Source: Burkholderiales bacterium RIFCSPHIGHO2_12_FULL_63_20 (GTDB lineage Bacteria; Pseudomonadota; Gammaproteobacteria; Burkholderiales; Burkholderiaceae_C). From it: DNA of 60,292 bases. Position numbers and translations under genes: made by a program. The notes beneath the pieces were generated by a model that did no database searches, was not told the origin of the DNA, and saw nothing but the letters and a program-made list of their open reading frames with translations. Where the stretch lies: assembly GCA_001770775.1 (NCBI GenBank), contig MESA01000031.1, positions 114,016 through 174,307 of the forward strand, in the 5' to 3' direction. Positions within the stretch are counted from its first letter, which is position 1. Every line of letters begins with the position of its first letter. This document shows positions 1-60,292 of this stretch, piece by piece.

Positions 1-1161
1 CTGCTGATGAGCGTGCCTGGCCTGGCGCTCTTCTATGCGGGCATGGTTCGCAAGAAGAACATCCTCGCCACGATGGCGCAGACCCTGGCCGTGTGCGCCC
101 TGGTCAGCGTGCTGTGGTGGACGGTGGGTTACAGCCTGGCCTTCATGCCGGGCAACGCGTTCATCGGCAGCCTCAAGGGCGCTTTCCTGGATCACCTGAT
201 GATGGACATCCGCACGGGTGAGGTGTCGGTGCATTCGCTGATGCCCACGGTGCCCGAGGCCGTGTTCGTGATGTTCCAGATGACGTTTGCGATCATCACG
301 CCTGCGCTGATCACCGGTGCCTTTGCCGAGCGCATGAAGTTCTCGGCGTTGCTGTGGTTCATGGCCCTGTGGTCCCTGCTGGTGTACGCGCCCGTGGCCC
401 ACTGGGTGTGGGAGCCGGGCGGCTGGCTGGCGCAAATGGGCGCGCTGGACTTCGCCGGTGGCACCGTCGTCCACATCAATGCGGGCATCGCCGGCTTGGT
501 CTGCGCGTGGATGCTGGGGCGGCGCATTGGCTTTGGTCAAACCGCGCTGATGCCGGCCAACCTGGGCTACACCATGATCGGGGCCTGCCTGCTGTGGGTG
601 GGCTGGATGGGCTTCAATGGCGGCTCGGCCGGTGCGGCAGATGGACGTGCCGGGATGGCCATGCTGGTCACCCAATTGGCGGCGGCCGCAGCGGCCCTGA
701 GCTGGATGCTGGCCGAATGGCTGGTGCGTGGCACTCCCACTCTGCTGGGCCTGTGCAGTGGCGCGGTGGCGGGCCTGGTGGCCATCACGCCGGCCTCGGG
801 CTTTGTCGGCCCGCAGTCGGCCATCGTCATGGGCGTGCTCGCCGGGGTTGGCTGCTACTGGGGGGCCACGGGCCTCAAGCGCTGGCTGGGCGCGGATGAT
901 TCGCTCGATGTCTTTGGCGTGCACGGCGTGGGCGGCATCATCGGCGCGGTCCTGACGGGCGTGCTGGCGGCGCCGGCCATCGGTGGCGTGAGCGGCTCGG
1001 TGGCTGTGCAGCTGGCCGGTGTCGGGGCCACGCTCGCCTACAGCGGCCTGGTGACGGCGGCCATCCTGTGGGTGGTGGACCGCGTGGTCGGTTTGCGTGT
1101 GTCGGCCCAGGCCGAGCGTGACGGGCTGGACCTCAGCCAGCACGGCGAGCGGGTCGAGTGA
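1..1161 (+). CDS. amtB: Ammonium transporter, Amt/MEP family (5' end outside window)
   Basis: Integral membrane channel moving NH4+/NH3 into the cell. The reading frame is open from base 1. The first visible residues (MSVPGLALFYAGMVRKKN, from base 7) match the conserved start of mature Amt proteins, so roughly the signal peptide and a few residues lie outside the window. Further hallmarks are the long hydrophobic helices, the GGTVVHINAGIAGLV segment carrying the pore histidine, and the DVFGVHGVGGIIG segment carrying the second pore histidine near the end. The C-terminal tail is short. In many bacteria a glnK gene sits beside amt. Here the next gene is a small unknown protein, so a glnK partner, if any, would be upstream. 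Confidence 0.93.
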   Translation: MLMSVPGLALFYAGMVRKKNILATMAQTLAVCALVSVLWWTVGYSLAFMPGNAFIGSLKGAFLDHLMMDIRTGEVSVHSLMPTVPEAVFVMFQMTFAIITPALITGAFAERMKFSALLWFMALWSLLVYAPVAHWVWEPGGWLAQMGALDFAGGTVVHINAGIAGLVCAWMLGRRIGFGQTALMPANLGYTMIGACLLWVGWMGFNGGSAGAADGRAGMAMLVTQLAAAAAALSWMLAEWLVRGTPTLLGLCSGAVAGLVAITPASGFVGPQSAIVMGVLAGVGCYWGATGLKRWLGADDSLDVFGVHGVGGIIGAVLTGVLAAPAIGGVSGSVAVQLAGVGATLAYSGLVTAAILWVVDRVVGLRVSAQAERDGLDLSQHGERVE

Positions 1162-1212
1162 TGGCCCGCACCCTTCGGGTGGTTCAGCCCGTGGTTGTCT
1201 CAGGAGTACAAG

Positions 1213-1554
1213 ATGCTCGACAGTGAAAAGTTTGCCATCGCAGCGCACCTGCATGTGGTGCTCAGGCGGGTCAACGGGCGGGTCACGGATGTGGAGTGGC
1301 TGATCCACAGCCCCGAGTACGCCCGCGAAGTCATCCGGGTGGCCCGCACGGAAGACCACCCGGAGCTGCTCAGGTTGGCGGACAAACTGGAATCGGCCTT
1401 GTTGCCACCGGTACCAACGCCCAAGCCTGAGCGGCGTGCGGCGCCACCGGCCGAATCACCCAGGGCGACGGGTGACTTCGGGGCCTCGCGCTTTGCCTCA
1501 TCGGACTTTGACCCGGTGGTGCCGCGCCAGCGCTATGTGGGGACCTTGCGCTGA
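1213..1554 (+). CDS. Hypothetical protein, 113 aa
   Basis: No family recognised. The ATG at 1213 is chosen because CAGGAG (1201-1206) sits 6 nt upstream; a TTG 18 nt earlier would lie inside the upstream side of that site. Residues 1-60 look like a compact folded domain with a helix-rich pattern. Residues 60-113 are proline- and arginine-rich and probably disordered. The gene lies 51 nt after the ammonium transporter on the same strand and may be co-transcribed with it. It converges on the DinG-family gene (45-nt gap). Cytoplasmic, with no signal peptide or membrane segment. Confidence 0.6.
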   Translation: MLDSEKFAIAAHLHVVLRRVNGRVTDVEWLIHSPEYAREVIRVARTEDHPELLRLADKLESALLPPVPTPKPERRAAPPAESPRATGDFGASRFASSDFDPVVPRQRYVGTLR

Positions 1555-1598
1555 GCGGCTGACTGTGACGGGCCGGTGCCAGCCTCAGCGGGCGAGGC

Positions 1599-3809
1599 TC
1601 ACAGGGTGAGAAGGAAGTCGACGACGTCCTGCTCGACCCGTGAGCGGCGCATGGGAGGCAAGCTTTGCCAGATGCGGCGCCCGTAAGGCTTGTCGATCAG
1701 GCGGGTGTCGCAGATCATCAGCACGCCGCGGTCGGTCTCGCTGCGGATCAGGCGCCCAGCGCCCTGCTTGAGCGCGATGATGGCCTGCGGCACCTGGTGG
1801 CTCATGAAGGGGTTGCCGCCGGCCTTGGCAAGCAACTCCAGGCGCTTGGCCAGCACCGGGTCGTCGGGCGGGGCAAAGGGCAGCTTGTCGATCACCACGA
1901 GGGTGAGGGCATCGCCCTTGACGTCGATGCCTTCCCAGAAGCTGTGGCTGCCCACCAGCACGGCGTTGCCGGCGCGGCGAAAGTCTTCCAGCAGGGTGGG
2001 GCGGGGCGCGTCGCCTTGTTGCAGCACCGGGAAGGGGTCACCGGCGTCGCCAAAGACCTGCTTCAGGCGCTCGGCCGCTTTGGCCACGGCGCGCAGGCTG
2101 GTGCACAGCACAAAGGCGCGGCCCCGGTTGGCCCGGATCAGCGGCAGGGCCGCATCGACCACGGCGTCAGTGTGCCCGGGGTCGGAGGGCTGCGGCACGT
2201 TGTGGGGCACGTACAGCATGGCCTGCGACGGGTAGTCGTAGGGGCTGGACCACGACTGGCACGCGGCATCTTCCAGGCCGAGGGCGTGGGTGAAGTGGCT
2301 GAAGTCGTTCTTCACGGCCAGCGTGGCCGAGGTGAAGATCCAGGCCTTGCGAGGGGGCGGGGCGATGCTGGGGGGCTCGGCAGCGGTCTTTGCACCACCG
2401 GGGGCCTGACGTGCCTCATTGGCGCCCACATCCCCCCCAGCCAGCAACGCCTGCAGGTCATCGACCTCATCGTCGTCCGGCAGGGCGCCCGGGCGCAGCG
2501 GGGCCACAGGTTCGACGTCCCCGAAGGCGTCCATCATGGCCGCTTCGTCGTCATCCAGCGCATGGCGCACGATCTCGTCGTCTTCGTCCACCTCTTCGTC
2601 GGGCGCGATCTCGGCCTCACCCAGGCCCAGCCGCTGGCGGCGGAACACCTCGGCCACCGAAATGGGCGTGCGGTGGAGTTGCACGCCGTGTGAGCCCACG
2701 TCGATCCAGCACAGTTCGGGCTCCCCTTCGCGTTCAGGCGCGCCCCAGGCGGTCAGGCGTTGCATCAGCTCGTTGGCGCGGCGGTGCAACTGGGCCAGAT
2801 CGGGGGAGCGATCGGCTTGGCTGTCGAGCACGTCGCGCACATGGGCCAGTGCCTCTTTCAGCTGACTCAGGGCCGGCCACAGCGGGTGGTCCAGTCCGAG
2901 CTGGGCCTGTGACAGGCGTTGCAGCTGCGGCCCAAAGCACAGGCGCAGATCGCGCGCGGCGCGGTCGAGCGGGGCCAGCACATCGTTCCAGTTGGCGCCG
3001 TCGCGCGCCTGCGCCTGCCCGGTGGCCAGCGTGTCGCGCAACAGATCCAAGAACTGCAGGGTCGAGATCGAGTCGCCGAAGAACAGCGTGGCCGTGTCCG
3101 GCAGCTGATGGGCTTCGTCGAAGATGATGGTCTGGGCGTTGGGCAGCAGCTCGGGCACGCCTTCTTCGCGCAGCATCAGGTCGGCAAAGAAGAGGTGGTG
3201 GTTGACCACGACCACATCGGCGTCCTGCGCCTCGCGGCGGGCCTTGACGACGAAGCACTCGCTGTAGCGGGGGCAGTCGCTGCCCAGGCAGTTCTCGCGG
3301 GTGGAGGTGACGCGTGCCCAGATGGTGGCGTGCTCGGGCACCGTGGGGCACTCGGCCTTGTCACCGGTGGGGCTGCGGTGGATGAAGCTGTTGATCAAGC
3401 CCAGGTCGCGCACCTCCTGGCGGCTGCCCAGCAAGGTGGCGTCCTGGTTGGTGCGGTCCAGGTGGTACCAGCACAGGTAGTTGCTGCGTCCTTTGAGCAG
3501 GGCCACCTTGATGGGCACGGCCAGCGCATCGCGCACGGCGGGCAGGTCGCGGTGGAACAGCTGGTCTTGCAGGGCCTTGGTGCCGGTTGAGACGATGACC
3601 TTGCCGCCTTCCAGCAAGGCGGGCACCAGGTAGGCGGCGGTCTTGCCCACGCCGGTGCCGGCTTCCAGCACCACGGTGCTGGCTTCGCGGATGGCCGTCT
3701 GGATGGCCTGGGACATCTCGATCTGCTCAGTCCGCACGCAATAGCCGTCGAAGGCGCGGGCGAGCGGGCCGGATTCAGAGAAGAGGGTGGGCAGGTCCAT
3801 GAGAGTCAT
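1599..3809 (-). CDS. ATP-dependent DNA helicase, DinG/YoaA (XPD-like) family
   Basis: Superfamily 2 helicase, probably 5'-3' and iron-sulfur dependent, acting in DNA repair. Residues 51-58 form the Walker A motif (EAGTGVGKT). Four cysteines between about residues 110 and 205 (LCWYH, AECPT, NCLGSDCPRYSEC) match the Fe-S cluster region of XPD/DinG/YoaA. DEAH (DEAHQLPD) and motifs V/VI (FWEGIDVKG; QGAGRLIRSETD) follow. A strongly acidic, low-complexity insert at about residues 400-475 sits before the second RecA domain and is larger than in typical YoaA. Length 736 aa fits the family. The choice between dinG and yoaA cannot be made from sequence alone. Confidence 0.88.
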   Translation of the reverse strand: MTLMDLPTLFSESGPLARAFDGYCVRTEQIEMSQAIQTAIREASTVVLEAGTGVGKTAAYLVPALLEGGKVIVSTGTKALQDQLFHRDLPAVRDALAVPIKVALLKGRSNYLCWYHLDRTNQDATLLGSRQEVRDLGLINSFIHRSPTGDKAECPTVPEHATIWARVTSTRENCLGSDCPRYSECFVVKARREAQDADVVVVNHHLFFADLMLREEGVPELLPNAQTIIFDEAHQLPDTATLFFGDSISTLQFLDLLRDTLATGQAQARDGANWNDVLAPLDRAARDLRLCFGPQLQRLSQAQLGLDHPLWPALSQLKEALAHVRDVLDSQADRSPDLAQLHRRANELMQRLTAWGAPEREGEPELCWIDVGSHGVQLHRTPISVAEVFRRQRLGLGEAEIAPDEEVDEDDEIVRHALDDDEAAMMDAFGDVEPVAPLRPGALPDDDEVDDLQALLAGGDVGANEARQAPGGAKTAAEPPSIAPPPRKAWIFTSATLAVKNDFSHFTHALGLEDAACQSWSSPYDYPSQAMLYVPHNVPQPSDPGHTDAVVDAALPLIRANRGRAFVLCTSLRAVAKAAERLKQVFGDAGDPFPVLQQGDAPRPTLLEDFRRAGNAVLVGSHSFWEGIDVKGDALTLVVIDKLPFAPPDDPVLAKRLELLAKAGGNPFMSHQVPQAIIALKQGAGRLIRSETDRGVLMICDTRLIDKPYGRRIWQSLPPMRRSRVEQDVVDFLLTL

Positions 3810-3854
3810 TCAGCGCGGTGAGCCGCTATTGTCCACGCTGCCTGCCTCGGGCGC

Positions 3855-3874
3855 CTTCACCCCATGGGGTGAAG
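3855..3874. other. Perfect 20-bp palindrome between two genes
   Basis: CTTCACCCCATGGGGTGAAG reads the same on both strands. It lies in the 74-bp gap between the metalloprotease stop and the DinG-family start, both on the minus strand. With no loop it is better placed as a protein-binding site or processed hairpin than as a classical terminator, and no T-run follows it. It could terminate or stabilise the metalloprotease mRNA or be an operator for the helicase gene. Confidence 0.5.
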
Positions 3875-3883
3875 CGGTCCTCT

Positions 3884-6622
3884 TCAGGGGCTGCTGCGCA
3901 CCACCTGGGCCTGCAGGGCACTTTGCAGGATGTCGATGCAGGCGCGCCGATGCGCCTGCTCGGTGCGATCGCTGCTGGCGCTGGCCTGCAGTTGTCGTAG
4001 CAGCGTCTCGGCCTCCAGGCGCACGATGGCGCGGGCATCGGCCCGCCCGCCGCCGCTGCGCAGGACGCTGGCCGCCAGCCGGCTGACATGTTCGCGCTGC
4101 AGATTGCGCTGCCAGGAGGCTGCGGCGGGATGGGCGCTGCGGTGTGTGGGTGCCCAGACGGCCTGTCGCACCCCTTGGTGCAGTTCGGCCACGGTCAGGG
4201 GGCGCGCTTCGCGGTCGCTCATCTTGTCGGCGTTGTCCAGCAGGCGTTCGGCCAGCGTGTCGGTCATCAGGTGATTGAGCACGGCCCGCTGCAGGCTGAG
4301 TAACTGCTCGGCCACCGAGAAATCGGTGTCGCTGGTGTTCTCTCTATCGAGGTAGTCGGGCGCCAAGCGGCGCAGCAAGGCCGGGGGCAGGGCGACTGCC
4401 TGGTCCGACAGAAAATCGCTCAGCAGGACTTGCAAAGCCTCGCGTTGGGCGGCGGCGGGCAGTGGCTCCAGCAGGTCGCGTCCGCTGCCAGGGGCATCGC
4501 GGCGGGTGATCACGCCGCCCACCTGCCGCATCAGAGTCTGGCTGGTGCGCGCCAGGTCGCGCAGGGCATAGCTGACGCTGCGGCGCAGCAGGGTGGCCTC
4601 GTCTTGTGGGGTCAACACCCGTGTGGCCTGGCGTGCCAGCAGGTCGCGCACGATGGCCAACCGAGTGTGGGCAAAGGCCACTGGGTCGCGTCCCAGGTCG
4701 AACGTCAAGGCCTGCGGGTCCAGTCCGCCACTGTTGTCTTCATCGGTGCCGTAGGCAAGGGCCTCGGCCATGGCCGGCTCGGCGCTGCGTTGGGCCAGGG
4801 CCTTCAAGGCAGCCTTGGCCTGCTGGGGGTCTTCGGGCAGATCACCATAGCCGTAGGCAATGGCCCAGAAGTCATAGGGCCCCAGCGTCGTCTGAAACGG
4901 GGCGCCTGCCGATTGGCCCGGCGCAGGCAGGTTGATGGGCGCGTAGTCCATCACCGAGGCGCTGACGCCGTGCTCAGCGGTCAGTTGCGGGTGCGTCAAC
5001 TCCTGGGCGGTGCGCCAGCGCGAGGCGCGGAAATTGTGGCGCAAGCCCAGCGTGTGGCCCACCTCGTGCATGGTGGTGTCTTTCAGGTAGGCCAGCACGA
5101 AGTCGCGCACCTGTGGGCTGTCCGGGTCGATCACACCTTGCGCTTCCAGCACATCCAGCCCCAGGGCCAGTTGTTCGGCCGCCAGGTCACCGTGCAGGCA
5201 GTGTTCATCGTGCGCATGGCCGGCTTGATCCGTGGTGGCCGGCCTGCTGCTCAGGATCTGGCTGCGCACGGTGCGGATGCTGCGAGAGGACAGGCTCTCC
5301 AACGCGATGTCCGAGCCCAGGATCTCTCCTGTGCGCGGGTCCACGTGCGAGGGGCCGATGGCGCCAAAGCGGGGCTGCGCATTGGTCATCCAGCGGATGG
5401 AGGCCTGGCCCGTGGCCTGGGTGTCGATGGGCTGACCGGGCGCCGGCGTGCGCACCTCGATGGCGTTGTGGTAGCCAATGGCTTGGAACGCCAGGTTCCA
5501 GGTGAGCACCCCGGCTGTGATCGTGGGGCGATAGGCCTCGGGGATGCTGGGGTCGAGCCAGAACACGATGGGCTGGACCGGCTCCGACAAGGGGGCGCTC
5601 GGGTCTTTCTTGCTCAGTCGCCAGCGGTTGATGAAGTGCTGCCGTGGCGTGCGCGCCAGATCGTCGGTGAAGTCGGTGACCGTGGTGGCGAAGTAGCCCA
5701 CCCGCGCATCGGCCGGGCGCGGGCGCATGGGCTGCTCGGGCAGCGCTGACAGGGTGTAGTGCACGGTCAGAAACAGGCTGCGCGGATCGGGCACAGCCTG
5801 GGGGGTGCTGGGGCTGGCCGCCGCTGCGGCACCGCCCGCGCTTGCACCTGGCGTGGGCACGGCCAGGCTGCCGGTGGCAAAGTGCTGGGCTATTTCGAAG
5901 ACCACCTTGTCCGGGGTGGCGCGCGCCTGGAGCACGGTCGAGTTGCGTGCATCCAGGCTGTAGCCTTGCCGGTAGGTGCGCTGCAACTGCATGCCCAGGC
6001 CCAGCATGTCGCTGAGCAACATTGGCGTCACGTCAATCAGCACCGCGCCGGTCTGCGGGTGGGGGGCACTGGCCAGGGGGGCGCTGCCCAGCAGACTGGG
6101 AGAAAAAGCCGCATCCACAGCCCGTGCCTGGGGCGTGCCCGCTTGTGCGGTGTAGGCCGCGTTCACGGCCAGCAACTGCACCTGTTTGTGTACCTGACGG
6201 AACGTGACCCATTGCGGGCGACCGACCTGGGCCCATCGGCTCTGCATCAAGCCACCAAACAAGCCCCCTTCGCCAATGCCCGAGGCCAGCTTAGGCGAAA
6301 AGAACAAGGGCTTGTTGAGCGTCTTCGCGCTCAACTCCAGCCAGACCTTGTCCTCCTTGCGCCACAGCGGCAGCAGGCCCTCCTGACGTTGTGCCCCCTG
6401 GATGACGGACAAAAATGGTGCGCTGGTGGGGGCGCCCGTGGAGGAGGGGGCGCCTGTGCCGGGTGTGGCGGCTGGCGAACTGGCGGCCGACGGCGTCTTG
6501 GGCGCAGCGGTCTTGTCAGGGTTTGACGCCAAACCCTGACCCGCTTGAGGTGTGCTGACACAGGCACTCAGCAGCATCAGTGAAGTCAGCACAACAGGAG
6601 CAAAAAAAGGGCGGCAAGTCAT
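3884..6622 (-). CDS. Zinc-dependent metalloprotease lipoprotein (DUF5117/DUF4953-like)
   Basis: Probable lipid-anchored periplasmic or outer-membrane zinc peptidase. Residues 1-20 are a type II signal peptide ending in the lipobox LLSAC, with lipidation expected at Cys21. A Pro/Ala/Ser/Thr-rich linker follows (about 22-70). The catalytic motif HEVGHTLGLRH (residues 519-529) is the metzincin-type HEXXHXXGXXH with all three zinc histidines and the glutamate intact. The layout (N-terminal DUF5118/5117-like part, central catalytic part, helical C-terminal part) and 912-aa length fit the large bacterial DUF5117/DUF4953 metalloproteases. It lies 45 bp downstream of the duplicated TRAP permease genes on the same strand, so it may belong to that transcription unit. 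The substrate is unknown. Confidence 0.85.
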   Translation of the reverse strand: MTCRPFFAPVVLTSLMLLSACVSTPQAGQGLASNPDKTAAPKTPSAASSPAATPGTGAPSSTGAPTSAPFLSVIQGAQRQEGLLPLWRKEDKVWLELSAKTLNKPLFFSPKLASGIGEGGLFGGLMQSRWAQVGRPQWVTFRQVHKQVQLLAVNAAYTAQAGTPQARAVDAAFSPSLLGSAPLASAPHPQTGAVLIDVTPMLLSDMLGLGMQLQRTYRQGYSLDARNSTVLQARATPDKVVFEIAQHFATGSLAVPTPGASAGGAAAAASPSTPQAVPDPRSLFLTVHYTLSALPEQPMRPRPADARVGYFATTVTDFTDDLARTPRQHFINRWRLSKKDPSAPLSEPVQPIVFWLDPSIPEAYRPTITAGVLTWNLAFQAIGYHNAIEVRTPAPGQPIDTQATGQASIRWMTNAQPRFGAIGPSHVDPRTGEILGSDIALESLSSRSIRTVRSQILSSRPATTDQAGHAHDEHCLHGDLAAEQLALGLDVLEAQGVIDPDSPQVRDFVLAYLKDTTMHEVGHTLGLRHNFRASRWRTAQELTHPQLTAEHGVSASVMDYAPINLPAPGQSAGAPFQTTLGPYDFWAIAYGYGDLPEDPQQAKAALKALAQRSAEPAMAEALAYGTDEDNSGGLDPQALTFDLGRDPVAFAHTRLAIVRDLLARQATRVLTPQDEATLLRRSVSYALRDLARTSQTLMRQVGGVITRRDAPGSGRDLLEPLPAAAQREALQVLLSDFLSDQAVALPPALLRRLAPDYLDRENTSDTDFSVAEQLLSLQRAVLNHLMTDTLAERLLDNADKMSDREARPLTVAELHQGVRQAVWAPTHRSAHPAAASWQRNLQREHVSRLAASVLRSGGGRADARAIVRLEAETLLRQLQASASSDRTEQAHRRACIDILQSALQAQVVRSSP

Positions 6623-6667
6623 GGCGTGACCATAACATTGCCGCCCGATCAGGCTGGGTGCGTGACC

Positions 6668-8824
6668 TTATTCAGTGGGCATCGGCAGGATGTCCTTCAA
6701 GAAGGCGAAGGCGTCCACATGCTGCGCCAGCAGCGGACCGAAGGCCACGATCACCAAGCCCATCAGCATGACCACCACCGGCAAGATCCAGCGCTCGTAG
6801 CGAGCGTAGAAGCCCAGGTGGCGCACCTCCGCGTCGGCCAGGTTCACTTCCTCCTCGCCAATCACCTGACGTGTCAGCAACTGGTTCAGGGCCACGGGCG
6901 GCGACAGATAGCCCAGCTCGAAGGACACCAGCACCATCATCCAGAAATGCAGCGGATCGATGTTGTTGGCATAGGCGATCGGGGCGAGTGTGCCCGACAC
7001 CAGCACGATGGCGCCCAGAGGGTCCATCACCATGCCCAGGAACACCATGATCAGGGCCAGAACAGCCATCGCGTGCCAGGGTGTCTCAAATACCTGCGGG
7101 AACATGTGCACGATTTCCGAGCGCTCGATGATGCCGCCAATGGCCAGCGACAAGGTCATCAGGCTCATCAGGGCGCCCACGTGCCCGATGGATTCGGTGG
7201 TGGCAAAGCGCACGGAGCGCTCGACGCCCTCCTGACGGTGGCTGGCGTAATCGGGCGTGAGCTCGGCCTTGCCCTTGTTGGTCATCTTGTCGTAGATGAG
7301 GATCAGCAGCAGGATGATCGGCATGATCGTCGGCGCCGTGATCTCGTTGAGCTGAGTCTCCAGGCCATGCTCATAAATCATGATGATGATCACCGTGACG
7401 ATGGCGTAGGGCAGCACCGGGATGAGCTTGCGCAGCATCGCGGGAATGGCCACGGCAGGCGATTCGATCGCAGCGCGTTGCTTGCGCAACAGTTGCGAGA
7501 CCAGGAAGAACAGGGTGGAGGTCAGCAGGAACACATAGAAGCCCCAGTGGTACAGGCCATTGGTGGTGACTTCCTTGTTCAGCGCTGCGATCATCACGAT
7601 CAGCAGGCAGGGACGCAGCACCACACCCAGCGAGCCGGACATGGCCGTGGCGGCCAGGGCGAAATGGCGGGTGCCGCCTGCGGCACGCACCTCGTGATAG
7701 ATCACGCCACCCGCCGCGATCACGAAGATGCCCGACGCGCCGGTGTAGGCCGTGGCAAACGAAGCACCCAACAGGATCAGATAGGTCAGCAACTGCGGCG
7801 ACAGGCTCCAGGGACGGATGACGTCCAGCAGCAGGTCGACGATGCGGCTTTGCTTGAGCAGCATCCCGGCCCAGATGAACAGCGCCAGGTTCATGAAGAT
7901 GCTGGGCAAGGCCATCAACTGGTTGATGTAAATGGCCAATCCCGCATCGTGGTTTGTCAGCAGGAAGTAGACCCCCGCAATGATGCCCATGTTGGCGTAC
8001 AGCGGTACGGCCAGCATCGCGGCGCCCCAGGATCCCTGACCTTCCGCTGTCTTCAGCGGGCGCACGATGCGGACCACGTTGATCAGCAGCATGATCGTGA
8101 ACAGGGTCATCCAGATCCAGTGCAGCATGACCTCCTCTTTGGGCACGCCGCCCGTGTCTTGCAGGATCTGGTAGTAGCGCACGCACGAGAACAGCAGGAA
8201 GCCGTTGGCGAACACCTGGGCCCAGGTCTGGGCCTGGTGGTCACGCGTGTAGATCGCCGGGCGGATGCCGATGTGGTGGCGACCCAGGGTGGTGGTGACC
8301 GCCGCAATGGCCACCATCAGCAACAGGATCAGAGGGCGGTTCTCGGTGCCGATCTGAAAGAGCCCGAAAAAGCTGGTCTCGACCGTGCGATAGACCATCA
8401 ACTGTGGTGTCTGCAGGGCCAGGGCCCGCTCGTACATCGAATGCTTGGCCTGACAGATGGCCTGAGCCTGCTCGATCGACTTGCGCACGATCGCAGGGTC
8501 CTTGGCGGTGGCCGTCTCGCCGAACAGGTCGTCGAGGTCGTCCCCCGCCCCCTGCGCCGGCGCGGCCGACAGGCGGGCCACTTCGGCGTCGACATCGACC
8601 GAGAGGCTGCACTCGGGCTTGACGGGATCGGCACGCAGCATGAAGTACTGAACCTGCGTGGCCTGATCACCAAACATCGATTCGCCGAACTTGAGCAACT
8701 GGCCGTGGAACATTTCACCGGTGCCGATGACCAGTGTCAGCATCAGCATGATGAAAACGGGCAGGCTGGAAAACCACTCGAGGGTGGTTCTGCCCATCAG
8801 GTGTCGTGAGGAAGAGGTGTGCAT
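6668..8824 (-). CDS. TRAP transporter fused small/large permease (QM), copy 1
   Basis: Inner-membrane permease of a tripartite ATP-independent periplasmic (TRAP) system. It begins with one membrane helix, then about 120 polar residues (about 50-165) predicted to face the periplasm and containing two cysteines (PECSL; AICQAKH). Three further helices make a DctQ-like part, followed by a DctM-like transporter body with the signature segments GASFATAYTGASGIFVIAAG and AMSGSLGVVLRPCL. At 718 aa it is much larger than a normal DctM (about 430 aa) because of the fusion and the insert. It is a close paralogue of the next gene upstream (identical over many blocks), with 48 bp between them, so a tandem duplication. 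The substrate cannot be read from sequence; organic acids are typical of the family. Confidence 0.82.
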   Translation of the reverse strand: MHTSSSRHLMGRTTLEWFSSLPVFIMLMLTLVIGTGEMFHGQLLKFGESMFGDQATQVQYFMLRADPVKPECSLSVDVDAEVARLSAAPAQGAGDDLDDLFGETATAKDPAIVRKSIEQAQAICQAKHSMYERALALQTPQLMVYRTVETSFFGLFQIGTENRPLILLLMVAIAAVTTTLGRHHIGIRPAIYTRDHQAQTWAQVFANGFLLFSCVRYYQILQDTGGVPKEEVMLHWIWMTLFTIMLLINVVRIVRPLKTAEGQGSWGAAMLAVPLYANMGIIAGVYFLLTNHDAGLAIYINQLMALPSIFMNLALFIWAGMLLKQSRIVDLLLDVIRPWSLSPQLLTYLILLGASFATAYTGASGIFVIAAGGVIYHEVRAAGGTRHFALAATAMSGSLGVVLRPCLLIVMIAALNKEVTTNGLYHWGFYVFLLTSTLFFLVSQLLRKQRAAIESPAVAIPAMLRKLIPVLPYAIVTVIIIMIYEHGLETQLNEITAPTIMPIILLLILIYDKMTNKGKAELTPDYASHRQEGVERSVRFATTESIGHVGALMSLMTLSLAIGGIIERSEIVHMFPQVFETPWHAMAVLALIMVFLGMVMDPLGAIVLVSGTLAPIAYANNIDPLHFWMMVLVSFELGYLSPPVALNQLLTRQVIGEEEVNLADAEVRHLGFYARYERWILPVVVMLMGLVIVAFGPLLAQHVDAFAFLKDILPMPTE

Positions 8825-8872
8825 GGGGTACTCGGTCGACGGGTGATCGGGTGAGGCGATCAGGTCAGGTGT

Positions 8873-11023
8873 TTACTGAGCCGGATGGGGCAGCCAGTCC
8901 TTGAGGAAAGCCAGTTGTGGGAAGTCCATCACCGCCAGCGGCCCGAAGGCGACGATGGACAGGCCCACCGCCATCACCGACAGCGGCAGAATCCAGCGTT
9001 CATAGCGACGGTAGAAGCCCAGGTGACGCACCTCCTGATCGGCGGTCGTGACCTCATCTTCGCCAATCACCTGACGGGTCAGCAACTGGTTGATGGCCAC
9101 GGGTGGCAGGAGATAGCCCAGCTCGAATGCCACCAGCACCATCATCCAGAAATGCACCGGATCAATGTTGTTGGCGTAGGCAATGGGTGCCAGCGTGCCC
9201 GACACCAGCACCACCGCACCGAACGGGTCCATGAACATCCCCAGGACCACCTTGGTGACGACCAGGAAGGCCATGGCGGTCCAGTGGCTCTCGAACACCT
9301 TGGGAAAGTACCCCATGAGTTCCGCGCGTTCGATCACACCACCCATGGCCAGCGACAGCGTCATCAGGCTCAGCAGGGCACCAATGTGGCCGATGGTTTC
9401 ATTGGTGGCGAAGCGGATCGATTTCTCGACGCCATTTTGACGATGGCTGGCGTAGTCAGGGGTCAGCTCGGCTTTGCCCTTGTTGGTCAGCTTGTCGAAG
9501 ATCAGGATGATCAGGAGCATGACCGGCATGATGGTCGGAGCCGTGATCTCGTTGAGCTTGGTGTCCAGTGCAAACTCGTAGATGAAGACCACACCGACCA
9601 CCACGGCAAAGTACGGCAGCAGCGGGAACAGCTGACGCAGCATGCCGGGGATGGCCACACGCGGCGACTCGATGGTGGCACGTTGCTCACGCAGCAGCTG
9701 GGAAGCCAGGAAGAACAGCGTGGACGTGACCAGGAAGACGTAGAAGCCCCAGTGATACAGGTGGTTGGTCGTGACCTGTTTGTTCAGCGCCGCAATCATC
9801 ACCACCAGCAGGCAGGGGCGCAGCACCACACCGAGCGAGCCCGACATGGCTGTTGCAGCCAAGGCAAACTGGCGTGAACCGCCGGAAGCGCGCACCTCGT
9901 GGTAGATGATGCCGCCAGCCGCGATCACAAAGATGCCCGACGCGCCGGTATAGGCCGTGGCAAACGAAGCACCCAGCAGGATCAAGTAGGTCAGCAACTG
10001 AGGCGACAGACTCCAGGGGCGCAGCACATTCATCAGCAAATCGACGATGCGGCTCTGCTTGAGCAGCATGCCTGCCCAGATGAACAGCCCCAGGTTCATG
10101 AAGATGCTGGGCAATTCCATCAGCTGGTTGATGTAAATGGCCAGGCCCGCATGGTGACCCTTGATCACGAAGTACAACCCAGCGATGGTGGCCATTTGGG
10201 CATACAGCGGGATGGACCACAGAGCGGTCGACCAAGTGCCCTCACCATGCGGCGACTTCGCTGGCAAGATCACACGTTTGAGGTTGATCAGCAGCAGCAC
10301 GGTGAAGAGCGTGATCCAGATGTAATGCAGCGTAGGGTGCTCTACCGGCACACCCGAGTCCTGCAGGATCTGCAGATAGCGAACGCACGAAAAAAGCAGG
10401 AGGGCGGAGGCAATACTCTGAGCGATCGACTGCACCCAGTAGTCGCGCGTGTAGTGACCCGGGCGAATGCCGATGTGGTGGAAGCCCAGAGTTGTGGTGG
10501 TCGCAGCAATGGCGACCATCAGCAGCAGGATGAGCGAGCGGTTTTCAGTACCTGCCTGGAACAGCACGAAGAAGCTGGTCTCGATCGTGCGGTAGATTTT
10601 GACCTGAGGCGTCTGGTGTTCCACGGCCTTCTGGTACATGTCGTGCTTGGCCCTGCAGATGGCCAAGGCTTGCTCCACCGAGCTACGCAACGTTACAGGG
10701 TCGACGGCTGTCGGCTCGCCGCCAAACAGGTCGTCGATGTCGTCGGTAGCGGTGGCCGGTGCGGACGCTTGACGCGCCACCTCGGCATCGACATTGACGT
10801 TCAGATCGCATTCAGGTTTGGTGGGTTCAGCCCGAAGCATGAAGTACTGAACGTTCGCGGCAGGGTCGCCGAACATGGATTCGCCGAACTTGAGCAACTG
10901 GCCGTGAACCATTTCGCCGGTGCCAATGATCAGTGTCAGCATCAGCATGATGAAAACCGGCAGGCTGGAGAACCATTCCAGAACGGTTCTGCCCATCAGC
11001 GTGCGGGAAGCGGGTGTTTGCAT
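8873..11023 (-). CDS. TRAP transporter fused small/large permease (QM), copy 2
   Basis: Same architecture as its neighbour: N-terminal helix, periplasmic insert with conserved cysteines (PECDL; AICRAKH), three helices, then the DctM-like body with GASFATAYTGASGIFVIAAG and MSGSLGVVLRPCL. The 716-aa product diverges from its paralogue mainly in the insert and in the loop around residues 225-265, while the transport core is nearly identical. It is the copy immediately downstream of the receptor gene (74 bp), so it is the likelier original partner. Retention of two intact copies suggests either different substrates sharing a receptor or a permease built from two non-identical subunits; both ideas are inference. 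Confidence 0.82.
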   Translation of the reverse strand: MQTPASRTLMGRTVLEWFSSLPVFIMLMLTLIIGTGEMVHGQLLKFGESMFGDPAANVQYFMLRAEPTKPECDLNVNVDAEVARQASAPATATDDIDDLFGGEPTAVDPVTLRSSVEQALAICRAKHDMYQKAVEHQTPQVKIYRTIETSFFVLFQAGTENRSLILLLMVAIAATTTTLGFHHIGIRPGHYTRDYWVQSIAQSIASALLLFSCVRYLQILQDSGVPVEHPTLHYIWITLFTVLLLINLKRVILPAKSPHGEGTWSTALWSIPLYAQMATIAGLYFVIKGHHAGLAIYINQLMELPSIFMNLGLFIWAGMLLKQSRIVDLLMNVLRPWSLSPQLLTYLILLGASFATAYTGASGIFVIAAGGIIYHEVRASGGSRQFALAATAMSGSLGVVLRPCLLVVMIAALNKQVTTNHLYHWGFYVFLVTSTLFFLASQLLREQRATIESPRVAIPGMLRQLFPLLPYFAVVVGVVFIYEFALDTKLNEITAPTIMPVMLLIILIFDKLTNKGKAELTPDYASHRQNGVEKSIRFATNETIGHIGALLSLMTLSLAMGGVIERAELMGYFPKVFESHWTAMAFLVVTKVVLGMFMDPFGAVVLVSGTLAPIAYANNIDPVHFWMMVLVAFELGYLLPPVAINQLLTRQVIGEDEVTTADQEVRHLGFYRRYERWILPLSVMAVGLSIVAFGPLAVMDFPQLAFLKDWLPHPAQ

Positions 11024-11066
11024 GAGGTGCTCAGTCGACCGGTGTGTCGGAGGGGTAATTCAGAGG

Positions 11067-11089
11067 GCAGACCCAGGCGCGGGGTCTGC
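11067..11089 (-). other. Intercistronic hairpin between receptor and permease genes
   Basis: Perfect 8-bp stem (GCAGACCC / GGGTCTGC) with a 7-nt loop, in the 74-bp gap between the receptor stop and the permease start. There is no T-run in either direction, so full termination is unlikely. Such hairpins between binding-protein and permease genes commonly protect the upstream message and let the receptor be made in excess; that role is inferred here. Confidence 0.5.
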
Positions 11090-11097
11090 ACCTGGGT

Positions 11098-12138
11098 TCA
11101 TTTCCAGTCTTCTTCAGACTTGGTCGTGCACTCCGGGTCAGCCGGGTTCACGTTGCAGCGGATTTTCTTGATCACCTTCAGCCCTCGCTTGTCGTACAGG
11201 CCTTTCTGGGTGATGTCGATGCGGGACTCCCGAAGCATCAGGGTGTATTTGTAGGCGTTCTCGGCACTCAGATCCATCCAGGTGGCGGGCGGAATGCTGG
11301 CATCGGCCTGCTTGATCAACTGCATGGCTCGATCAAACTGACCACTCCAGTATTCGCGCGACTTCAATCCGAAACCGTCCGGAAACTTGGTCTTGTTGAT
11401 CACCATCTGGTAGGTCAGGATCATGATCGGAAAGCGCGTGATAGCACCGTTCTTGCCAATGCCCTTGGCCAACTCCAGCGGCTTGTAGGCCAGAGTCGGC
11501 GCAGCGATCATGTCAACCGCGCCATTGTTGAACTTGGTCGAGAAGTTGGTGATGTCGGCTGACACGGGTTGCGCACCAATGCGCTGAATCATCACGGCCT
11601 GTGCCTTGTCGTGGTCGAACGCGGCGATGCGCTTGCCTGCCAGCGCCTCGATCGTGTTGATCCTGCGATCGTTGAGGATCGGATACGCCGCCCCGATCGG
11701 GATCATCCCGCTCACTTCGTAATTGCCTTCGGTCATCAGCTTGGTGGCCGCGGGCGACGCATAGGTCTGGATCAGCTTGCGCACCACGTCGTAACTGGCT
11801 GCAATGTCGATCTTGCCGTTGCGCACGATGGTGGTGGAGCCCAGGGTGTCGATTGAGCCCGACACGGCGTTGAACTGGCGGATGCGGAACGCGGTGGCGA
11901 TCACGGCATCGCACTGTCCGGTGCGGAAGTCTTCGGTGGCCACGCGCTCGTCGGTGTAGCCCTTGAGCTCGATGGTGACGCCGTTGCGCTGCATGGCCAC
12001 GGCGTAATCCTTGGTCATGTTGAACAAGTCGCCGGTGGCGCCCAACATGTCATACACGCAGAACTTCTGATTGGCCTGCACACTGCCGATGGCACCCACC
12101 ACGGCCCACACGGCCACACCGAACTTGCCGAACTTCAT
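11098..12138 (-). CDS. Periplasmic solute-binding protein, TRAP-receptor-like (DUF6091-type)
   Basis: Probable periplasmic receptor feeding the adjacent TRAP permeases. The N-terminus has a Sec signal peptide (MKFGKFGVAVWAVVGAIGS followed by VQA-N). The body has an alpha/beta binding-protein look (KFCVYDMLGATGDLFNMTKDY; GKRIAAFDHDKAQ; AAPTLAYKPLELAKG). It is unlike standard DctP sequences but resembles the 'putative solute-binding protein' family seen next to large TRAP permeases. The C-terminus has a cysteine pair (IRCNVNPADPEC) that could form a disulfide. A good Shine-Dalgarno (AAGGAGA) precedes the ATG. It is preceded by a structured leader and by the lipoprotein gene on the same strand. 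Confidence 0.72.
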   Translation of the reverse strand: MKFGKFGVAVWAVVGAIGSVQANQKFCVYDMLGATGDLFNMTKDYAVAMQRNGVTIELKGYTDERVATEDFRTGQCDAVIATAFRIRQFNAVSGSIDTLGSTTIVRNGKIDIAASYDVVRKLIQTYASPAATKLMTEGNYEVSGMIPIGAAYPILNDRRINTIEALAGKRIAAFDHDKAQAVMIQRIGAQPVSADITNFSTKFNNGAVDMIAAPTLAYKPLELAKGIGKNGAITRFPIMILTYQMVINKTKFPDGFGLKSREYWSGQFDRAMQLIKQADASIPPATWMDLSAENAYKYTLMLRESRIDITQKGLYDKRGLKVIKKIRCNVNPADPECTTKSEEDWK

Positions 12139-12163
12139 GCTGTCTCCTTACTGCCCAAAAGAC

Positions 12164-12230
12164 AAGGGCCTCGACTGCGGGCCCTTGCTTGAACCGGTCT
12201 CGCCGGTCGAATCTGATCACTTGCGTGATC
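12164..12230 (-). promoter_or_regulatory. Leader of the receptor gene with three stacked inverted repeats
   Basis: In transcription order (minus strand) there are GATCAC-TTGC-GTGATC (12215-12230), ACCGG-5 nt-CCGGT (12193-12207), and AAGGGCC-9 nt-GGCCCTT (12164-12186), the last ending about 26 nt before the start codon. The distal repeat looks like a dimeric operator. The proximal one would fold as an RNA hairpin just ahead of the Shine-Dalgarno. No known riboswitch class is recognised. Confidence 0.4.
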
Positions 12231-12286
12231 TAAAACAGTCATTTACAACTATATCCATGTGGGCTTGAAATGGGGTCATTTTGCGG

Positions 12287-12327
12287 CCCGCACCCAGGGG
12301 AAGGGAATTCCCTGTGAGTGGTGCGGG
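12287..12327 (-). other. Nested inverted repeat downstream of the lipoprotein gene
   Basis: An outer 8-bp stem (CCCGCACC/GGTGCGGG) encloses an inner perfect 12-bp palindrome (AGGGAATTCCCT), 10 nt after the lipoprotein stop. It is GC-rich but not followed by a T-run on the minus strand, so it may be a weak or factor-dependent terminator or an mRNA-stabilising hairpin that separates expression of the lipoprotein from the receptor. Confidence 0.45.
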
Positions 12328-12337
12328 ACACATGCCA

Positions 12338-13363
12338 TCAATTCAGGAAACTGCCAGCGTCAATATCGTTGCCGGCCTTTTCATCCCAGAACTTGCCCAG
12401 AGCGCCCACCGGCGTGCGAGTGCCGGCGTTTTGCGTCCAGAGGCGATCGGAGATGTTGGTGATCTGGGACTGAGCGATGGCGTCCAGCAGGCGGTACTCG
12501 GTGTTGGGCTTGAAGTTCTCCGCGTTGTTGAAGCGCTTGATGACACTGCGCAGACGGGGCTTGTTGTCGGTGGACTGCGCGGCGATGGCGGCCATCACGT
12601 GGGCCAGTCGCACGCCCTTGTGCTCGCCAATGCCCATGGCCGTATCGAACGTGCCTTGCACATCCTTGCCGGCATCGGCACCCGGAATGATGCTCCACAC
12701 CACCGCGCGTGCGGCCTGGGGCACGCCCCACCACTTCACGTTGTCCAGGCAGTTCATGGCGCGTTCCACCTGGGGGGCAATGTCGGTCGGCACGCCCACG
12801 GCTTGCTGCGAGGCGATGTCGTTCTGCATGGCTTGCAGGCCGCTGACAGCGCCGAGCAGGTAGACCATTTCGTCGAAGTCGCGCTTGAAGCGTGGGCACT
12901 CCTCGCCGTACTTGAAATAGTACTTCTGCTGTAGCTTGAGCTTCATGCGCAGAAAGGCGGTGTACTGACGTTCGGCCGCCGTGGCCAGAAGACGCTTCTG
13001 GGTGATGCGGGCGTCCAGGGCCTCGTCAGCGCGCTTGTCGCGCGAGGCGCGCAGGTAGCGCATTTCTTCCGCAATGGCCTGGTTCTCGGAGCACACGCCC
13101 GCCGAGCTCAGCATCACGGTTTCCATCAGGGACGGGTCACCGTAGAAATTGCGGGCCGCGCCGACCAGCGGCGTGTTGATCATGGAAAAGCCGCAACCCA
13201 TCTCGACGTCGCTGAGCGTCAGCACGGGCGGGGTGAAGCCGTCTTCCAGGATGCTCAGCGTGGTGCCGGCGACGTTGGACTGGATCAGTGCGCACCCACT
13301 CAGGGTCAAGGCCGAGACAGCCAGTGCGGTGGAGGCGAGCAGGCGTGTAAACCGAAAGGTCAT
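12338..13363 (-). CDS. Helical lipoprotein, possible TRAP-associated TatT-like component
   Basis: A type II signal peptide ends in LTLSGC with lipidation at Cys24, so the mature 318-aa protein should be anchored in a membrane facing the periplasm. The rest is mostly alpha-helical with regular heptad-like patterns (EEMRYLRASRDKRADEAL; AERQYTAFLRMKLKLQQKY) and several cysteines. Its place as the first gene before the receptor and permeases, and the helical lipoprotein character, recall TatT (T component) proteins of TRAP systems. The assignment is inference from context, as no diagnostic motif was recognised. Start supported by GGAG 11 nt upstream of the ATG. Confidence 0.5.
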   Translation of the reverse strand: MTFRFTRLLASTALAVSALTLSGCALIQSNVAGTTLSILEDGFTPPVLTLSDVEMGCGFSMINTPLVGAARNFYGDPSLMETVMLSSAGVCSENQAIAEEMRYLRASRDKRADEALDARITQKRLLATAAERQYTAFLRMKLKLQQKYYFKYGEECPRFKRDFDEMVYLLGAVSGLQAMQNDIASQQAVGVPTDIAPQVERAMNCLDNVKWWGVPQAARAVVWSIIPGADAGKDVQGTFDTAMGIGEHKGVRLAHVMAAIAAQSTDNKPRLRSVIKRFNNAENFKPNTEYRLLDAIAQSQITNISDRLWTQNAGTRTPVGALGKFWDEKAGNDIDAGSFLN

Positions 13364-13486
13364 CAGAAGGTCTCCATGTGGCGCCGCGCGCCAATAAAAG
13401 TCCTTTTGATTCTAGGGAGGGGAGCGTGTTGACCTGATGAGGGTGGCACTAGGGATAGCCCCCGAAGACCCTCACTTCGGGGAATG

Positions 13487-13512
13487 AAAAAGGCCCGTCT
13501 GGGACGGGCCTT
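13487..13512 (-). terminator. Rho-independent terminator of ettA
   Basis: On the minus strand AAGGCCCGTC-CCA-GACGGGCCTT is followed by TTTCATT. The stem is 10-11 bp. It begins 22 nt past the ettA stop and is clearly placed to end that transcript. Confidence 0.85.
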
Positions 13513-13534
13513 GGTATGGGTAAATCCGGATGGC

Positions 13535-15199
13535 TCAGCGGATGGGCTTGAAACGCACGCGCTTGGGGCGGGCGCCCTCTTCACCCAGACGCTTCTTCTT
13601 GTCGGCTTCGTACTCTTGGTAGTTGCCGTCGTAGAAGAACCACTGGGAGTCGCCTTCGCACGCCAGGATGTGCGTACAGATGCGGTCGAGGAACCAGCGA
13701 TCGTGGGAGATGATCATGGCCGAGCCGGCGAACTCCAGCAGGGCGTCCTCCAGCGCGCGCAGGGTTTCGACGTCCAGGTCGTTGGAGGGCTCGTCGAGCA
13801 TCAGCACGTTGCCGCCCTGCGCCAGGGTCTTGGCCAGATGCAGGCGACCGCGTTCACCACCCGACAGGTTGCCCACCAGTTTTTGCTGGTCGTTGCCCTT
13901 GAAGTTGAAGCGGCCGAGGTAGGCGCGCGAAGGCATCACGAACTTGCCCACCACGATGTTGTCCAGACCACCCGAAACGTCTTGCCACACGGTGTTGTCG
14001 GCAGCCAGACCTTCACGGCTCTGGTCCACGAACGCCAGTTGCGCGGTCTTGCCGATGACGACTTCACCGCTGTCCGGCGTCTCGACACCCTGGATCATGC
14101 GGAACAGCGTCGACTTGCCGGCACCGTTGGGGCCGATGATGCCGACGATGGCGCCCGCGGGCACCTTGAACGACAGGTTGTCGATCAGGCAGCGGTCGCC
14201 GAAGGACTTGGTGACGTTCTTGAACTCAATGACTTCATTGCCCAGGCGCTCGGCCACAGGAATGAAGATTTCGTTGGTTTCGTTGCGCTTTTGGTATTCG
14301 ACGTCGCTCAGCTCTTCGAAGCGGGCCAGACGGGCCTTGCTCTTGGCCTGACGACCCTTGGTGTTCTTGCGCACCCACTCCAGTTCCTGCTTGAGGGCCT
14401 TGGAACGTGCGTCTTCGGTCTTTTGCTCGGCTTCCAGGCGCTTTTCCTTGGCTTCCAGCCAGTCGGAATAGTTGCCCTTGTACGGGTGGCCGGCGCCACG
14501 GTCGAGTTCGAGGATCCACTCGGCGGCGTTGTCCAGGAAGTAGCGATCGTGGGTGATGGCCACGACGGTGCCGCTGTAGCGCTGCAGGAACTGCTCCAGC
14601 CAGTCCACGGACTCGGCGTCCAAGTGGTTGGTGGGTTCGTCAAGCAGCAGCATGTCGGGCTTGGACAGCAGCAGGCGGCACAAGGCCACGCGGCGCTTTT
14701 CACCGCCGGACAGGTTGCCGATCAGGGCATCCCAGGCGGGCAGACGCAGGGCGTCGGCGGCCAACTCAAGCTGCAGGTCGGTGTTGCCAGAGCCGCCAGC
14801 GGCAATGATGGCTTCCAGCTCGCCTTGTTCGGCGGCCAGGGCGTCGAAGTCAGCGTCTTCTTCGGCGTACGCTGCGTAGACCTCGTCCAAGCGCTTTTTG
14901 GCGGCCAGCACACCGCCGATGCCTTCTTCCACGGCTTCACGAACCGTCTGCTCGGGGTTCATGACCGGCTCCTGGGGCAGGTAGCCAATCTTGATGCCAG
15001 GCATCGGGACGGCTTCGCCCTCGATGTCCTTGTCCACGCCCGCCATGATTTTCAGGAAGGTGGACTTGCCGGAGCCGTTGACGCCCAGCACGCCGATCTT
15101 GGCGCCTGGGAAAAAGCTCAGGGTGATGTCTTTGAGGATCTGGCGCTTCGGGGGAACGATCTTCCCGACGCGGTTCATGGTGAAAACGTACTGGGCCAT
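13535..15199 (-). CDS. ettA: Energy-dependent translational throttle protein EttA (ABC-F)
   Basis: Soluble ABC-F ATPase that binds the ribosomal E site and gates entry into elongation according to ADP/ATP. Two ABC cassettes are visible: Walker A GVNGSGKST (about 36-44) with signature LSGGEKRR, and Walker A GPNGAGKST with signature LSGGERGR. Between them are the family's charged linker and arm (about 240-310). The opening MAQYVFTMNRVGK and length of 554 aa match EttA. It has its own terminator downstream and a 148-bp upstream gap, so it appears monocistronic. Confidence 0.96.
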   Translation of the reverse strand: MAQYVFTMNRVGKIVPPKRQILKDITLSFFPGAKIGVLGVNGSGKSTFLKIMAGVDKDIEGEAVPMPGIKIGYLPQEPVMNPEQTVREAVEEGIGGVLAAKKRLDEVYAAYAEEDADFDALAAEQGELEAIIAAGGSGNTDLQLELAADALRLPAWDALIGNLSGGEKRRVALCRLLLSKPDMLLLDEPTNHLDAESVDWLEQFLQRYSGTVVAITHDRYFLDNAAEWILELDRGAGHPYKGNYSDWLEAKEKRLEAEQKTEDARSKALKQELEWVRKNTKGRQAKSKARLARFEELSDVEYQKRNETNEIFIPVAERLGNEVIEFKNVTKSFGDRCLIDNLSFKVPAGAIVGIIGPNGAGKSTLFRMIQGVETPDSGEVVIGKTAQLAFVDQSREGLAADNTVWQDVSGGLDNIVVGKFVMPSRAYLGRFNFKGNDQQKLVGNLSGGERGRLHLAKTLAQGGNVLMLDEPSNDLDVETLRALEDALLEFAGSAMIISHDRWFLDRICTHILACEGDSQWFFYDGNYQEYEADKKKRLGEEGARPKRVRFKPIR

Positions 15200-15347
15200 G
15201 TAAGGTATGTGCTTTTTGCGCGACGCGTTGGCGTCAAACCGCGTAGCTTAAGGCAAGTGCGCGCTTTGCGCTCAGAACGCGGCACAAGAAAGACGGTTTC
15301 ACTCAGATCGCACCCGATCCGGGCGCCGATCCTGCGGTGCCAGGTCC

Positions 15348-15683
15348 TCAGCTTTGCAGCACGCTCTGGCGGCCCAGCCAGGCGCTCACATCGGCCTCGG
15401 GGGCATCGATGGCCCATTGCTTGCGGCGACCGCTGGCACCGCGCAGCAGCGTTACACGCGCTTGGGGCACGCCCAACTCGGCGGCGAGCCATTTGCGCAG
15501 GGCCTCGTTGGCGGCGCCATCCACCGGTGGGGCCGACAGGCGAACGCGCAGGGCGCCGTCATGCCAGCCCACCAATTCGGTGCGTTTGGCATTGGGCGAG
15601 ACGCTCACGTCCAGGATGACTTTGGGCTGAGGGCCCTTGCCATCCAGTCGCAGACACGGCCAGGGCGGGGAGGGTAGGTTCAT
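15348..15683 (-). CDS. DUF167 (YggU) family protein
   Basis: Small conserved protein of unknown biochemical role. The diagnostic core is VSVSPNAKRTELVGW, followed by LRVRLSAPPVDGAANEALRKWLA and the TLLRGASGRRKQW ending. ATG at 15683 (MNLPSPPW) is preferred over a GTG nine bases upstream; no clear Shine-Dalgarno precedes either. The start lies only 18 nt from the terminator of the histone-like gene, so the gene presumably has its own promoter inside or just after that hairpin, or depends on readthrough. Confidence 0.87.
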   Translation of the reverse strand: MNLPSPPWPCLRLDGKGPQPKVILDVSVSPNAKRTELVGWHDGALRVRLSAPPVDGAANEALRKWLAAELGVPQARVTLLRGASGRRKQWAIDAPEADVSAWLGRQSVLQS

Positions 15684-15700
15684 GCTGCGCACAAAAGAAA

Positions 15701-15745
15701 AACCCGGCCGGAGCCGGGTTGGAATACCCGCGCGAGCACGGGTAT
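15701..15745 (-). terminator. Double hairpin terminator of the histone-like gene
   Basis: On the minus strand, ATACCCG-8 nt-CGGGTAT (15724-15745) is followed by AACCCGGC-4 nt-GCCGGGTT (15701-15720) and then TTTCTTTTG. The second is a textbook intrinsic terminator and the first is an extra 7-bp hairpin between it and the stop codon. Confidence 0.82.
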
Positions 15746-15768
15746 CAGATCAGCCAGGCAATCGAGCC

Positions 15769-16263
15769 TCAGGGCTTGTTGCCTGTCGGGAAAGGCCAGG
15801 CTGCTTGCGGGCTCAGCGTGGTCTTGGCGGCCGGGGCAGAAGGCTTCTTGGCAGGTGCCGGCTTGGCAGCAGCTTTCTTGGCTGCTGGTTTGGCAGCAGG
15901 CTTGGGCGCGGCAGGCTTGGAGGCAACCTTCTTGGCAGGAGCCGCCTTCTTCACGGCCACAGCTTTCTTGGCTGGTGCGGCAGCCTTTTTCACGGCAACC
16001 TTCTTGGCCGGTGCCGCTGCCTTCTTCACAGCCACAGCCTTCTTGGCGGGCGCTGCCTTTTTCACGGCGGCCTTCTTGGCGGGTGCTGCAGCTTTCTTCA
16101 CAGCGACCTTCTTGACGGCGACCTTCTTGGCAGGCACAGCAGCCTTCTTGGCCGGCGCCGCCTTCTTCACGGCCACAGCCTTCTTGGCGGGTGCAGCTTT
16201 CTTCACAGCGACCTTCTTGGCCGGCGCGGCTTTTTTAGGTGCCACTTTTTTTGCAGTTGCCAT
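15769..16263 (-). CDS. Histone H1-like lysine/alanine-repeat DNA-binding protein
   Basis: A 164-aa, very basic protein built of degenerate repeats of KKAAPAKKA / KKVAVKK from residue 5 to about 150, then a short neutral tail (PWPFPTGNKP). It resembles the AlgP/HctB/Bph1-type C-terminal-tail histones of betaproteobacteria that bind and compact DNA. ATG 16263 is chosen because AAGGAGAT lies 4 nt upstream; an upstream in-frame start would place that site inside the gene. The DNA itself is a chain of near-identical units, so slippage and length variation between strains are expected. Confidence 0.88.
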   Translation of the reverse strand: MATAKKVAPKKAAPAKKVAVKKAAPAKKAVAVKKAAPAKKAAVPAKKVAVKKVAVKKAAAPAKKAAVKKAAPAKKAVAVKKAAAPAKKVAVKKAAAPAKKAVAVKKAAPAKKVASKPAAPKPAAKPAAKKAAAKPAPAKKPSAPAAKTTLSPQAAWPFPTGNKP

Positions 16264-16322
16264 ACGTATCTCCTTGATCAAGTTGCAAAGAGCACTGCAC
16301 TGCCATGCGCAGCACAGGGACT

Positions 16323-16362
16323 CATCACCCGCCGCCCCCTAGGATCTGGGCGGGGTGTGATG
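16323..16362 (-). other. Imperfect inverted repeat downstream of nrdB
   Basis: CATCAC...GTGATG with GC-rich inner arms (CCGCC / GGCGGGG) spans about 40 bp between the nrdB stop and the histone-like start. It may act as the 3' end structure of the nrd message. There is no T-run, so its role as a terminator is uncertain. Confidence 0.35.
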
Positions 16363-16421
16363 AATGGGGTGGGCCGGGGGCTCATGTGTGGGCTGGTCCA
16401 GTGCTCTGTGTGTGGCTTGGA

Positions 16422-17618
16422 TCAATCCCAGGACAGGGCGCCGCCCGACTGGTATTCGATGACACGGGTTTCGAAGAAGTTGCGTTCCTTCTTCAGGTCG
16501 ATCATTTCGCTCATCCACGGGAAGGGGTTCTCTTCATTGTGGAAGAGCTCCTCCAGGCCGATCTGCGTGGCGCGACGGTTGGCGATGTAGCGCAGATAGC
16601 CCTTGAACATGGAGGCGTTGAGGCCCAGCACGCCACGTGGCATGGTGTCCTCGGCATAGGCGTATTCCAGATCGACAGCCTTGAGGAACAGTGCCTTGAT
16701 CTCGGCCTTGAACTCGGGTGTCCACAAATGTGGGTTCTCGAGCTTGAGCTGGTTGATCAGGTCGATGCCGAAGTTGCAGTGCATCGACTCGTCGCGCAGG
16801 ATGTACTGGTACTGCTCGGCCGCACCGGTCATCTTGTTCTGGCGACCCAGCGCCAGGATCTGCGTGAAGCCGACGTAGAAGAACAGGCCTTCCATCAGGC
16901 AGGCGAACACGATCAACGACTTCAACAAGGTCTGATCGTTCTCAGGGGTACCAGTCTTGAAGTTCGGGTCCATGATCGCCTCGATGAAGGGGATCAGGAA
17001 CTCGTCTTTGTCACGGATGGACTTGACTTCGTTGTAGGCGTTGAAGATTTCGGACTCGTCCAGACCCAGCGATTCCACGATGTATTGATAGGCGTGGGTG
17101 TGGATGGCCTCTTCAAAGGCCTGACGCAGCAGGAACTGGCGGCACTCGGGTGCCGTGATGTGGCGGTAGGTGCCCAACACGATGTTGTTGGCAGCCAGCG
17201 AGTCGGCGGTCACGAAGAAGCCGAGGTTGCGCTTGATGATGCGGCGCTCGTCTTCGGACAGACCATTGGGGTCCTTCCACAAGGCGATGTCGCGCGACAT
17301 GTTCACCTCTTGCGGCATCCAGTGGTTGGCGCAGGTGGCGAGGTACTTTTCCCAGGCCCACTTGTACTTGAAGGGCACCAACTGGTTGACGTCGGTCTGG
17401 CCGTTGATGATGCGCTTGTCGGCGGCGTTGACCCGGCGCGTGGCGGTACTGCCAGCCAGGGGCGCAGTCGACGTCGTGGAGCGGGGTACCGATGCGAAGG
17501 CGGCGATGTCGCTGATCGTCGGTGACGCCTTCGTGTTCCGTGCGGCGCCTGGTGAAGGGGGCACAGAACCAACAGGTGTTGATGAGGCGTTGGAGGAATC
17601 GTCTTCCCAGACCAGCAT
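16422..17618 (-). CDS. nrdB: Ribonucleoside-diphosphate reductase, class Ia beta subunit
   Basis: Radical-generating R2 subunit of aerobic ribonucleotide reductase. Diiron ligands are visible in the expected helices: [13 protein letters not shown] (E and H of the second site) and the later [17 protein letters not shown] and related E/H pairs. The radical tyrosine is expected shortly after EAIHTHAY. The product is 398 aa and carries about 60 N-terminal residues of low complexity (Ser/Ala/Pro-rich) not needed for the fold. It is the second gene of an nrdAB pair, 167 bp behind nrdA with hairpins in the gap, and is presumably under the same NrdR control. Confidence 0.95.
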
Positions 17619-17689
17619 GTTAAATATCCTATGGCATCAGATTATGGAAGGGTGTTGTGATAAACACCAAGCACTTCTTGACAAATGCA

Positions 17690-17779
17690 GCCCGCAGTTG
17701 TTGCGGGCGTGCATCGAAACACGCCAGAAGGTGCATGAACACGGGGGTTCAGGGCGACACGGCTGCAGCGTGTCGCCCT
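17690..17779 (-). other. Two intercistronic hairpins between nrdA and nrdB
   Basis: GGGCGACACG-7 nt-CGTGTCGCCC (17752-17778) lies 8 nt after the nrdA stop, and GCCCGCA-5 nt-TGCGGGC (17690-17708) further on. Neither has a T-run. They could set different stabilities for the nrdA and nrdB messages, or cause partial termination. Confidence 0.5.
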
Positions 17780-17785
17780 CTGCCT

Positions 17786-20665
<2,880 letters not shown>

Positions 20666-20766
20666 GGGGTTCCCTTGGGATGCGTCGGTCCGCACGGGCA
20701 AGCGTGGCGGGACCGGTATTCAGGCTTCCGAATCCGGCGAGGGATCGTGGAGGCCACTGCGTCCGA

Positions 20767-20813
20767 GCACTATATCTGGTGTTTTTGTGCTTCGCAAGCA
20801 CTACGGGTAGTGT
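20767..20813 (-). promoter_or_regulatory. Pair of NrdR boxes upstream of nrdAB
   Basis: Two 16-bp elements, GCACTATATCTGGTGT (20767-20782) and GCACTACGGGTAGTGT (20798-20813), match the NrdR consensus (acaCwATATwGtgt pattern) at 13 and 11 positions. Both keep the outer CAC/GTGT half-sites. They start exactly 31 bp apart, three helical turns, the usual spacing for paired NrdR boxes. They lie about 100-150 bp ahead of the nrdA start, so ribonucleotide reductase here is probably repressed by NrdR when dATP/ATP is high. Confidence 0.85.
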
Positions 20814-20891
20814 CCCTAGGGTTCTAGGGTGGCTGGCACTCGGCATCGCTTCACATCGGGGAAAACGGACGTTTCCCTCTGAAAAATGCCG

Positions 20892-21482
20892 TCACACCTG
20901 GGTCTGTCCCCAAGGAAAAAACTGATCCGGCCAGGTTGTGAGTGTTTGTAACTGTCGCCAATCGAAGGCGCAGCCCGGGTCCTTCTTGCGTCCCGGTGCA
21001 ATGTGCTCATGCCCAGCCACTTGGCTGATCGGATAGTGCGTTGCCAGGGTGCGCAGCAAGGTGCCCAGTCGGGCGTATTGGGCCGCCTCGAAAGGGTGAT
21101 CTTCCAGTCCTTCCAGCTCGATGCCCACCGAGTAGTCGTTGCAGTTGTCTCGCCCCCGCCAGCTGGAGCGGCCGGCGTGCCAAGCACGGTCGTCCACCGA
21201 CACGAACTGCAGCAACTCCCCATCTCGGCGGATGACGAAGTGGGACGAGACCTCCATGCCCCGGATCTGATCGAAGTACGGGTGTGCATCCCAGTCGAGC
21301 TGGTTGGTGAACAGTTGCTCAATCTCGGTGCCACCGTACTCGCCAGGCGGCAGGCTGATGGAGTGGATCACGGCCAGGGTCACGGCCATCCCCATCGGGC
21401 GTGGCCCGAAATTGGGGGAGGGCACCGGGCGCGCGTCGCGCAGCCAGCCGCCCGACCAAAGGGGCTCGCAGTCACTCCACAT
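20892..21482 (-). CDS. ampD: 1,6-anhydro-N-acetylmuramyl-L-alanine amidase AmpD
   Basis: Cytoplasmic zinc amidase of peptidoglycan recycling that cleaves the peptide from anhydro-muropeptides. Family hallmarks are PSPNFGPRP, VIHSISLPPGEYGG (first zinc histidine), SSHFVIRRDGEL, DNCNDYSVGIELEG, GHEHIAPGRKKDPG (second histidine and active-site region) and the FDW ending. ATG 21482 is chosen; it overlaps the end of pilR by 11 bp and gives 196 aa, close to other AmpD proteins. It is the last gene of the pilS-pilR-ampD group and presumably translated from that mRNA. Confidence 0.95.
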   Translation of the reverse strand: MWSDCEPLWSGGWLRDARPVPSPNFGPRPMGMAVTLAVIHSISLPPGEYGGTEIEQLFTNQLDWDAHPYFDQIRGMEVSSHFVIRRDGELLQFVSVDDRAWHAGRSSWRGRDNCNDYSVGIELEGLEDHPFEAAQYARLGTLLRTLATHYPISQVAGHEHIAPGRKKDPGCAFDWRQLQTLTTWPDQFFPWGQTQV

Positions 21483-23028
21483 CGGGGTCGAAGCGTTCGC
21501 CCAGCACCACGCCGTGATCGGTGATCTGCACGCCCAGCCGGGCCATGCGGTAGCGCATCTGGCGTAGCGACAAACCCAGGCTGGCGCCGGCAGCCGTGCG
21601 GTTGTAGCGGTGCTTCTCCAGCGCCCGCACCAGGATGTCACGCTCGATGTGGTCGAGGTGTGTGGCCAGATCGGAAGGCAGGGGTGGGAGCGCTGCCGGC
21701 GGGGCGGTGGGCGCAAGTGCGGTGGTCAGCACCGCATCGGCGGGGGCCACCAGGTCGGTCAACGGCGCGGGTTCCGTGGGCTCATAAGTCGAATCCGCAG
21801 GATCCTGTGCGGCATCCAGTGCGCACGCGATGCCCAGGTCCTCGGCTTCGAGGGTGGCGTTGTTGCTCAGGGCCACGGCACGCTGCAGCAGGTTCTCCAG
21901 CTCGCGCACATTGCCCGGAAAGGGGTATTGCATCAAGGCCTGCATGGCCGTGGTGCTGAGTGTGGCGGGGGCGCACATGCCGGTTTCATGGGCGATGCGC
22001 TCCAGGATGCGGGCGCTCAATTCAGGCAAGTCTTCCAGGCGATCGCGTAGCGCCGGCAAGGCGATCTGGATGACGTTGAGGCGGTAGTACAAGTCCTGAC
22101 GGAATCGCCCGGCTTTCACCTCGGCTTGCAGGTCTTTGTGGGTCGCGCTGAGCAGACGCACATCTACCGGCACTTCCTGGGTGGCTCCCACGGGGCGAAC
22201 GGCGCGTTCCTGAATGGCGCGCAGCAGCTTGGACTGCATGGCCAGCGGCAGGTCGCCGATTTCATCCAGGAAGAGGGTGCCGCCATGTGCCGCCTGGAAG
22301 AAGCCCTCGCGGTCTTCCTGGGCGCCGGTGAAGGCCCCCTTGCGGTAGCCAAAGAACTCGGCTTCCAGCAGGTGCTCGGGGATGGCGCCACAGTTGACAG
22401 GGATGAAGGGCCGTTCGGCCCGTACGCTGACATCGTGGATGGCCCGCGCCACCAGTTCCTTACCGGTGCCCGACTCGCCCCACAGCATGACCGGGGCCAT
22501 GCTGCGCGCCACCTTTTCGATCAGGTCGCGCACCTGCTGGATGGGGGCGCTGCGGCCTGCCAGTCGGGACAGGGCACGCGGGGGAGGCGGCGCGCAACGC
22601 GCAGGCGTTGCTGGCATTGAGGCCGCCGTACCAGGCACAGGTGTAACCAGGGTGTCCGACGCGATGGCGGCGGCCACTACAGAGCGGAACTGCTTGAGGT
22701 CGACCGGCTTGGTCAGATAGTCGTAGGCTCCGCTCTTGAGGGCGCTCACGGCATTCTCGGCCGAACCGTAGGCCGTGATCACGATGGACTTCTCGTGGCG
22801 TCCTGCCGCCTCCAGGCGTTGCAGCAACTCCAGGCCCGTACCGTCGGGCAGGCGCATGTCGGTGATCACCGCGCTGAAGGTCTGGTCCTGCAGGTGTTGC
22901 CAGGCGTCACCCACGGTGCCGGCGGTCTCGACGTCGTAGCCTTCGCGCAGCAAAGTCAGTTCGTAGAGGGTGCGCAGGTCCGGTTCGTCGTCAACGACCA
23001 GCAGGCGATGAAGGGCAGGGGAGCTCAT
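21472..23028 (-). CDS. pilR: Sigma-54 dependent response regulator PilR
   Basis: NtrC-class activator of type IV pilus genes (pilA) working with sigma-54. It has a receiver domain (residues 8-120) with phosphoacceptor Asp57 and conserved Lys107. The AAA+ domain has Walker A GESGTGKE (184-191), the sigma-54 contact loop GAFTGA (231-236) and the DEIGDLP Walker B. A Fis-type helix-turn-helix closes the protein (RTAAGASLGLSLRQMRYRMARLG, last 45 residues). An extra Pro/Ala-rich stretch at about 430-465 separates the last two domains. Start and stop overlap with pilS in an ATGA, indicating coupling. Confidence 0.92.
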   Translation of the reverse strand: MSSPALHRLLVVDDEPDLRTLYELTLLREGYDVETAGTVGDAWQHLQDQTFSAVITDMRLPDGTGLELLQRLEAAGRHEKSIVITAYGSAENAVSALKSGAYDYLTKPVDLKQFRSVVAAAIASDTLVTPVPGTAASMPATPARCAPPPPRALSRLAGRSAPIQQVRDLIEKVARSMAPVMLWGESGTGKELVARAIHDVSVRAERPFIPVNCGAIPEHLLEAEFFGYRKGAFTGAQEDREGFFQAAHGGTLFLDEIGDLPLAMQSKLLRAIQERAVRPVGATQEVPVDVRLLSATHKDLQAEVKAGRFRQDLYYRLNVIQIALPALRDRLEDLPELSARILERIAHETGMCAPATLSTTAMQALMQYPFPGNVRELENLLQRAVALSNNATLEAEDLGIACALDAAQDPADSTYEPTEPAPLTDLVAPADAVLTTALAPTAPPAALPPLPSDLATHLDHIERDILVRALEKHRYNRTAAGASLGLSLRQMRYRMARLGVQITDHGVVLGERFDPDVE

Positions 23029-24851
23029 GCGATGTGGGGGGAGGATCCCTCAGGTTCGATCGGCATCGTGACGAAAAATTCGTTGCGGTGACGCACGGCA
23101 GCGGGGTGCTGCCGGTAGTCGATGGCAGCGCCATGGCGCTCGCACAACTCCTTGCAAATATACAGGCCCAGGCCCGTGCCCCGGCTGCGGGTGGAGAAGA
23201 AGGGTTCGAACAGGGACCGCTCTGTCTCGGCCGTCAGAGGCTCGCCGTCGCTGCCTACCGACAGCACCAGCATGGCACCATTTTGCCGGGCAGGGCGCCA
23301 CGTCAGCGTGACCTCGATGGCGCCGGGTTGCCCGCTGCCATGGCGCAAGGCGTTGTCGAGCAGGTTCACCAGGACACGTTGCAGGTGTTCGGGCTCGAAG
23401 CGCACGCGCAGCGGCGCTGTGGCCTGATCCAGTTGCTGGGTGCGAAGCTGAAGCAATGACTCCGCGCCGTCACTGAGGCCGTGGGTGAGGCGCCATTCGT
23501 TGCAGATGGCCTGGACGGTCTCCATCGGGTCGATTGCCGGTGCAGGGGGGCGTGCGCCGGGCGCAACGGCGAGGATGTCGTCGACGATGTGTTGAAGCCG
23601 GACGACGTTCTCCGAGATCATCCGCGTCAGCCGATGTTGGGTCGGTGTCGTGGCGTCCTCGCCCATCAACGCATTGGCCTGCGAAATGGCAGCCAGCGGG
23701 TTACGGATCTCGTGGGCGATACCGGCGGACATGCGGCCCATGGCGGCGAGCTTGTCCTGACGCTGGCGGGCCCGCACGATGCGCAGGTCTTCCAGCCACA
23801 ACATGCACATGTCTTCGGCCTGGATGGCCTTGTGTCCACGTGTAAAGCGCACCCGCACCCGCAGGTCGCGGCGGCTGCCATCATCGAAACGCAGCAACAC
23901 CTCCTGACCGGTTTCCGCCTGCAGGGGGGCGCTCACCGCGTGGTCGACAGCTTGCACCAACCCCATCCAGGCGGGCGTGCCACGCAACTGGAACGGGGCA
24001 GACGGAGCGAGGCCTGGCGAGCTCAGAAGGCGGCGTGCGGCCGGGTTGGCGGTGCGCACACGCCCTTGACGGTCGACCACCAGCACACCCTCGCTCATCT
24101 CATCCATTACCAGGCGGTTGAGCTGGGCCTGCTGGCGTGCCAACTCCAAGCTGCCGCGCGCGCTGCGTTCTTCACGCGCCACAAGGGCGGCCAGTTCGCT
24201 GGCCAGGGCGGCAATGGCAAACAGGCCAAAACCGGTCAGGCCGGCCTCGGTCAATTGGGCGCTCAGGCTGGACGTGAGCGTGCCTTGGATCCAGGCTGCA
24301 GCCAGCAGGTTGATCGACCCCACGGCCGCCACGGCCAGGGCCACCAGCCTGGGCATCAGCACACCGGCCATCAGCACCGGCAGCGCCAAGAGTGCCTGCG
24401 CATTGAGTGCGGTGTTCATCAGGTGCTGGAGCAATGAGAAGAACGCCAGATCCAGACCAATGCTCAAGACCGCCTGCCGTGGGCTCAGCATCGCAGGAGC
24501 GAGTGGGTTCGTGGCACGCTGGCTCGCCATGGTGGAGGGCCAGGCCCACAACAGCAGGGCCATGCTGGCGTAGCCCACGGCCGTAACGATCCAGATCGGC
24601 GACCGGTTGCCCATCAGCCAATTGCCGGCCAGCAAGCCCATCAGCACCACGGCGAGCAGGGCGCGTGCGCTCAGGAAGGTGCGGTAGGTGCGCAGAAAAG
24701 AGAGGCTGTTCTGCTGGCTTTGCGCACCCTCTGGCGCATCGCTTTGGGTCGTCGGCCAGGGCATGTCTGCCGGGCCAGACCCGTCTCCTGGCGTACCGGG
24801 GTCGTAGCGTCCGAACCAAGAGGTGGCGTGGGCCTGAGATTGGGGGGGCAT
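23025..24851 (-). CDS. pilS: Sensor histidine kinase PilS
   Basis: Membrane kinase partner of PilR. After about 65 polar residues come about six membrane helices (about 70-230), then a PAS-like domain (ELARQQAQLNRLVMDEMSEGVLVVDRQG). The phosphoacceptor HEIRNPLAAI and HATPase boxes (NLLDNALRHG, RGTGLGLYICKEL) complete the protein. ATG at 24851 starts 1 nt after the upstream stop; an upstream TTG (24887) is possible but would overlap that gene. The gene is one of the tightly packed minus-strand genes from the CcsA-like gene to ampD. Confidence 0.9.
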   Translation of the reverse strand: MPPQSQAHATSWFGRYDPGTPGDGSGPADMPWPTTQSDAPEGAQSQQNSLSFLRTYRTFLSARALLAVVLMGLLAGNWLMGNRSPIWIVTAVGYASMALLLWAWPSTMASQRATNPLAPAMLSPRQAVLSIGLDLAFFSLLQHLMNTALNAQALLALPVLMAGVLMPRLVALAVAAVGSINLLAAAWIQGTLTSSLSAQLTEAGLTGFGLFAIAALASELAALVAREERSARGSLELARQQAQLNRLVMDEMSEGVLVVDRQGRVRTANPAARRLLSSPGLAPSAPFQLRGTPAWMGLVQAVDHAVSAPLQAETGQEVLLRFDDGSRRDLRVRVRFTRGHKAIQAEDMCMLWLEDLRIVRARQRQDKLAAMGRMSAGIAHEIRNPLAAISQANALMGEDATTPTQHRLTRMISENVVRLQHIVDDILAVAPGARPPAPAIDPMETVQAICNEWRLTHGLSDGAESLLQLRTQQLDQATAPLRVRFEPEHLQRVLVNLLDNALRHGSGQPGAIEVTLTWRPARQNGAMLVLSVGSDGEPLTAETERSLFEPFFSTRSRGTGLGLYICKELCERHGAAIDYRQHPAAVRHRNEFFVTMPIEPEGSSPHIA

Positions 24852-24852
24852 G

Positions 24853-25128
24853 TCAGGAGCCGCTTCGGCGAGCGCTGGGCCCGGCAATACGGTGGACGTC
24901 GCTGCAATAGGGGCGATTCACCGCATCGCGGAACGCCTCGCTGGCAGGCAGGTGGACACCGCAATGTGCGCAGGCGACCATGTCTTCCACCTGGGGCGCT
25001 TTGGCTGGCCCTGGCGCCGCGGTGGGCGCTGCCGTGCGACGGTCACGCTTGAGTTGGCGCGCCCGCCGCAGGATGGGCGAGTACAACAGCCAGATGACGA
25101 CGACGGCAATGAGCAGGTACTTCAACAT
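24853..25128 (-). CDS. PP0621 family protein, 91 aa
   Basis: Small membrane-anchored protein: one N-terminal transmembrane helix (YLLIAVVVIWLLYSPIL), a basic Pro/Ala linker, then a CxxC-like zinc-binding end (MVACAHCGVHLPASEA, NRPYCSDVH). This pattern is that of the PP0621 family, which is typically found directly upstream of pilS in betaproteobacteria. Function unknown; the conserved position suggests a link to PilS or to the adjacent cytochrome assembly-like protein. Its stop is 1 nt from the pilS start. Confidence 0.85.
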   Translation of the reverse strand: MLKYLLIAVVVIWLLYSPILRRARQLKRDRRTAAPTAAPGPAKAPQVEDMVACAHCGVHLPASEAFRDAVNRPYCSDVHRIAGPSARRSGS

Positions 25129-25135
25129 GGAGGTC

Positions 25136-26002
25136 TCAGGTTGTGCTGCCGCGGTGGAGGATCACCTCCAGCACGAAGCGTGAGCCGACATAGGCCAGCA
25201 GCAGCAGCGCCGAGCCGGCCACCAGCCAGCGGATGGCCAGGCGCCCACGCCAGCCAAAACGCACGCGCCCGACCAGCAAGGTGGCGAACACCACCCAGGA
25301 CAGCACCGAAAACACGCTCTTGTGGTCCCAGCGCCAGGGCGTGGTGAACCAAAAGCCCAGCAGCAAGGTGAGCGAGAGCATCACGAAGCCCGCCCACACG
25401 AACTGCAAAGTCAGGGCCTCCAGGCGCAGCAAAGGCATGCCCAGCGCCTGCCCGCCTTGACGAGCGCGCAGCGGCAAGGTGCCCGAGGCACTGGGCGGGG
25501 CGCGCAGCTGCTGCTCGGCATGGCGCCACAGCACGGCGTGCAGCAAGGCCGCACCGAACAGGCCATAGGAGGCAAAGCCCAGCAGCCAATGCAAGGGCGC
25601 CCAGGTGGCGCCTTGCACCGATTGCACCTGCCCCGGAAACAGCCAACCCAGGGCCACCGTGAGGGCCGCCAGCACGGCCAGCACCCGCCGCACGCCGGGC
25701 AAGCCCAGACGACGGCTCTCGAAGGCATACACGGCCACGACCAGCCAGCTGGTGATGGACAAGGCCGAGCCAAAGCCAAAACGTGCGCCCATCGCACCAT
25801 CCTGGATGATCACGGTGTCCAGCACGATGGCCACCGCCTGGGCCAGCCACCCCACCAGCAGCGCCGCCCAGATCGGGCGTTCGCGGCGCACAAGGCCCCC
25901 TTGCGGGCGTCCTGGCCAGGCTGCGGCAAAGAAATAAGCCAGTATGGCCAGCACGCTGGGCCAGAGAGCGGGTTGCGAGGGCAAGGCGGGCGATAAAATC
26001 AT
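25136..26002 (-). CDS. CcsA/YpjD-type cytochrome c assembly-like membrane protein
   Basis: Inner-membrane protein with about eight hydrophobic helices. The segment containing WAPLHWLLGFASYGLFGAALLHAVLW and later WDHKSVFSVLSW carries the conserved histidines and tryptophans of the CcsA/CcmF/YpjD superfamily, which handle haem during cytochrome maturation. At 288 aa it matches YpjD rather than the larger CcsA of system II. It is divergent from ffh (32-bp gap), the normal arrangement for ypjD. It is the first of the row of minus-strand genes leading into pilS. Confidence 0.85.
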   Translation of the reverse strand: MILSPALPSQPALWPSVLAILAYFFAAAWPGRPQGGLVRRERPIWAALLVGWLAQAVAIVLDTVIIQDGAMGARFGFGSALSITSWLVVAVYAFESRRLGLPGVRRVLAVLAALTVALGWLFPGQVQSVQGATWAPLHWLLGFASYGLFGAALLHAVLWRHAEQQLRAPPSASGTLPLRARQGGQALGMPLLRLEALTLQFVWAGFVMLSLTLLLGFWFTTPWRWDHKSVFSVLSWVVFATLLVGRVRFGWRGRLAIRWLVAGSALLLLAYVGSRFVLEVILHRGSTT

Positions 26003-26034
26003 GGATCAAGTTTACGAGCACAAGCAGCGATTTC

Positions 26035-27408
26035 ATGGCATCCAACCTCACAGAACGACTCAGTCGCCTGGTCAAGACCATGCGCGGCCAGTCCCGCATC
26101 ACCGAAACGAACGTGCAGGACATGTTGCGCGAGGTTCGCATGGCGCTGCTGGAGGCCGACGTGGCGCTTCCCGTGGTGCGCGATTTCATTGCGCGCGTCA
26201 AGGACAAGTCCCTGGGGCAGGAGGTCGTCTCGTCCCTGACGCCGGGCCAGGTGCTGGTCAGCATCGTGCAAAAGGAGCTCTCCGCCACCATGGGCGAGGG
26301 CGTGGCCGACATCAACCTGGCCGCCCAGCCACCGGCCGTCATCCTGATGGCCGGTCTGCAAGGGGCTGGTAAAACAACCACCACGGCCAAGCTCGCCAAG
26401 CACCTGATCGAAAAGCGCAAGAAAAAGGTGCTCACCGTCTCGGCCGACGTGTACCGTCCGGCCGCCATCGAGCAGCTCAAGACCGTGACGGCGCAGGCCG
26501 GAGCCGAATGGTTCCCCTCGACCCCTGAGCAGAAGCCCGCTGACATCGCGGCGGCGGCCATTGATTACGCACGTCGTCACTACTTCGATGTGCTGCTGGT
26601 TGACACCGCCGGCCGCCTGGCCATTGACGAAGCCTTGATGGCCGAAATCAAGGCCCTGCACGCCCAGCTCAATCCGGTCGAAACCCTGTTCGTGGTCGAT
26701 GCCATGCAGGGCCAGGATGCCATCAACACCGCCAAGGCCTTCAAGGAGGCGCTGCCCCTGACCGGCGTGGTCCTCACCAAACTTGACGGTGACTCGCGCG
26801 GTGGTGCTGCCTTGTCGGTGCGCCAGATCACGGGCGTGCCCATCAAGTTTGCCGGCGTCTCTGAAAAGATCGATGGCTTGGAGGTGTTCGATGCCGAGCG
26901 CCATGCCGGTCGCGTGCTGGGCATGGGCGACATCGTGGCCCTGGTCGAAGAGGTGCAAAAGGGCGTCGACATCGCCGCCGCCCAGAAACTGGCCGACAAG
27001 GTCAAGTCCGGCGCCGATTTCGATCTCGATGACTTCCTGGCTCAGATCAGCCAGATGAAGAACATGGGCGGGCTCTCTGGCTTGATCGACAAGCTGCCCA
27101 CCGAGATTGCCTCCAAAGCAGGCAAGGCCGACATGGACAAGGCCGAGCGCGACGTGCGCCGCATGGAGGGCATGATCCGCGCCATGACGCCCCTGGAGCG
27201 CCACAAGCCCGAGCTCATCAAGGCCAGCCGCAAGCGTCGCATCGCCATCGGGGCGGGCGTGCAGGTGCAGGACGTCAACCGCATGCTCAACCAGTTCGAG
27301 CAGATGCGCACCATGATGAAGAAGATGAAGGGCGGCGGCCTCTTCAAGATGATGAAGCGCATGGGTGGCATTAAGGGCATGCCTGGTATGGGTGGCATGG
27401 GGCGCTGA
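26035..27408 (+). CDS. ffh: Signal recognition particle protein Ffh
   Basis: SRP54 GTPase that binds signal sequences of nascent membrane proteins together with 4.5S RNA. N domain (1-90), G domain with AGLQGAGKTTTT (about 105-116), DTAGR and TKLDGD motifs, then the methionine-rich M domain ending in GMPGMGGMGR. At 457 aa it is of usual length. Its receptor FtsY is encoded 1 kb downstream on the other strand. The ATG at 26035 begins the canonical MASNLTERLSR. Confidence 0.98.
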   Translation: MASNLTERLSRLVKTMRGQSRITETNVQDMLREVRMALLEADVALPVVRDFIARVKDKSLGQEVVSSLTPGQVLVSIVQKELSATMGEGVADINLAAQPPAVILMAGLQGAGKTTTTAKLAKHLIEKRKKKVLTVSADVYRPAAIEQLKTVTAQAGAEWFPSTPEQKPADIAAAAIDYARRHYFDVLLVDTAGRLAIDEALMAEIKALHAQLNPVETLFVVDAMQGQDAINTAKAFKEALPLTGVVLTKLDGDSRGGAALSVRQITGVPIKFAGVSEKIDGLEVFDAERHAGRVLGMGDIVALVEEVQKGVDIAAAQKLADKVKSGADFDLDDFLAQISQMKNMGGLSGLIDKLPTEIASKAGKADMDKAERDVRRMEGMIRAMTPLERHKPELIKASRKRRIAIGAGVQVQDVNRMLNQFEQMRTMMKKMKGGGLFKMMKRMGGIKGMPGMGGMGR

Positions 27409-27502
27409 CACGGCTTGTCACGCCTTGCGCGCAAGTTTCGATTGATTCTGGTGCGAGCCGCTGTTAGCGTATCCACTTGATCAATGCGCGTGCGTACAGA
27501 AC

Positions 27503-28396
27503 ATGATGGATTGGGTGTCGTTGTGGCCGGTTTTGCTGGTCGGGGGTGTCGGTGCCGTGGGCGTGACCGCCGCATGGCGCTTCGGACGCAGTCGCTTGGC
27601 CGCTACGCAGGTCACCCGGCCTGCATCGCCCCAGGACGGAGATCACCGCCCGCGCAAACCGGGGCGCCCCGCCGCCTATGACAACCTCGACACCGTGATG
27701 GACTGGGAGCCAGGCTCCACCCGTCTGCTCACCCACGCCGAGCGCGAGGCCTATCACCTGCTGCGCAAGGCCTTGCCCGATCACATGATCCTGGCACAGG
27801 TGCCCGTGGCCCGGTTCATCAAGGTGCCCACGCGCAACTCTTATGCCGAGTGGCTGCGCCGCGTCGGCTCGCTCTGTGTGGACCTGGTGGTCTGCGACAT
27901 GGCCTCTCACGTGCTGGCCGTGGTCGAAATCCGACAGCCCTCGGCCCAAGAAACCGATCGCACCCGACGTCGCCATACCCGTATGGACAAGGTGCTGCGC
28001 GCCTCGCACATCCCCGTTCACGTCTGGAACGAAGAGGCGCTGCCGGATCCGCTGACCGTGCGCGAAACCCTTTTGGGTCCGGACGCCGCGCGTGTCGGCC
28101 CTGTTTCTCACCGAGAGTCTTTGATGCCTTCTGCAGAGAACAGCCGTGTTCGGCGTGATGCCGAGGCTGCCGCGGTGGTGGCCTCCATGCGCACCGGTGG
28201 TCTGATGCAGGGTATGTCGGTCAAGGAAAACGGGCTGGACTTCAATCTTGACGACCTTGACGAGTCCGAGCATGCGGGTGAGGGGCGCCATGCGGCGAAC
28301 CACCGCGACCCGCCGCCATCGACCTGGTTCGATGACCTTGAGCCCACCATGCCCGCACCGCTGGACGACATCCCGCCGTCACAACGGTCGCGCTGA
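27503..28396 (+). CDS. DUF2726 domain protein, membrane anchored
   Basis: N-terminal helix (WVSLWPVLLVGGVGAVGVTAAW) anchors the protein; the rest is cytoplasmic. Residues 75-190 are the DUF2726 domain (REAYHLLRKALPDHMILAQVPVARFI ... LCVDLVVCDMASHVLAVVEIRQ), an endonuclease-fold-like module often found in topoisomerase-like or nuclease contexts. Asp and Glu residues of the core (CVDLVV, AVVEI) could be the nuclease-type acids, though activity is not shown. The C-terminal 80 residues are polar and probably disordered. It is convergent with ftsY (11-bp gap). Confidence 0.8.
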   Translation: MMDWVSLWPVLLVGGVGAVGVTAAWRFGRSRLAATQVTRPASPQDGDHRPRKPGRPAAYDNLDTVMDWEPGSTRLLTHAEREAYHLLRKALPDHMILAQVPVARFIKVPTRNSYAEWLRRVGSLCVDLVVCDMASHVLAVVEIRQPSAQETDRTRRRHTRMDKVLRASHIPVHVWNEEALPDPLTVRETLLGPDAARVGPVSHRESLMPSAENSRVRRDAEAAAVVASMRTGGLMQGMSVKENGLDFNLDDLDESEHAGEGRHAANHRDPPPSTWFDDLEPTMPAPLDDIPPSQRSR

Positions 28397-28407
28397 CCGC
28401 CCGTCGC

Positions 28408-29538
28408 TCAGCTCAGCAGCGCCTGCGCGAATTCGCGGGCCTTGAAGGTCTGCAGATCTTCCAGCTTCTCGCCCACCCCGATGAAGTACACCGGCACGTT
28501 CTTGTGACGCTCGCGCGACCACAAGGCGATGGCGGCCAGCACACCGCCCTTGGCGGTGCCGTCCAGCTTGGTGACGACCAGGCCAGTCAAGCCCAGGGCC
28601 TCGTCAAAGGCCTTGACCTGAGACAGGGCGTTTTGCCCGGTATTGCCATCGACCACCAGCAGCACCTCATGGGGTGCGCTCTCCATGGCCTTGCCAATCA
28701 CACGCTTGATCTTGCGCAACTCTTCCATCAGGTGCAACTGCGTGGCCAGCCGGCCGGCTGTGTCGGCGATCACCACATCACAGCTGCGTGCATGACCAGC
28801 CTTGACCGCATCGAAGGTCACCGCCGCCGGGTCGCCGCCTTCCTGGCTGACGATCTCGACGCGGTTGCGATCGGCCCAGACCATCAGTTGCTCGCGGGCA
28901 GCGGCGCGGAAGGTGTCGGCCGCGGCCAGCAGCACGCGTTGTCCGGAATCTGCGAGGTGGCGGGTGAGCTTGCCAATGGTGGTGGTTTTGCCTGCGCCGT
29001 TGACGCCGGCCACCATGATCACCGTGGGCGTGTGGTGCCCCACTTCCAGTGATTGCTCCAGCGGTTGCAGCAACTCGGTGATGGCATCGATCAACAGGGC
29101 CTTGACCTGAGACGGCTCGGTGGCCTTGGCCTCCTTGACGCGGCGCTTCAGATCCTGCAGCAGAAACTCGGTGGCTGACACGCCGGCATCGGCCATCAAC
29201 AGGGCCGACTCCAGCTCTTCATACAGCGCGTCGTCGATCTGGGTGCCCGTGAACACCTGGGCAATGCTGGAGCCCGTCTTGCGCAGGCCGTTGCGCAGCT
29301 TGTCCATCCACGAGCGGCGCTCGGTGGCTGGCGTGTTGGGTGCCAGCTCTGCGGCCGGTGAGTCAACAACCGGCAACGGCGTCGCGGCGGTGGATGCTTC
29401 CGGTACGGCCGGGGCAGACACCTTCAACGTTGGGGAGGCAGGCGTGTCGGTCTGGGGCGCCTCGGGTGAGGGGGCCTGGTCCGACGACTCGGCTGGCGTA
29501 GAACCCCACCCCAGCTTTTTCTTGATGAAACTGAACAT
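28408..29538 (-). CDS. ftsY: Signal recognition particle receptor FtsY
   Basis: SRP receptor GTPase at the inner membrane. ATG at 29538 gives MFSFIKKKLGWG, the usual basic amphipathic FtsY start; a longer frame upstream has no support. Residues 10-75 form the acidic/proline A domain, followed by the N domain and the G domain with GVNGAGKTTTIGKL, DTAGRLAT and TKLDGTAKGG. At 376 aa it is typical for the order. It is divergent from rsmD by 54 bp. Confidence 0.97.
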   Translation of the reverse strand: MFSFIKKKLGWGSTPAESSDQAPSPEAPQTDTPASPTLKVSAPAVPEASTAATPLPVVDSPAAELAPNTPATERRSWMDKLRNGLRKTGSSIAQVFTGTQIDDALYEELESALLMADAGVSATEFLLQDLKRRVKEAKATEPSQVKALLIDAITELLQPLEQSLEVGHHTPTVIMVAGVNGAGKTTTIGKLTRHLADSGQRVLLAAADTFRAAAREQLMVWADRNRVEIVSQEGGDPAAVTFDAVKAGHARSCDVVIADTAGRLATQLHLMEELRKIKRVIGKAMESAPHEVLLVVDGNTGQNALSQVKAFDEALGLTGLVVTKLDGTAKGGVLAAIALWSRERHKNVPVYFIGVGEKLEDLQTFKAREFAQALLS

Positions 29539-29592
29539 GCCCTGATTGTAGGGGCGCAGGCTTTTTACAATGTCACCTTTGATGCCCATGCC

Positions 29593-30279
29593 ATGACAAA
29601 CAGACCCCCCTCCCGCTCCCGTCGCCCGGAAAGCGCCCACACGGCTCCCGACCCCACGGCGGCTGTCCGCAAAGTGGCGCGCACCGCAGCGCAAGAGGTG
29701 CGGATTCTGGGAGGGCAATGGAAGCGCACCCCCTTGCCCGTGCCCATCGCGGCAGGTTTGCGGCCCACGCCTTCGCGGGTGCGCGAAACCCTCTTCAACT
29801 GGCTGGGCCAGGACCTGTCAGGCTGGCGCGTGCTCGATGCCTTTGCCGGCAGCGGGGCGCTGGGCCTGGAGGCCGCTTCGCGGGGGGCCGACGAGGTCTG
29901 TCTGCTCGAACGTGATCCCGCGTTGGTGCGTGCGCTGCAAGCCACACAGGCGCGGCTCAAAGCCACGCAGGTGCAGGTTCAGCAGGCCGATGCGCTCAGT
30001 TGGATGACCCAGCCGCAGCGCGCCGGGCGTTTCGATCTGGTCTTCCTCGACCCGCCTTTTGATGCCGACCTCTTCGCCCCGGCCTTGGCCGCGGCTGCGC
30101 GTTGCGTGCCTGCCGGCGGGTGGCTGTATCTGGAAGCCGATCGGGTGTTTGGTGACGAGGATGATGCGGTGCGCGCGGCCGGCTTGCGCCAGCATCGCCA
30201 CGGACAGGCGGGGGCCGTGCACTTTCACCTTTTCCAGCGCATGGCTGATGCCGCCCCGGCTGACGGATCGGTGGGCTGA
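29593..30279 (+). CDS. rsmD: 16S rRNA (guanine-966-N2)-methyltransferase RsmD
   Basis: Methylates G966 of 16S rRNA using S-adenosylmethionine. The family motif RIL-like EVRILGGQWKRTPL, PTPSRVRETLFNWL, the SAM motif VLDAFAGSGALGLEAASRGA and the catalytic DPPF (FLDPPFDADLF) are all present. The 228-aa product has about 35 extra polar residues at its N-terminus. rsmD-coaD-ferredoxin is a common cluster in betaproteobacteria. Confidence 0.95.
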   Translation: MTNRPPSRSRRPESAHTAPDPTAAVRKVARTAAQEVRILGGQWKRTPLPVPIAAGLRPTPSRVRETLFNWLGQDLSGWRVLDAFAGSGALGLEAASRGADEVCLLERDPALVRALQATQARLKATQVQVQQADALSWMTQPQRAGRFDLVFLDPPFDADLFAPALAAAARCVPAGGWLYLEADRVFGDEDDAVRAAGLRQHRHGQAGAVHFHLFQRMADAAPADGSVG

Positions 30280-31150
<871 letters not shown>

Positions 31151-31164
31151 TTCGGCCGAGATGA

Positions 31165-31746
31165 TCAGAGCTTGGCGCGTTCTTGCGGTGTGTCAGCCGT
31201 GAGGGGTGTCAGCGATCGGTAGCGAGGCAATGCGGGCTCTCGCTTGCCTCGGCGTGCGCGATCCGATGGACCTTCGTCGACCTCTTTCTCTTTCTCTTTC
31301 TTGCGAGGCTGTTGAGCCTGCTTGGTCGGTTTGGGTGTGCGCGCCTGGATATCGAGGCGAGCTTGTCGCTCCCGATCTCGCGTCATCGTGTGGAGCAAGG
31401 CTTTTTCGCGCTGCGCCATCGCGGCGCTGTGCTGAATCTGGCTGGCTTCGCGTGGGTCATCGTGTCCCAGCAGTCGTCGACCGCCATCGGGGCAGGGATG
31501 TTGACGGTACTCGGTTCGGCCTTGCTCGTCGTGGCACGCATGCATCTGTGTCACACGAGCGGAGGTGGGGGCAGGTCGTTCTGCCGCACTGAGTGCGGGG
31601 CGAGCCTTGGGCCGCTTGCGGGCTTTGCGTTCCGCGTCGGGCTCAGAGGCCGACCAGCTGGCTGCGCAGAGACTCAAGGCGATCACCGCGATGGCCCAGA
31701 CCAGTCCGCGGTGAGGGTGTGAAACAGATCGAAGGTGCGGGGCCAT
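31165..31746 (-). CDS. Secreted basic protein with DUF4124-like motif
   Basis: An N-terminal signal or anchor segment (LVWAIAVIALSLCAASWSA) precedes a basic linker. Residues 65-95 (MHACHDEQGRTEYRQHPCPDGG) have the two-cysteine pattern of DUF4124 proteins (lipoprotein-like periplasmic proteins common in betaproteobacteria). The remainder is highly charged and probably extended or coiled. Function unknown. It is downstream of pth on the same strand (42-bp gap). Confidence 0.6.
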   Translation of the reverse strand: MAPHLRSVSHPHRGLVWAIAVIALSLCAASWSASEPDAERKARKRPKARPALSAAERPAPTSARVTQMHACHDEQGRTEYRQHPCPDGGRRLLGHDDPREASQIQHSAAMAQREKALLHTMTRDRERQARLDIQARTPKPTKQAQQPRKKEKEKEVDEGPSDRARRGKREPALPRYRSLTPLTADTPQERAKL

Positions 31747-31788
31747 GTGTCCTCCCTGTGCAATGGCCGGCCCCGAACATCGCTTGCC

Positions 31789-32466
31789 TCATGAGTTGGG
31801 CTTGTCGTCATTCGGGGCAGATGTCGTGATCGTGGTGCTCCCGTCCGGCTTGGCTTCGGCAGGGGGCATGACCTTGCGCGGTGGCTTGGGTCGTTGAGGC
31901 TGTGCGTGAATCAGTGCCGTGGCCTTGGCGGTGTCACCGGCGAGCAGTAATTCGGTGGCGTCGATTGCCTGCCCGATGCATTTGAAAATGGCTTCCCGTT
32001 CGGCCTGGGGTGGCTTGCGCAACACATAAGCGGCCACCTCGTGCTTGACGCCGGGATGACCGATGCCCAGGCGCAGGCGCCAGTAATCGGGCGAGCCCAG
32101 TTGGGCGTGAATGTCCTTGAGTCCGTTGTGGCCACCATGTCCACCGCTCTGCTTGAGCTTGACCTGCCCCGGGAGCAGATCGAGTTCGTCGTGGGCCACC
32201 AGCACCTCGCTCGGGGCGATCTTGAAAAAGCGCGCCAGCGCCGCCACCGACTTGCCTGACAGGTTCATGTAGGTTTGTGGCTGCAGCAGCCAGACCGGCC
32301 CCTGCGGCGTGTTCGCGCGTGCCACCAGGCCGTGATACGCACGGTCGGGCTGCAGCGTCACCTTCAGGCGACGTGCCAGTTCGTCGATGTACCAGAAACC
32401 GGCGTTGTGACGGGTGTCTTCGTATTCCGGGCCGGGATTGCCCAGGCCGACAAACAGTCGAATCAT
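31789..32466 (-). CDS. pth: Peptidyl-tRNA hydrolase
   Basis: Releases peptides from peptidyl-tRNA that drops off ribosomes. Canonical [19 protein letters not shown] carries the catalytic His (RHN). VAHDELDL carries the conserved Asp and [11 protein letters not shown] the tRNA-binding loop. The enzyme core ends near residue 190, and about 35 low-complexity residues ([16 protein letters not shown] and beyond) extend the C-terminus. It follows rplY with a terminator between them, so it likely has its own promoter. Confidence 0.96.
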
Positions 32467-32501
32467 GATGGTCGCGGATTATGGAGAGGGGCCTACAAAT
32501 G

Positions 32502-32525
32502 GAAAAGCCCCGCCAAAGCGGGGCT
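32502..32525 (-). terminator. Rho-independent terminator of rplY
   Basis: On the minus strand AAGCCCCGC-TTTG-GCGGGGCTT runs into TTCC. The stem is 9 bp. It starts 43 nt past the rplY stop and 36 nt ahead of pth. Confidence 0.85.
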
Positions 32526-32568
32526 TGACTCAAAGCCTGACGGCTTTGACGGCAGAGCCGAAGAAGAA

Positions 32569-33189
32569 TTACTTCTTCTTCTTGCCCTTGGCGGGCTCGG
32601 CAGCAACCACGGGTGCGGCGATGACTTCTTCGACCGGCTCGACCACGGTAGCGATCAGCGGGTTCTTGAAGCCATGGGTGCGCACGGTGATGTGCTTGTC
32701 CAGGACCAGGTCGTTGACGTGGATGGTTTGACCCTTGACCACGTTGGCCAGGTCCACAGTCAGGAACTCAGGCAGCTGCTCAGCCAGGCACTCGATGTCC
32801 AGTTCGGTCACGGCGTGGTTGATGATGCACTTGTCGATCTTGACGGCCGGCGACTGCTCTTCGTTGATGAAGTGCAGAGGAACCTTCTTGTGGATCTTGG
32901 TGGTGGCGTCAACGCGCTGGAAGTCGACGTGCAGAACCAGTTGCTTGAACGGGTGCTTCTGGTAGTCGCGCAGCAGGACCTTTTCAACCTTGCCATTCAG
33001 GTCCATCTCGAGGATGGACGAGTGGAAGGCTTCCTTGCGCATGGCGTGGTACAGCGCGTTGTGGTCCAGCTCGATGTTCTTGGGCTCTTGACCAGCACCG
33101 TAGACGATGCCAGGGGTCTTGCCGGTGTTGCGCAGGCGGCGGCTCGCTCCGGTCCCCTGCAGATTGCGCTCAAAGGCGGTGAATTTCAT
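32569..33189 (-). CDS. rplY: 50S ribosomal protein L25 (CTC-type, bL25)
   Basis: 5S rRNA-binding ribosomal protein of the long general-stress (CTC/TL5) form: N-terminal RNA-binding domain ([24 protein letters not shown]) and a C-terminal domain (about 95-185), ending in a lysine tail AKGKKKK. The 206-aa length agrees with the betaproteobacterial form. It is in the conserved prs-rplY-pth order and carries its own terminator. Confidence 0.97.
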
Positions 33190-33272
33190 GGAATGCTCCA
33201 GTGATGGAAAGCGCCCGCGACCAGGCGCTTTGAAAAGACCGAACCTGTGACGGCCCGGTCAGGAAAATCGGA

Positions 33273-34235
33273 TCAGAAGTTGGAGTTCTGTTCCGAGAAA
33301 AGGGAGGTGACCGAGTCGCCGTCGGTGATGCGGCGGATGGTCTCGGCGAACAAGAAGGCAGTCGAGAGCTGGCGGATTTTCGGCGTGCTCTTGGCGGCTT
33401 CGTTCAACGGAATGGTGTTGGTGATCACGACTTCGTCGAGGGCCGAGGCCTTGATTCGCTCGATGGCCGGGCCCGAAAACACGGCGTGCGTGCAGTAGGC
33501 ATACACGCTCTTGGCGCCGCGCTCCTTGAGCACTTCAGCGGCCTTCACCAAGGTGCCGGCGGTGTCGATCATGTCGTCCATGATCACGCAGTTGCGACCA
33601 TCGATTTCACCGATGATGTGCATCACTTCAGACACATTGGCCTTGGGGCGACGCTTGTCGATGATGGCCAGATCGCAACCCAGTTGCTTGGCCAGCGCAC
33701 GGGCGCGCACCACGCCACCGACGTCGGGCGAGACCACCACGAGGTCGTCGTACTTCTTGGCCTGCAGGTCGGACAGCAGCACGGGCGACGCGTAGATGTT
33801 ATCGACCGGGATGTTGAAGAAGCCCTGGATCTGGTCAGCGTGCAGGTCCATGGTCAGGACGCGGTTGACACCGACGGTTTCGAGCAGGTCGGCAACGACG
33901 CGTGCCGAGATGGGCACGCGGGTGGAGCGCGGGCGGCGATCCTGGCGGGCGTAGCCGAAGTAGGGGATGACGGCCGTGATGCGCTGGGCGGAAGCGCGCT
34001 TGAGCGCGTCAACCATGACCAGCAGCTCCATCAGGTTGTCGTTGGTAGGGGCGCAGGTGGACTGCAGCACGAACACTTCGCGGCCGCGCACGTTCTGCTG
34101 GATCTCGACGGTGGTTTCGCCATCAGAGAAGCGTCCGACCGAAGCCTTGCCCAAGGTGATGCCGAGGTTGGTGGCGATTTCCTGAGCGAGCGCCGGGTTG
34201 GCGTTGCCGGTGAACAGAACGGTATCGGAGATCAT
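33273..34235 (-). CDS. prs: Ribose-phosphate pyrophosphokinase
   Basis: Makes PRPP from ribose 5-phosphate and ATP for nucleotide, His and Trp synthesis. Family segments are [25 protein letters not shown] and the PRPP-binding loop [14 protein letters not shown]. At 320 aa it is standard. The tRNA-Gln gene lies 159 bp upstream on the same strand, the usual order in the group. Confidence 0.98.
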
Positions 34236-34393
34236 GATGGGCCGACCTTGGGGTCTTGTGCTGATGTCAAAAAAAGCATCTGCCCAGCACCTTGCCCTCA
34301 GGAGATCCTGATGCGGTGATCAGGACAAACAGCCTTCGCGGAAGGTGTAGGGCAGGTGTGTGATTCGGTGATGGTGCCGAATTTCAAAAATTT

Positions 34394-34470
34394 TGGCAGG
34401 GGAGGAAGGACTCGAACCCTCGCATGTCGGAATCAAAATCCGATGCCTTAACCAACTTGGCGACTCCCCT
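34394..34470 (-). tRNA. tRNA-Gln, anticodon UUG
   Basis: A 77-nt cloverleaf on the minus strand. The acceptor stem AGGGGAG pairs perfectly with CTCCCCT, followed by discriminator G and an encoded CCA (34396-34394). The T arm contains GGTTCGAGTCC, and the anticodon loop reads TTTTGAT with TTG central. Position between ispE and prs is conserved in betaproteobacteria, and the genes are probably one transcript. Confidence 0.97.
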
Positions 34471-34615
34471 ACACAGGTCTCAAAGTGGCGCTGACTTGCG
34501 TCTTTGCTGCCTTGCTACCTAGTAGTCTGTACTCTTGTTCAGAGCCTTCTATTCTAGATCAACTTTTGCATGCTTTGCAAGTCTGTTGCTCATTTGCATC
34601 ACGCTTTCGATGGCA

Positions 34616-35524
34616 TCAATCAGCGATCTGATCGAGCATCTTGAGCAGTGGGTGCTGAGGCAGACCGCGACATACGCGACCGATCCACAATGCGTCATTC
34701 AAACCCAAGTCGCTTGGCTGGATGGAGGCGAGGTGACTGATTTGATCGGGGGGGATCCACGAAAAAACCGTGCTGCCTGAACCTGTCATCCGGCTGTTGC
34801 CGAACTGGTTCTGCATGACTTCAAGTGCCTGACCAATGTCGTTACCGGATTCGCTGCTGGCTTGATAAGCCACCGCGGCATCCTGCAAGTCGTTTTGACC
34901 AAAGCGCTTGGGCGCTGCAAGAAAGTCTGCAACTATAGCAGGCTTTGTATCCCGTTTCAACGCATCGCTGCCAAAAATCGCGGCCGTGGGTACGGTGATG
35001 GCGGGTTTGAGTAGCATCAATGGCGTCTGCAGCACCTCGTCGGGCAGGGCCAGCGGGGTGATTTGCTCGCCAATGCCTTCCACCCAGGCGTTGCGTCCGC
35101 GCACGAAAAACGGCACGTCGGCGCCCAGGCGCAGGGCCAGGGTCAGCAGGCGGCTGCGCGGCCAGTGCAGGCCCCACAGTTGGTTGAGCGCCAGCAGCAC
35201 CGTGGCGGCGTCGGAACTGCCGCCGCCCAGCCCGGCACCCCAGGGCACGGTTTTGTGAATGCGGATGTCGCAACCTTGCGAGGTGCCGCTCTCGGCCTGC
35301 AGCAAGCGGGCCGCCTTCAGGCAGAGGTCATCGTCGGGCAGTGCCACATTGAGGTCGTGTCGCCGGATGTGGCCATCGGTGCGCGTATCGATGTGCAGCG
35401 TGTCTTGCCAGTCGATGAGCATGAACACCGACTGCAGCAGGTGGTAGCCATCAGGCCGGCGCCCGGTGATGTGCAGGAAGAGGTTGATCTTGGCCGGGGC
35501 GGGCAGGTCGTGCAGGCTGGGCAT
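34616..35524 (-). CDS. ispE: 4-diphosphocytidyl-2-C-methyl-D-erythritol kinase
   Basis: GHMP kinase of the MEP isoprenoid pathway. N-terminal PAPAKINLFLHITGRRPDGYH and the ATP loop PWGAGLGGGSSDAATVL are diagnostic, with the C-terminal RMTGSGSTVF motif. At 302 aa it is normal. It lies 20 bp after lolB on the same strand. The 145-bp gap to the tRNA holds no other gene. Base use toward its 3' end is noticeably AT-richer than neighbouring genes. Confidence 0.96.
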   Translation of the reverse strand: MPSLHDLPAPAKINLFLHITGRRPDGYHLLQSVFMLIDWQDTLHIDTRTDGHIRRHDLNVALPDDDLCLKAARLLQAESGTSQGCDIRIHKTVPWGAGLGGGSSDAATVLLALNQLWGLHWPRSRLLTLALRLGADVPFFVRGRNAWVEGIGEQITPLALPDEVLQTPLMLLKPAITVPTAAIFGSDALKRDTKPAIVADFLAAPKRFGQNDLQDAAVAYQASSESGNDIGQALEVMQNQFGNSRMTGSGSTVFSWIPPDQISHLASIQPSDLGLNDALWIGRVCRGLPQHPLLKMLDQIAD

Positions 35525-35544
35525 GGGGAAAAACGGTGCCGGGG

Positions 35545-36153
35545 TCAGCGGTCGAGGTAGACCTTGATGTGGATGGCGCGTTGCTGATCGCTGGCACTGC
35601 GTGTGGCCTGGATACGTTGCTCGGCGAGCTCGCGCGTGTCAATGCGCCAGCCGGCCTGCTCGAACACGCCGGGCTGTTCGGTCAGGGTGCTGGGCTGCGT
35701 GGAGTCGGGTTGACCTTGCATCCAATGGACGAGGCTGCGCAAGGGCAGGGCCTCACCCAGGGTCTGGCGGCTGAGCTCATCCAGAGTGGGGTAGGTCTGA
35801 CGCCCGTTCTCGTTCACGACCCAGGCCTCGTCCGCCTGCCAGCCCACCTGGGCCATCAGGGTGCCCAGGGGGGTCATGAGGTCGAGCAGGCCCTGGTCGG
35901 TGTGGCCGCTGAAGAAAAAACCCAGGCTCAGGCCTTTGGCGGGCAGGTCCTGCCAGGCCAGCAGTTTGATGCTGAGTTGCCCTTGCAGGGCCAGACGAGA
36001 CGGCGCCTCGGGGGAGCTTGATGCCGCTGTACCGGGTGTGTCGGCGGGCGGGTGCGGCACCGCAGCGAGGTGGCTGCACGCGCTCAAGGTGCCGGCCAGC
36101 ATCAGCAGGCCCAGGCGGTGTGAACAGGCTGAAAGGCGGGGGAAGGCGCGCAT
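35545..36153 (-). CDS. lolB: Outer-membrane lipoprotein insertion factor LolB
   Basis: Receives lipoproteins from LolA and places them in the outer membrane. The signal peptide ends in GTLSAC with lipidation at that Cys (about residue 26). The mature part shows the LolB pattern LALQGQLSIKL, LSLGFFFSGHTDQGLLDLMTPLGT, ending IHIKVYLDR. ATG 36153 is chosen as the start that puts the signal peptide at the N-terminus; it lies 5 nt after the TPR gene stop, so the two are likely translationally coupled. Confidence 0.92.
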   Translation of the reverse strand: MRAFPRLSACSHRLGLLMLAGTLSACSHLAAVPHPPADTPGTAASSSPEAPSRLALQGQLSIKLLAWQDLPAKGLSLGFFFSGHTDQGLLDLMTPLGTLMAQVGWQADEAWVVNENGRQTYPTLDELSRQTLGEALPLRSLVHWMQGQPDSTQPSTLTEQPGVFEQAGWRIDTRELAEQRIQATRSASDQQRAIHIKVYLDR

Positions 36154-36158
36154 GCGGG

Positions 36159-37994
36159 TCAGGGCTTCACGTTGAGACGCTGCAGCACCTGCTGCAGTGT
36201 TTCGTTGTCGCGGTCGAGCTGCACTCCCTGGCGCCAGATTTCGCGGGCCCGCTCGGTCTGGCCCTGTTGCCACAAGACCTCGCCCAGGTGGGCAGCGATT
36301 TCGGCGTCGGGGCGCGCCGTCCACGCCTGATTCAGCAGGCGCAGGGCCTCGTCGATGCGACCGAGCTTGAATTCCAGCCAGCCCAGGCTGTCGGTGATGA
36401 AGGGGTCGCCCGGGCGCAGTGCCAAGGCACGCTCGATCAGGGTGCGTGCCTCGTCGAGGCGGACGCCACGGTCGGCCAAGGTGTAGCCCAGGGCGTTGTA
36501 AGCGTTGGGGCTGTCCGGAGCCAGTTGGATGACGGTCTTGAGCAGGCGCTCCATCTCATCAAAGCGACGCAGGCGCTCGGCCATCATGGCGCGGTCGTAC
36601 AGCAGGTCGGATTCGTCGGGGAAGCGTTGGGTGGCTTCGCGCAGGACGTCGTAGGCCTCCTGCCATTGACGTGCCTCGCGCAGGATCTGTGCCTCCGCCT
36701 GGAATTTCAGGACGGCATCACGGGGCTCGCCTTCCGGGATGGCACGGATGATGGCGCGTGCCTCCGGAATCCGCCCTTGGCGAATGAGCAGGCGGGCGCG
36801 CTGGCTCTGGGTCAGCAGCTTCTCGCGACGAGGGTCGGCGCGCTCCATCCAGTCGATGGCTTCTTGTGTTTTGCCGCGCAGGTCGGCCGCCTGGGCCATC
36901 AGCAGGTAGGCCTGTTCGAGGTCGGGGTTCAGGGCGGTGGCGGCCTTGTTGCCGTCGGTGGGCGGAGCGTCAGGCGCACGTCCCTGGGGGTGCTGCGCGA
37001 GGGCGAGCACGGGCTGCAAGGCGGCTTCGGCCTGGTCGAGCTTCTTGAGTTCCAGCCGGATGGCGGCCAGCAGCAGCCAGTGACCCATCTGATCGGGCTG
37101 GTCGCGCACCAGGGTTTCGAGCTGGGGCTCGGCCTCACTGTAGCGTTGCAGCAAGGTCAGCTGGCGCGCGTAGGCCAGGCGCACCACGGGTGAGGCATCG
37201 GAGCGCTGCAGTTGCTTGCGCACGATCGCTTCGGTGTCAGGCGCCTGCTTCATCAGGTCAATGGCGAGCAGGCCTGCCATGGGCAGAGCCGGCTTGAGGG
37301 TGATGGCGCGATCGAGGCCCTCGCGTGCCTTGTCCAGCTTGGCGGCGCGCAGCCAGCTTTCGCTGCTGGCGGCCCAGGCTTCAGCTTGCTCCAGAGGGCG
37401 GGCTCGCCAGGGGGCGGTGGCTTCGTCGATGATGCGGGCGGCAGCCTGCTTGTCATTCAGTCGGCTGAGATTACGAGGCAGGTTGGAGATGACCTGAGGC
37501 TGCTGGGGTGTGGGCGTGAGTTGAATGAGGCTGCGCAGCGCTGCGGCGAGCTCGTTGGTACGACCCAGGGCGATCAGGATCTGGCTGGTGAACTCGGCGG
37601 CCGGGCGAGATTGGGGCAGCGCCTGGCGCCACGCCTTGGCCGCAGTCAGCGCCTGTTCTCCGGCGCGGGCCCGCAAGGCGACCTCGACCGCGCGCTGGAA
37701 AAGCTGGCCGCTCTTGTGGCGCCGTGCAGCGTCGAGGTAGAGCTGATAGGCGGAGCCGGGGTCGCCCGCATTGGCCTGAATTTCGGCAATGAGCACCTGG
37801 TAGAACAGCGGCGCGTCCATGGCGGAGTTGCGCACAGGCGGCTTGGCGGCGGGGGCGCTGGCGACAGGTGTGGCGCTGCGGGGTGCCGGTTTGTCGGGCG
37901 CGGCCCAGGCGCTGTGGCACAGCAGGGCCAGAGCCAGCAGGCTGGTTCGCAAGGCTGGCATCGCAGGTGTGAACGCGGGCGTGTGTACAGGCAT
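36159..37994 (-). CDS. Secreted tetratricopeptide repeat protein
   Basis: A signal peptide ([17 protein letters not shown], cleaved near residue 28) followed by a Pro/Ala linker and about ten TPR-like helix pairs (for example [46 protein letters not shown]). TPR arrays bind partner proteins. The position directly before lolB is common in betaproteobacteria and suggests envelope assembly. ATG 37994 is chosen because upstream sequence overlaps mutM and lacks a signal peptide. Product 611 aa. Confidence 0.85.
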
Positions 37995-38064
37995 GGAGTC
38001 TCCAACGGATGTGGCCATTCTATTGATGCGCGCAGGGGTGTGCGGAGCGCCAGATAATCCGGCC

Positions 38065-38895
38065 ATGCCTGAACTGCCCGAAGTTGAAGTCACCCGCCTG
38101 AGTTTTGCCGATCGCATCGAGGGGGCGGAGGTGCTGGCGGTGCACGCCGGCAAGCCCTTGCGCTGGCCCCTGGGGGTGGATGGCGACGACCTGGTCGGCT
38201 GGCGGGTGGGCGTGGTGCAGCGCCGTGGCAAGTACCTGTGGTTGCCCTTGAGTGCCGCCGATGGTCGCTGTGGCGGCTTGTTGATTCACCTGGGTATGTC
38301 GGGCTCGCTGTCGTTTGCCGCTCGTGCGGGCGAGGCGGGACCGCATGACCACTTTGATCTGGTGACGTCGCGCGGGGTGCTGCGCCTGCATGATCCGCGG
38401 CGCTTTGGCGCCGTGGTGTGGGGCGAATCGCAGACCACAGGTATGCCGGGCAAGTTGTTGGCCGGATTGGGGTTGGAGCCGTTTGACGACGCGCTGGATG
38501 GGCCTTATGTGCATGAGCGACTCAAAGGGCGCAAGGTCTCGATCAAGCAGGCGCTGCTGGCGGGAGACATCGTGGTCGGCGCGGGCAACATCTATGCGTG
38601 TGAGGCTTTGTTTCGGTCTGGGATCGACCCGAGGCTGGCAGCCGGCAAGCTCAGTCGCCCGCGCTGTGAGCGTTTGGTACGTGAGGTGCAGGGGGTGTTG
38701 CAGCAGGCTGTGGCCCTGGGGGGCTCCAGCTTGAAGGACTTCAAGGATGCGCACGGCAGCCAGGGACATTTTCAGCTGGCAACGGCGGTGTATGGCCGCG
38801 AGGGCGAACCCTGCCGGGTGTGCAACACGCCGGTCAAGCGGGTGGTTCAGGGGCAGCGCTCGACCTTTTTTTGCCCCAATTGTCAGAAAAGGTGA
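38065..38895 (+). CDS. mutM: Formamidopyrimidine-DNA glycosylase MutM (Fpg)
   Basis: Removes 8-oxoguanine and formamidopyrimidines. ATG 38065 gives MPELPEVEV with the catalytic Pro2 and Glu3. [19 protein letters not shown] and the C-terminal zinc finger ([12 protein letters not shown] ... FFCPNCQKR) are intact. At 276 aa it is standard. It is divergent from the TPR gene and followed 98 bp later by the dynamin-like gene and mutY, so oxidative-damage repair genes cluster here. Confidence 0.96.
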
Positions 38896-38993
38896 CAGAC
38901 GTGATGGGTTTGTCAGCTGGCGCCGTACTTTTTGCTGTGGGCTGGGTGTTGGCCCTTGTTACAGCATGACCTCCTTACGCTAGGATCACCGCC

Positions 38994-41000
38994 ATGATGC
39001 CGACCTTTGCCAGCCACCTGGATGCCTTGGGCCAGTGGCGTGCCGACACCGACGCCCGACTGGCGGCGTTGGCCCGCTTTGCCCGTGAACACGATCTGCT
39101 TGACGATGCGTCGGCCGAGTGGTTTGAAGCCATGCGCCACCGCCTGTCGGGCGAGAAGCTCATGGTGGCGTTCGTGGCCGAGTTCTCGCGCGGCAAGTCC
39201 GAGCTGATCAACGCGATATTTTTCTCGGACAAGGGCCGGCGCATGATGCCCGCCTCGGCTGGCCGCACCACGATGTGCCCGGTGGAGCTGGGCTATGACG
39301 CCGAAGATCCGGTGGGCCTGTCGCTGTTGCCCATTGAGACCCGGTTGGAGGCTGCCTCGCTGGCCGAGTACCGTCGCCAGAACGCAGCCTGGACCTGGAT
39401 TGACTTGGACTTGTCCGACCCGGATGGCATGGCGGCCGCTTTGGGTGAGGTGATGCGCACCCGTCTGGTGACGCAGGACGAGGCTGCACGGCTGGGTTTC
39501 TGGGACGATCAGCGCCCCGAAGACAACCCGCCGCTGCAGGCCGATGGCCGCATCGAGGTGCCTGTGTGGCGACATGCGCGCATCAACCTGCCGCATCCGC
39601 TGCTCAAGCGTGGCCTGGTGGTGCTGGACACCCCCGGCCTGAACGCGATCGGCACCGAGCCGGAGCTGACCCTGGGGCTGCTGCCGCAGGCTCATGCGAC
39701 GGTGTTCATCCTGGGCGCCGACACGGGCGTGACCAAGTCCGATCTGGCCATCTGGCGCGATCACCTCTGTGGTCCGGCCTTGGCGCGTTACGTGGCGCTC
39801 AACAAGATCGACTCGCTGGTCGACCCGCTGAGCTCGCCCGCCGAGGTGCAGCAGGCCATCGTACGCCAGTGTGAAAGCGTGGCGCAGACACTGGAAATTC
39901 CGGCGAACCATGTGTTCCCGATCTCGGCGCGTCAGGCTTTGGCGGCCCGCTTGTCGGGTGATGCGGCAGGCCTGGCGCAGAGCCGCCTGGAAGACTTTGA
40001 GCTGGCGCTGTCGGAAGGTCTGTTGCCGCGTCGCCGTGAGAATTTGGCCGAAGCGGCCACGCAAGGCGCGGTGCAGTTCCAGCACCAGCTCACGCGCCGA
40101 TTTGGCGAGATGCGCCGCCTGTACGCCGATCAGTTGGCTGAGCTGCGCAGCTTGCGCGGCAAGAGCTCGGGCAAGGTGCAGCTGATGCTGCAGCGTGTGC
40201 AGATGGAGGCCAATGAGTTCGAGCAGTGCACGGCCCGCCTGCAGGCCCTGCGCATGGTGCACGCACGCATGCTGAAGGAGGCCTTGCGCGATCTGTCGGC
40301 TGAGCGGCTGCGTCACGAGGTGGAAGCCCTGCAGCAGGTGCTGGGCGGCTCCTGGTTGCCTCTGGGTGCCCGCAAGGCGTTCATTGAGCTGTGCGCGCGC
40401 CTGCGGGGTTTGGTGGAGCTGGCGCAAGAGCGCAGTGACGAGATCCACGCCATGCTGGTGGCGTCTTACGCTAAGCTGAACGCCGAGTTCGGTTTCAGTC
40501 TGGTGGCCGATGCGCCGCTGGACGTGCGTCGCTACACCGAAGACCTCAGCCTGATCGAGCGCAATTATGTGCAGTATCTGGGGTTGAGCCAAGCCTTCCG
40601 TCTGGCCCAGCCGGGCTTTCAGGAGCAGTTCCGTCGCATGCTGGTGTCACGTTTGCGCGTGGTGTTCGAGACGGTGAGCAACGACATCGAGTTGTGGAGC
40701 AAGTCGTCGTCAGCCCAGGTGGACAGCCAGTTGCGCGAACGCCGCCGCAACTTCAAGCGCCGCTACGAGTCGCTGGACCGCATCCAGTCGGCGGCCAGTG
40801 ACCTCGACACCCGCCTGCAAGACGTGCAGGCACAGGATGAGCGCGTGATGCAGTTGCAGAACCGCCTGAATGTGCTGGTGGACGATTTGCTGGTTCAGGC
40901 GCGTGAAGACCGTCTGGGCATGGCCGATTCGTCTATGGGGAGGTTTGATGGTGAGCTGGACTTGCCTGAGTCGCAGCACCGCGCTGACCTGCCCGCATGA
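38994..41000 (+). CDS. Bacterial dynamin-family GTPase
   Basis: Large GTPase, 668 aa. The P-loop region (VAEFSRGKSELINAIF, about residues 62-77) is a variant of GxxxxGKS followed by the switch GRTTMCP. DTPGLNAIG (G3) and LNKIDSL (G4) are clear. The C-terminal 330 residues are helical with long amphipathic stretches (SRGKSS to RLGMADSS) that could form the dynamin stalk. It overlaps mutY by 4 bp (ATGA). It is commonly found between mutM and mutY in this order, but its role is not known. Membrane remodelling is the family property. Confidence 0.85.
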   Translation: MMPTFASHLDALGQWRADTDARLAALARFAREHDLLDDASAEWFEAMRHRLSGEKLMVAFVAEFSRGKSELINAIFFSDKGRRMMPASAGRTTMCPVELGYDAEDPVGLSLLPIETRLEAASLAEYRRQNAAWTWIDLDLSDPDGMAAALGEVMRTRLVTQDEAARLGFWDDQRPEDNPPLQADGRIEVPVWRHARINLPHPLLKRGLVVLDTPGLNAIGTEPELTLGLLPQAHATVFILGADTGVTKSDLAIWRDHLCGPALARYVALNKIDSLVDPLSSPAEVQQAIVRQCESVAQTLEIPANHVFPISARQALAARLSGDAAGLAQSRLEDFELALSEGLLPRRRENLAEAATQGAVQFQHQLTRRFGEMRRLYADQLAELRSLRGKSSGKVQLMLQRVQMEANEFEQCTARLQALRMVHARMLKEALRDLSAERLRHEVEALQQVLGGSWLPLGARKAFIELCARLRGLVELAQERSDEIHAMLVASYAKLNAEFGFSLVADAPLDVRRYTEDLSLIERNYVQYLGLSQAFRLAQPGFQEQFRRMLVSRLRVVFETVSNDIELWSKSSSAQVDSQLRERRRNFKRRYESLDRIQSAASDLDTRLQDVQAQDERVMQLQNRLNVLVDDLLVQAREDRLGMADSSMGRFDGELDLPESQHRADLPA

Positions 41001-42091
41001 GTTTGTCTGATCCAGACCTGCTGCTGCAACGTGCGCAGCGGGTGAGTCCTGACCTGGCCGAGCGCTTGGTCGCCTGGCAGCATCAGGATGGCCGACACCA
41101 TCTGCCTTGGCAGCGGGTGCGTGATCCCTACCGCGTGTGGCTGTCGGAGATCATGCTGCAGCAGACCCAGGTCACGACCGTGTTGGGCTACTTCGCGCGT
41201 TTTCTGGATCGATTTCCGGATGTGCAGGCGCTGGCTGCCGCGCCCTTGGACGATGTGCTGACCCTGTGGGCTGGCCTGGGCTACTACAGCCGCGCCCGCA
41301 ACCTGCATCGTTGCGCGCAGGACGTGGTGAACCTGCATGGTGGGCACTTCCCGGCCACCTGCGAGGCCTTGCAGACCTTGCCAGGCATCGGCCCTTCGAC
41401 CGCTGCGGCCATTGCGTCGTTCTGTTTTGACGAGCGCGTGTCCATCATGGACGGCAATGTGAAGCGGGTGCTCAGCCGCGTGCTGGGTTGGGGTGAGGAC
41501 CTGTCGGTGCGGGCGCACGAGAAGGCCTTGATCGCGGCGGCGCAGGTGGTGCTGCCGCTGCGCGCCGAGGTGATGCCGTCTTACACGCAAGGCCTGATGG
41601 ACCTGGGGGCCACGGTGTGCACCCCGCGCAAGCCCAGCTGTCTGATGTGCCCCTGGTCGGACTTGTGTGTGGCGCGCCAGGTGGGCGGCCCGGAGCGTTA
41701 CCCGGTCAAGAGCCGCAAGCTCAAGCGCAGCGAGCGCGAGAACTGGTGGCTGTGGCTGGTGTGGCGTGAGCAGGTGTGGTTGCAGCAGATGCCGGACAAA
41801 GGCGTGTGGGCAGGGCTGTGGACCCTGCCCTTGCTGGATGGCGACGAGGCCGTGTCTGCCTTGCTGGGCGAGACCGTGAGCGAACGCGTGGAGCGCCAGC
41901 CCCGCCTGAAGCATGTGCTGACGCACCTGGACTGGTGGCTGCACGCCCGCCGTGTGGTGCTGGATGATGCCGAGGCGACGCTCCTGGAGCCGACTTTGCG
42001 TACCCAGGCCCCGGCAGGGCGATGGGTGCCGCTGACCGACTTGGCCAACTGGGGGCTGCCTGCTCCGTTGCGGCGCCTGCTGGTGGGCTGA
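40997..42091 (+). CDS. mutY: Adenine DNA glycosylase MutY
   Basis: Removes adenine mispaired with 8-oxoguanine. WLSEIMLQQTQV, the helix-hairpin-helix LPGIGPSTAAAI, the catalytic Asp of IMDGNVKRVL, and the 4Fe-4S ligands C-X6-C-X2-C-X5-C (CTPRKPSCLMCPWSDLC) are all visible. A NUDIX-like C-terminal domain (about 235-355) recognises 8-oxoG. ATG shares bases with the previous stop, so translation is coupled to the dynamin-like gene. Confidence 0.96.
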   Translation: MSLSDPDLLLQRAQRVSPDLAERLVAWQHQDGRHHLPWQRVRDPYRVWLSEIMLQQTQVTTVLGYFARFLDRFPDVQALAAAPLDDVLTLWAGLGYYSRARNLHRCAQDVVNLHGGHFPATCEALQTLPGIGPSTAAAIASFCFDERVSIMDGNVKRVLSRVLGWGEDLSVRAHEKALIAAAQVVLPLRAEVMPSYTQGLMDLGATVCTPRKPSCLMCPWSDLCVARQVGGPERYPVKSRKLKRSERENWWLWLVWREQVWLQQMPDKGVWAGLWTLPLLDGDEAVSALLGETVSERVERQPRLKHVLTHLDWWLHARRVVLDDAEATLLEPTLRTQAPAGRWVPLTDLANWGLPAPLRRLLVG

Positions 42092-42133
42092 GGGCCGCGC
42101 GGACGGTTCTGTGGGTGCCGGCCTTGCGGTCGA

Positions 42134-42913
42134 TCAGCCCAGGGTGACGATCACTGGGGCGTGGTCGCTGGGACGCTCGTTCTTGCGCGGTGCCTTGTCG
42201 ATGACGCAGGCGGTGACGCGCGGCTTGAGGGCGTCGCTCACCAAGATGTGGTCGATACGCAGGCCCTGGTTCTTGCGGAAGGCCAGGTTGCGATAGTCCC
42301 ACCAGCTCCAGGGTTTGGGCGGCTGCTCGAACAGGCGGAAGCCATCTGTCAGGCCCGGTTGCAACAACTGCTGGAAGTGCTCGCGCTCGGGCACCGTGCA
42401 GTGGATCTGGTCTTTCCAGAGCACCGGGTCGTAGACGTCGGCGTCGGTGGGGGCGATGTTGTAGTCGCCCATGATGACCAGATTGGGGTGGCGGGAGAGT
42501 TCGTCACGCACCCAGGCTTGCAGGGCGGTGAGCCAGTTCATCTTGTAGACGAACTTGTCGCTGTCGGGCGCCTGGCCATTGGGGAAGTAGCAGCCGATCA
42601 CGCGCACGCTGCCCACGACGGGGTCGTTGACGGTGCCAGCGATGACGCGGGCCTGGTCATCGGCAAAGCCAGGAATGTTCTTGACGATGTCGGTGCTGGG
42701 GCTGCGGCTCAGCAGGGCGACGCCGTTGTAGGTTTTCTGGCCAAACCATTGCGCGTGGTAGCCCGCCGCTTCGAGGTCAGCGTGGGGGAACTTGTCGTCG
42801 GTGAGCTTGGTTTCCTGCAGCACCAGGACATCGACCGGATTGGCGGCAAGCCAGTCCAGGAGTTGGGGGAGGCGGACGGAGAGGGAGTTGACGTTCCAGG
42901 TGGAGAGTTTCAT
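42134..42913 (-). CDS. xth: Exodeoxyribonuclease III
   Basis: AP endonuclease / 3' exonuclease completing base excision repair begun by MutM and MutY. MKLSTWNVNSLSVRLPQLLDWL, LQETKL (catalytic Glu), MGDYNIAPTDADV (catalytic Asp/Asn) and SDHAPV at the end are canonical. 259 aa. It is convergent with mutY (42-bp gap), so the three repair genes form a local set though not one operon. It is the last core gene before the accessory stretch. Confidence 0.96.
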   Translation of the reverse strand: MKLSTWNVNSLSVRLPQLLDWLAANPVDVLVLQETKLTDDKFPHADLEAAGYHAQWFGQKTYNGVALLSRSPSTDIVKNIPGFADDQARVIAGTVNDPVVGSVRVIGCYFPNGQAPDSDKFVYKMNWLTALQAWVRDELSRHPNLVIMGDYNIAPTDADVYDPVLWKDQIHCTVPEREHFQQLLQPGLTDGFRLFEQPPKPWSWWDYRNLAFRKNQGLRIDHILVSDALKPRVTACVIDKAPRKNERPSDHAPVIVTLG

Positions 42914-43146
42914 GAGTTTTCTAGCGCGTTGAATTTATTGATGTTTTTGTCTGAGTTTTGCTGATTTTTGCGTCTAGCTACCCACTTAGCTACCCAAATG
43001 GTCTGTGCTTGACGACGTGCTCATCTGCTCCCAACTGGTGGCTGCATTATCTCGTCGGGAAGCGCTGGTCATCTGGATGTCGACAGCGATTTCCCCTCGC
43101 GGTAGCCGCCTCGCCGCACACAGCGTGGCCGGCGACGCTGGGTGCC

Positions 43147-43189
43147 TTGCAAAGATCGCCATTTCCTCCTAAGATTGCATGAAATTTCA
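43147..43189 (+). promoter_or_regulatory. Candidate promoter and operator of the abiE locus
   Basis: TTGCAA (43147-43152), 17 nt, TAAGAT (43170-43175) is a plausible sigma-70 promoter. Just after it is the perfect palindrome TGAAATTTCA (43180-43189). AbiEi antitoxins autorepress by binding inverted repeats in their promoter, so the palindrome is a reasonable operator. The preceding ~230 bp after xth carry no gene that I can recognise. Confidence 0.45.
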
Positions 43190-43203
43190 ATGAGAAATCA
43201 ATC

Positions 43204-43815
43204 GTGGAAAGCGTTTCTGCTCCATCGAGGATGCTGGTAAGCGGTGCCGCCGAACGGCTGGCTGCCTTATTGCGCCCCGGGCGCGTGTACCGGCGAGAGG
43301 ATCTGGCAGAGATGAGCAATGCGGTGGACCGTCACGTGCGTGAGTTGGTCGCCGAGGGGCTTGTGAAGAAATTGGCGCAGGGCATGTACTACGTGCCGAG
43401 GGTGTCCAGCTTCGGTCCTGTACCGCCTGAGGATGCCGAGGTGGTTGGCAGCTTTCTTCGCGACAGTGACTTCCTCGTGTTCTCGCCTTCGGCATACAAC
43501 GCTGTGGGCCTGGGTACCACGCAGCTATACAACCGCACACTGGTCTACAACCACAAGCGGCATGGTGTGTTCAAGCTGGGCAATCGGCAGTTCGATTTCC
43601 GGGTGAAACCACGTTTCCCCAAAAAGCTCACGCCGGAGTTTTTGTTTGTCGATCTGCTCAACAACCTTGAGCAGTTGGCTGAAGATCGCGATGCTGTCTT
43701 GCGGCAAGCGCAGAGCAAGCTGTCTTCGTTTGACCTCGACAAGCTCAAACGCGCGCTCTCGACGTTTGGCTCTGTGGCGACCCGCAAGCGAGCCAAAGGT
43801 TGGCTGAGTGCCTGA
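43204..43815 (+). CDS. Type IV antitoxin AbiEi-like protein (DUF6088-type)
   Basis: Antitoxin and autorepressor of an AbiE abortive-infection system. The N-terminal winged helix (VYRREDLAEMSNAVDRHVRELVAEGLVKKL; reads as wHTH) is followed by LVFSPSAYNAVGLGTTQLYN, RHGVFKLGNRQFDFRVKPRFP and a helical end. GTG 43204 is used; no strong Shine-Dalgarno is seen, and an internal ATG at 43231 is the alternative. The stop overlaps the start of the toxin frame by 8 bp. The antitoxin frame is intact although its toxin partner is broken. Confidence 0.82.
   Translation: MESVSAPSRMLVSGAAERLAALLRPGRVYRREDLAEMSNAVDRHVRELVAEGLVKKLAQGMYYVPRVSSFGPVPPEDAEVVGSFLRDSDFLVFSPSAYNAVGLGTTQLYNRTLVYNHKRHGVFKLGNRQFDFRVKPRFPKKLTPEFLFVDLLNNLEQLAEDRDAVLRQAQSKLSSFDLDKLKRALSTFGSVATRKRAKGWLSA
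43627..43660 (+). repeat. abiEi segment repeated at the window end
   Basis: This 34-bp stretch inside abiEi recurs at 60026-60063 with one substitution and a 4-bp insertion. It is the parent copy of the degenerate fragment there. Confidence 0.75.
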
Positions 43816-44476
43816 ATTTCTGCATCACCGCAAGGACTTCGGCGACCTGCTTGCCGTGGTCGCTGACGAACGAAGCCTTGATCCGACATTGGTCGGGAAG
43901 GACTACTGGATCATGCATTGCCTTTTGGGGCTGCGAACTTAGGGGTTCAACTTCGAACTCAAGGGCGGCACATCCTTGTCCAAGGGCTTCGGTGTCATCC
44001 ACCGATTCTCGGAGGACATCGACATCCGGATCGCGCCTCCCAAAGAGCTGGAGGTCAAGACCGGCCGCCATCACAACAAGGTCGCTCATGTCTCGTCCCG
44101 TCGGGCTTTCTATGACTGGCTGGCCACTAAAATCAGAATCCCGGGCATTTTTCAAGTCGCGCGTGATGAAGATTTCGACGACGAGAAGATGCGCAGCGGT
44201 GGCATTCGCCTGTCCTATGCAGCGCGCACGGCCCCATTGGCAGGTGTCAAAGACGGGATCTTGCTGGAGCTCGGCTTTGATGACACCGCACCCAACAGAC
44301 CGGTGACAATCTCGTCCTGGGCGTGGGATACAGCAAGCGCACGCGGCGTATTAGTGGCAGACAACCGAGCTGTTGACGTGCCGTGCTACGCGCCTACCCA
44401 CACCTTTGTCGAGAAGCTTCAGACGATTTCGACCAAGTACCGAAAGCTGGGAGAGGCACAGGGCTTCACAAACTGA
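43808..44476 (+). pseudogene. AbiEii nucleotidyltransferase toxin, disrupted
   Basis: Reading from GTG 43808 gives PEFLHHRKDFGDLL ... KDYWIMHCLLGLRT, then an in-frame TAG at 43940-43942 (codon 45), after which GFNFELKGGTSLSKGFGVIHRFSEDIDI continues in the same frame. GGTSLSKG and the SEDIDIRI acids are the nucleotidyltransferase active site, still intact. Intact AbiEii proteins have Gln near this point, so CAG to TAG is the likely change. Homology stops at about 44460, where an IS110-family remnant replaces the C-terminal part; the frame then ends in 4-5 foreign codons. Toxin almost certainly inactive. A restart after the stop (for example from 43976) is conceivable. Confidence 0.85.
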
Positions 44477-44702
44477 GGCGCCATGAGCCGCACGGTGTGC
44501 TCAAGCTCCTGCAGCTTGCGAGCCCAGTGGTGAGCGCTGCCGCAAGCCTCCATGCCGATCAGGCACGGCGTCATGTTCGCGAAGAAGGCGGCAACCTGGT
44601 CTCGCCTTAACTGCTTGCGCAACACCGCCTTGCCGCGCTCGTTCGCTCCGTGGACCTGGAATACGTTCTTGGCCAGGTCGATGCCAATTGTCGTGTCTGC
44701 AT
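44461..44702 (-). pseudogene. IS110-family transposase, N-terminal remnant
   Basis: On the minus strand the frame reads TIGIDLAKNVFQVHG, AVLRKQLRRDQVAAFF, CLIGMEACGSAHHWARKL and VRLMAPQFVKP, the DEDD-type N-terminal part of IS110 transposases. It is cut at FVKP by the junction with the abiEii toxin gene. The ATG at 44702-44700, which has AAGGAG upstream, is out of frame with this peptide, so a frameshift has also hit the start. The rest of the element is absent. Confidence 0.8.
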
Positions 44703-44726
44703 GGTGGACGCTCCTTCCGTTTCAAG

Positions 44727-44967
44727 TGGCCGACACGCGCCACTCTGCCGTCATCGGGTGGGGGCGTCCATCCCATTGCTTACGAAGGATCTCTGGCGTC
44801 AGGGGAAAAACTTGGCCATCTTCAAGCGCAATAAGCCACTCCCGGTCTTGGCGCGCAGTCCGTTTGCCGAAGGGATATGGGGGGCTGCGGGATGGTCGAC
44901 AGTCCCGGCGGGCGTTTGTGGGCGAGCCGGGCTGCTGCGTGAGCCTGTCGCGGAAAGTGGTGCCGTC
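44727..44967 (-). other. Degenerate stretch between IS110 remnant and TetR gene
   Basis: No gene can be called. Directly after the TetR stop the same frame stays open for about 80 codons to a TGA at 44727, ending with segments such as ARQDREWLIALEDGQVFPLT and MTAEWRVSAT that look coding, but no family is recognised and no start codon supports it. The part near 44750-44790 (GGGGGCGTCCATCCCATTG) resembles the outer end region of IS110-type elements. Confidence 0.3.
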
Positions 44968-45534
44968 TCAGACTGCCGTGCCGGCCGCAAACGAGTTGAT
45001 CAGTTGGCGTTGTGCATGCAAGTGGTCTCCAGCGCTGTTCACGCGGTCCAGCAACAAGGCGCCTTCCAGCCCGGACATCATCACGGCGGCCAACCGGCTT
45101 GGGGGCAGGGGGTTAAGCAGTTCGCCCTTATGTTGCTTCAGGATCTGGGCCAACCAAGCTTCTGCCTGTTTGAAGAAGCCGCTCAAGAGGCTGCGGCAGT
45201 GCTCGTCGAGTGAGGACAACTCGGCGGCCAACATGCCGCACAGGCACAGCTTGTCGTCCTGAGCAGCTTCTTCAAATAGGTCAATAAAGGCTGACAGCTT
45301 GCGTTTTAAGGCTGTAGGCTTGTTGGCAATGGCTGTCAAGCGCTGCGCGAAGGCCTCGCTGTAGCTGGTGATCAGCACGGCGGTGAGGTCGTGCTTTTCC
45401 GGAAAGTAGTAGTGCACGCTAGACGACTTGACGCCCGTCTGTTCGGCGAGTTGGCGAAAACTCAGTTCGCGCAAGCCCGATCGCTGGACGATGGCCTGCG
45501 CCAGGGTTTGCAGTTCGGTACGTTTGTTAGCCAT
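44968..45534 (-). CDS. TetR family transcriptional regulator
   Basis: Repressor-type regulator of 188 aa. The helix-turn-helix is GLRELSFRQLAEQTGVKSSSVHYYFPEKHDL (about 18-48). The ligand domain is helical with cysteines (DKLCLCGMLAAEL) typical of the AcrR/YcdC-type subfamily that senses small hydrophobic or electrophilic molecules. It is the last of four co-directional genes (AhpD-like, GST, cupin, TetR) and probably regulates them. Confidence 0.85.
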   Translation of the reverse strand: MANKRTELQTLAQAIVQRSGLRELSFRQLAEQTGVKSSSVHYYFPEKHDLTAVLITSYSEAFAQRLTAIANKPTALKRKLSAFIDLFEEAAQDDKLCLCGMLAAELSSLDEHCRSLLSGFFKQAEAWLAQILKQHKGELLNPLPPSRLAAVMMSGLEGALLLDRVNSAGDHLHAQRQLINSFAAGTAV

Positions 45535-45589
45535 GGTACCGTTGTCTCAACCGTACATATTTTTGCGATATCGCTTTGCCAAGTGCTAG

Positions 45590-46273
45590 TCAAGCCGAAG
45601 GTGGGACTTGCACCAAGCTCAGGTGGCGCGTTTTGACCCAGACGGTGGTGCCTTGCGCCCCAGCGATGGCGGTGAGTCGCCCCCCTCGAGGGACGCGCAA
45701 CCAAGACCAGGCTCGCAGTTCGTCTGCGCCCTCTGTGAAGCCGCCGGACAGCACCAGCAGTTCCGCGCCGTCAGGCATCACGGCGTCAAGCCGTGTGCCG
45801 GGTAGCCAGGTCTCCAGGCTCACAGTTTCGCGCTCGTCCTCGAACAAGGGCGTCACCGCCACGCCGGGGCGGGTGGCGTCGTCCACACGGCCGATCTTGT
45901 TGGTGTCGATCACCTCCGGGGTGCGGTCCGCCGGGTCGAACTGCCACAGCTTCACGAAGATCACGCAACCGGTCTCGGAGCCTGGCGTGTGTCGTGTGGT
46001 GGGCGGGTTGCGGATATAGCTGCCGGCAGGGTAGTCGCCGCGCTCGTCCTGGAAGACCCCGTCAAGCACCAGGAACTCTTCACCACCGTGGTGGGTGTGC
46101 GGGCTGAAATGGCTGCCGGGTGCGTAGCGCACGATGGAGGTTGCTCGGGCAACCTCACCGCCTATGCGGTCGAGCATTCTGCGCTGTACACCTGCCACAG
46201 GGGAGTCCACCCAGGGCAGGTCGGCACCATGCAGTAGCACCCGTTGGTCGAACTGGGCGTTGATGAGGTCCAT
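45590..46273 (-). CDS. Cupin (ChrR-type) protein
   Basis: Two cupin-like halves over 227 aa. The first has the metal motif PHTHHGGEEFLVLDGVF with HxH and the downstream His (TTRHTPGSE). The second (about 120-215) is degenerate with no complete metal set. It resembles the cupin domain of ChrR anti-sigma factors and of 'cupin, anti-ECF-sigma' proteins, without the zinc-binding N-terminal anti-sigma domain. In its operon with GST and an AhpD-like protein it may be a metal-dependent dioxygenase or an oxidative stress sensor. Confidence 0.75.
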   Translation of the reverse strand: MDLINAQFDQRVLLHGADLPWVDSPVAGVQRRMLDRIGGEVARATSIVRYAPGSHFSPHTHHGGEEFLVLDGVFQDERGDYPAGSYIRNPPTTRHTPGSETGCVIFVKLWQFDPADRTPEVIDTNKIGRVDDATRPGVAVTPLFEDERETVSLETWLPGTRLDAVMPDGAELLVLSGGFTEGADELRAWSWLRVPRGGRLTAIAGAQGTTVWVKTRHLSLVQVPPSA

Positions 46274-46321
46274 CGGTACTCCGTTTGGGTGGTCAGGTGA
46301 AGGCAGTTGAGACTGTTCGAA

Positions 46322-46939
46322 TCAGCCACCCATGCTGGGGCGCTGGGCCATACGAGCGCGCCACGCCTTCAGATGAGGCAAGTCCGCAGGCAACTCGATC
46401 TTGGCGAAGTCAGCAAAATTCAGGCCCACGAACAAAGTGATATCGGCGACTGAGAAGTGCTGGCCGGCTGCAAAGGGCTGCGTTGCCAGCACGCTGTCGA
46501 AATAGCGCATGCCGGCGATGGCACGCTCACGCTGCTTCAAACCCCATTCTTTGTTCTGGTACAGCTCCAGCGCACCAAGGCCGGGTGTGGCATGGTGGAA
46601 GTAGGTACCCACGGCGTCCATCACGCCCTGTTCGGCGCGGCACTGCATCATGTGGATCACCGCGCGGTCCTTGGCGGTCGTGCCAGTCAGCGAAATGCCG
46701 TCGAATGCATGGTCGATGTACTCAGTAATGGCCGTGCATTCGCTGATGGTGGTGCCGTCGCCCAATTCCAGCACAGGCACGGTAGCGTTGGGATTCATCG
46801 CCAAAAAGCCGGGCAGGCGGTGCTCGCCCTTCAAAACGTCGACATGCACAAATTGCATCTTGTCAGTGGCGCCTTTTTCGGCAAGGGCAATGCGCACACG
46901 GGCGGGGTTGGGAAAGCCTTCAAAGTCGTAGATTTTCAT
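46322..46939 (-). CDS. Glutathione S-transferase family protein
   Basis: Thioredoxin-fold N-terminal domain (MKIYDFEGFPNPARVRIALAEKG; NATVPVLELGDGTTISECTAI with the cis-Pro and Ser/Glu glutathione contacts) and helical C-terminal domain (SVADITLFVGLNFADF). 205 aa. N-terminal PNPARVR resembles the bacterial YfcG/GstA-like and dehalogenase-like classes. Gap to the cupin gene is 48 bp. Conjugation or reduction of electrophiles is likely; the substrate is not readable. Confidence 0.88.
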   Translation of the reverse strand: MKIYDFEGFPNPARVRIALAEKGATDKMQFVHVDVLKGEHRLPGFLAMNPNATVPVLELGDGTTISECTAITEYIDHAFDGISLTGTTAKDRAVIHMMQCRAEQGVMDAVGTYFHHATPGLGALELYQNKEWGLKQRERAIAGMRYFDSVLATQPFAAGQHFSVADITLFVGLNFADFAKIELPADLPHLKAWRARMAQRPSMGG

Positions 46940-46974
46940 GATTTATGGGTTCATGGGTTCATGGGTTTGTGAAT

Positions 46975-47226
46975 TCACGCAGGGTCGGTTATCAGATGCG
47001 TGCCATGGGTGAGAGCAGCGCCAGCACGTAGTGCTACGGCCACGAAGGTTGCCTGAGCCAGTTCTTGCTCGTTGGCACCAGCAGCAACTGCTGCCTTGCG
47101 ATGAACCTCCAGACAGTAGCCGCACTGCGTGGTAAGTGCCACAGCGATTGCGATCAACTCTTTGTGTTTCTTTGAGATGGCGCCCTCTGCCAGTGCTGCC
47201 TTGTCCATTTCTTGGAAGCCTTTCAT
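46975..47226 (-). CDS. AhpD-like / carboxymuconolactone decarboxylase family protein
   Basis: Small alkylhydroperoxidase-like protein with the redox CxxC and proton-relay His in TTQCGYCLEVHRKAAV, KELIAIAVAL before and ALRAGAALTHGTHLI after it. The annotated ATG 47226 gives 83 aa, but the frame continues upstream with family-like residues (RLFQPEEIPRLAAGAPAA) back to a TAG at about 47327 without a standard ATG, GTG or TTG, so the true start may be an unusual codon or the 5' end may have been damaged. First gene of the four-gene operon. Confidence 0.8.
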   Translation of the reverse strand: MKGFQEMDKAALAEGAISKKHKELIAIAVALTTQCGYCLEVHRKAAVAAGANEQELAQATFVAVALRAGAALTHGTHLITDPA

Positions 47227-47386
47227 GGCTGCTGGAGCGCCAGCAGCAAGGCGAGGTATTTCTTCAGGTTGGAAAAGTCGAATGGAGTGTCTTTTGTGTT
47301 GTGGACAGGTTGCTAAGTTTATCTATCTATCAGAAGGTAGGCAATCTCCTTATTCTTCTAGGGGAATTGGTCTTGGTGACTTACCA

Positions 47387-48688
47387 GGGCACTTCTTGAA
47401 ACCCACTGGCGCCGCGCTAGCTGACGCGGCAAGATGCTGATCATGGTCACACCGCGCATCAAGCCATCGGTCTTCTTTCAAGACCCGCCCGACACCGACT
47501 TGTTTGTGCAGGCACATCGGCAAGCCAAGTTGGGCAGCTACGTTGCCAACCTGGCGGCGATGGATGGACTGATCGACTTCAGTGCAGTGGCCCAATCGGT
47601 TGAGACGGCGTGCCCACGTGCAGAGCGCAGCAAGGGCGGTCGACCGCCCTACGCCAGCGAGGTCATGGTGCGAATGGAGTTCCTGCAGGCGCTGTACAAC
47701 CTCAGCGATGAGGAGTGCGAGCACCAGATGCTCGACCGCATGAGCTTTCAGCGGTTTTGCCGCGTCGACGGCCAGCTCCACATTCCCGATGCGCGCACGC
47801 TGTGGAGCTTCAAGCAACGCCTGGCCAAGGGCGGTCTGGGTGGACGGGTCATCTTCGCTGCGGTGAGCCAGCAGTTGCAGCAGCAGGACTACCTCCCGCG
47901 TGGCGGGCAGATTGTGGATGCCAGTATCGTGCAAGCGCCCATCACGCAGGCCCTCAGCGAAGAGCGCCAGGCGCTCAACGAAGGCCAGGCACCTGAGGGT
48001 TGGAGCACGAAGCGGTTGCAGCACACCGACCGAGATGCGCGCTGGACCAAGAAGCATGGCAAGAGCTTTTATGGCTACAAGGTGCACAGCAACGTGGACG
48101 CACGCTGGAAGCTGATTCGCCGCATCGTGGTGACGCCAGCCAATGTGGACGATGGTCAATCGCTGGGGGAGGTGCTAGACGCGGGCAACACCCGAGGACG
48201 CGTGTTGGCAGACCGGGGTTATGACGCGCAGGCCAACCGTGAATTGCTGGCCCGACACCAGTTGGGCGACGGTATCGCCCGGCGAGCCAAGCCAGGCCAG
48301 AAAGCCCGACAGCGGCTGGGCGCGCGCAACCGCAGCATCAACAAGACAAGGTCCCGCGTCGAACATGTGTTTGCCGGGCTGGAGCAGCTGGGTGGCAAAG
48401 TGGTTCGGGCCATGACGCTGGCCAGAAACGAGCTGGCGATCACGCTCAAGTGCGTGGCCTACAACGCCAAAACATTGGTGTGGTTGGTGGCGCAAGGCGC
48501 GCCGACATGAGGGGCAAGATGCGCGCGCATGGTGCCCAGGCGGGCGTTTTGCAGCGTGCCAGGGTCAGCCTGCGCTGCGGCGGGCGGCCAGAGCGGGTAC
48601 CGCAATGAGGCCGCCGGGCCGAACAATCTCAAGGCCTGGGGCGAATGGGCCTCCTGCGCTTTGGGAAATTGGGTTACGCGAAGTGCCC
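47387..48688 (+). mobile_element. IS5-like insertion sequence, complete (1302 bp)
   Basis: Imperfect terminal inverted repeats start GGGCACTTC (left, 47387) and end GAAGTGCCC (right, 48688), with a second matching block AACCCA/TGGGTT inside. The element is flanked by a 4-bp direct repeat ACCA (47383-47386 and 48689-48692), the expected target duplication. One intact transposase gene fills it. The element sits upstream of the AhpD-like operon and against an IS3 remnant. Confidence 0.88.
47434..48510 (+). CDS. IS5-family transposase
   Basis: DDE transposase of 358 aa. N-terminal DUF772-like part (MVRMEFLQALYNLSDEECEHQML), then the acidic residues in IVDASIV, VLADRGYDAQ and the C-terminal RSRVEHVFAGLEQLGG (E of the DDE set with the YREK-like region). 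No stop or frameshift, so the element may still be active. ATG at 47434 or 47443. Confidence 0.93.
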   Translation: MLIMVTPRIKPSVFFQDPPDTDLFVQAHRQAKLGSYVANLAAMDGLIDFSAVAQSVETACPRAERSKGGRPPYASEVMVRMEFLQALYNLSDEECEHQMLDRMSFQRFCRVDGQLHIPDARTLWSFKQRLAKGGLGGRVIFAAVSQQLQQQDYLPRGGQIVDASIVQAPITQALSEERQALNEGQAPEGWSTKRLQHTDRDARWTKKHGKSFYGYKVHSNVDARWKLIRRIVVTPANVDDGQSLGEVLDAGNTRGRVLADRGYDAQANRELLARHQLGDGIARRAKPGQKARQRLGARNRSINKTRSRVEHVFAGLEQLGGKVVRAMTLARNELAITLKCVAYNAKTLVWLVAQGAPT

Positions 48689-48692
48689 ACCA

Positions 48693-48770
48693 GTAACCTG
48701 CCGCAGCAGACTCTGTGACCTGCTTGACCGCTTCAAGATTGAATTTTGGGGTGTAACGTAGTTTGCTCAT
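48693..48770 (-). pseudogene. IS3-family OrfA, N-terminal stub
   Basis: MSKLRYTPKFNLEAVKQVTE is the typical start of IS3-group OrfA (helix-turn-helix protein). Homology stops at the edge of the IS5-like element; sequence on the other side of the element does not resume OrfA, so the gene was already truncated or was lost by a deletion. Its ribosome site (GGAGGTGTC) is kept. Confidence 0.75.
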
Positions 48771-49070
48771 GACACCTCCTATTGGCCTTCAATGTGAGAG
48801 TCATAGGTGTTAGCTGGGCAGGGGCGATCCAGTGAAATGGATCTGGGGCCTGTCCAGAAAGGCTCGTATGATCGGTTTGGTGAAGGCCTCGGGTACAGTT
48901 AGGTGAACGGGTTCTGGTGCAGGCTTGACTCAAGCAAGTTCTGAGGTCACCAGCCTGACCTGAAACGTTTTTGGGTAATGGGATGGGCCAATGGTTACGG
49001 CAACGCAAATTGCGACGGAGCGATATGAGCCCAAGTTCATTCATCATTCTTTAAGAAGGGTAAGTCGATA
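48771..49070. other. Non-coding 300 bp upstream of the BtrH-like gene
   Basis: No gene is recognised. The half next to the IS3 stub probably is that element's left-end leader. The half next to the BtrH-like gene should contain its promoter and ends with GAAGGG 9-10 nt before the GTG start. No convincing -35/-10 pair was found. Confidence 0.4.
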
Positions 49071-50066
49071 GTGACATTACACACAGCAGATATGGCACAG
49101 GCCCCCGACATTCCCCATCGGTCCGGCCGCCATTGCGGGAGTTCGGCCATCCGGGACTTGCTTGAGTTCCATGGCACGACGCTGACCGAGGCCATGTGTT
49201 TTGGGCTGGGCTCGGGGCTGGGCATCACATACCTGACGCTGCCTGATGCCCCGGTACCTTTTCTGGTCCATGTGCGCTCGCTGGGATATGAGGAGCGGGT
49301 ATTCCAGGCGCTGGACGTACCGTTCGCCTGGACAAGTTACAGCTCCGTCGAGGAGGGCGCGCAGGCGCTGGATGGCTTGCTCGACCAGGGGCGCCCAGCC
49401 CTGCTCCTGACCGATATTTTTCACTTGCCGTACTTTACCAGCCGGACGCATTTTCCCGGCCACGCCATCGTTGCCTGGCAGCGCCAACCGGCGGACGGCT
49501 GCATTCTGGTGACCGATACCGAGCGCCCCGCGCCCATCCCGGTGGCACGTTCCGATCTGGCCCGTGCCCGCTTCGCGGAACTGCCTCCTTTTTTTCATGC
49601 TGGCAACTTGTTCGCGCCTCCCGCCATTCATGCGCGGCTTTCGGTCGAGCGGGTGGCTGAAGCCATACGCCACAACGCACGTTTACTGCTGGAGGGCGGA
49701 CCTTATGCCGGCGTGGCCGCGCTCGATACCTGGCTGGCCGATCTTGGTCGCTGGGAACGCGAGGGCGACTGGCGCTGGACGACGCGTTTTGCTTATCAAA
49801 TCATCGAACGGCGCGGCACGGGCGGCGGCGGTTTTCGCAAAATGTACGCAGAATTTCTGAACGAAGCCGCATCGGCTGATCCACGCATCAGCGATCTGCA
49901 ACTGCCGCAGCTTATGACAGACTGTGCCGCATGCTGGACATCGCTGGCGCTGGCGCTGAAAGCAGGCTCCGAGAGTGAATGCTTCCCTACGAAATTGCTC
50001 GCAGATGCCCTGCAAGCCGTACGGGCGGCGGAGCGTCGCTATATCGACGCTGCTCTGATCTATTGA
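49071..50066 (+). CDS. BtrH N-terminal / DUF4872-like acyltransferase
   Basis: 331-aa cytoplasmic protein of the BtrH family, papain/C39-like acyltransferases; BtrH itself moves an acyl chain from an acyl carrier protein to an aminoglycoside. The N-terminal nucleophile region is RHCGSSAIRDLLEFHG (Cys then helix). GHAIVAW carries the expected histidine and LVTDTERP a following acid. The last 150 residues are the DUF4872-like helical part. GTG 49071 is taken; ATG 49092 is an alternative. Base and codon use (more A/T at third positions) differ from core genes, suggesting import. It forms a likely operon with two thioesterases. Confidence 0.75.
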   Translation: MTLHTADMAQAPDIPHRSGRHCGSSAIRDLLEFHGTTLTEAMCFGLGSGLGITYLTLPDAPVPFLVHVRSLGYEERVFQALDVPFAWTSYSSVEEGAQALDGLLDQGRPALLLTDIFHLPYFTSRTHFPGHAIVAWQRQPADGCILVTDTERPAPIPVARSDLARARFAELPPFFHAGNLFAPPAIHARLSVERVAEAIRHNARLLLEGGPYAGVAALDTWLADLGRWEREGDWRWTTRFAYQIIERRGTGGGGFRKMYAEFLNEAASADPRISDLQLPQLMTDCAACWTSLALALKAGSESECFPTKLLADALQAVRAAERRYIDAALIY

Positions 50067-50101
50067 GTGAACACATTTACAGTGCAAATTGAGGAGCAGG
50101 C

Positions 50102-50572
50102 ATGTCGCATATGAAGCCGCAACTGGACCAAGCTGCCATGGCAAAAGCTTTTTTCGGCAGTCAGCATCCACTGTTCAACGCCCTCGGCGTCGACGTGGTG
50201 GCGGTGGCCGACGCCAAGGCGGAGATGGTGATGCCGTTTTCTGAGGCTCTGGCCGACGGCCTTGGAGCGTTGCATCGGGGCACACTCGTGACCCTGCTTG
50301 ACACGACGTGTGGACTGGCGATTTTCTCCGCGCTACGCTCGCTCAGGCCTATCGCCACCATTGACCTGCGCGTCGATTACCTTCGTGCCATTCCGGCGGG
50401 CAGCGGCCTGCGCGCGGTGGTCGAATGCATCGGCTGGACAGACAGCGTGGCCTTTGTCTCCGGCCGGGCTTATGCGGCGGGTGACGAGATGCCGCTTGCC
50501 ACGGTGACGGGATCCTTTGCCATCGATACGTTAGGACCGGCTTTCGATACGACGGACAGGAGTGCGGCATGA
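50102..50572 (+). CDS. PaaI-type hotdog thioesterase 1
   Basis: Hotdog-fold acyl-CoA/ACP thioesterase, 156 aa. Residues LFNALGVDVVAV, LGALHRGTLVTLLDTTCGLAIF (PaaI helix with the HxG-like turn and catalytic Asp) and RPIATIDLRVDYLRAI are diagnostic. GGAG 8 nt before the ATG supports the start. It ends in an ATGA overlap with a second hotdog protein, and follows the BtrH-like gene by 35 bp. Confidence 0.85.
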   Translation: MSHMKPQLDQAAMAKAFFGSQHPLFNALGVDVVAVADAKAEMVMPFSEALADGLGALHRGTLVTLLDTTCGLAIFSALRSLRPIATIDLRVDYLRAIPAGSGLRAVVECIGWTDSVAFVSGRAYAAGDEMPLATVTGSFAIDTLGPAFDTTDRSAA

Positions 50573-51015
50573 CGAGGGTGGTTAAATCAATGACAGATTG
50601 TGCAGAGGCAGCAATGGTCCTCGTGCCGGCGGTGCCCTTCCATCGGTTTCTGGGTATGCGGGAGGAGGTCGTTGAGGGCGAGACACGCTACCTCATGGAC
50701 TTTTGCGAAAATCATGTCGGCAATCCCCTGATCCGGACCTTCCATGGTGGTGTACTTGCCAGCTTTGGAGAAGTGGTCGCGGCTACCCATCTTGCACGAT
50801 CCCTGGCGCGGGTCGAGTTACCTGCTTGCTCGACGCTTACCTTCGATTACTTGCGACCGGCTTTCGCCGGCACGATTTGCGCGGTGCCCCACATTGTGCG
50901 GGCGGGACGACGTATCACAACGGTCTCGGTGCAGTTGCGCCTGGACAATAAGCTGGCGTGCATTGGGCGCTTCCTGTTTCCCGTGGGGACTGCAGACTTG
51001 GGAGGCAGCGCGTGA
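50569..51015 (+). CDS. PaaI-type hotdog thioesterase 2
   Basis: Second hotdog protein, 148 aa, sharing the pattern (FHRFLGMREEVVEGE; NPLIRTFHGGVLASFGEVVAATHL; CSTLTFDYLRPA). It has the HGG turn, and Glu/Asp of the helix is replaced by GE, so catalysis may differ. Start overlaps the previous stop by 4 bp, so the two subunits are probably made at similar rates and may form a hetero-oligomer. Gene 3 of the BtrH module; no further intact gene follows on this strand. Confidence 0.83.
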   Translation: MTRVVKSMTDCAEAAMVLVPAVPFHRFLGMREEVVEGETRYLMDFCENHVGNPLIRTFHGGVLASFGEVVAATHLARSLARVELPACSTLTFDYLRPAFAGTICAVPHIVRAGRRITTVSVQLRLDNKLACIGRFLFPVGTADLGGSA

Positions 51016-51045
51016 CCCACGGTCGAGACATGACTGGTTTACGAA

Positions 51046-51349
51046 TCAAAACTGACGCTTGAATCGCCACACGCCCAACCCGAAGATCGCCATGCCAAGC
51101 AGCAGCGCCAAACCCACAGGATGTCCCATCCCGCGCCCTGAAGCAGGATGCCGTAGCCCATCTCGACGAAGTAATAAAGTGGAGAGATAGACATGGCTTC
51201 GCGCAGCCCGATGGCATGGCTTCGGGTGGGGATCAGGTACCGGAAGGGAAGGTCATCGGCACCAGCACGAGGATGGCGAGCAGCGCAGCCTGGGCGAGAT
51301 TGGGTGCGATGGTGGCGATGTAGAGACCCAGTTCGCGGCGGTGGATGTG
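51046..51349 (-). pseudogene. ABC-2 type transporter permease, 3' remnant with stop and frameshifts
   Basis: On the minus strand three frames together give the C-terminal end of an ABC-2 permease: RRELGLYIATIAPNLAQ and LVLVPMTFPSGT, then TGA in place of the usual Trp, SPPEAMP, a frameshift to LREAMSISPLYYFVEMGYGI, a second frameshift after DILW, and GLALLLGMAIFGLGVWRF ending at 51046. The N-terminal two thirds are missing and the piece abuts an alkB fragment. It could be the vestige of an export system belonging to the BtrH module. Confidence 0.75.
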
Positions 51350-51594
51350 TAGAGCGCTGTGCTGCCCGACCCGATGGCCACGTCCTACCGGGACCCGAAG
51401 AAGCCCCTGTGGCTGCTGCCAGCCCTGATCCCCGCCATCGTGGCCACGGGCCCGGTGGCCCAGCTGATGGGCCAGGACCACGCCGCCTGGTACGTCCTGC
51501 CCTTTTTGGTGCTGTTCGTGCTGGTGCCCATCCTGGAATGGCTGATCGGCGACGACACCAGCAACCCGCCCGAGGCCGCCGTGCCCGACCTCGA
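51350..51594 (+). pseudogene. alkB 5' fragment (about 245 bp)
   Basis: Nearly identical (about ten differences) to the first 245 bp of the intact alkB at 54574. Products align from LPDP.ATSYRDPKKPLWLLP through LIGDDTSNPPEAAVPDLE. The start codon is TAG instead of ATG and the homology stops abruptly at PDLE, where dnaE sequence begins in the opposite direction. Non-functional. It implies a second alkB copy once existed or a partial duplication. Confidence 0.9.
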
Positions 51595-51595
51595 A

Positions 51596-51686
51596 CCTTG
51601 GCTGCAAGCTTGACCAGGTCGTCTATGCGGACGGTGCCGTCGACGACGGAGAACTCGGTGTGGGCGCGGAGGTGAACAAAAGGCAT
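51596..51686 (-). pseudogene. dnaE 5' fragment (30 codons)
   Basis: The minus strand from ATG 51686 reads MPFVHLRAHTEFSVVDG followed by TVRIDDLVKLAAK, the start of the DNA polymerase III alpha subunit PHP domain, and then runs into the alkB fragment. dnaE is essential, so a whole copy must exist elsewhere or this is an assembly join. Confidence 0.8.
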
Positions 51687-51862
51687 GGGGCGATTGTAAG
51701 AAGCCGGCGCCCCTCGCCTGCACCCAATTCCCCGGGCAGTTTTTTCAGATTCGCAGGTTTGAATGCGCTGGATGTATCAATTTGCGACCGAATCTCCGAA
51801 CGATGTCTTCAGTTCTCTGGTTCTGCGCCGGCAACAACGACGAATGCTGAAAGGAGCTCGAC

Positions 51863-53407
51863 ATGTCATTTTTCGGTGCGCGCGGGCTTGCCGCCCGCAT
51901 CGCCCTGGCTTCGGTGCTGGTTTGCGCCGGCCTGATCGGGGCCGCCCTGTTCACGGTCTGGCGGCTGCAGGACGTCTCCACCGTCAGCGATCAAACGGCC
52001 AAGCACCGCATCCCGCAACTCTCGGAGATCGCCCAGGTCGAGCTCAACGTCACCCGCGCCTCGCTGCAACTGCGCCACGCCATGCTGGCGCGCACGCCCG
52101 CTGAACGCGACGCGGCCTTGCAGGACGTGCAAACCAAACGCCAGCTGATCGAGCAGCTGCTCAAGACCTATGAGCAGCAACTGTTCACCAGCGCCGGCAA
52201 GGAACGCTTTGAGGCCATCCCGCCAGCGGTGCAGGCTTTCTGGGTCCAAGGGGAGGCCAACGTCAAGCTCATCGCCGAGGGCCGCAAGGACGAGGCCTTT
52301 GCTTACCTGGTCGACCACACCATCCCGGCTCGCAACGCGCTGCTCAAAGAACTGGCGGAGACCGTGAGCTACCAGCGCGACAGCGCCGAGCGCGACATCG
52401 CGCACATCCAATCGAGCATCCAGCAGACCTTGATGGTGCTGTTGGGCGTGTTCCTGTTCATCGGCGGCGCCATGGTGACGCTGTCCTGGTGGATCGGGCG
52501 CACCCTGAAGATGCGGGTGGATCGCTCACGGGAGGTGGCCGAGCGCGTGCGCGATGGCAACCTCAGCACCACCATCCACGAAGATCAGCGCGACGAGTTC
52601 ACGCCCCTGCTGGCGGCGCTTTCCGACATGCAGGCCAGCTTGACCCAGGTGGTCACGCGGGTGCGCGGCAACGCCGAAGCCGTGGCCACGGCCAGCGCCC
52701 AGATTTCGCAAGGCAGCCAGGACCTGTCGCAACGCACCGAGCAACAAGCCGGCTCGCTGCAGCAAACCGCCTCCACCATGTCGGACCTGGGGCACACGGT
52801 GCAGCGCAACGCAGAGAACGCATTGCAGGCCACCGCCATGGCCCAGGCGGCCGCTCAGGTCGCCGAACAGGGCGGTGGGGTCGTGCGCGAGGTGGTCGAG
52901 ACCATGCAGGGCATCAACGAGGCCTCGCGCAAGATCTCCGACATCATCTCGGTGATCGACGGCATCGCCTTCCAGACCAACATCCTGGCCCTGAACGCGG
53001 CGGTGGAAGCGGCCCGCGCAGGTGAGCAAGGCCGAGGCTTCGCCGTGGTGGCGGCCGAGGTGCGCTCGCTGGCGCAGCGCAGCGCTGGCGCCGCCCGCGA
53101 GATCAAGCACCTCATCACGGCCAGCGCCGAGCGCGTCGAGCGAGGCAGCACGCTGGTGAACCAGGCCGGTGACACCATGGTCCAGATCGTGGATGCCATC
53201 GGGCGGGTCAACACCATCGTGGCCGAGATCAGCACGGCCAGCGCCGAGCAGCAAGCCGGGGAGTCGGTGGTCGGCCAGGCCATCCAGCAAATGGACCACG
53301 GCACGCAGCAGAACGCGGCCCTGGTTGAAGAGTCGGCCTCGGCCTCCGAGAGCCTGCAGCACCAGGCTGCCGAGCTCGTTCAGTCGGTGGCGGTGTTCAA
53401 GGTCTGA
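51863..53407 (+). CDS. Methyl-accepting chemotaxis protein
   Basis: Inner-membrane chemoreceptor, 514 aa. TM1 ([18 protein letters not shown]), a periplasmic four-helix-bundle sensor (about 35-190), TM2 ([22 protein letters not shown]), HAMP, then the signalling domain with [20 protein letters not shown] and [16 protein letters not shown]. It lacks the long pentapeptide tail for CheR/CheB. AAAGGAG precedes the ATG by 6 nt. The sensor is not typed. Its position beside the hydroxylase genes makes an alkane-related attractant possible, though unproven. Confidence 0.93.
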
Positions 53408-54471
53408 GCACCCGCTGATCGCCGGAAGTCGCTCGGCGGCATGCCCACCCAGCGCCGGAAGGTGCGGCTGAAATTGGACGTGTCCTGATAGCCCAGCCGG
53501 TCGGCGATGGCTTCGACGCTCATGTCCGAGTGCAGCAGCCACCAGCAGGCCAGGTCTTCGCGCACGCGGTCGAGCAGCTGCTGGTAGGTCAGGCCCTCGT
53601 CGCCCAGTTTGCGGATCAGGGTGCGGCTGGAGACGTGCTCGCGCTCGGCCAACTCGCTCAGGGTCGGGTAGCCGCCCTCGCAGGCCAGCAAGAGCCTCAA
53701 GATGCGGTCGCCCACGGGCCCCAGGCGGTCACGCGGGTCGTTCTGCTGTGACCACAGGCGCTCGCACTCGCGCAAGGCCATGCGGTGGGTCTGCGGGTCA
53801 GGGGCCAGGCCCGGGTGGCTCAGGAGCGACAGCGGCAACACCATGGCCGAGCGCTCCATGCCAAAGCGCACCGAAGGCCACCAGCGGCGGTAGGCATCGG
53901 CCCACGGCGGCTCCGGGAAGGCGAACTCCACACGGGCCACGCGGGTCATGTCCAGCCCCGTGAGCGTGTCGAGCAGGCGCAGGCCCGCGCCCATCAGGTG
54001 GCCCATGATGTACTCGCGCACATCCGGGGCCTGCAGGTGCTCGCGCATCCACAGGGTGACCTCGTCGCCCTGCTGGTCGACCTCCAGCGAGATCAGGCTC
54101 TGACGCAAGCCGGCGTGGCGCTGGATCAGGGCCAGCGCCTGCCCCACGTTGTCGCACGACATGGCCGCCACCCCCACCGGCCCGTGCGCCGACAGCTGCG
54201 TGCCCCAGCCCACGGTGATGCCCAGCCAGGGCTCCTGCGTGAGCGCCACCGCGCGCCGGATCAGCCGGGTCACCTCGTCGAAGCTCAGGTAGCGGTTGCC
54301 CTCGTGCAGTGACGCCCAGTTCAGCCGCGTGCCGGACAGGATCTGCGCCTCGTCGAAGCCACGGCGGCGCATCTCGGCGCAGATCAGCCGGGCGTAGATG
54401 GGGTGCAGCGCGGGCGCCAGCCAGTCGGCCGCCTGCGTGGGAGGGGTTCGGGTGCTCACGGTGAGTGTCAC
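53380..54471 (-). CDS. AraC family regulator divergent from alkB (AlkR-like)
   Basis: 363 aa. An N-terminal ligand-sensing domain of the arabinose-binding-like type (about 20-220) precedes a C-terminal double helix-turn-helix ([40 protein letters not shown]). Such regulators control alkB in several hydrocarbon degraders. The divergent layout with alkB fits that role. Start is GTG (54471). Its stop overlaps the last 28 bp of the MCP gene on the opposite strand. Confidence 0.85.
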
Positions 54472-54490
54472 AAAATGACGATAAGTTGCC

Positions 54491-54522
54491 AGCGCAGACG
54501 GTACCCCATTTCGGCCTGCGCT
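54491..54522. promoter_or_regulatory. Inverted repeat in the araC-alkB divergent region
   Basis: AGCGCAG (54491-54497) and CTGCGCT (54516-54522) are perfect inverted 7-mers 18 bp apart, lying 50-80 bp before the alkB start. They are a candidate binding site for the divergent regulator. A Shine-Dalgarno AGGAG (54561-54565) is further down, 8 nt before the alkB ATG. Confidence 0.4.
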
Positions 54523-54573
54523 CGCAAGATCGCATCACTCCATTTCACCGACTCACACCGAGGAGACAACAAC

Positions 54574-55761
54574 ATGAGCGCCGTGCTGCCCGACCCGCTG
54601 GCCGCGTCCTACCGGGACCCGAAGAAGCCCCTCTGGCTGCTGCCAGCCCTGATCCCCGCCATCGTGGCCACGGGCCCGGTGGCCCACCTGATGGGCCAGG
54701 ACCACGCCGCCTGGTACGTCCTGCCCTTTTTGGTGCTGTTCGTGCTGGTGCCCATCCTGGACTGGCTGATCGGCGACGACACCAGCAACCCGCCTGAAGC
54801 CGCCGTGCCCGACCTCGAGCGCCGCGCCTTCTACCGCTGGATGATCTACCTGGCCATCCCCGTGGGCTGGGCCACCACGCTGTTCAACGTGTGGTTCCTG
54901 AGCACGCACGCGGTGCCCTGGTATGGCGTGGTCACCACCGTCATCATCAACGGCTTCATGCTGGGCCTGGTGATGAACATGAGCCACGAGCTGGGCCACA
55001 AGAAGGAATGGCTGCCCCGCAAGGCCGCGCTGTTCAACCTCTCGCTGGGCGCCTACACGCACTTTTGCATCGAGCACAACCGCGGCCACCACCGCCACGT
55101 GGCCACGCCGGAAGACCCGGCTTCGTCCAAGATGGGCGAGACGATCTACCGCTTCATGTTCCGCGAGATGCCCGGCGCCTACTTCCGCGGCTGGGACCTG
55201 GAGGTCGAGCGCCTGGAGCGCCAGGGCAAGTCGGCCTGGAGCCTGGACAACGAGATCGTGCAGGGCTGGATCGGCACCGCCATCGTCTGGGGCGGCATGA
55301 CCGCCTGGCTGGGCACGCAGGCCCTGGTGCTGCTGATGGTGCTGGCCTTCCTGGGCGCCTTCATGCTGACCTCGGCCAACTACATCGAGCACTACGGCCT
55401 GCTGCGCCAGAAGAAGCCCGATGGCCGCTACGAACACTGCCAGCCGCACCACTCGTGGAACAGCAACCACGTGCTGTCCAACATCCTGACCTTCCAGCTG
55501 CAGCGCCACTCCGACCACCACGCCAACCCGACGCGCAGCTACCAGTCGCTGCGCAGCTTCCACGACATTCCGACCTTCCTGCCGCTGGGCTACACGGGCA
55601 TGTTCCTGGTCGCTTACGTGCCGCCGCTGTGGTTTGCCGTGATGGACAAGCGAGTGGTTAAAGCCACCGGTGGCGATGCCTCGCGCATCAACTTTTTGCC
55701 GGCGCAACGCAAGCGCTTGGTCCAGACCTATGAGATGCAGGACACGGCCTCAGCGGCCTGA
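54574..55761 (+). CDS. alkB: Alkane 1-monooxygenase AlkB
   Basis: Membrane diiron hydroxylase converting n-alkanes to 1-alkanols, 395 aa. ATG 54574 has AGGAG 8 nt upstream. Six hydrophobic helices. Histidine motifs are complete: HELGHK (138-143), EHNRGHHRHVATPEDPAS (167-184) and LQRHSDHHANPTRSYQ (309-324), plus NYIEHYGL (269-276). It lacks a fused rubredoxin, so rubredoxin and its reductase must be encoded elsewhere. Regulation is probably by the divergent AraC protein. A 96%-identical 5' fragment lies 3.2 kb upstream. Confidence 0.96.
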   Translation: MSAVLPDPLAASYRDPKKPLWLLPALIPAIVATGPVAHLMGQDHAAWYVLPFLVLFVLVPILDWLIGDDTSNPPEAAVPDLERRAFYRWMIYLAIPVGWATTLFNVWFLSTHAVPWYGVVTTVIINGFMLGLVMNMSHELGHKKEWLPRKAALFNLSLGAYTHFCIEHNRGHHRHVATPEDPASSKMGETIYRFMFREMPGAYFRGWDLEVERLERQGKSAWSLDNEIVQGWIGTAIVWGGMTAWLGTQALVLLMVLAFLGAFMLTSANYIEHYGLLRQKKPDGRYEHCQPHHSWNSNHVLSNILTFQLQRHSDHHANPTRSYQSLRSFHDIPTFLPLGYTGMFLVAYVPPLWFAVMDKRVVKATGGDASRINFLPAQRKRLVQTYEMQDTASAA

Positions 55762-56232
55762 AATATAAGCTCCCAACACTGATCGCGAGTGGCTGAGAAG
55801 GTCTGTCGCCTTCAGGATCGAGAACGTGCGCACCACCGTCTCCTCGGTTAGCACGCCCGTGTCATCCATCAGAAGGCATGGCGCCGCCTGGAATAGCGGC
55901 TCCACCATCAGGCGAAGGGGCAGGCGCGCGCGACGAGCCGCGCTGAGCCCGTCGGCAACGTCCGCGGCGTCGGGCCGAACATGTCGGCATGCTGCCATGC
56001 TCGCCTTGCGGGCGAATAGCGGAGCCAGCGACCTCTCTACCTCTGCCCACGGCACACGTAGTACCAGCATTGCCAGCGGGTCGCGCAAGCCGATCATGGC
56101 ATCCACCGGGGAAAAACCCAGAGTTTTGGCCATCCCTGTTGCCAGGCTCTGCCCATATTCACGGGCGTGGCGGTGAATTTGCAAGACCGACACAGGGCGA
56201 CGCTGAGCATGCGCCTGGAGGATTTTGCCCAA
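55750..56232 (-). pseudogene. IS5-family transposase remnant
   Basis: The minus-strand frame (160 codons) contains VDAMIGLRDPLAMLV, VPWAEVERSLAPLFARK and RLPLRLMV, typical of the N-terminal dimer region of IS5-group transposases. After RLPLRLMV the sequence is unrelated to any transposase, and the DDE domain is missing. It overlaps the alkB stop by 12 bp on the opposite strand. Probably an old insertion scar between the two hydroxylase units. Confidence 0.6.
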
Positions 56233-56514
56233 GCCCTACACGATCGCACACGAGGTCGGCCACCGATGTGCAAAACCTCGAAGGTACCTCTTTCAAGCTG
56301 GTACCCGATGCACGGGTGCGTCTGTCAGGCGCAATGGAAAGCCATGAGCGTACGCCTTGAGCGGCAGGGCGGTTACTATGCTGGCACCGGGCGGCGCACG
56401 AAACGCAGCAATTCAAGCAGGGGATGGAAAACAGCGACTTGAAGAAGCCATGAATGCAGGTCTAGCATCAATCACAGGTCTGCCACCGTAGCCCTATTTT
56501 TACAACGCCATGGC
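56233..56514. other. Gene-free interval between IS remnant and XylM-like gene
   Basis: No coding frame with family resemblance was seen in either direction. It may hold the remaining end of the transposase remnant. No clear intrinsic terminator for the hydroxylase operon was found. Confidence 0.4.
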
Positions 56515-57678
56515 TCAAGCAGAAGCCTTGAGCCCCCAGCCAGCCCGCTTGTTGGCGGCCTCAGACAGCTTCAACTCTTCGGGGCTGGCGTACTTCAGAT
56601 CCCACTCCTTGACCTTGGGGTCCATCAGTTTGAACCACAGAGGCGGAACCATGGCCACCAGGATGGTGGTCAGGTAGCCACCGATCATCATGGGCGCTTC
56701 AGGGAAGGGCTTGAGGTCTTGATAAGGCACTTCGCCTTGGGCATGGTGATGCGAGTGGCGGGTCAGGTTGAACATCGACCATGAACTGATGCGCTTGTTG
56801 GTGTTCCAAGAGTGACGAGGCTGAACCGGGAGCTTGGGGTCGCGAACCATGCCGTAGTGTTCCATGTAGTTAACGATCTCCAGCAGCGATTTGCCCCACA
56901 GCGCACTGGCAATGAAGAAGCCAGCCACAGGCCAGCCGCCCATGGCATATGCCACCGCTACCAACAGCAAACTCATCAGGTGACCACGGATCACGCCGTT
57001 ACGCAAGGAGATGGCGCCGTGGCCATCGCGCTTGAGGCGCTTTTTCTCGATGTTCCACGCGCTGATGTTGCCCTTGATGGTCGAGGCCAGGACGTGGAAG
57101 TACACATTGCGGCCGCGAGGTGCGGTGGCTGGGTCTTCAGTGGTGGACACATAACGGTGATGGCCGTAGACGTGCTCGATCGAGAAAATGGTGTCAAAGC
57201 TGAAAGCCAACAACCAGCGACCGACAAACATCGAGATCGGATCCCAGGTGCGGTGAGTCAGTTCGTGGGCGGTGATGGTGCCAACCATGCCGATCATCAG
57301 GCCGGAGAGCAGGATGGTCGAGATGTGGTGGCCCCAGAAGGTGCTTTCGCGGGCTGCCAGGGCATCGAAGCCCGTGAGCTGCTGCACCCAGGCGCCATAG
57401 CCCAGCACGTCGCCGGAGCTCACACTCCAAAGCGATGCGAAGATGATCATTAACAGCAAGGGCAAAGCCATCCACAGCTGCGCAGTCAAGATGCCGGGAT
57501 ACTTGAAGGTGGGTGTGGTGGTGTCGTCGCCACAGACAGCGTCGCCCACCATGTAGAAAACCAAGATGGTGATCAGACCGTAGGTGGTGTAAGCGCCACC
57601 TAGGGTGACCATCGTCAGAGCCAGCAGGCCGATGATATGGAATAGGAAATACTTGAGGTAGTGCAGAATGTTCATCAT
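56515..57678 (-). CDS. Membrane diiron hydroxylase, XylM/CymAa-like
   Basis: Hydroxylase subunit of a two-component monooxygenase attacking methyl or alkyl carbons, 387 aa. ATG 57678 begins MMNILHYLKYF and overlaps the reductase stop (ATGATGA). Histidine boxes: HELTHR (138-143), EHVYGHHRYVSTTEDPA (168-184), YMEHYG (271-276) and LTRHSHHHA (305-313). TTEDPATAPRGRNVY and pairing with a dedicated reductase separate it from AlkB proper and match XylM (xylene) and CymAa (p-cymene)-type enzymes. The substrate is not determined by sequence; aromatic methyl groups, terpenes or alkanes are candidates. Confidence 0.85.
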   Translation of the reverse strand: MMNILHYLKYFLFHIIGLLALTMVTLGGAYTTYGLITILVFYMVGDAVCGDDTTTPTFKYPGILTAQLWMALPLLLMIIFASLWSVSSGDVLGYGAWVQQLTGFDALAARESTFWGHHISTILLSGLMIGMVGTITAHELTHRTWDPISMFVGRWLLAFSFDTIFSIEHVYGHHRYVSTTEDPATAPRGRNVYFHVLASTIKGNISAWNIEKKRLKRDGHGAISLRNGVIRGHLMSLLLVAVAYAMGGWPVAGFFIASALWGKSLLEIVNYMEHYGMVRDPKLPVQPRHSWNTNKRISSWSMFNLTRHSHHHAQGEVPYQDLKPFPEAPMMIGGYLTTILVAMVPPLWFKLMDPKVKEWDLKYASPEELKLSEAANKRAGWGLKASA

Positions 57679-58709
57679 CACTGTGCTCCTGTAGAGTCGT
57701 GCAAGGTCGTGAAACGGTCGGCGCGGATTTGTTCTTTGGCGATGCCGCGGTCGCGCAATACTGCGCTGACGGCATCGACCATGACGGGTGGGCCGCACAG
57801 GTAGGCATGGGCACCGTAGGGCAGGTGCTCGGCCAGGGCGCTGTCAACGTTGCCGAGCGCACCTGCCCAACTGCTGCCATCGGGTTCGGCCGACAGCACG
57901 GGCACAAAGCGGAAGGCCGCAGGCCATTGGGTGCGAAGGGCTTCCAGCGTGTCTTGAGCGTACAAGTCAGCTTGCTGGCGGGCACCAAACAAGATGGTGA
58001 CGGGGCGTTTGACGCCTTGGGCCAGAGCGTCTTCCAAGATGGCCAGAACGGGGGCCAGGCCGCTGCCGCCGGCCACCATCAGTAAGGGGGCGTCAGAGGG
58101 GCGCAGCCAGAAATCGCCCATGGGGCCCTTCACGCTGGCGCGCTGTCCAACCAGATCATGTTTATGCACATGGCTGGAGAACACGCCATTGGGCACCTTG
58201 CGTACCAGGAAACTGACCTGGGAATTGGGCTGCGAGGCGGTGGCAAACGAGTAGCTGCGATCAACCCCGGGCAGGCTGTCAACCGACAATTGTGCGTACT
58301 GGCCAGCTTTGTAAGGCAGCGAGTCGTCCAGTTGGATGCGCAGGCTGACGATGTCGTGGGTGAGTGCGGTGCAGGCCACCACCCGGCCACTTACGGTGCG
58401 GCGGGCTTGCTGGGCGGCCATGTCTACTTCGATGGTGACATTGGTTTGTGGCACCGACTGGCAGGCCAGGATCATGCCGGCGTCCAAATCTTCGTCCGAC
58501 AAGATGTAGGCGGTCTGAGTCAGCTCCTTGACCTTGCCGTCGACCAGCTTGCATTTACAGGCTGCGCAGCCACCCACGCGGCAGCTGTTCGGGAAATCAA
58601 TGCCTTCGCGCAACGCTGCCTGGAGCAAGGTCTCCTTGGGATTGACCATGATGGGCACCCCATTGATGCTGGCCTGGTTGGGGCCGGACTTCTTGAAAAA
58701 CGAAAACAT
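57678..58709 (-). CDS. Ferredoxin-NAD(P)H reductase component, XylA-like
   Basis: Electron-transfer partner of the hydroxylase, 343 aa. A plant-type [2Fe-2S] domain has C43, C48, C51 and C83 (CRVGGCAACKC ... LACQS). An FAD domain has RSYSFATAS and GVFSSHVH, and the NAD domain has VAGGSGLAPVLAIL and AYLCGPPVMVDA. It passes electrons from NAD(P)H to the diiron site, so no rubredoxin is needed. First gene of a two-gene operon; its stop overlaps the hydroxylase start. The 127-bp gap to the divergent AraC gene holds the promoters. Confidence 0.93.
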   Translation of the reverse strand: MFSFFKKSGPNQASINGVPIMVNPKETLLQAALREGIDFPNSCRVGGCAACKCKLVDGKVKELTQTAYILSDEDLDAGMILACQSVPQTNVTIEVDMAAQQARRTVSGRVVACTALTHDIVSLRIQLDDSLPYKAGQYAQLSVDSLPGVDRSYSFATASQPNSQVSFLVRKVPNGVFSSHVHKHDLVGQRASVKGPMGDFWLRPSDAPLLMVAGGSGLAPVLAILEDALAQGVKRPVTILFGARQQADLYAQDTLEALRTQWPAAFRFVPVLSAEPDGSSWAGALGNVDSALAEHLPYGAHAYLCGPPVMVDAVSAVLRDRGIAKEQIRADRFTTLHDSTGAQ

Positions 58710-58783
58710 TGGCGTACTGTTAGTTTGATGGCGCTAAGTATTTGTATCCTATGAATCCTGGGGTAGATCAAGGGTAGGTTGTC

Positions 58784-58812
58784 TTGACACAAAAAGGTCA
58801 TTTATTGACAAT
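58784..58812 (+). promoter_or_regulatory. Candidate promoter of the second AraC gene
   Basis: TTGACA (58784-58789), 17 nt, GACAAT (58807-58812), 24 nt before the GTG. The -35 is perfect and the -10 has four of six matches. TGGCGCT occurs twice in the same divergent region (58729 and 58813), a possible direct repeat for AraC binding. Confidence 0.5.
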
Positions 58813-58836
58813 TGGCGCTTTTCAAAAAATCAAACC

Positions 58837-59847
58837 GTGCACAACGCAGCACTGCCCCTCCACTACGTGCGCCTTATCGCCGACATGCTGTCTGGCATGG
58901 GGGTGAATGTGCCCGAGGTGCTTGCGGCAGCCGATCTGCAAATGGCGGACTTGGCCGACGGCCACCGGGGCTTGGGCTTCGTGCCCTTTCTGAAGTTGAT
59001 GCATGCGGCCTTGGGCGCCGCAAAGGAGCCCGCTCTTGGCCTGCTCGTGGGGGAGCGCCTGCGCATCAACACTCACGGCAGGCTGGGTTACGCGGCCTTG
59101 AGCAGCAGCACCTTGCGTCAGGTTGTGTCGCTGCTGGAGAGCTTCTTGCCGCTGCGTACCACACTGGTGACGGTCACGCAGCGGGTTCAGGGTGACGAGG
59201 TATGGGTGGGCTTTCCTGTGGCCCGCCCACTCGACGGGCTGGATCTCGTGGTCAGCGAAGCCATCTTGTTGACCATCAAGAACCTGATTGACCAGATCAC
59301 CTTGGGCACTTGTCAGGTGCGACGTGTGTGCTTCAAACAGGTCGAGCCTGCGTATGAAGATCTGGCCCGGGACATGTTTGGTTGCGAGGTGCGTTACAGC
59401 CAAGACTGGTGCGGTCTGGTGTTGCCGGATGCAGCCATGGACTTGCCGCTGAGCTCGGCTGACCCGGCCAGCTTCGATGATGCTGCACGCCTGTGCCGTG
59501 AAGAGTTGGACAAGCGCGATGTGAACGCGGCCTTGAGCATCCAGGTGCGCCGTAACCTGCTGACGCGCCAACATGGCTTTCCTTCCCTTCAGGTGGTGGC
59601 CCGCCAGTTCCATCTCACCCCGCGCACCCTACACCGCCGCCTGGTGGCTGAAGGCACATCCTTTCAGCAGATCTTGGATGAGGTGCGCGAGCATCTGGCT
59701 ATGCAATACCTGCAAGCAGGCAAGCTGAGCGTGCAGGAGATCGCTTACACGCTGGGCTACAACGATCCGGCCAATTTCCGGCGGGCCTTCAAACGCTGGA
59801 CGGGCCGAGCGCCGTCGACCCTATTGATCCGGCCCTGTAAAAATTGA
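58837..59847 (+). CDS. AraC family regulator of the XylM-like operon
   Basis: 336 aa from a GTG start. N-terminal arabinose-binding-like sensing domain (MGVNVPEVLAAADL ... LGLLVGERLRINTHGRLGYA) and C-terminal helix-turn-helix pair (LQVVARQFHLTPRTLHRRL; SVQEIAYTLGYNDPANFRRAF). Divergent from the reductase-hydroxylase operon, which it most likely activates. It is only distantly similar to the alkB-linked AraC protein, so the two hydroxylase units probably respond to different inducers. Confidence 0.88.
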   Translation: MHNAALPLHYVRLIADMLSGMGVNVPEVLAAADLQMADLADGHRGLGFVPFLKLMHAALGAAKEPALGLLVGERLRINTHGRLGYAALSSSTLRQVVSLLESFLPLRTTLVTVTQRVQGDEVWVGFPVARPLDGLDLVVSEAILLTIKNLIDQITLGTCQVRRVCFKQVEPAYEDLARDMFGCEVRYSQDWCGLVLPDAAMDLPLSSADPASFDDAARLCREELDKRDVNAALSIQVRRNLLTRQHGFPSLQVVARQFHLTPRTLHRRLVAEGTSFQQILDEVREHLAMQYLQAGKLSVQEIAYTLGYNDPANFRRAFKRWTGRAPSTLLIRPCKN

Positions 59848-60025
59848 GTTTCTTGCCACGTCTCCACAGGGGGCCGTGTTTCGACTCCAACGTTCCGGAT
59901 CACTAGAGTCTCTGCGAACATCACGCTAGGCTCGCTGACTACTTGAGAGCCCTATTCCATGATCACTGACTCTATTTCGTTGAATCACCTGCTGGTCTGA
60001 GTATGCCGAGCAGAGCCGGGCCAGG

Positions 60026-60063
60026 CTCACGCCGGAGTGAGTTCTTGTTTGTCGATCTGCTCA
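60026..60063 (+). repeat. Degenerate copy of an abiEi segment
   Basis: Starts CTCACGCCGGAG and continues TTCTTGTTTGTCGATCTGCT; identical to abiEi at 43627-43660 except one substitution and a 4-bp insertion (TGAG) that breaks the frame. Flanks are not similar, so this is a relic. Confidence 0.75.
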
Positions 60064-60217
60064 CTGGACTGAGTAGCCGATTTGAAATGGAATAGTTGGT
60101 GTTGTTGACGGATATACGCAGGAGTCGAAAGGGTTGCAGCAATGCCTAAGCGGCTATAGGTTGGTAAGTACGAGGTGCTCAAATGCGAAAACCAATCTTC
60201 TTCAGCCTCATTGCTTT

Positions 60218-60234
60218 AGGGAAGGTCTGCACAA
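60218..60234 (+). mobile_element. Possible left end of an IS5-group element
   Basis: AGGGAAGGTCTGCACAA resembles terminal inverted repeats of several IS5-group elements of Burkholderiales. Its partner end would lie beyond the window. Recognition is from memory of the pattern and is weak. Confidence 0.35.
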
Positions 60235-60292
60235 ATGAGTGCTGACCATGATTGGGTGTGCTGACATGACCGCAATGGCGGCTGAGCGCACC

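Follow-up and report, generated by a model that had tools for sequence, protein, structure and literature searches.

How did pieces of three unrelated, truncated genes come to lie head to tail in one short stretch of a bacterial chromosome? The case is from Burkholderiales bacterium RIFCSPHIGHO2_12_FULL_63_20 (contig MESA01000031.1, positions 114,016 to 174,307), and the whole stretch of 60,292 nucleotides that was analysed is referred to here as the window. The original prediction, made from the sequence alone, described three truncated genes fused within about 640 bp, and alignment confirmed all three fragments. The scar occupies 51049-51686 and consists of the degraded tail of an ABC-2 permease gene, 243 bp from the 5' end of alkB, and the first 30 codons of dnaE. 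Its features are as follows.

51049..51331, minus strand: degraded C-terminal end of an ABC-2 permease, spread over three frames and interrupted by one stop (tblastn with the intact G019 permease)
51352..51594, plus strand: left direct repeat (L), a truncated alkB that runs from the last base of the ATG through codon 81 and two bases into codon 82
51595..51596, no strand: illegitimate alkB/dnaE junction, placed by comparing the native alkB and dnaE sequences of relatives at the join
51596..51686, minus strand: first 30 codons of dnaE, a passenger; codons read from the ATG at 51686 back to 51597, homology stops at 51596; MPFVHLRAHTEFSVVDGTVRIDDLVKLAAK

The permease tail aligns by tblastn to residues 291-388 of an intact 389-aa permease from the relative G019, which matches Pfam ABC2_membrane_3 and, weakly and below the cut-off, NCBIfam RbbA. 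The first base of the alkB fragment is the start codon's G, and its own ATG is therefore absent. The join between alkB and dnaE is abrupt, as had been predicted: the single base 51595 matches neither side, and inspection by eye showed no microhomology of at least 2 bp. The scar most likely has no function and is the footprint of a rearrangement.

The alkB fragment is one member of a pair of direct repeats. It is identical to 54576-54818 at 235/243 positions (96.7%), in the same direction and 3,224 bp away. The predicted match of about 96% to an intact alkB 3.2 kb downstream thus stands, while the fragment itself is 243 bp long without the ATG, not 245 bp. The features between and beyond the repeats are listed below.

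51863..53407, plus strand: methyl-accepting chemotaxis protein (MCP) within the insert (Pfam MCPsignal, 4HB_MCP_1)
53380..54471, minus strand: AraC-type regulator within the insert (Pfam Arabinose_bd, HTH_18)
54576..54818, plus strand: right direct repeat (R), the start of the intact alkB, forming the 243-bp pair with L
54574..55761, plus strand: intact alkB-like alkane hydroxylase of 395 aa (Pfam FA_desaturase; genus relatives)
51595..54818, no strand: 3,224-bp segment absent from G001 and G063, comprising the junction base, the dnaE fragment, MCP, AraC and one repeat

The alkB label of the 395-aa protein comes from sequence reading; no NCBIfam family matched it. L and R differ at eight sites in eight codons (51358, 51374, 51380, 51409, 51463, 51538, 51571 and 51574), with four synonymous and four nonsynonymous differences. 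The order of truncated copy, junction, insert and complete copy in direct orientation is the footprint of an insertion-duplication. Loss of a second alkB locus, which the original prediction had considered, is not needed, since the fragment pairs, as the left-hand repeat, with the intact alkB. Several genes around the repeats are worth recording. Upstream, a BtrH/DarH-related acyltransferase-like protein (49071-50066) is followed by two hotdog thioesterases (50102-51015), which are unusual neighbours for alkB. Region 56515-59847, 3' of alkB, encodes a second FA_desaturase-type hydroxylase (minus strand), a ferredoxin/NAD reductase (minus strand) and a further AraC regulator (plus strand). The reductase resembles BenC/MmoC-type electron transfer components with scores below their cut-offs, and we take the arrangement to be reminiscent of xylM/xylA-like hydroxylase pairs. 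At the MCP/AraC boundary (53308-53458), a small patch resembling gene conversion, with 10 SNPs in 151 bp, is present in G027 only.

The same junction occurs well beyond the window's genome. Window 51046-51720 is present at 675/675 identity in 8 of the 42 Aquabacterium genomes, namely the window's own genome (G000), G004, G011, G016, G026, G027, G029 and G064. The genome set has one genome per species, and the eight carriers are therefore eight Aquabacterium species. Such identity in eight genomes of one genus excludes chance, and the three-gene join is real, a recombination scar and no assembly error. The junction was found in all seven additional sequences tested (G004, G011, G016, G026, G027, G029 and L102). 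Two further genomes, G001 and G063, contain the first 549 of the 675 bases at 99-100%. In a draw at family level, 4/399 genomes matched at E <= 1e-60, all four within Aquabacterium, and a scan of the viral_contigs set for the junction gave no match. Our literature search found no paper joining Aquabacterium, alkB and a genomic island. The genome of Aquabacterium sp. NJ1 has reportedly been published.

The scar is carried by a genomic island, of which the window holds the left part.

42890..60292, no strand: genomic island, left part; the contig ends at 60292, and the island begins on the left near the 5' end of an xth-like gene (so labelled from a plasmid match and sequence reading)

Left of about 42.9 kb, the chromosome is 68-92% identical to G001, G004, G011, G016 and G027. 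From about 42.9-43.0 kb onward, the left end of the island matches the window exactly in five of the other seven carriers; the versions in G004 and G029 stay divergent until about 44.3 kb. Right of the edge, many copies match the window exactly, and most 500-bp bins contain no SNPs. Among the window, G001 and G016, the island is SNP-free over about 14 kb (shorter in other copies), next to neighbouring chromosome of 68-92% identity. This difference between a SNP-free island and a diverged chromosome indicates a very recent spread across species, as judged from the sequences compared. In the pair G016/G001 the island measures about 180 kb, with some unshared stretches, and a 426-codon tyrosine-integrase frame lies just inside the far end of the shared sequence (G016:C1:1375222, G001:C4:167283). 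The G029 island is located in another context, with no left-flank match in the 60 kb taken and an integrase frame some 1.6 kb beyond the edge of the shared sequence. Tests for an ICE asked for an integrase near an end, which is present, and for the VirB4-type transfer ATPase families PF03135 and TIGR03744 inside the island; in the four and five genomes searched, respectively, these matched other contigs only, and we therefore name the element a genomic island and not an ICE. A repeated att site at the xth start was sought with an exact 27-mer and 18-mer, which occur once in each of the five stretches containing them, without a second copy. Of the plasmid records, 38 match, and none covers at least 80% of the island part in one place; among the 20 matches listed of these 38, 18 fall on the chemoreceptor gene, one on xth and one near 44.5 kb.

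The left end of the island (42890-44300) is mosaic, with the G004/G063 and G029 versions diverged by at least 7%, and includes an AbiEii-type nucleotidyltransferase gene (43976-44476). In G004 and G063, 43626-43990 has a second copy, 89% identical and in the same direction, where the window from about 60025 onward matches. An IS5-family transposase lies within the island at 47434-48510.

Where did the inserted segment come from? A dnaE start is found within about 3.2 kb of an alkB match on the same contig in 14 of the 42 genus genomes, a count in which several alkB matches are weak and seven are supported by protein search. This recurrence makes alkB beside dnaE a native arrangement, and the dnaE fragment is then a passenger. 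G034 (A. parvum B6) is colinear with 51596-55742 at 90.6% over 4,158 columns, through the dnaE start, MCP, AraC and alkB. G023 aligns to 51969-55749 at 78.5%, and the native loci of G017 and G001 leave the chemoreceptor stretch unmatched. In the alignment proposed at the outset, the stretch upstream of the dnaE fragment, 51687-51862, is also colinear with the sequence beside the A. parvum B6 dnaE start, and the match is weakest there (78.5% in the bin 51751-51950). The idea of a rearrangement that used dnaE and alkB ends was right. Compared with G034, the dnaE fragment has 5 differences in 115 bp (95.7%). The whole dnaE that was expected elsewhere in the window's genome is present on G000:C33, in an open frame of 1,195 codons from stop to stop; it was rejected as the source of the fragment, at 82% over 116 bp versus 95.7% over 115 bp for G034.

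G001 and G063 carry the island without the segment (2/42 genomes). In both, 51594 runs directly into 54819, so that one repeat is kept and 3,224 bp are missing. At the eight sites that distinguish L from R, the single repeat reads LLLLLLRR in G001 and LLLLLRRR in G063, with no other difference. The switches fall in tracts that are identical between the repeats, 32 bp in G001 and 74 bp in G063. One repeat with left then right alleles and a single switch, the pattern of a loop-out, was thus found in 2/2 empty islands, and such a pattern reads as the signature of one crossover within the repeats. The alkB frame is open in both, without an ATG and preceded by TAG. Codon 63 of alkB is Asp in 32 of the 34 distinct matches covering it, and Glu is found only in the L fragment and in the G001 alkB. 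This fits a 5' end of the G001 alkB taken from the decayed truncated copy.

We consider it likely that a 3.2-kb insertion-duplication on a mobile island has the scar as its left boundary and was later looped out in the two empty islands. Observed parts of this explanation are the anatomy, its unchanged recurrence in eight genomes, the arrangement of the native source, and the two empty islands with a chimeric alkB. A native Aquabacterium segment with the dnaE start, chemoreceptor, AraC regulator and alkB start would have been added to the island before alkB. One end would have been formed by homologous recombination inside alkB, and the other by an illegitimate join of alkB codon 82 to dnaE codon 30/31. 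Three routes of entry, each leaving the same anatomy, may account for this: a single crossover with circularised DNA, the homology-facilitated insertion of linear DNA, or a tandem duplication. Later, the 243-bp repeats would have recombined and the segment looped out, probably twice, at two different crossover points. Each loop-out would strip alkB of its promoter and start codon and take away the chemoreceptor and the AraC regulator as well.

The strongest competing account, which we think possible but somewhat unlikely, takes the empty islands as ancestral. A G001-like island would have acquired the 3.2-kb segment a single time, through a Campbell-type crossover in alkB, and recombination would then have carried it into the second haplotype. 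If a circular donor recombined once with the alkB of such an island, exactly the observed L and R would result, and the 3.3% divergence between them then requires no time on the island. Against this account, it needs a separate transfer into the second haplotype (haplotype B), and a codon 63 mutation in a resident alkB already without its ATG and native promoter. The two haplotypes are seen in the flanks of the segment. G001 differs from five carriers at 0/6852 positions on the left and at 0/4243 to 0/5245 on the right, the lower totals being due to contigs that stop early. For G063, the differences from carrier G004 are 2/6848 on the left and 5/5243 on the right, and those from the window 24/6850 and 12/5244. 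Therefore, full and empty forms are present in both island haplotypes. On the right side, carriers G026 and G027 are intermediate between the two haplotype groups, and a single gain without transfer does not fit. Between 50211 and 55837, outside the repeats, no SNP common to G004 and G063 sets the haplotypes apart, so a transfer of the segment between haplotypes would leave no visible mark. Pairwise SNPs, taken among island copies whose haplotypes recombine, tend to favour deleted forms nested among full ones.

The alleles at the eight L/R sites do not decide for or against ancestral empty islands. Among four native alkB genes, both alleles are present at 4/8 sites, which fits two alkB sources joined by recombination. 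These four sites are all transitions, and so parallel mutation is possible, as is a tandem duplication followed by divergence. The affinity of L, R and the alleles of the empty islands to the four native genes is a tie. A breakpoint in donor affinity at the repeat end was also tried as a test of direction. Identity rises from 92.2% in the repeat to 95.2% after it for G034 and from 93.4% to 95.1% for G017, with equal variation elsewhere, giving no decision between the readings. The confinement of Glu at codon 63 to the L copy and G001 speaks for loss of the segment; for the empty islands, loss over never-gained is favoured, not proven. Two losses by recombination between the repeats would explain both the full and empty forms in the two haplotypes and the differing switch points.

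It is improbable that the empty islands reflect an assembly collapse of the 243-bp repeats and that all islands carry the segment. Both empty islands are MAGs by record title, the repeats share identical 74-bp and 32-bp tracts at the switch points, and the insert could sit on a small unbinned contig. However, after a collapse the insert would be expected somewhere else among the contigs of the bin, and no near-identical copy was found in either (best 86% in G001 and 73% in G063). In addition, the 32-bp tract seems short for a mis-join, and the MAG contigs apparently paired with G004, G027, G029 and G064 retained the insert. That the repeat pair acts as a recurrent excision switch, in which removal of the chemoreceptor and AraC regulator rewires alkB from a regulated promoter of its own to read-through from the upstream thioesterase genes and the toggle is selected in hydrocarbon habitats, is a conjecture to which we give very little weight. 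Finally, a mis-assembly of the window's genome, whether a false join or a chimera of contig ends, once proposed as the main alternative, is as good as dismissed by the same junction in eight genomes, among them three carrier records without a MAG title (A. soli SJQ9, A. commune DSM 11901 and Aquabacterium sp. CECT 9606, by inferred pairing), and nothing was found to support it, the contig ending only at window 60292.

The identical illegitimate junction in eight species is a marker of the recent spread of one hydrocarbon-related island in Aquabacterium. The repeat pair, seen in islands with and without the segment, offers a small natural experiment on the frequency with which 243-bp repeats of 3% divergence resolve. 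The recombination chemistry of the scar is already known. PMC3240628 describes how linear DNA, once circularised, integrates by a single (Campbell-type) crossover. As in that system, a homologous crossover in one gene and an end-to-end illegitimate ligation give a truncated copy, an insert and a complete copy; unlike it, the present case is natural, lies on a genomic island, is common to eight species and is known from sequence. Homology-facilitated illegitimate recombination has been proposed for T6SS effector/immunity arrays in PMC5361080. That arrangement likewise has homology at one end, an illegitimate join at the other and remnants of displaced genes, whereas the present one has a duplicated recipient stretch and, as its remnant, a 5' fragment of alkB. 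For loop-out, PMC9946442 describes RecA-dependent duplication and resolution between direct repeats of a 208.6-kb region in Burkholderia thailandensis. The common feature is the return of direct repeats within a genome to a single copy through homologous recombination, as proposed for the present case, but the repeats here are 243 bp of alkB with 3.3% divergence and not IS elements, and the role of RecA is putative.
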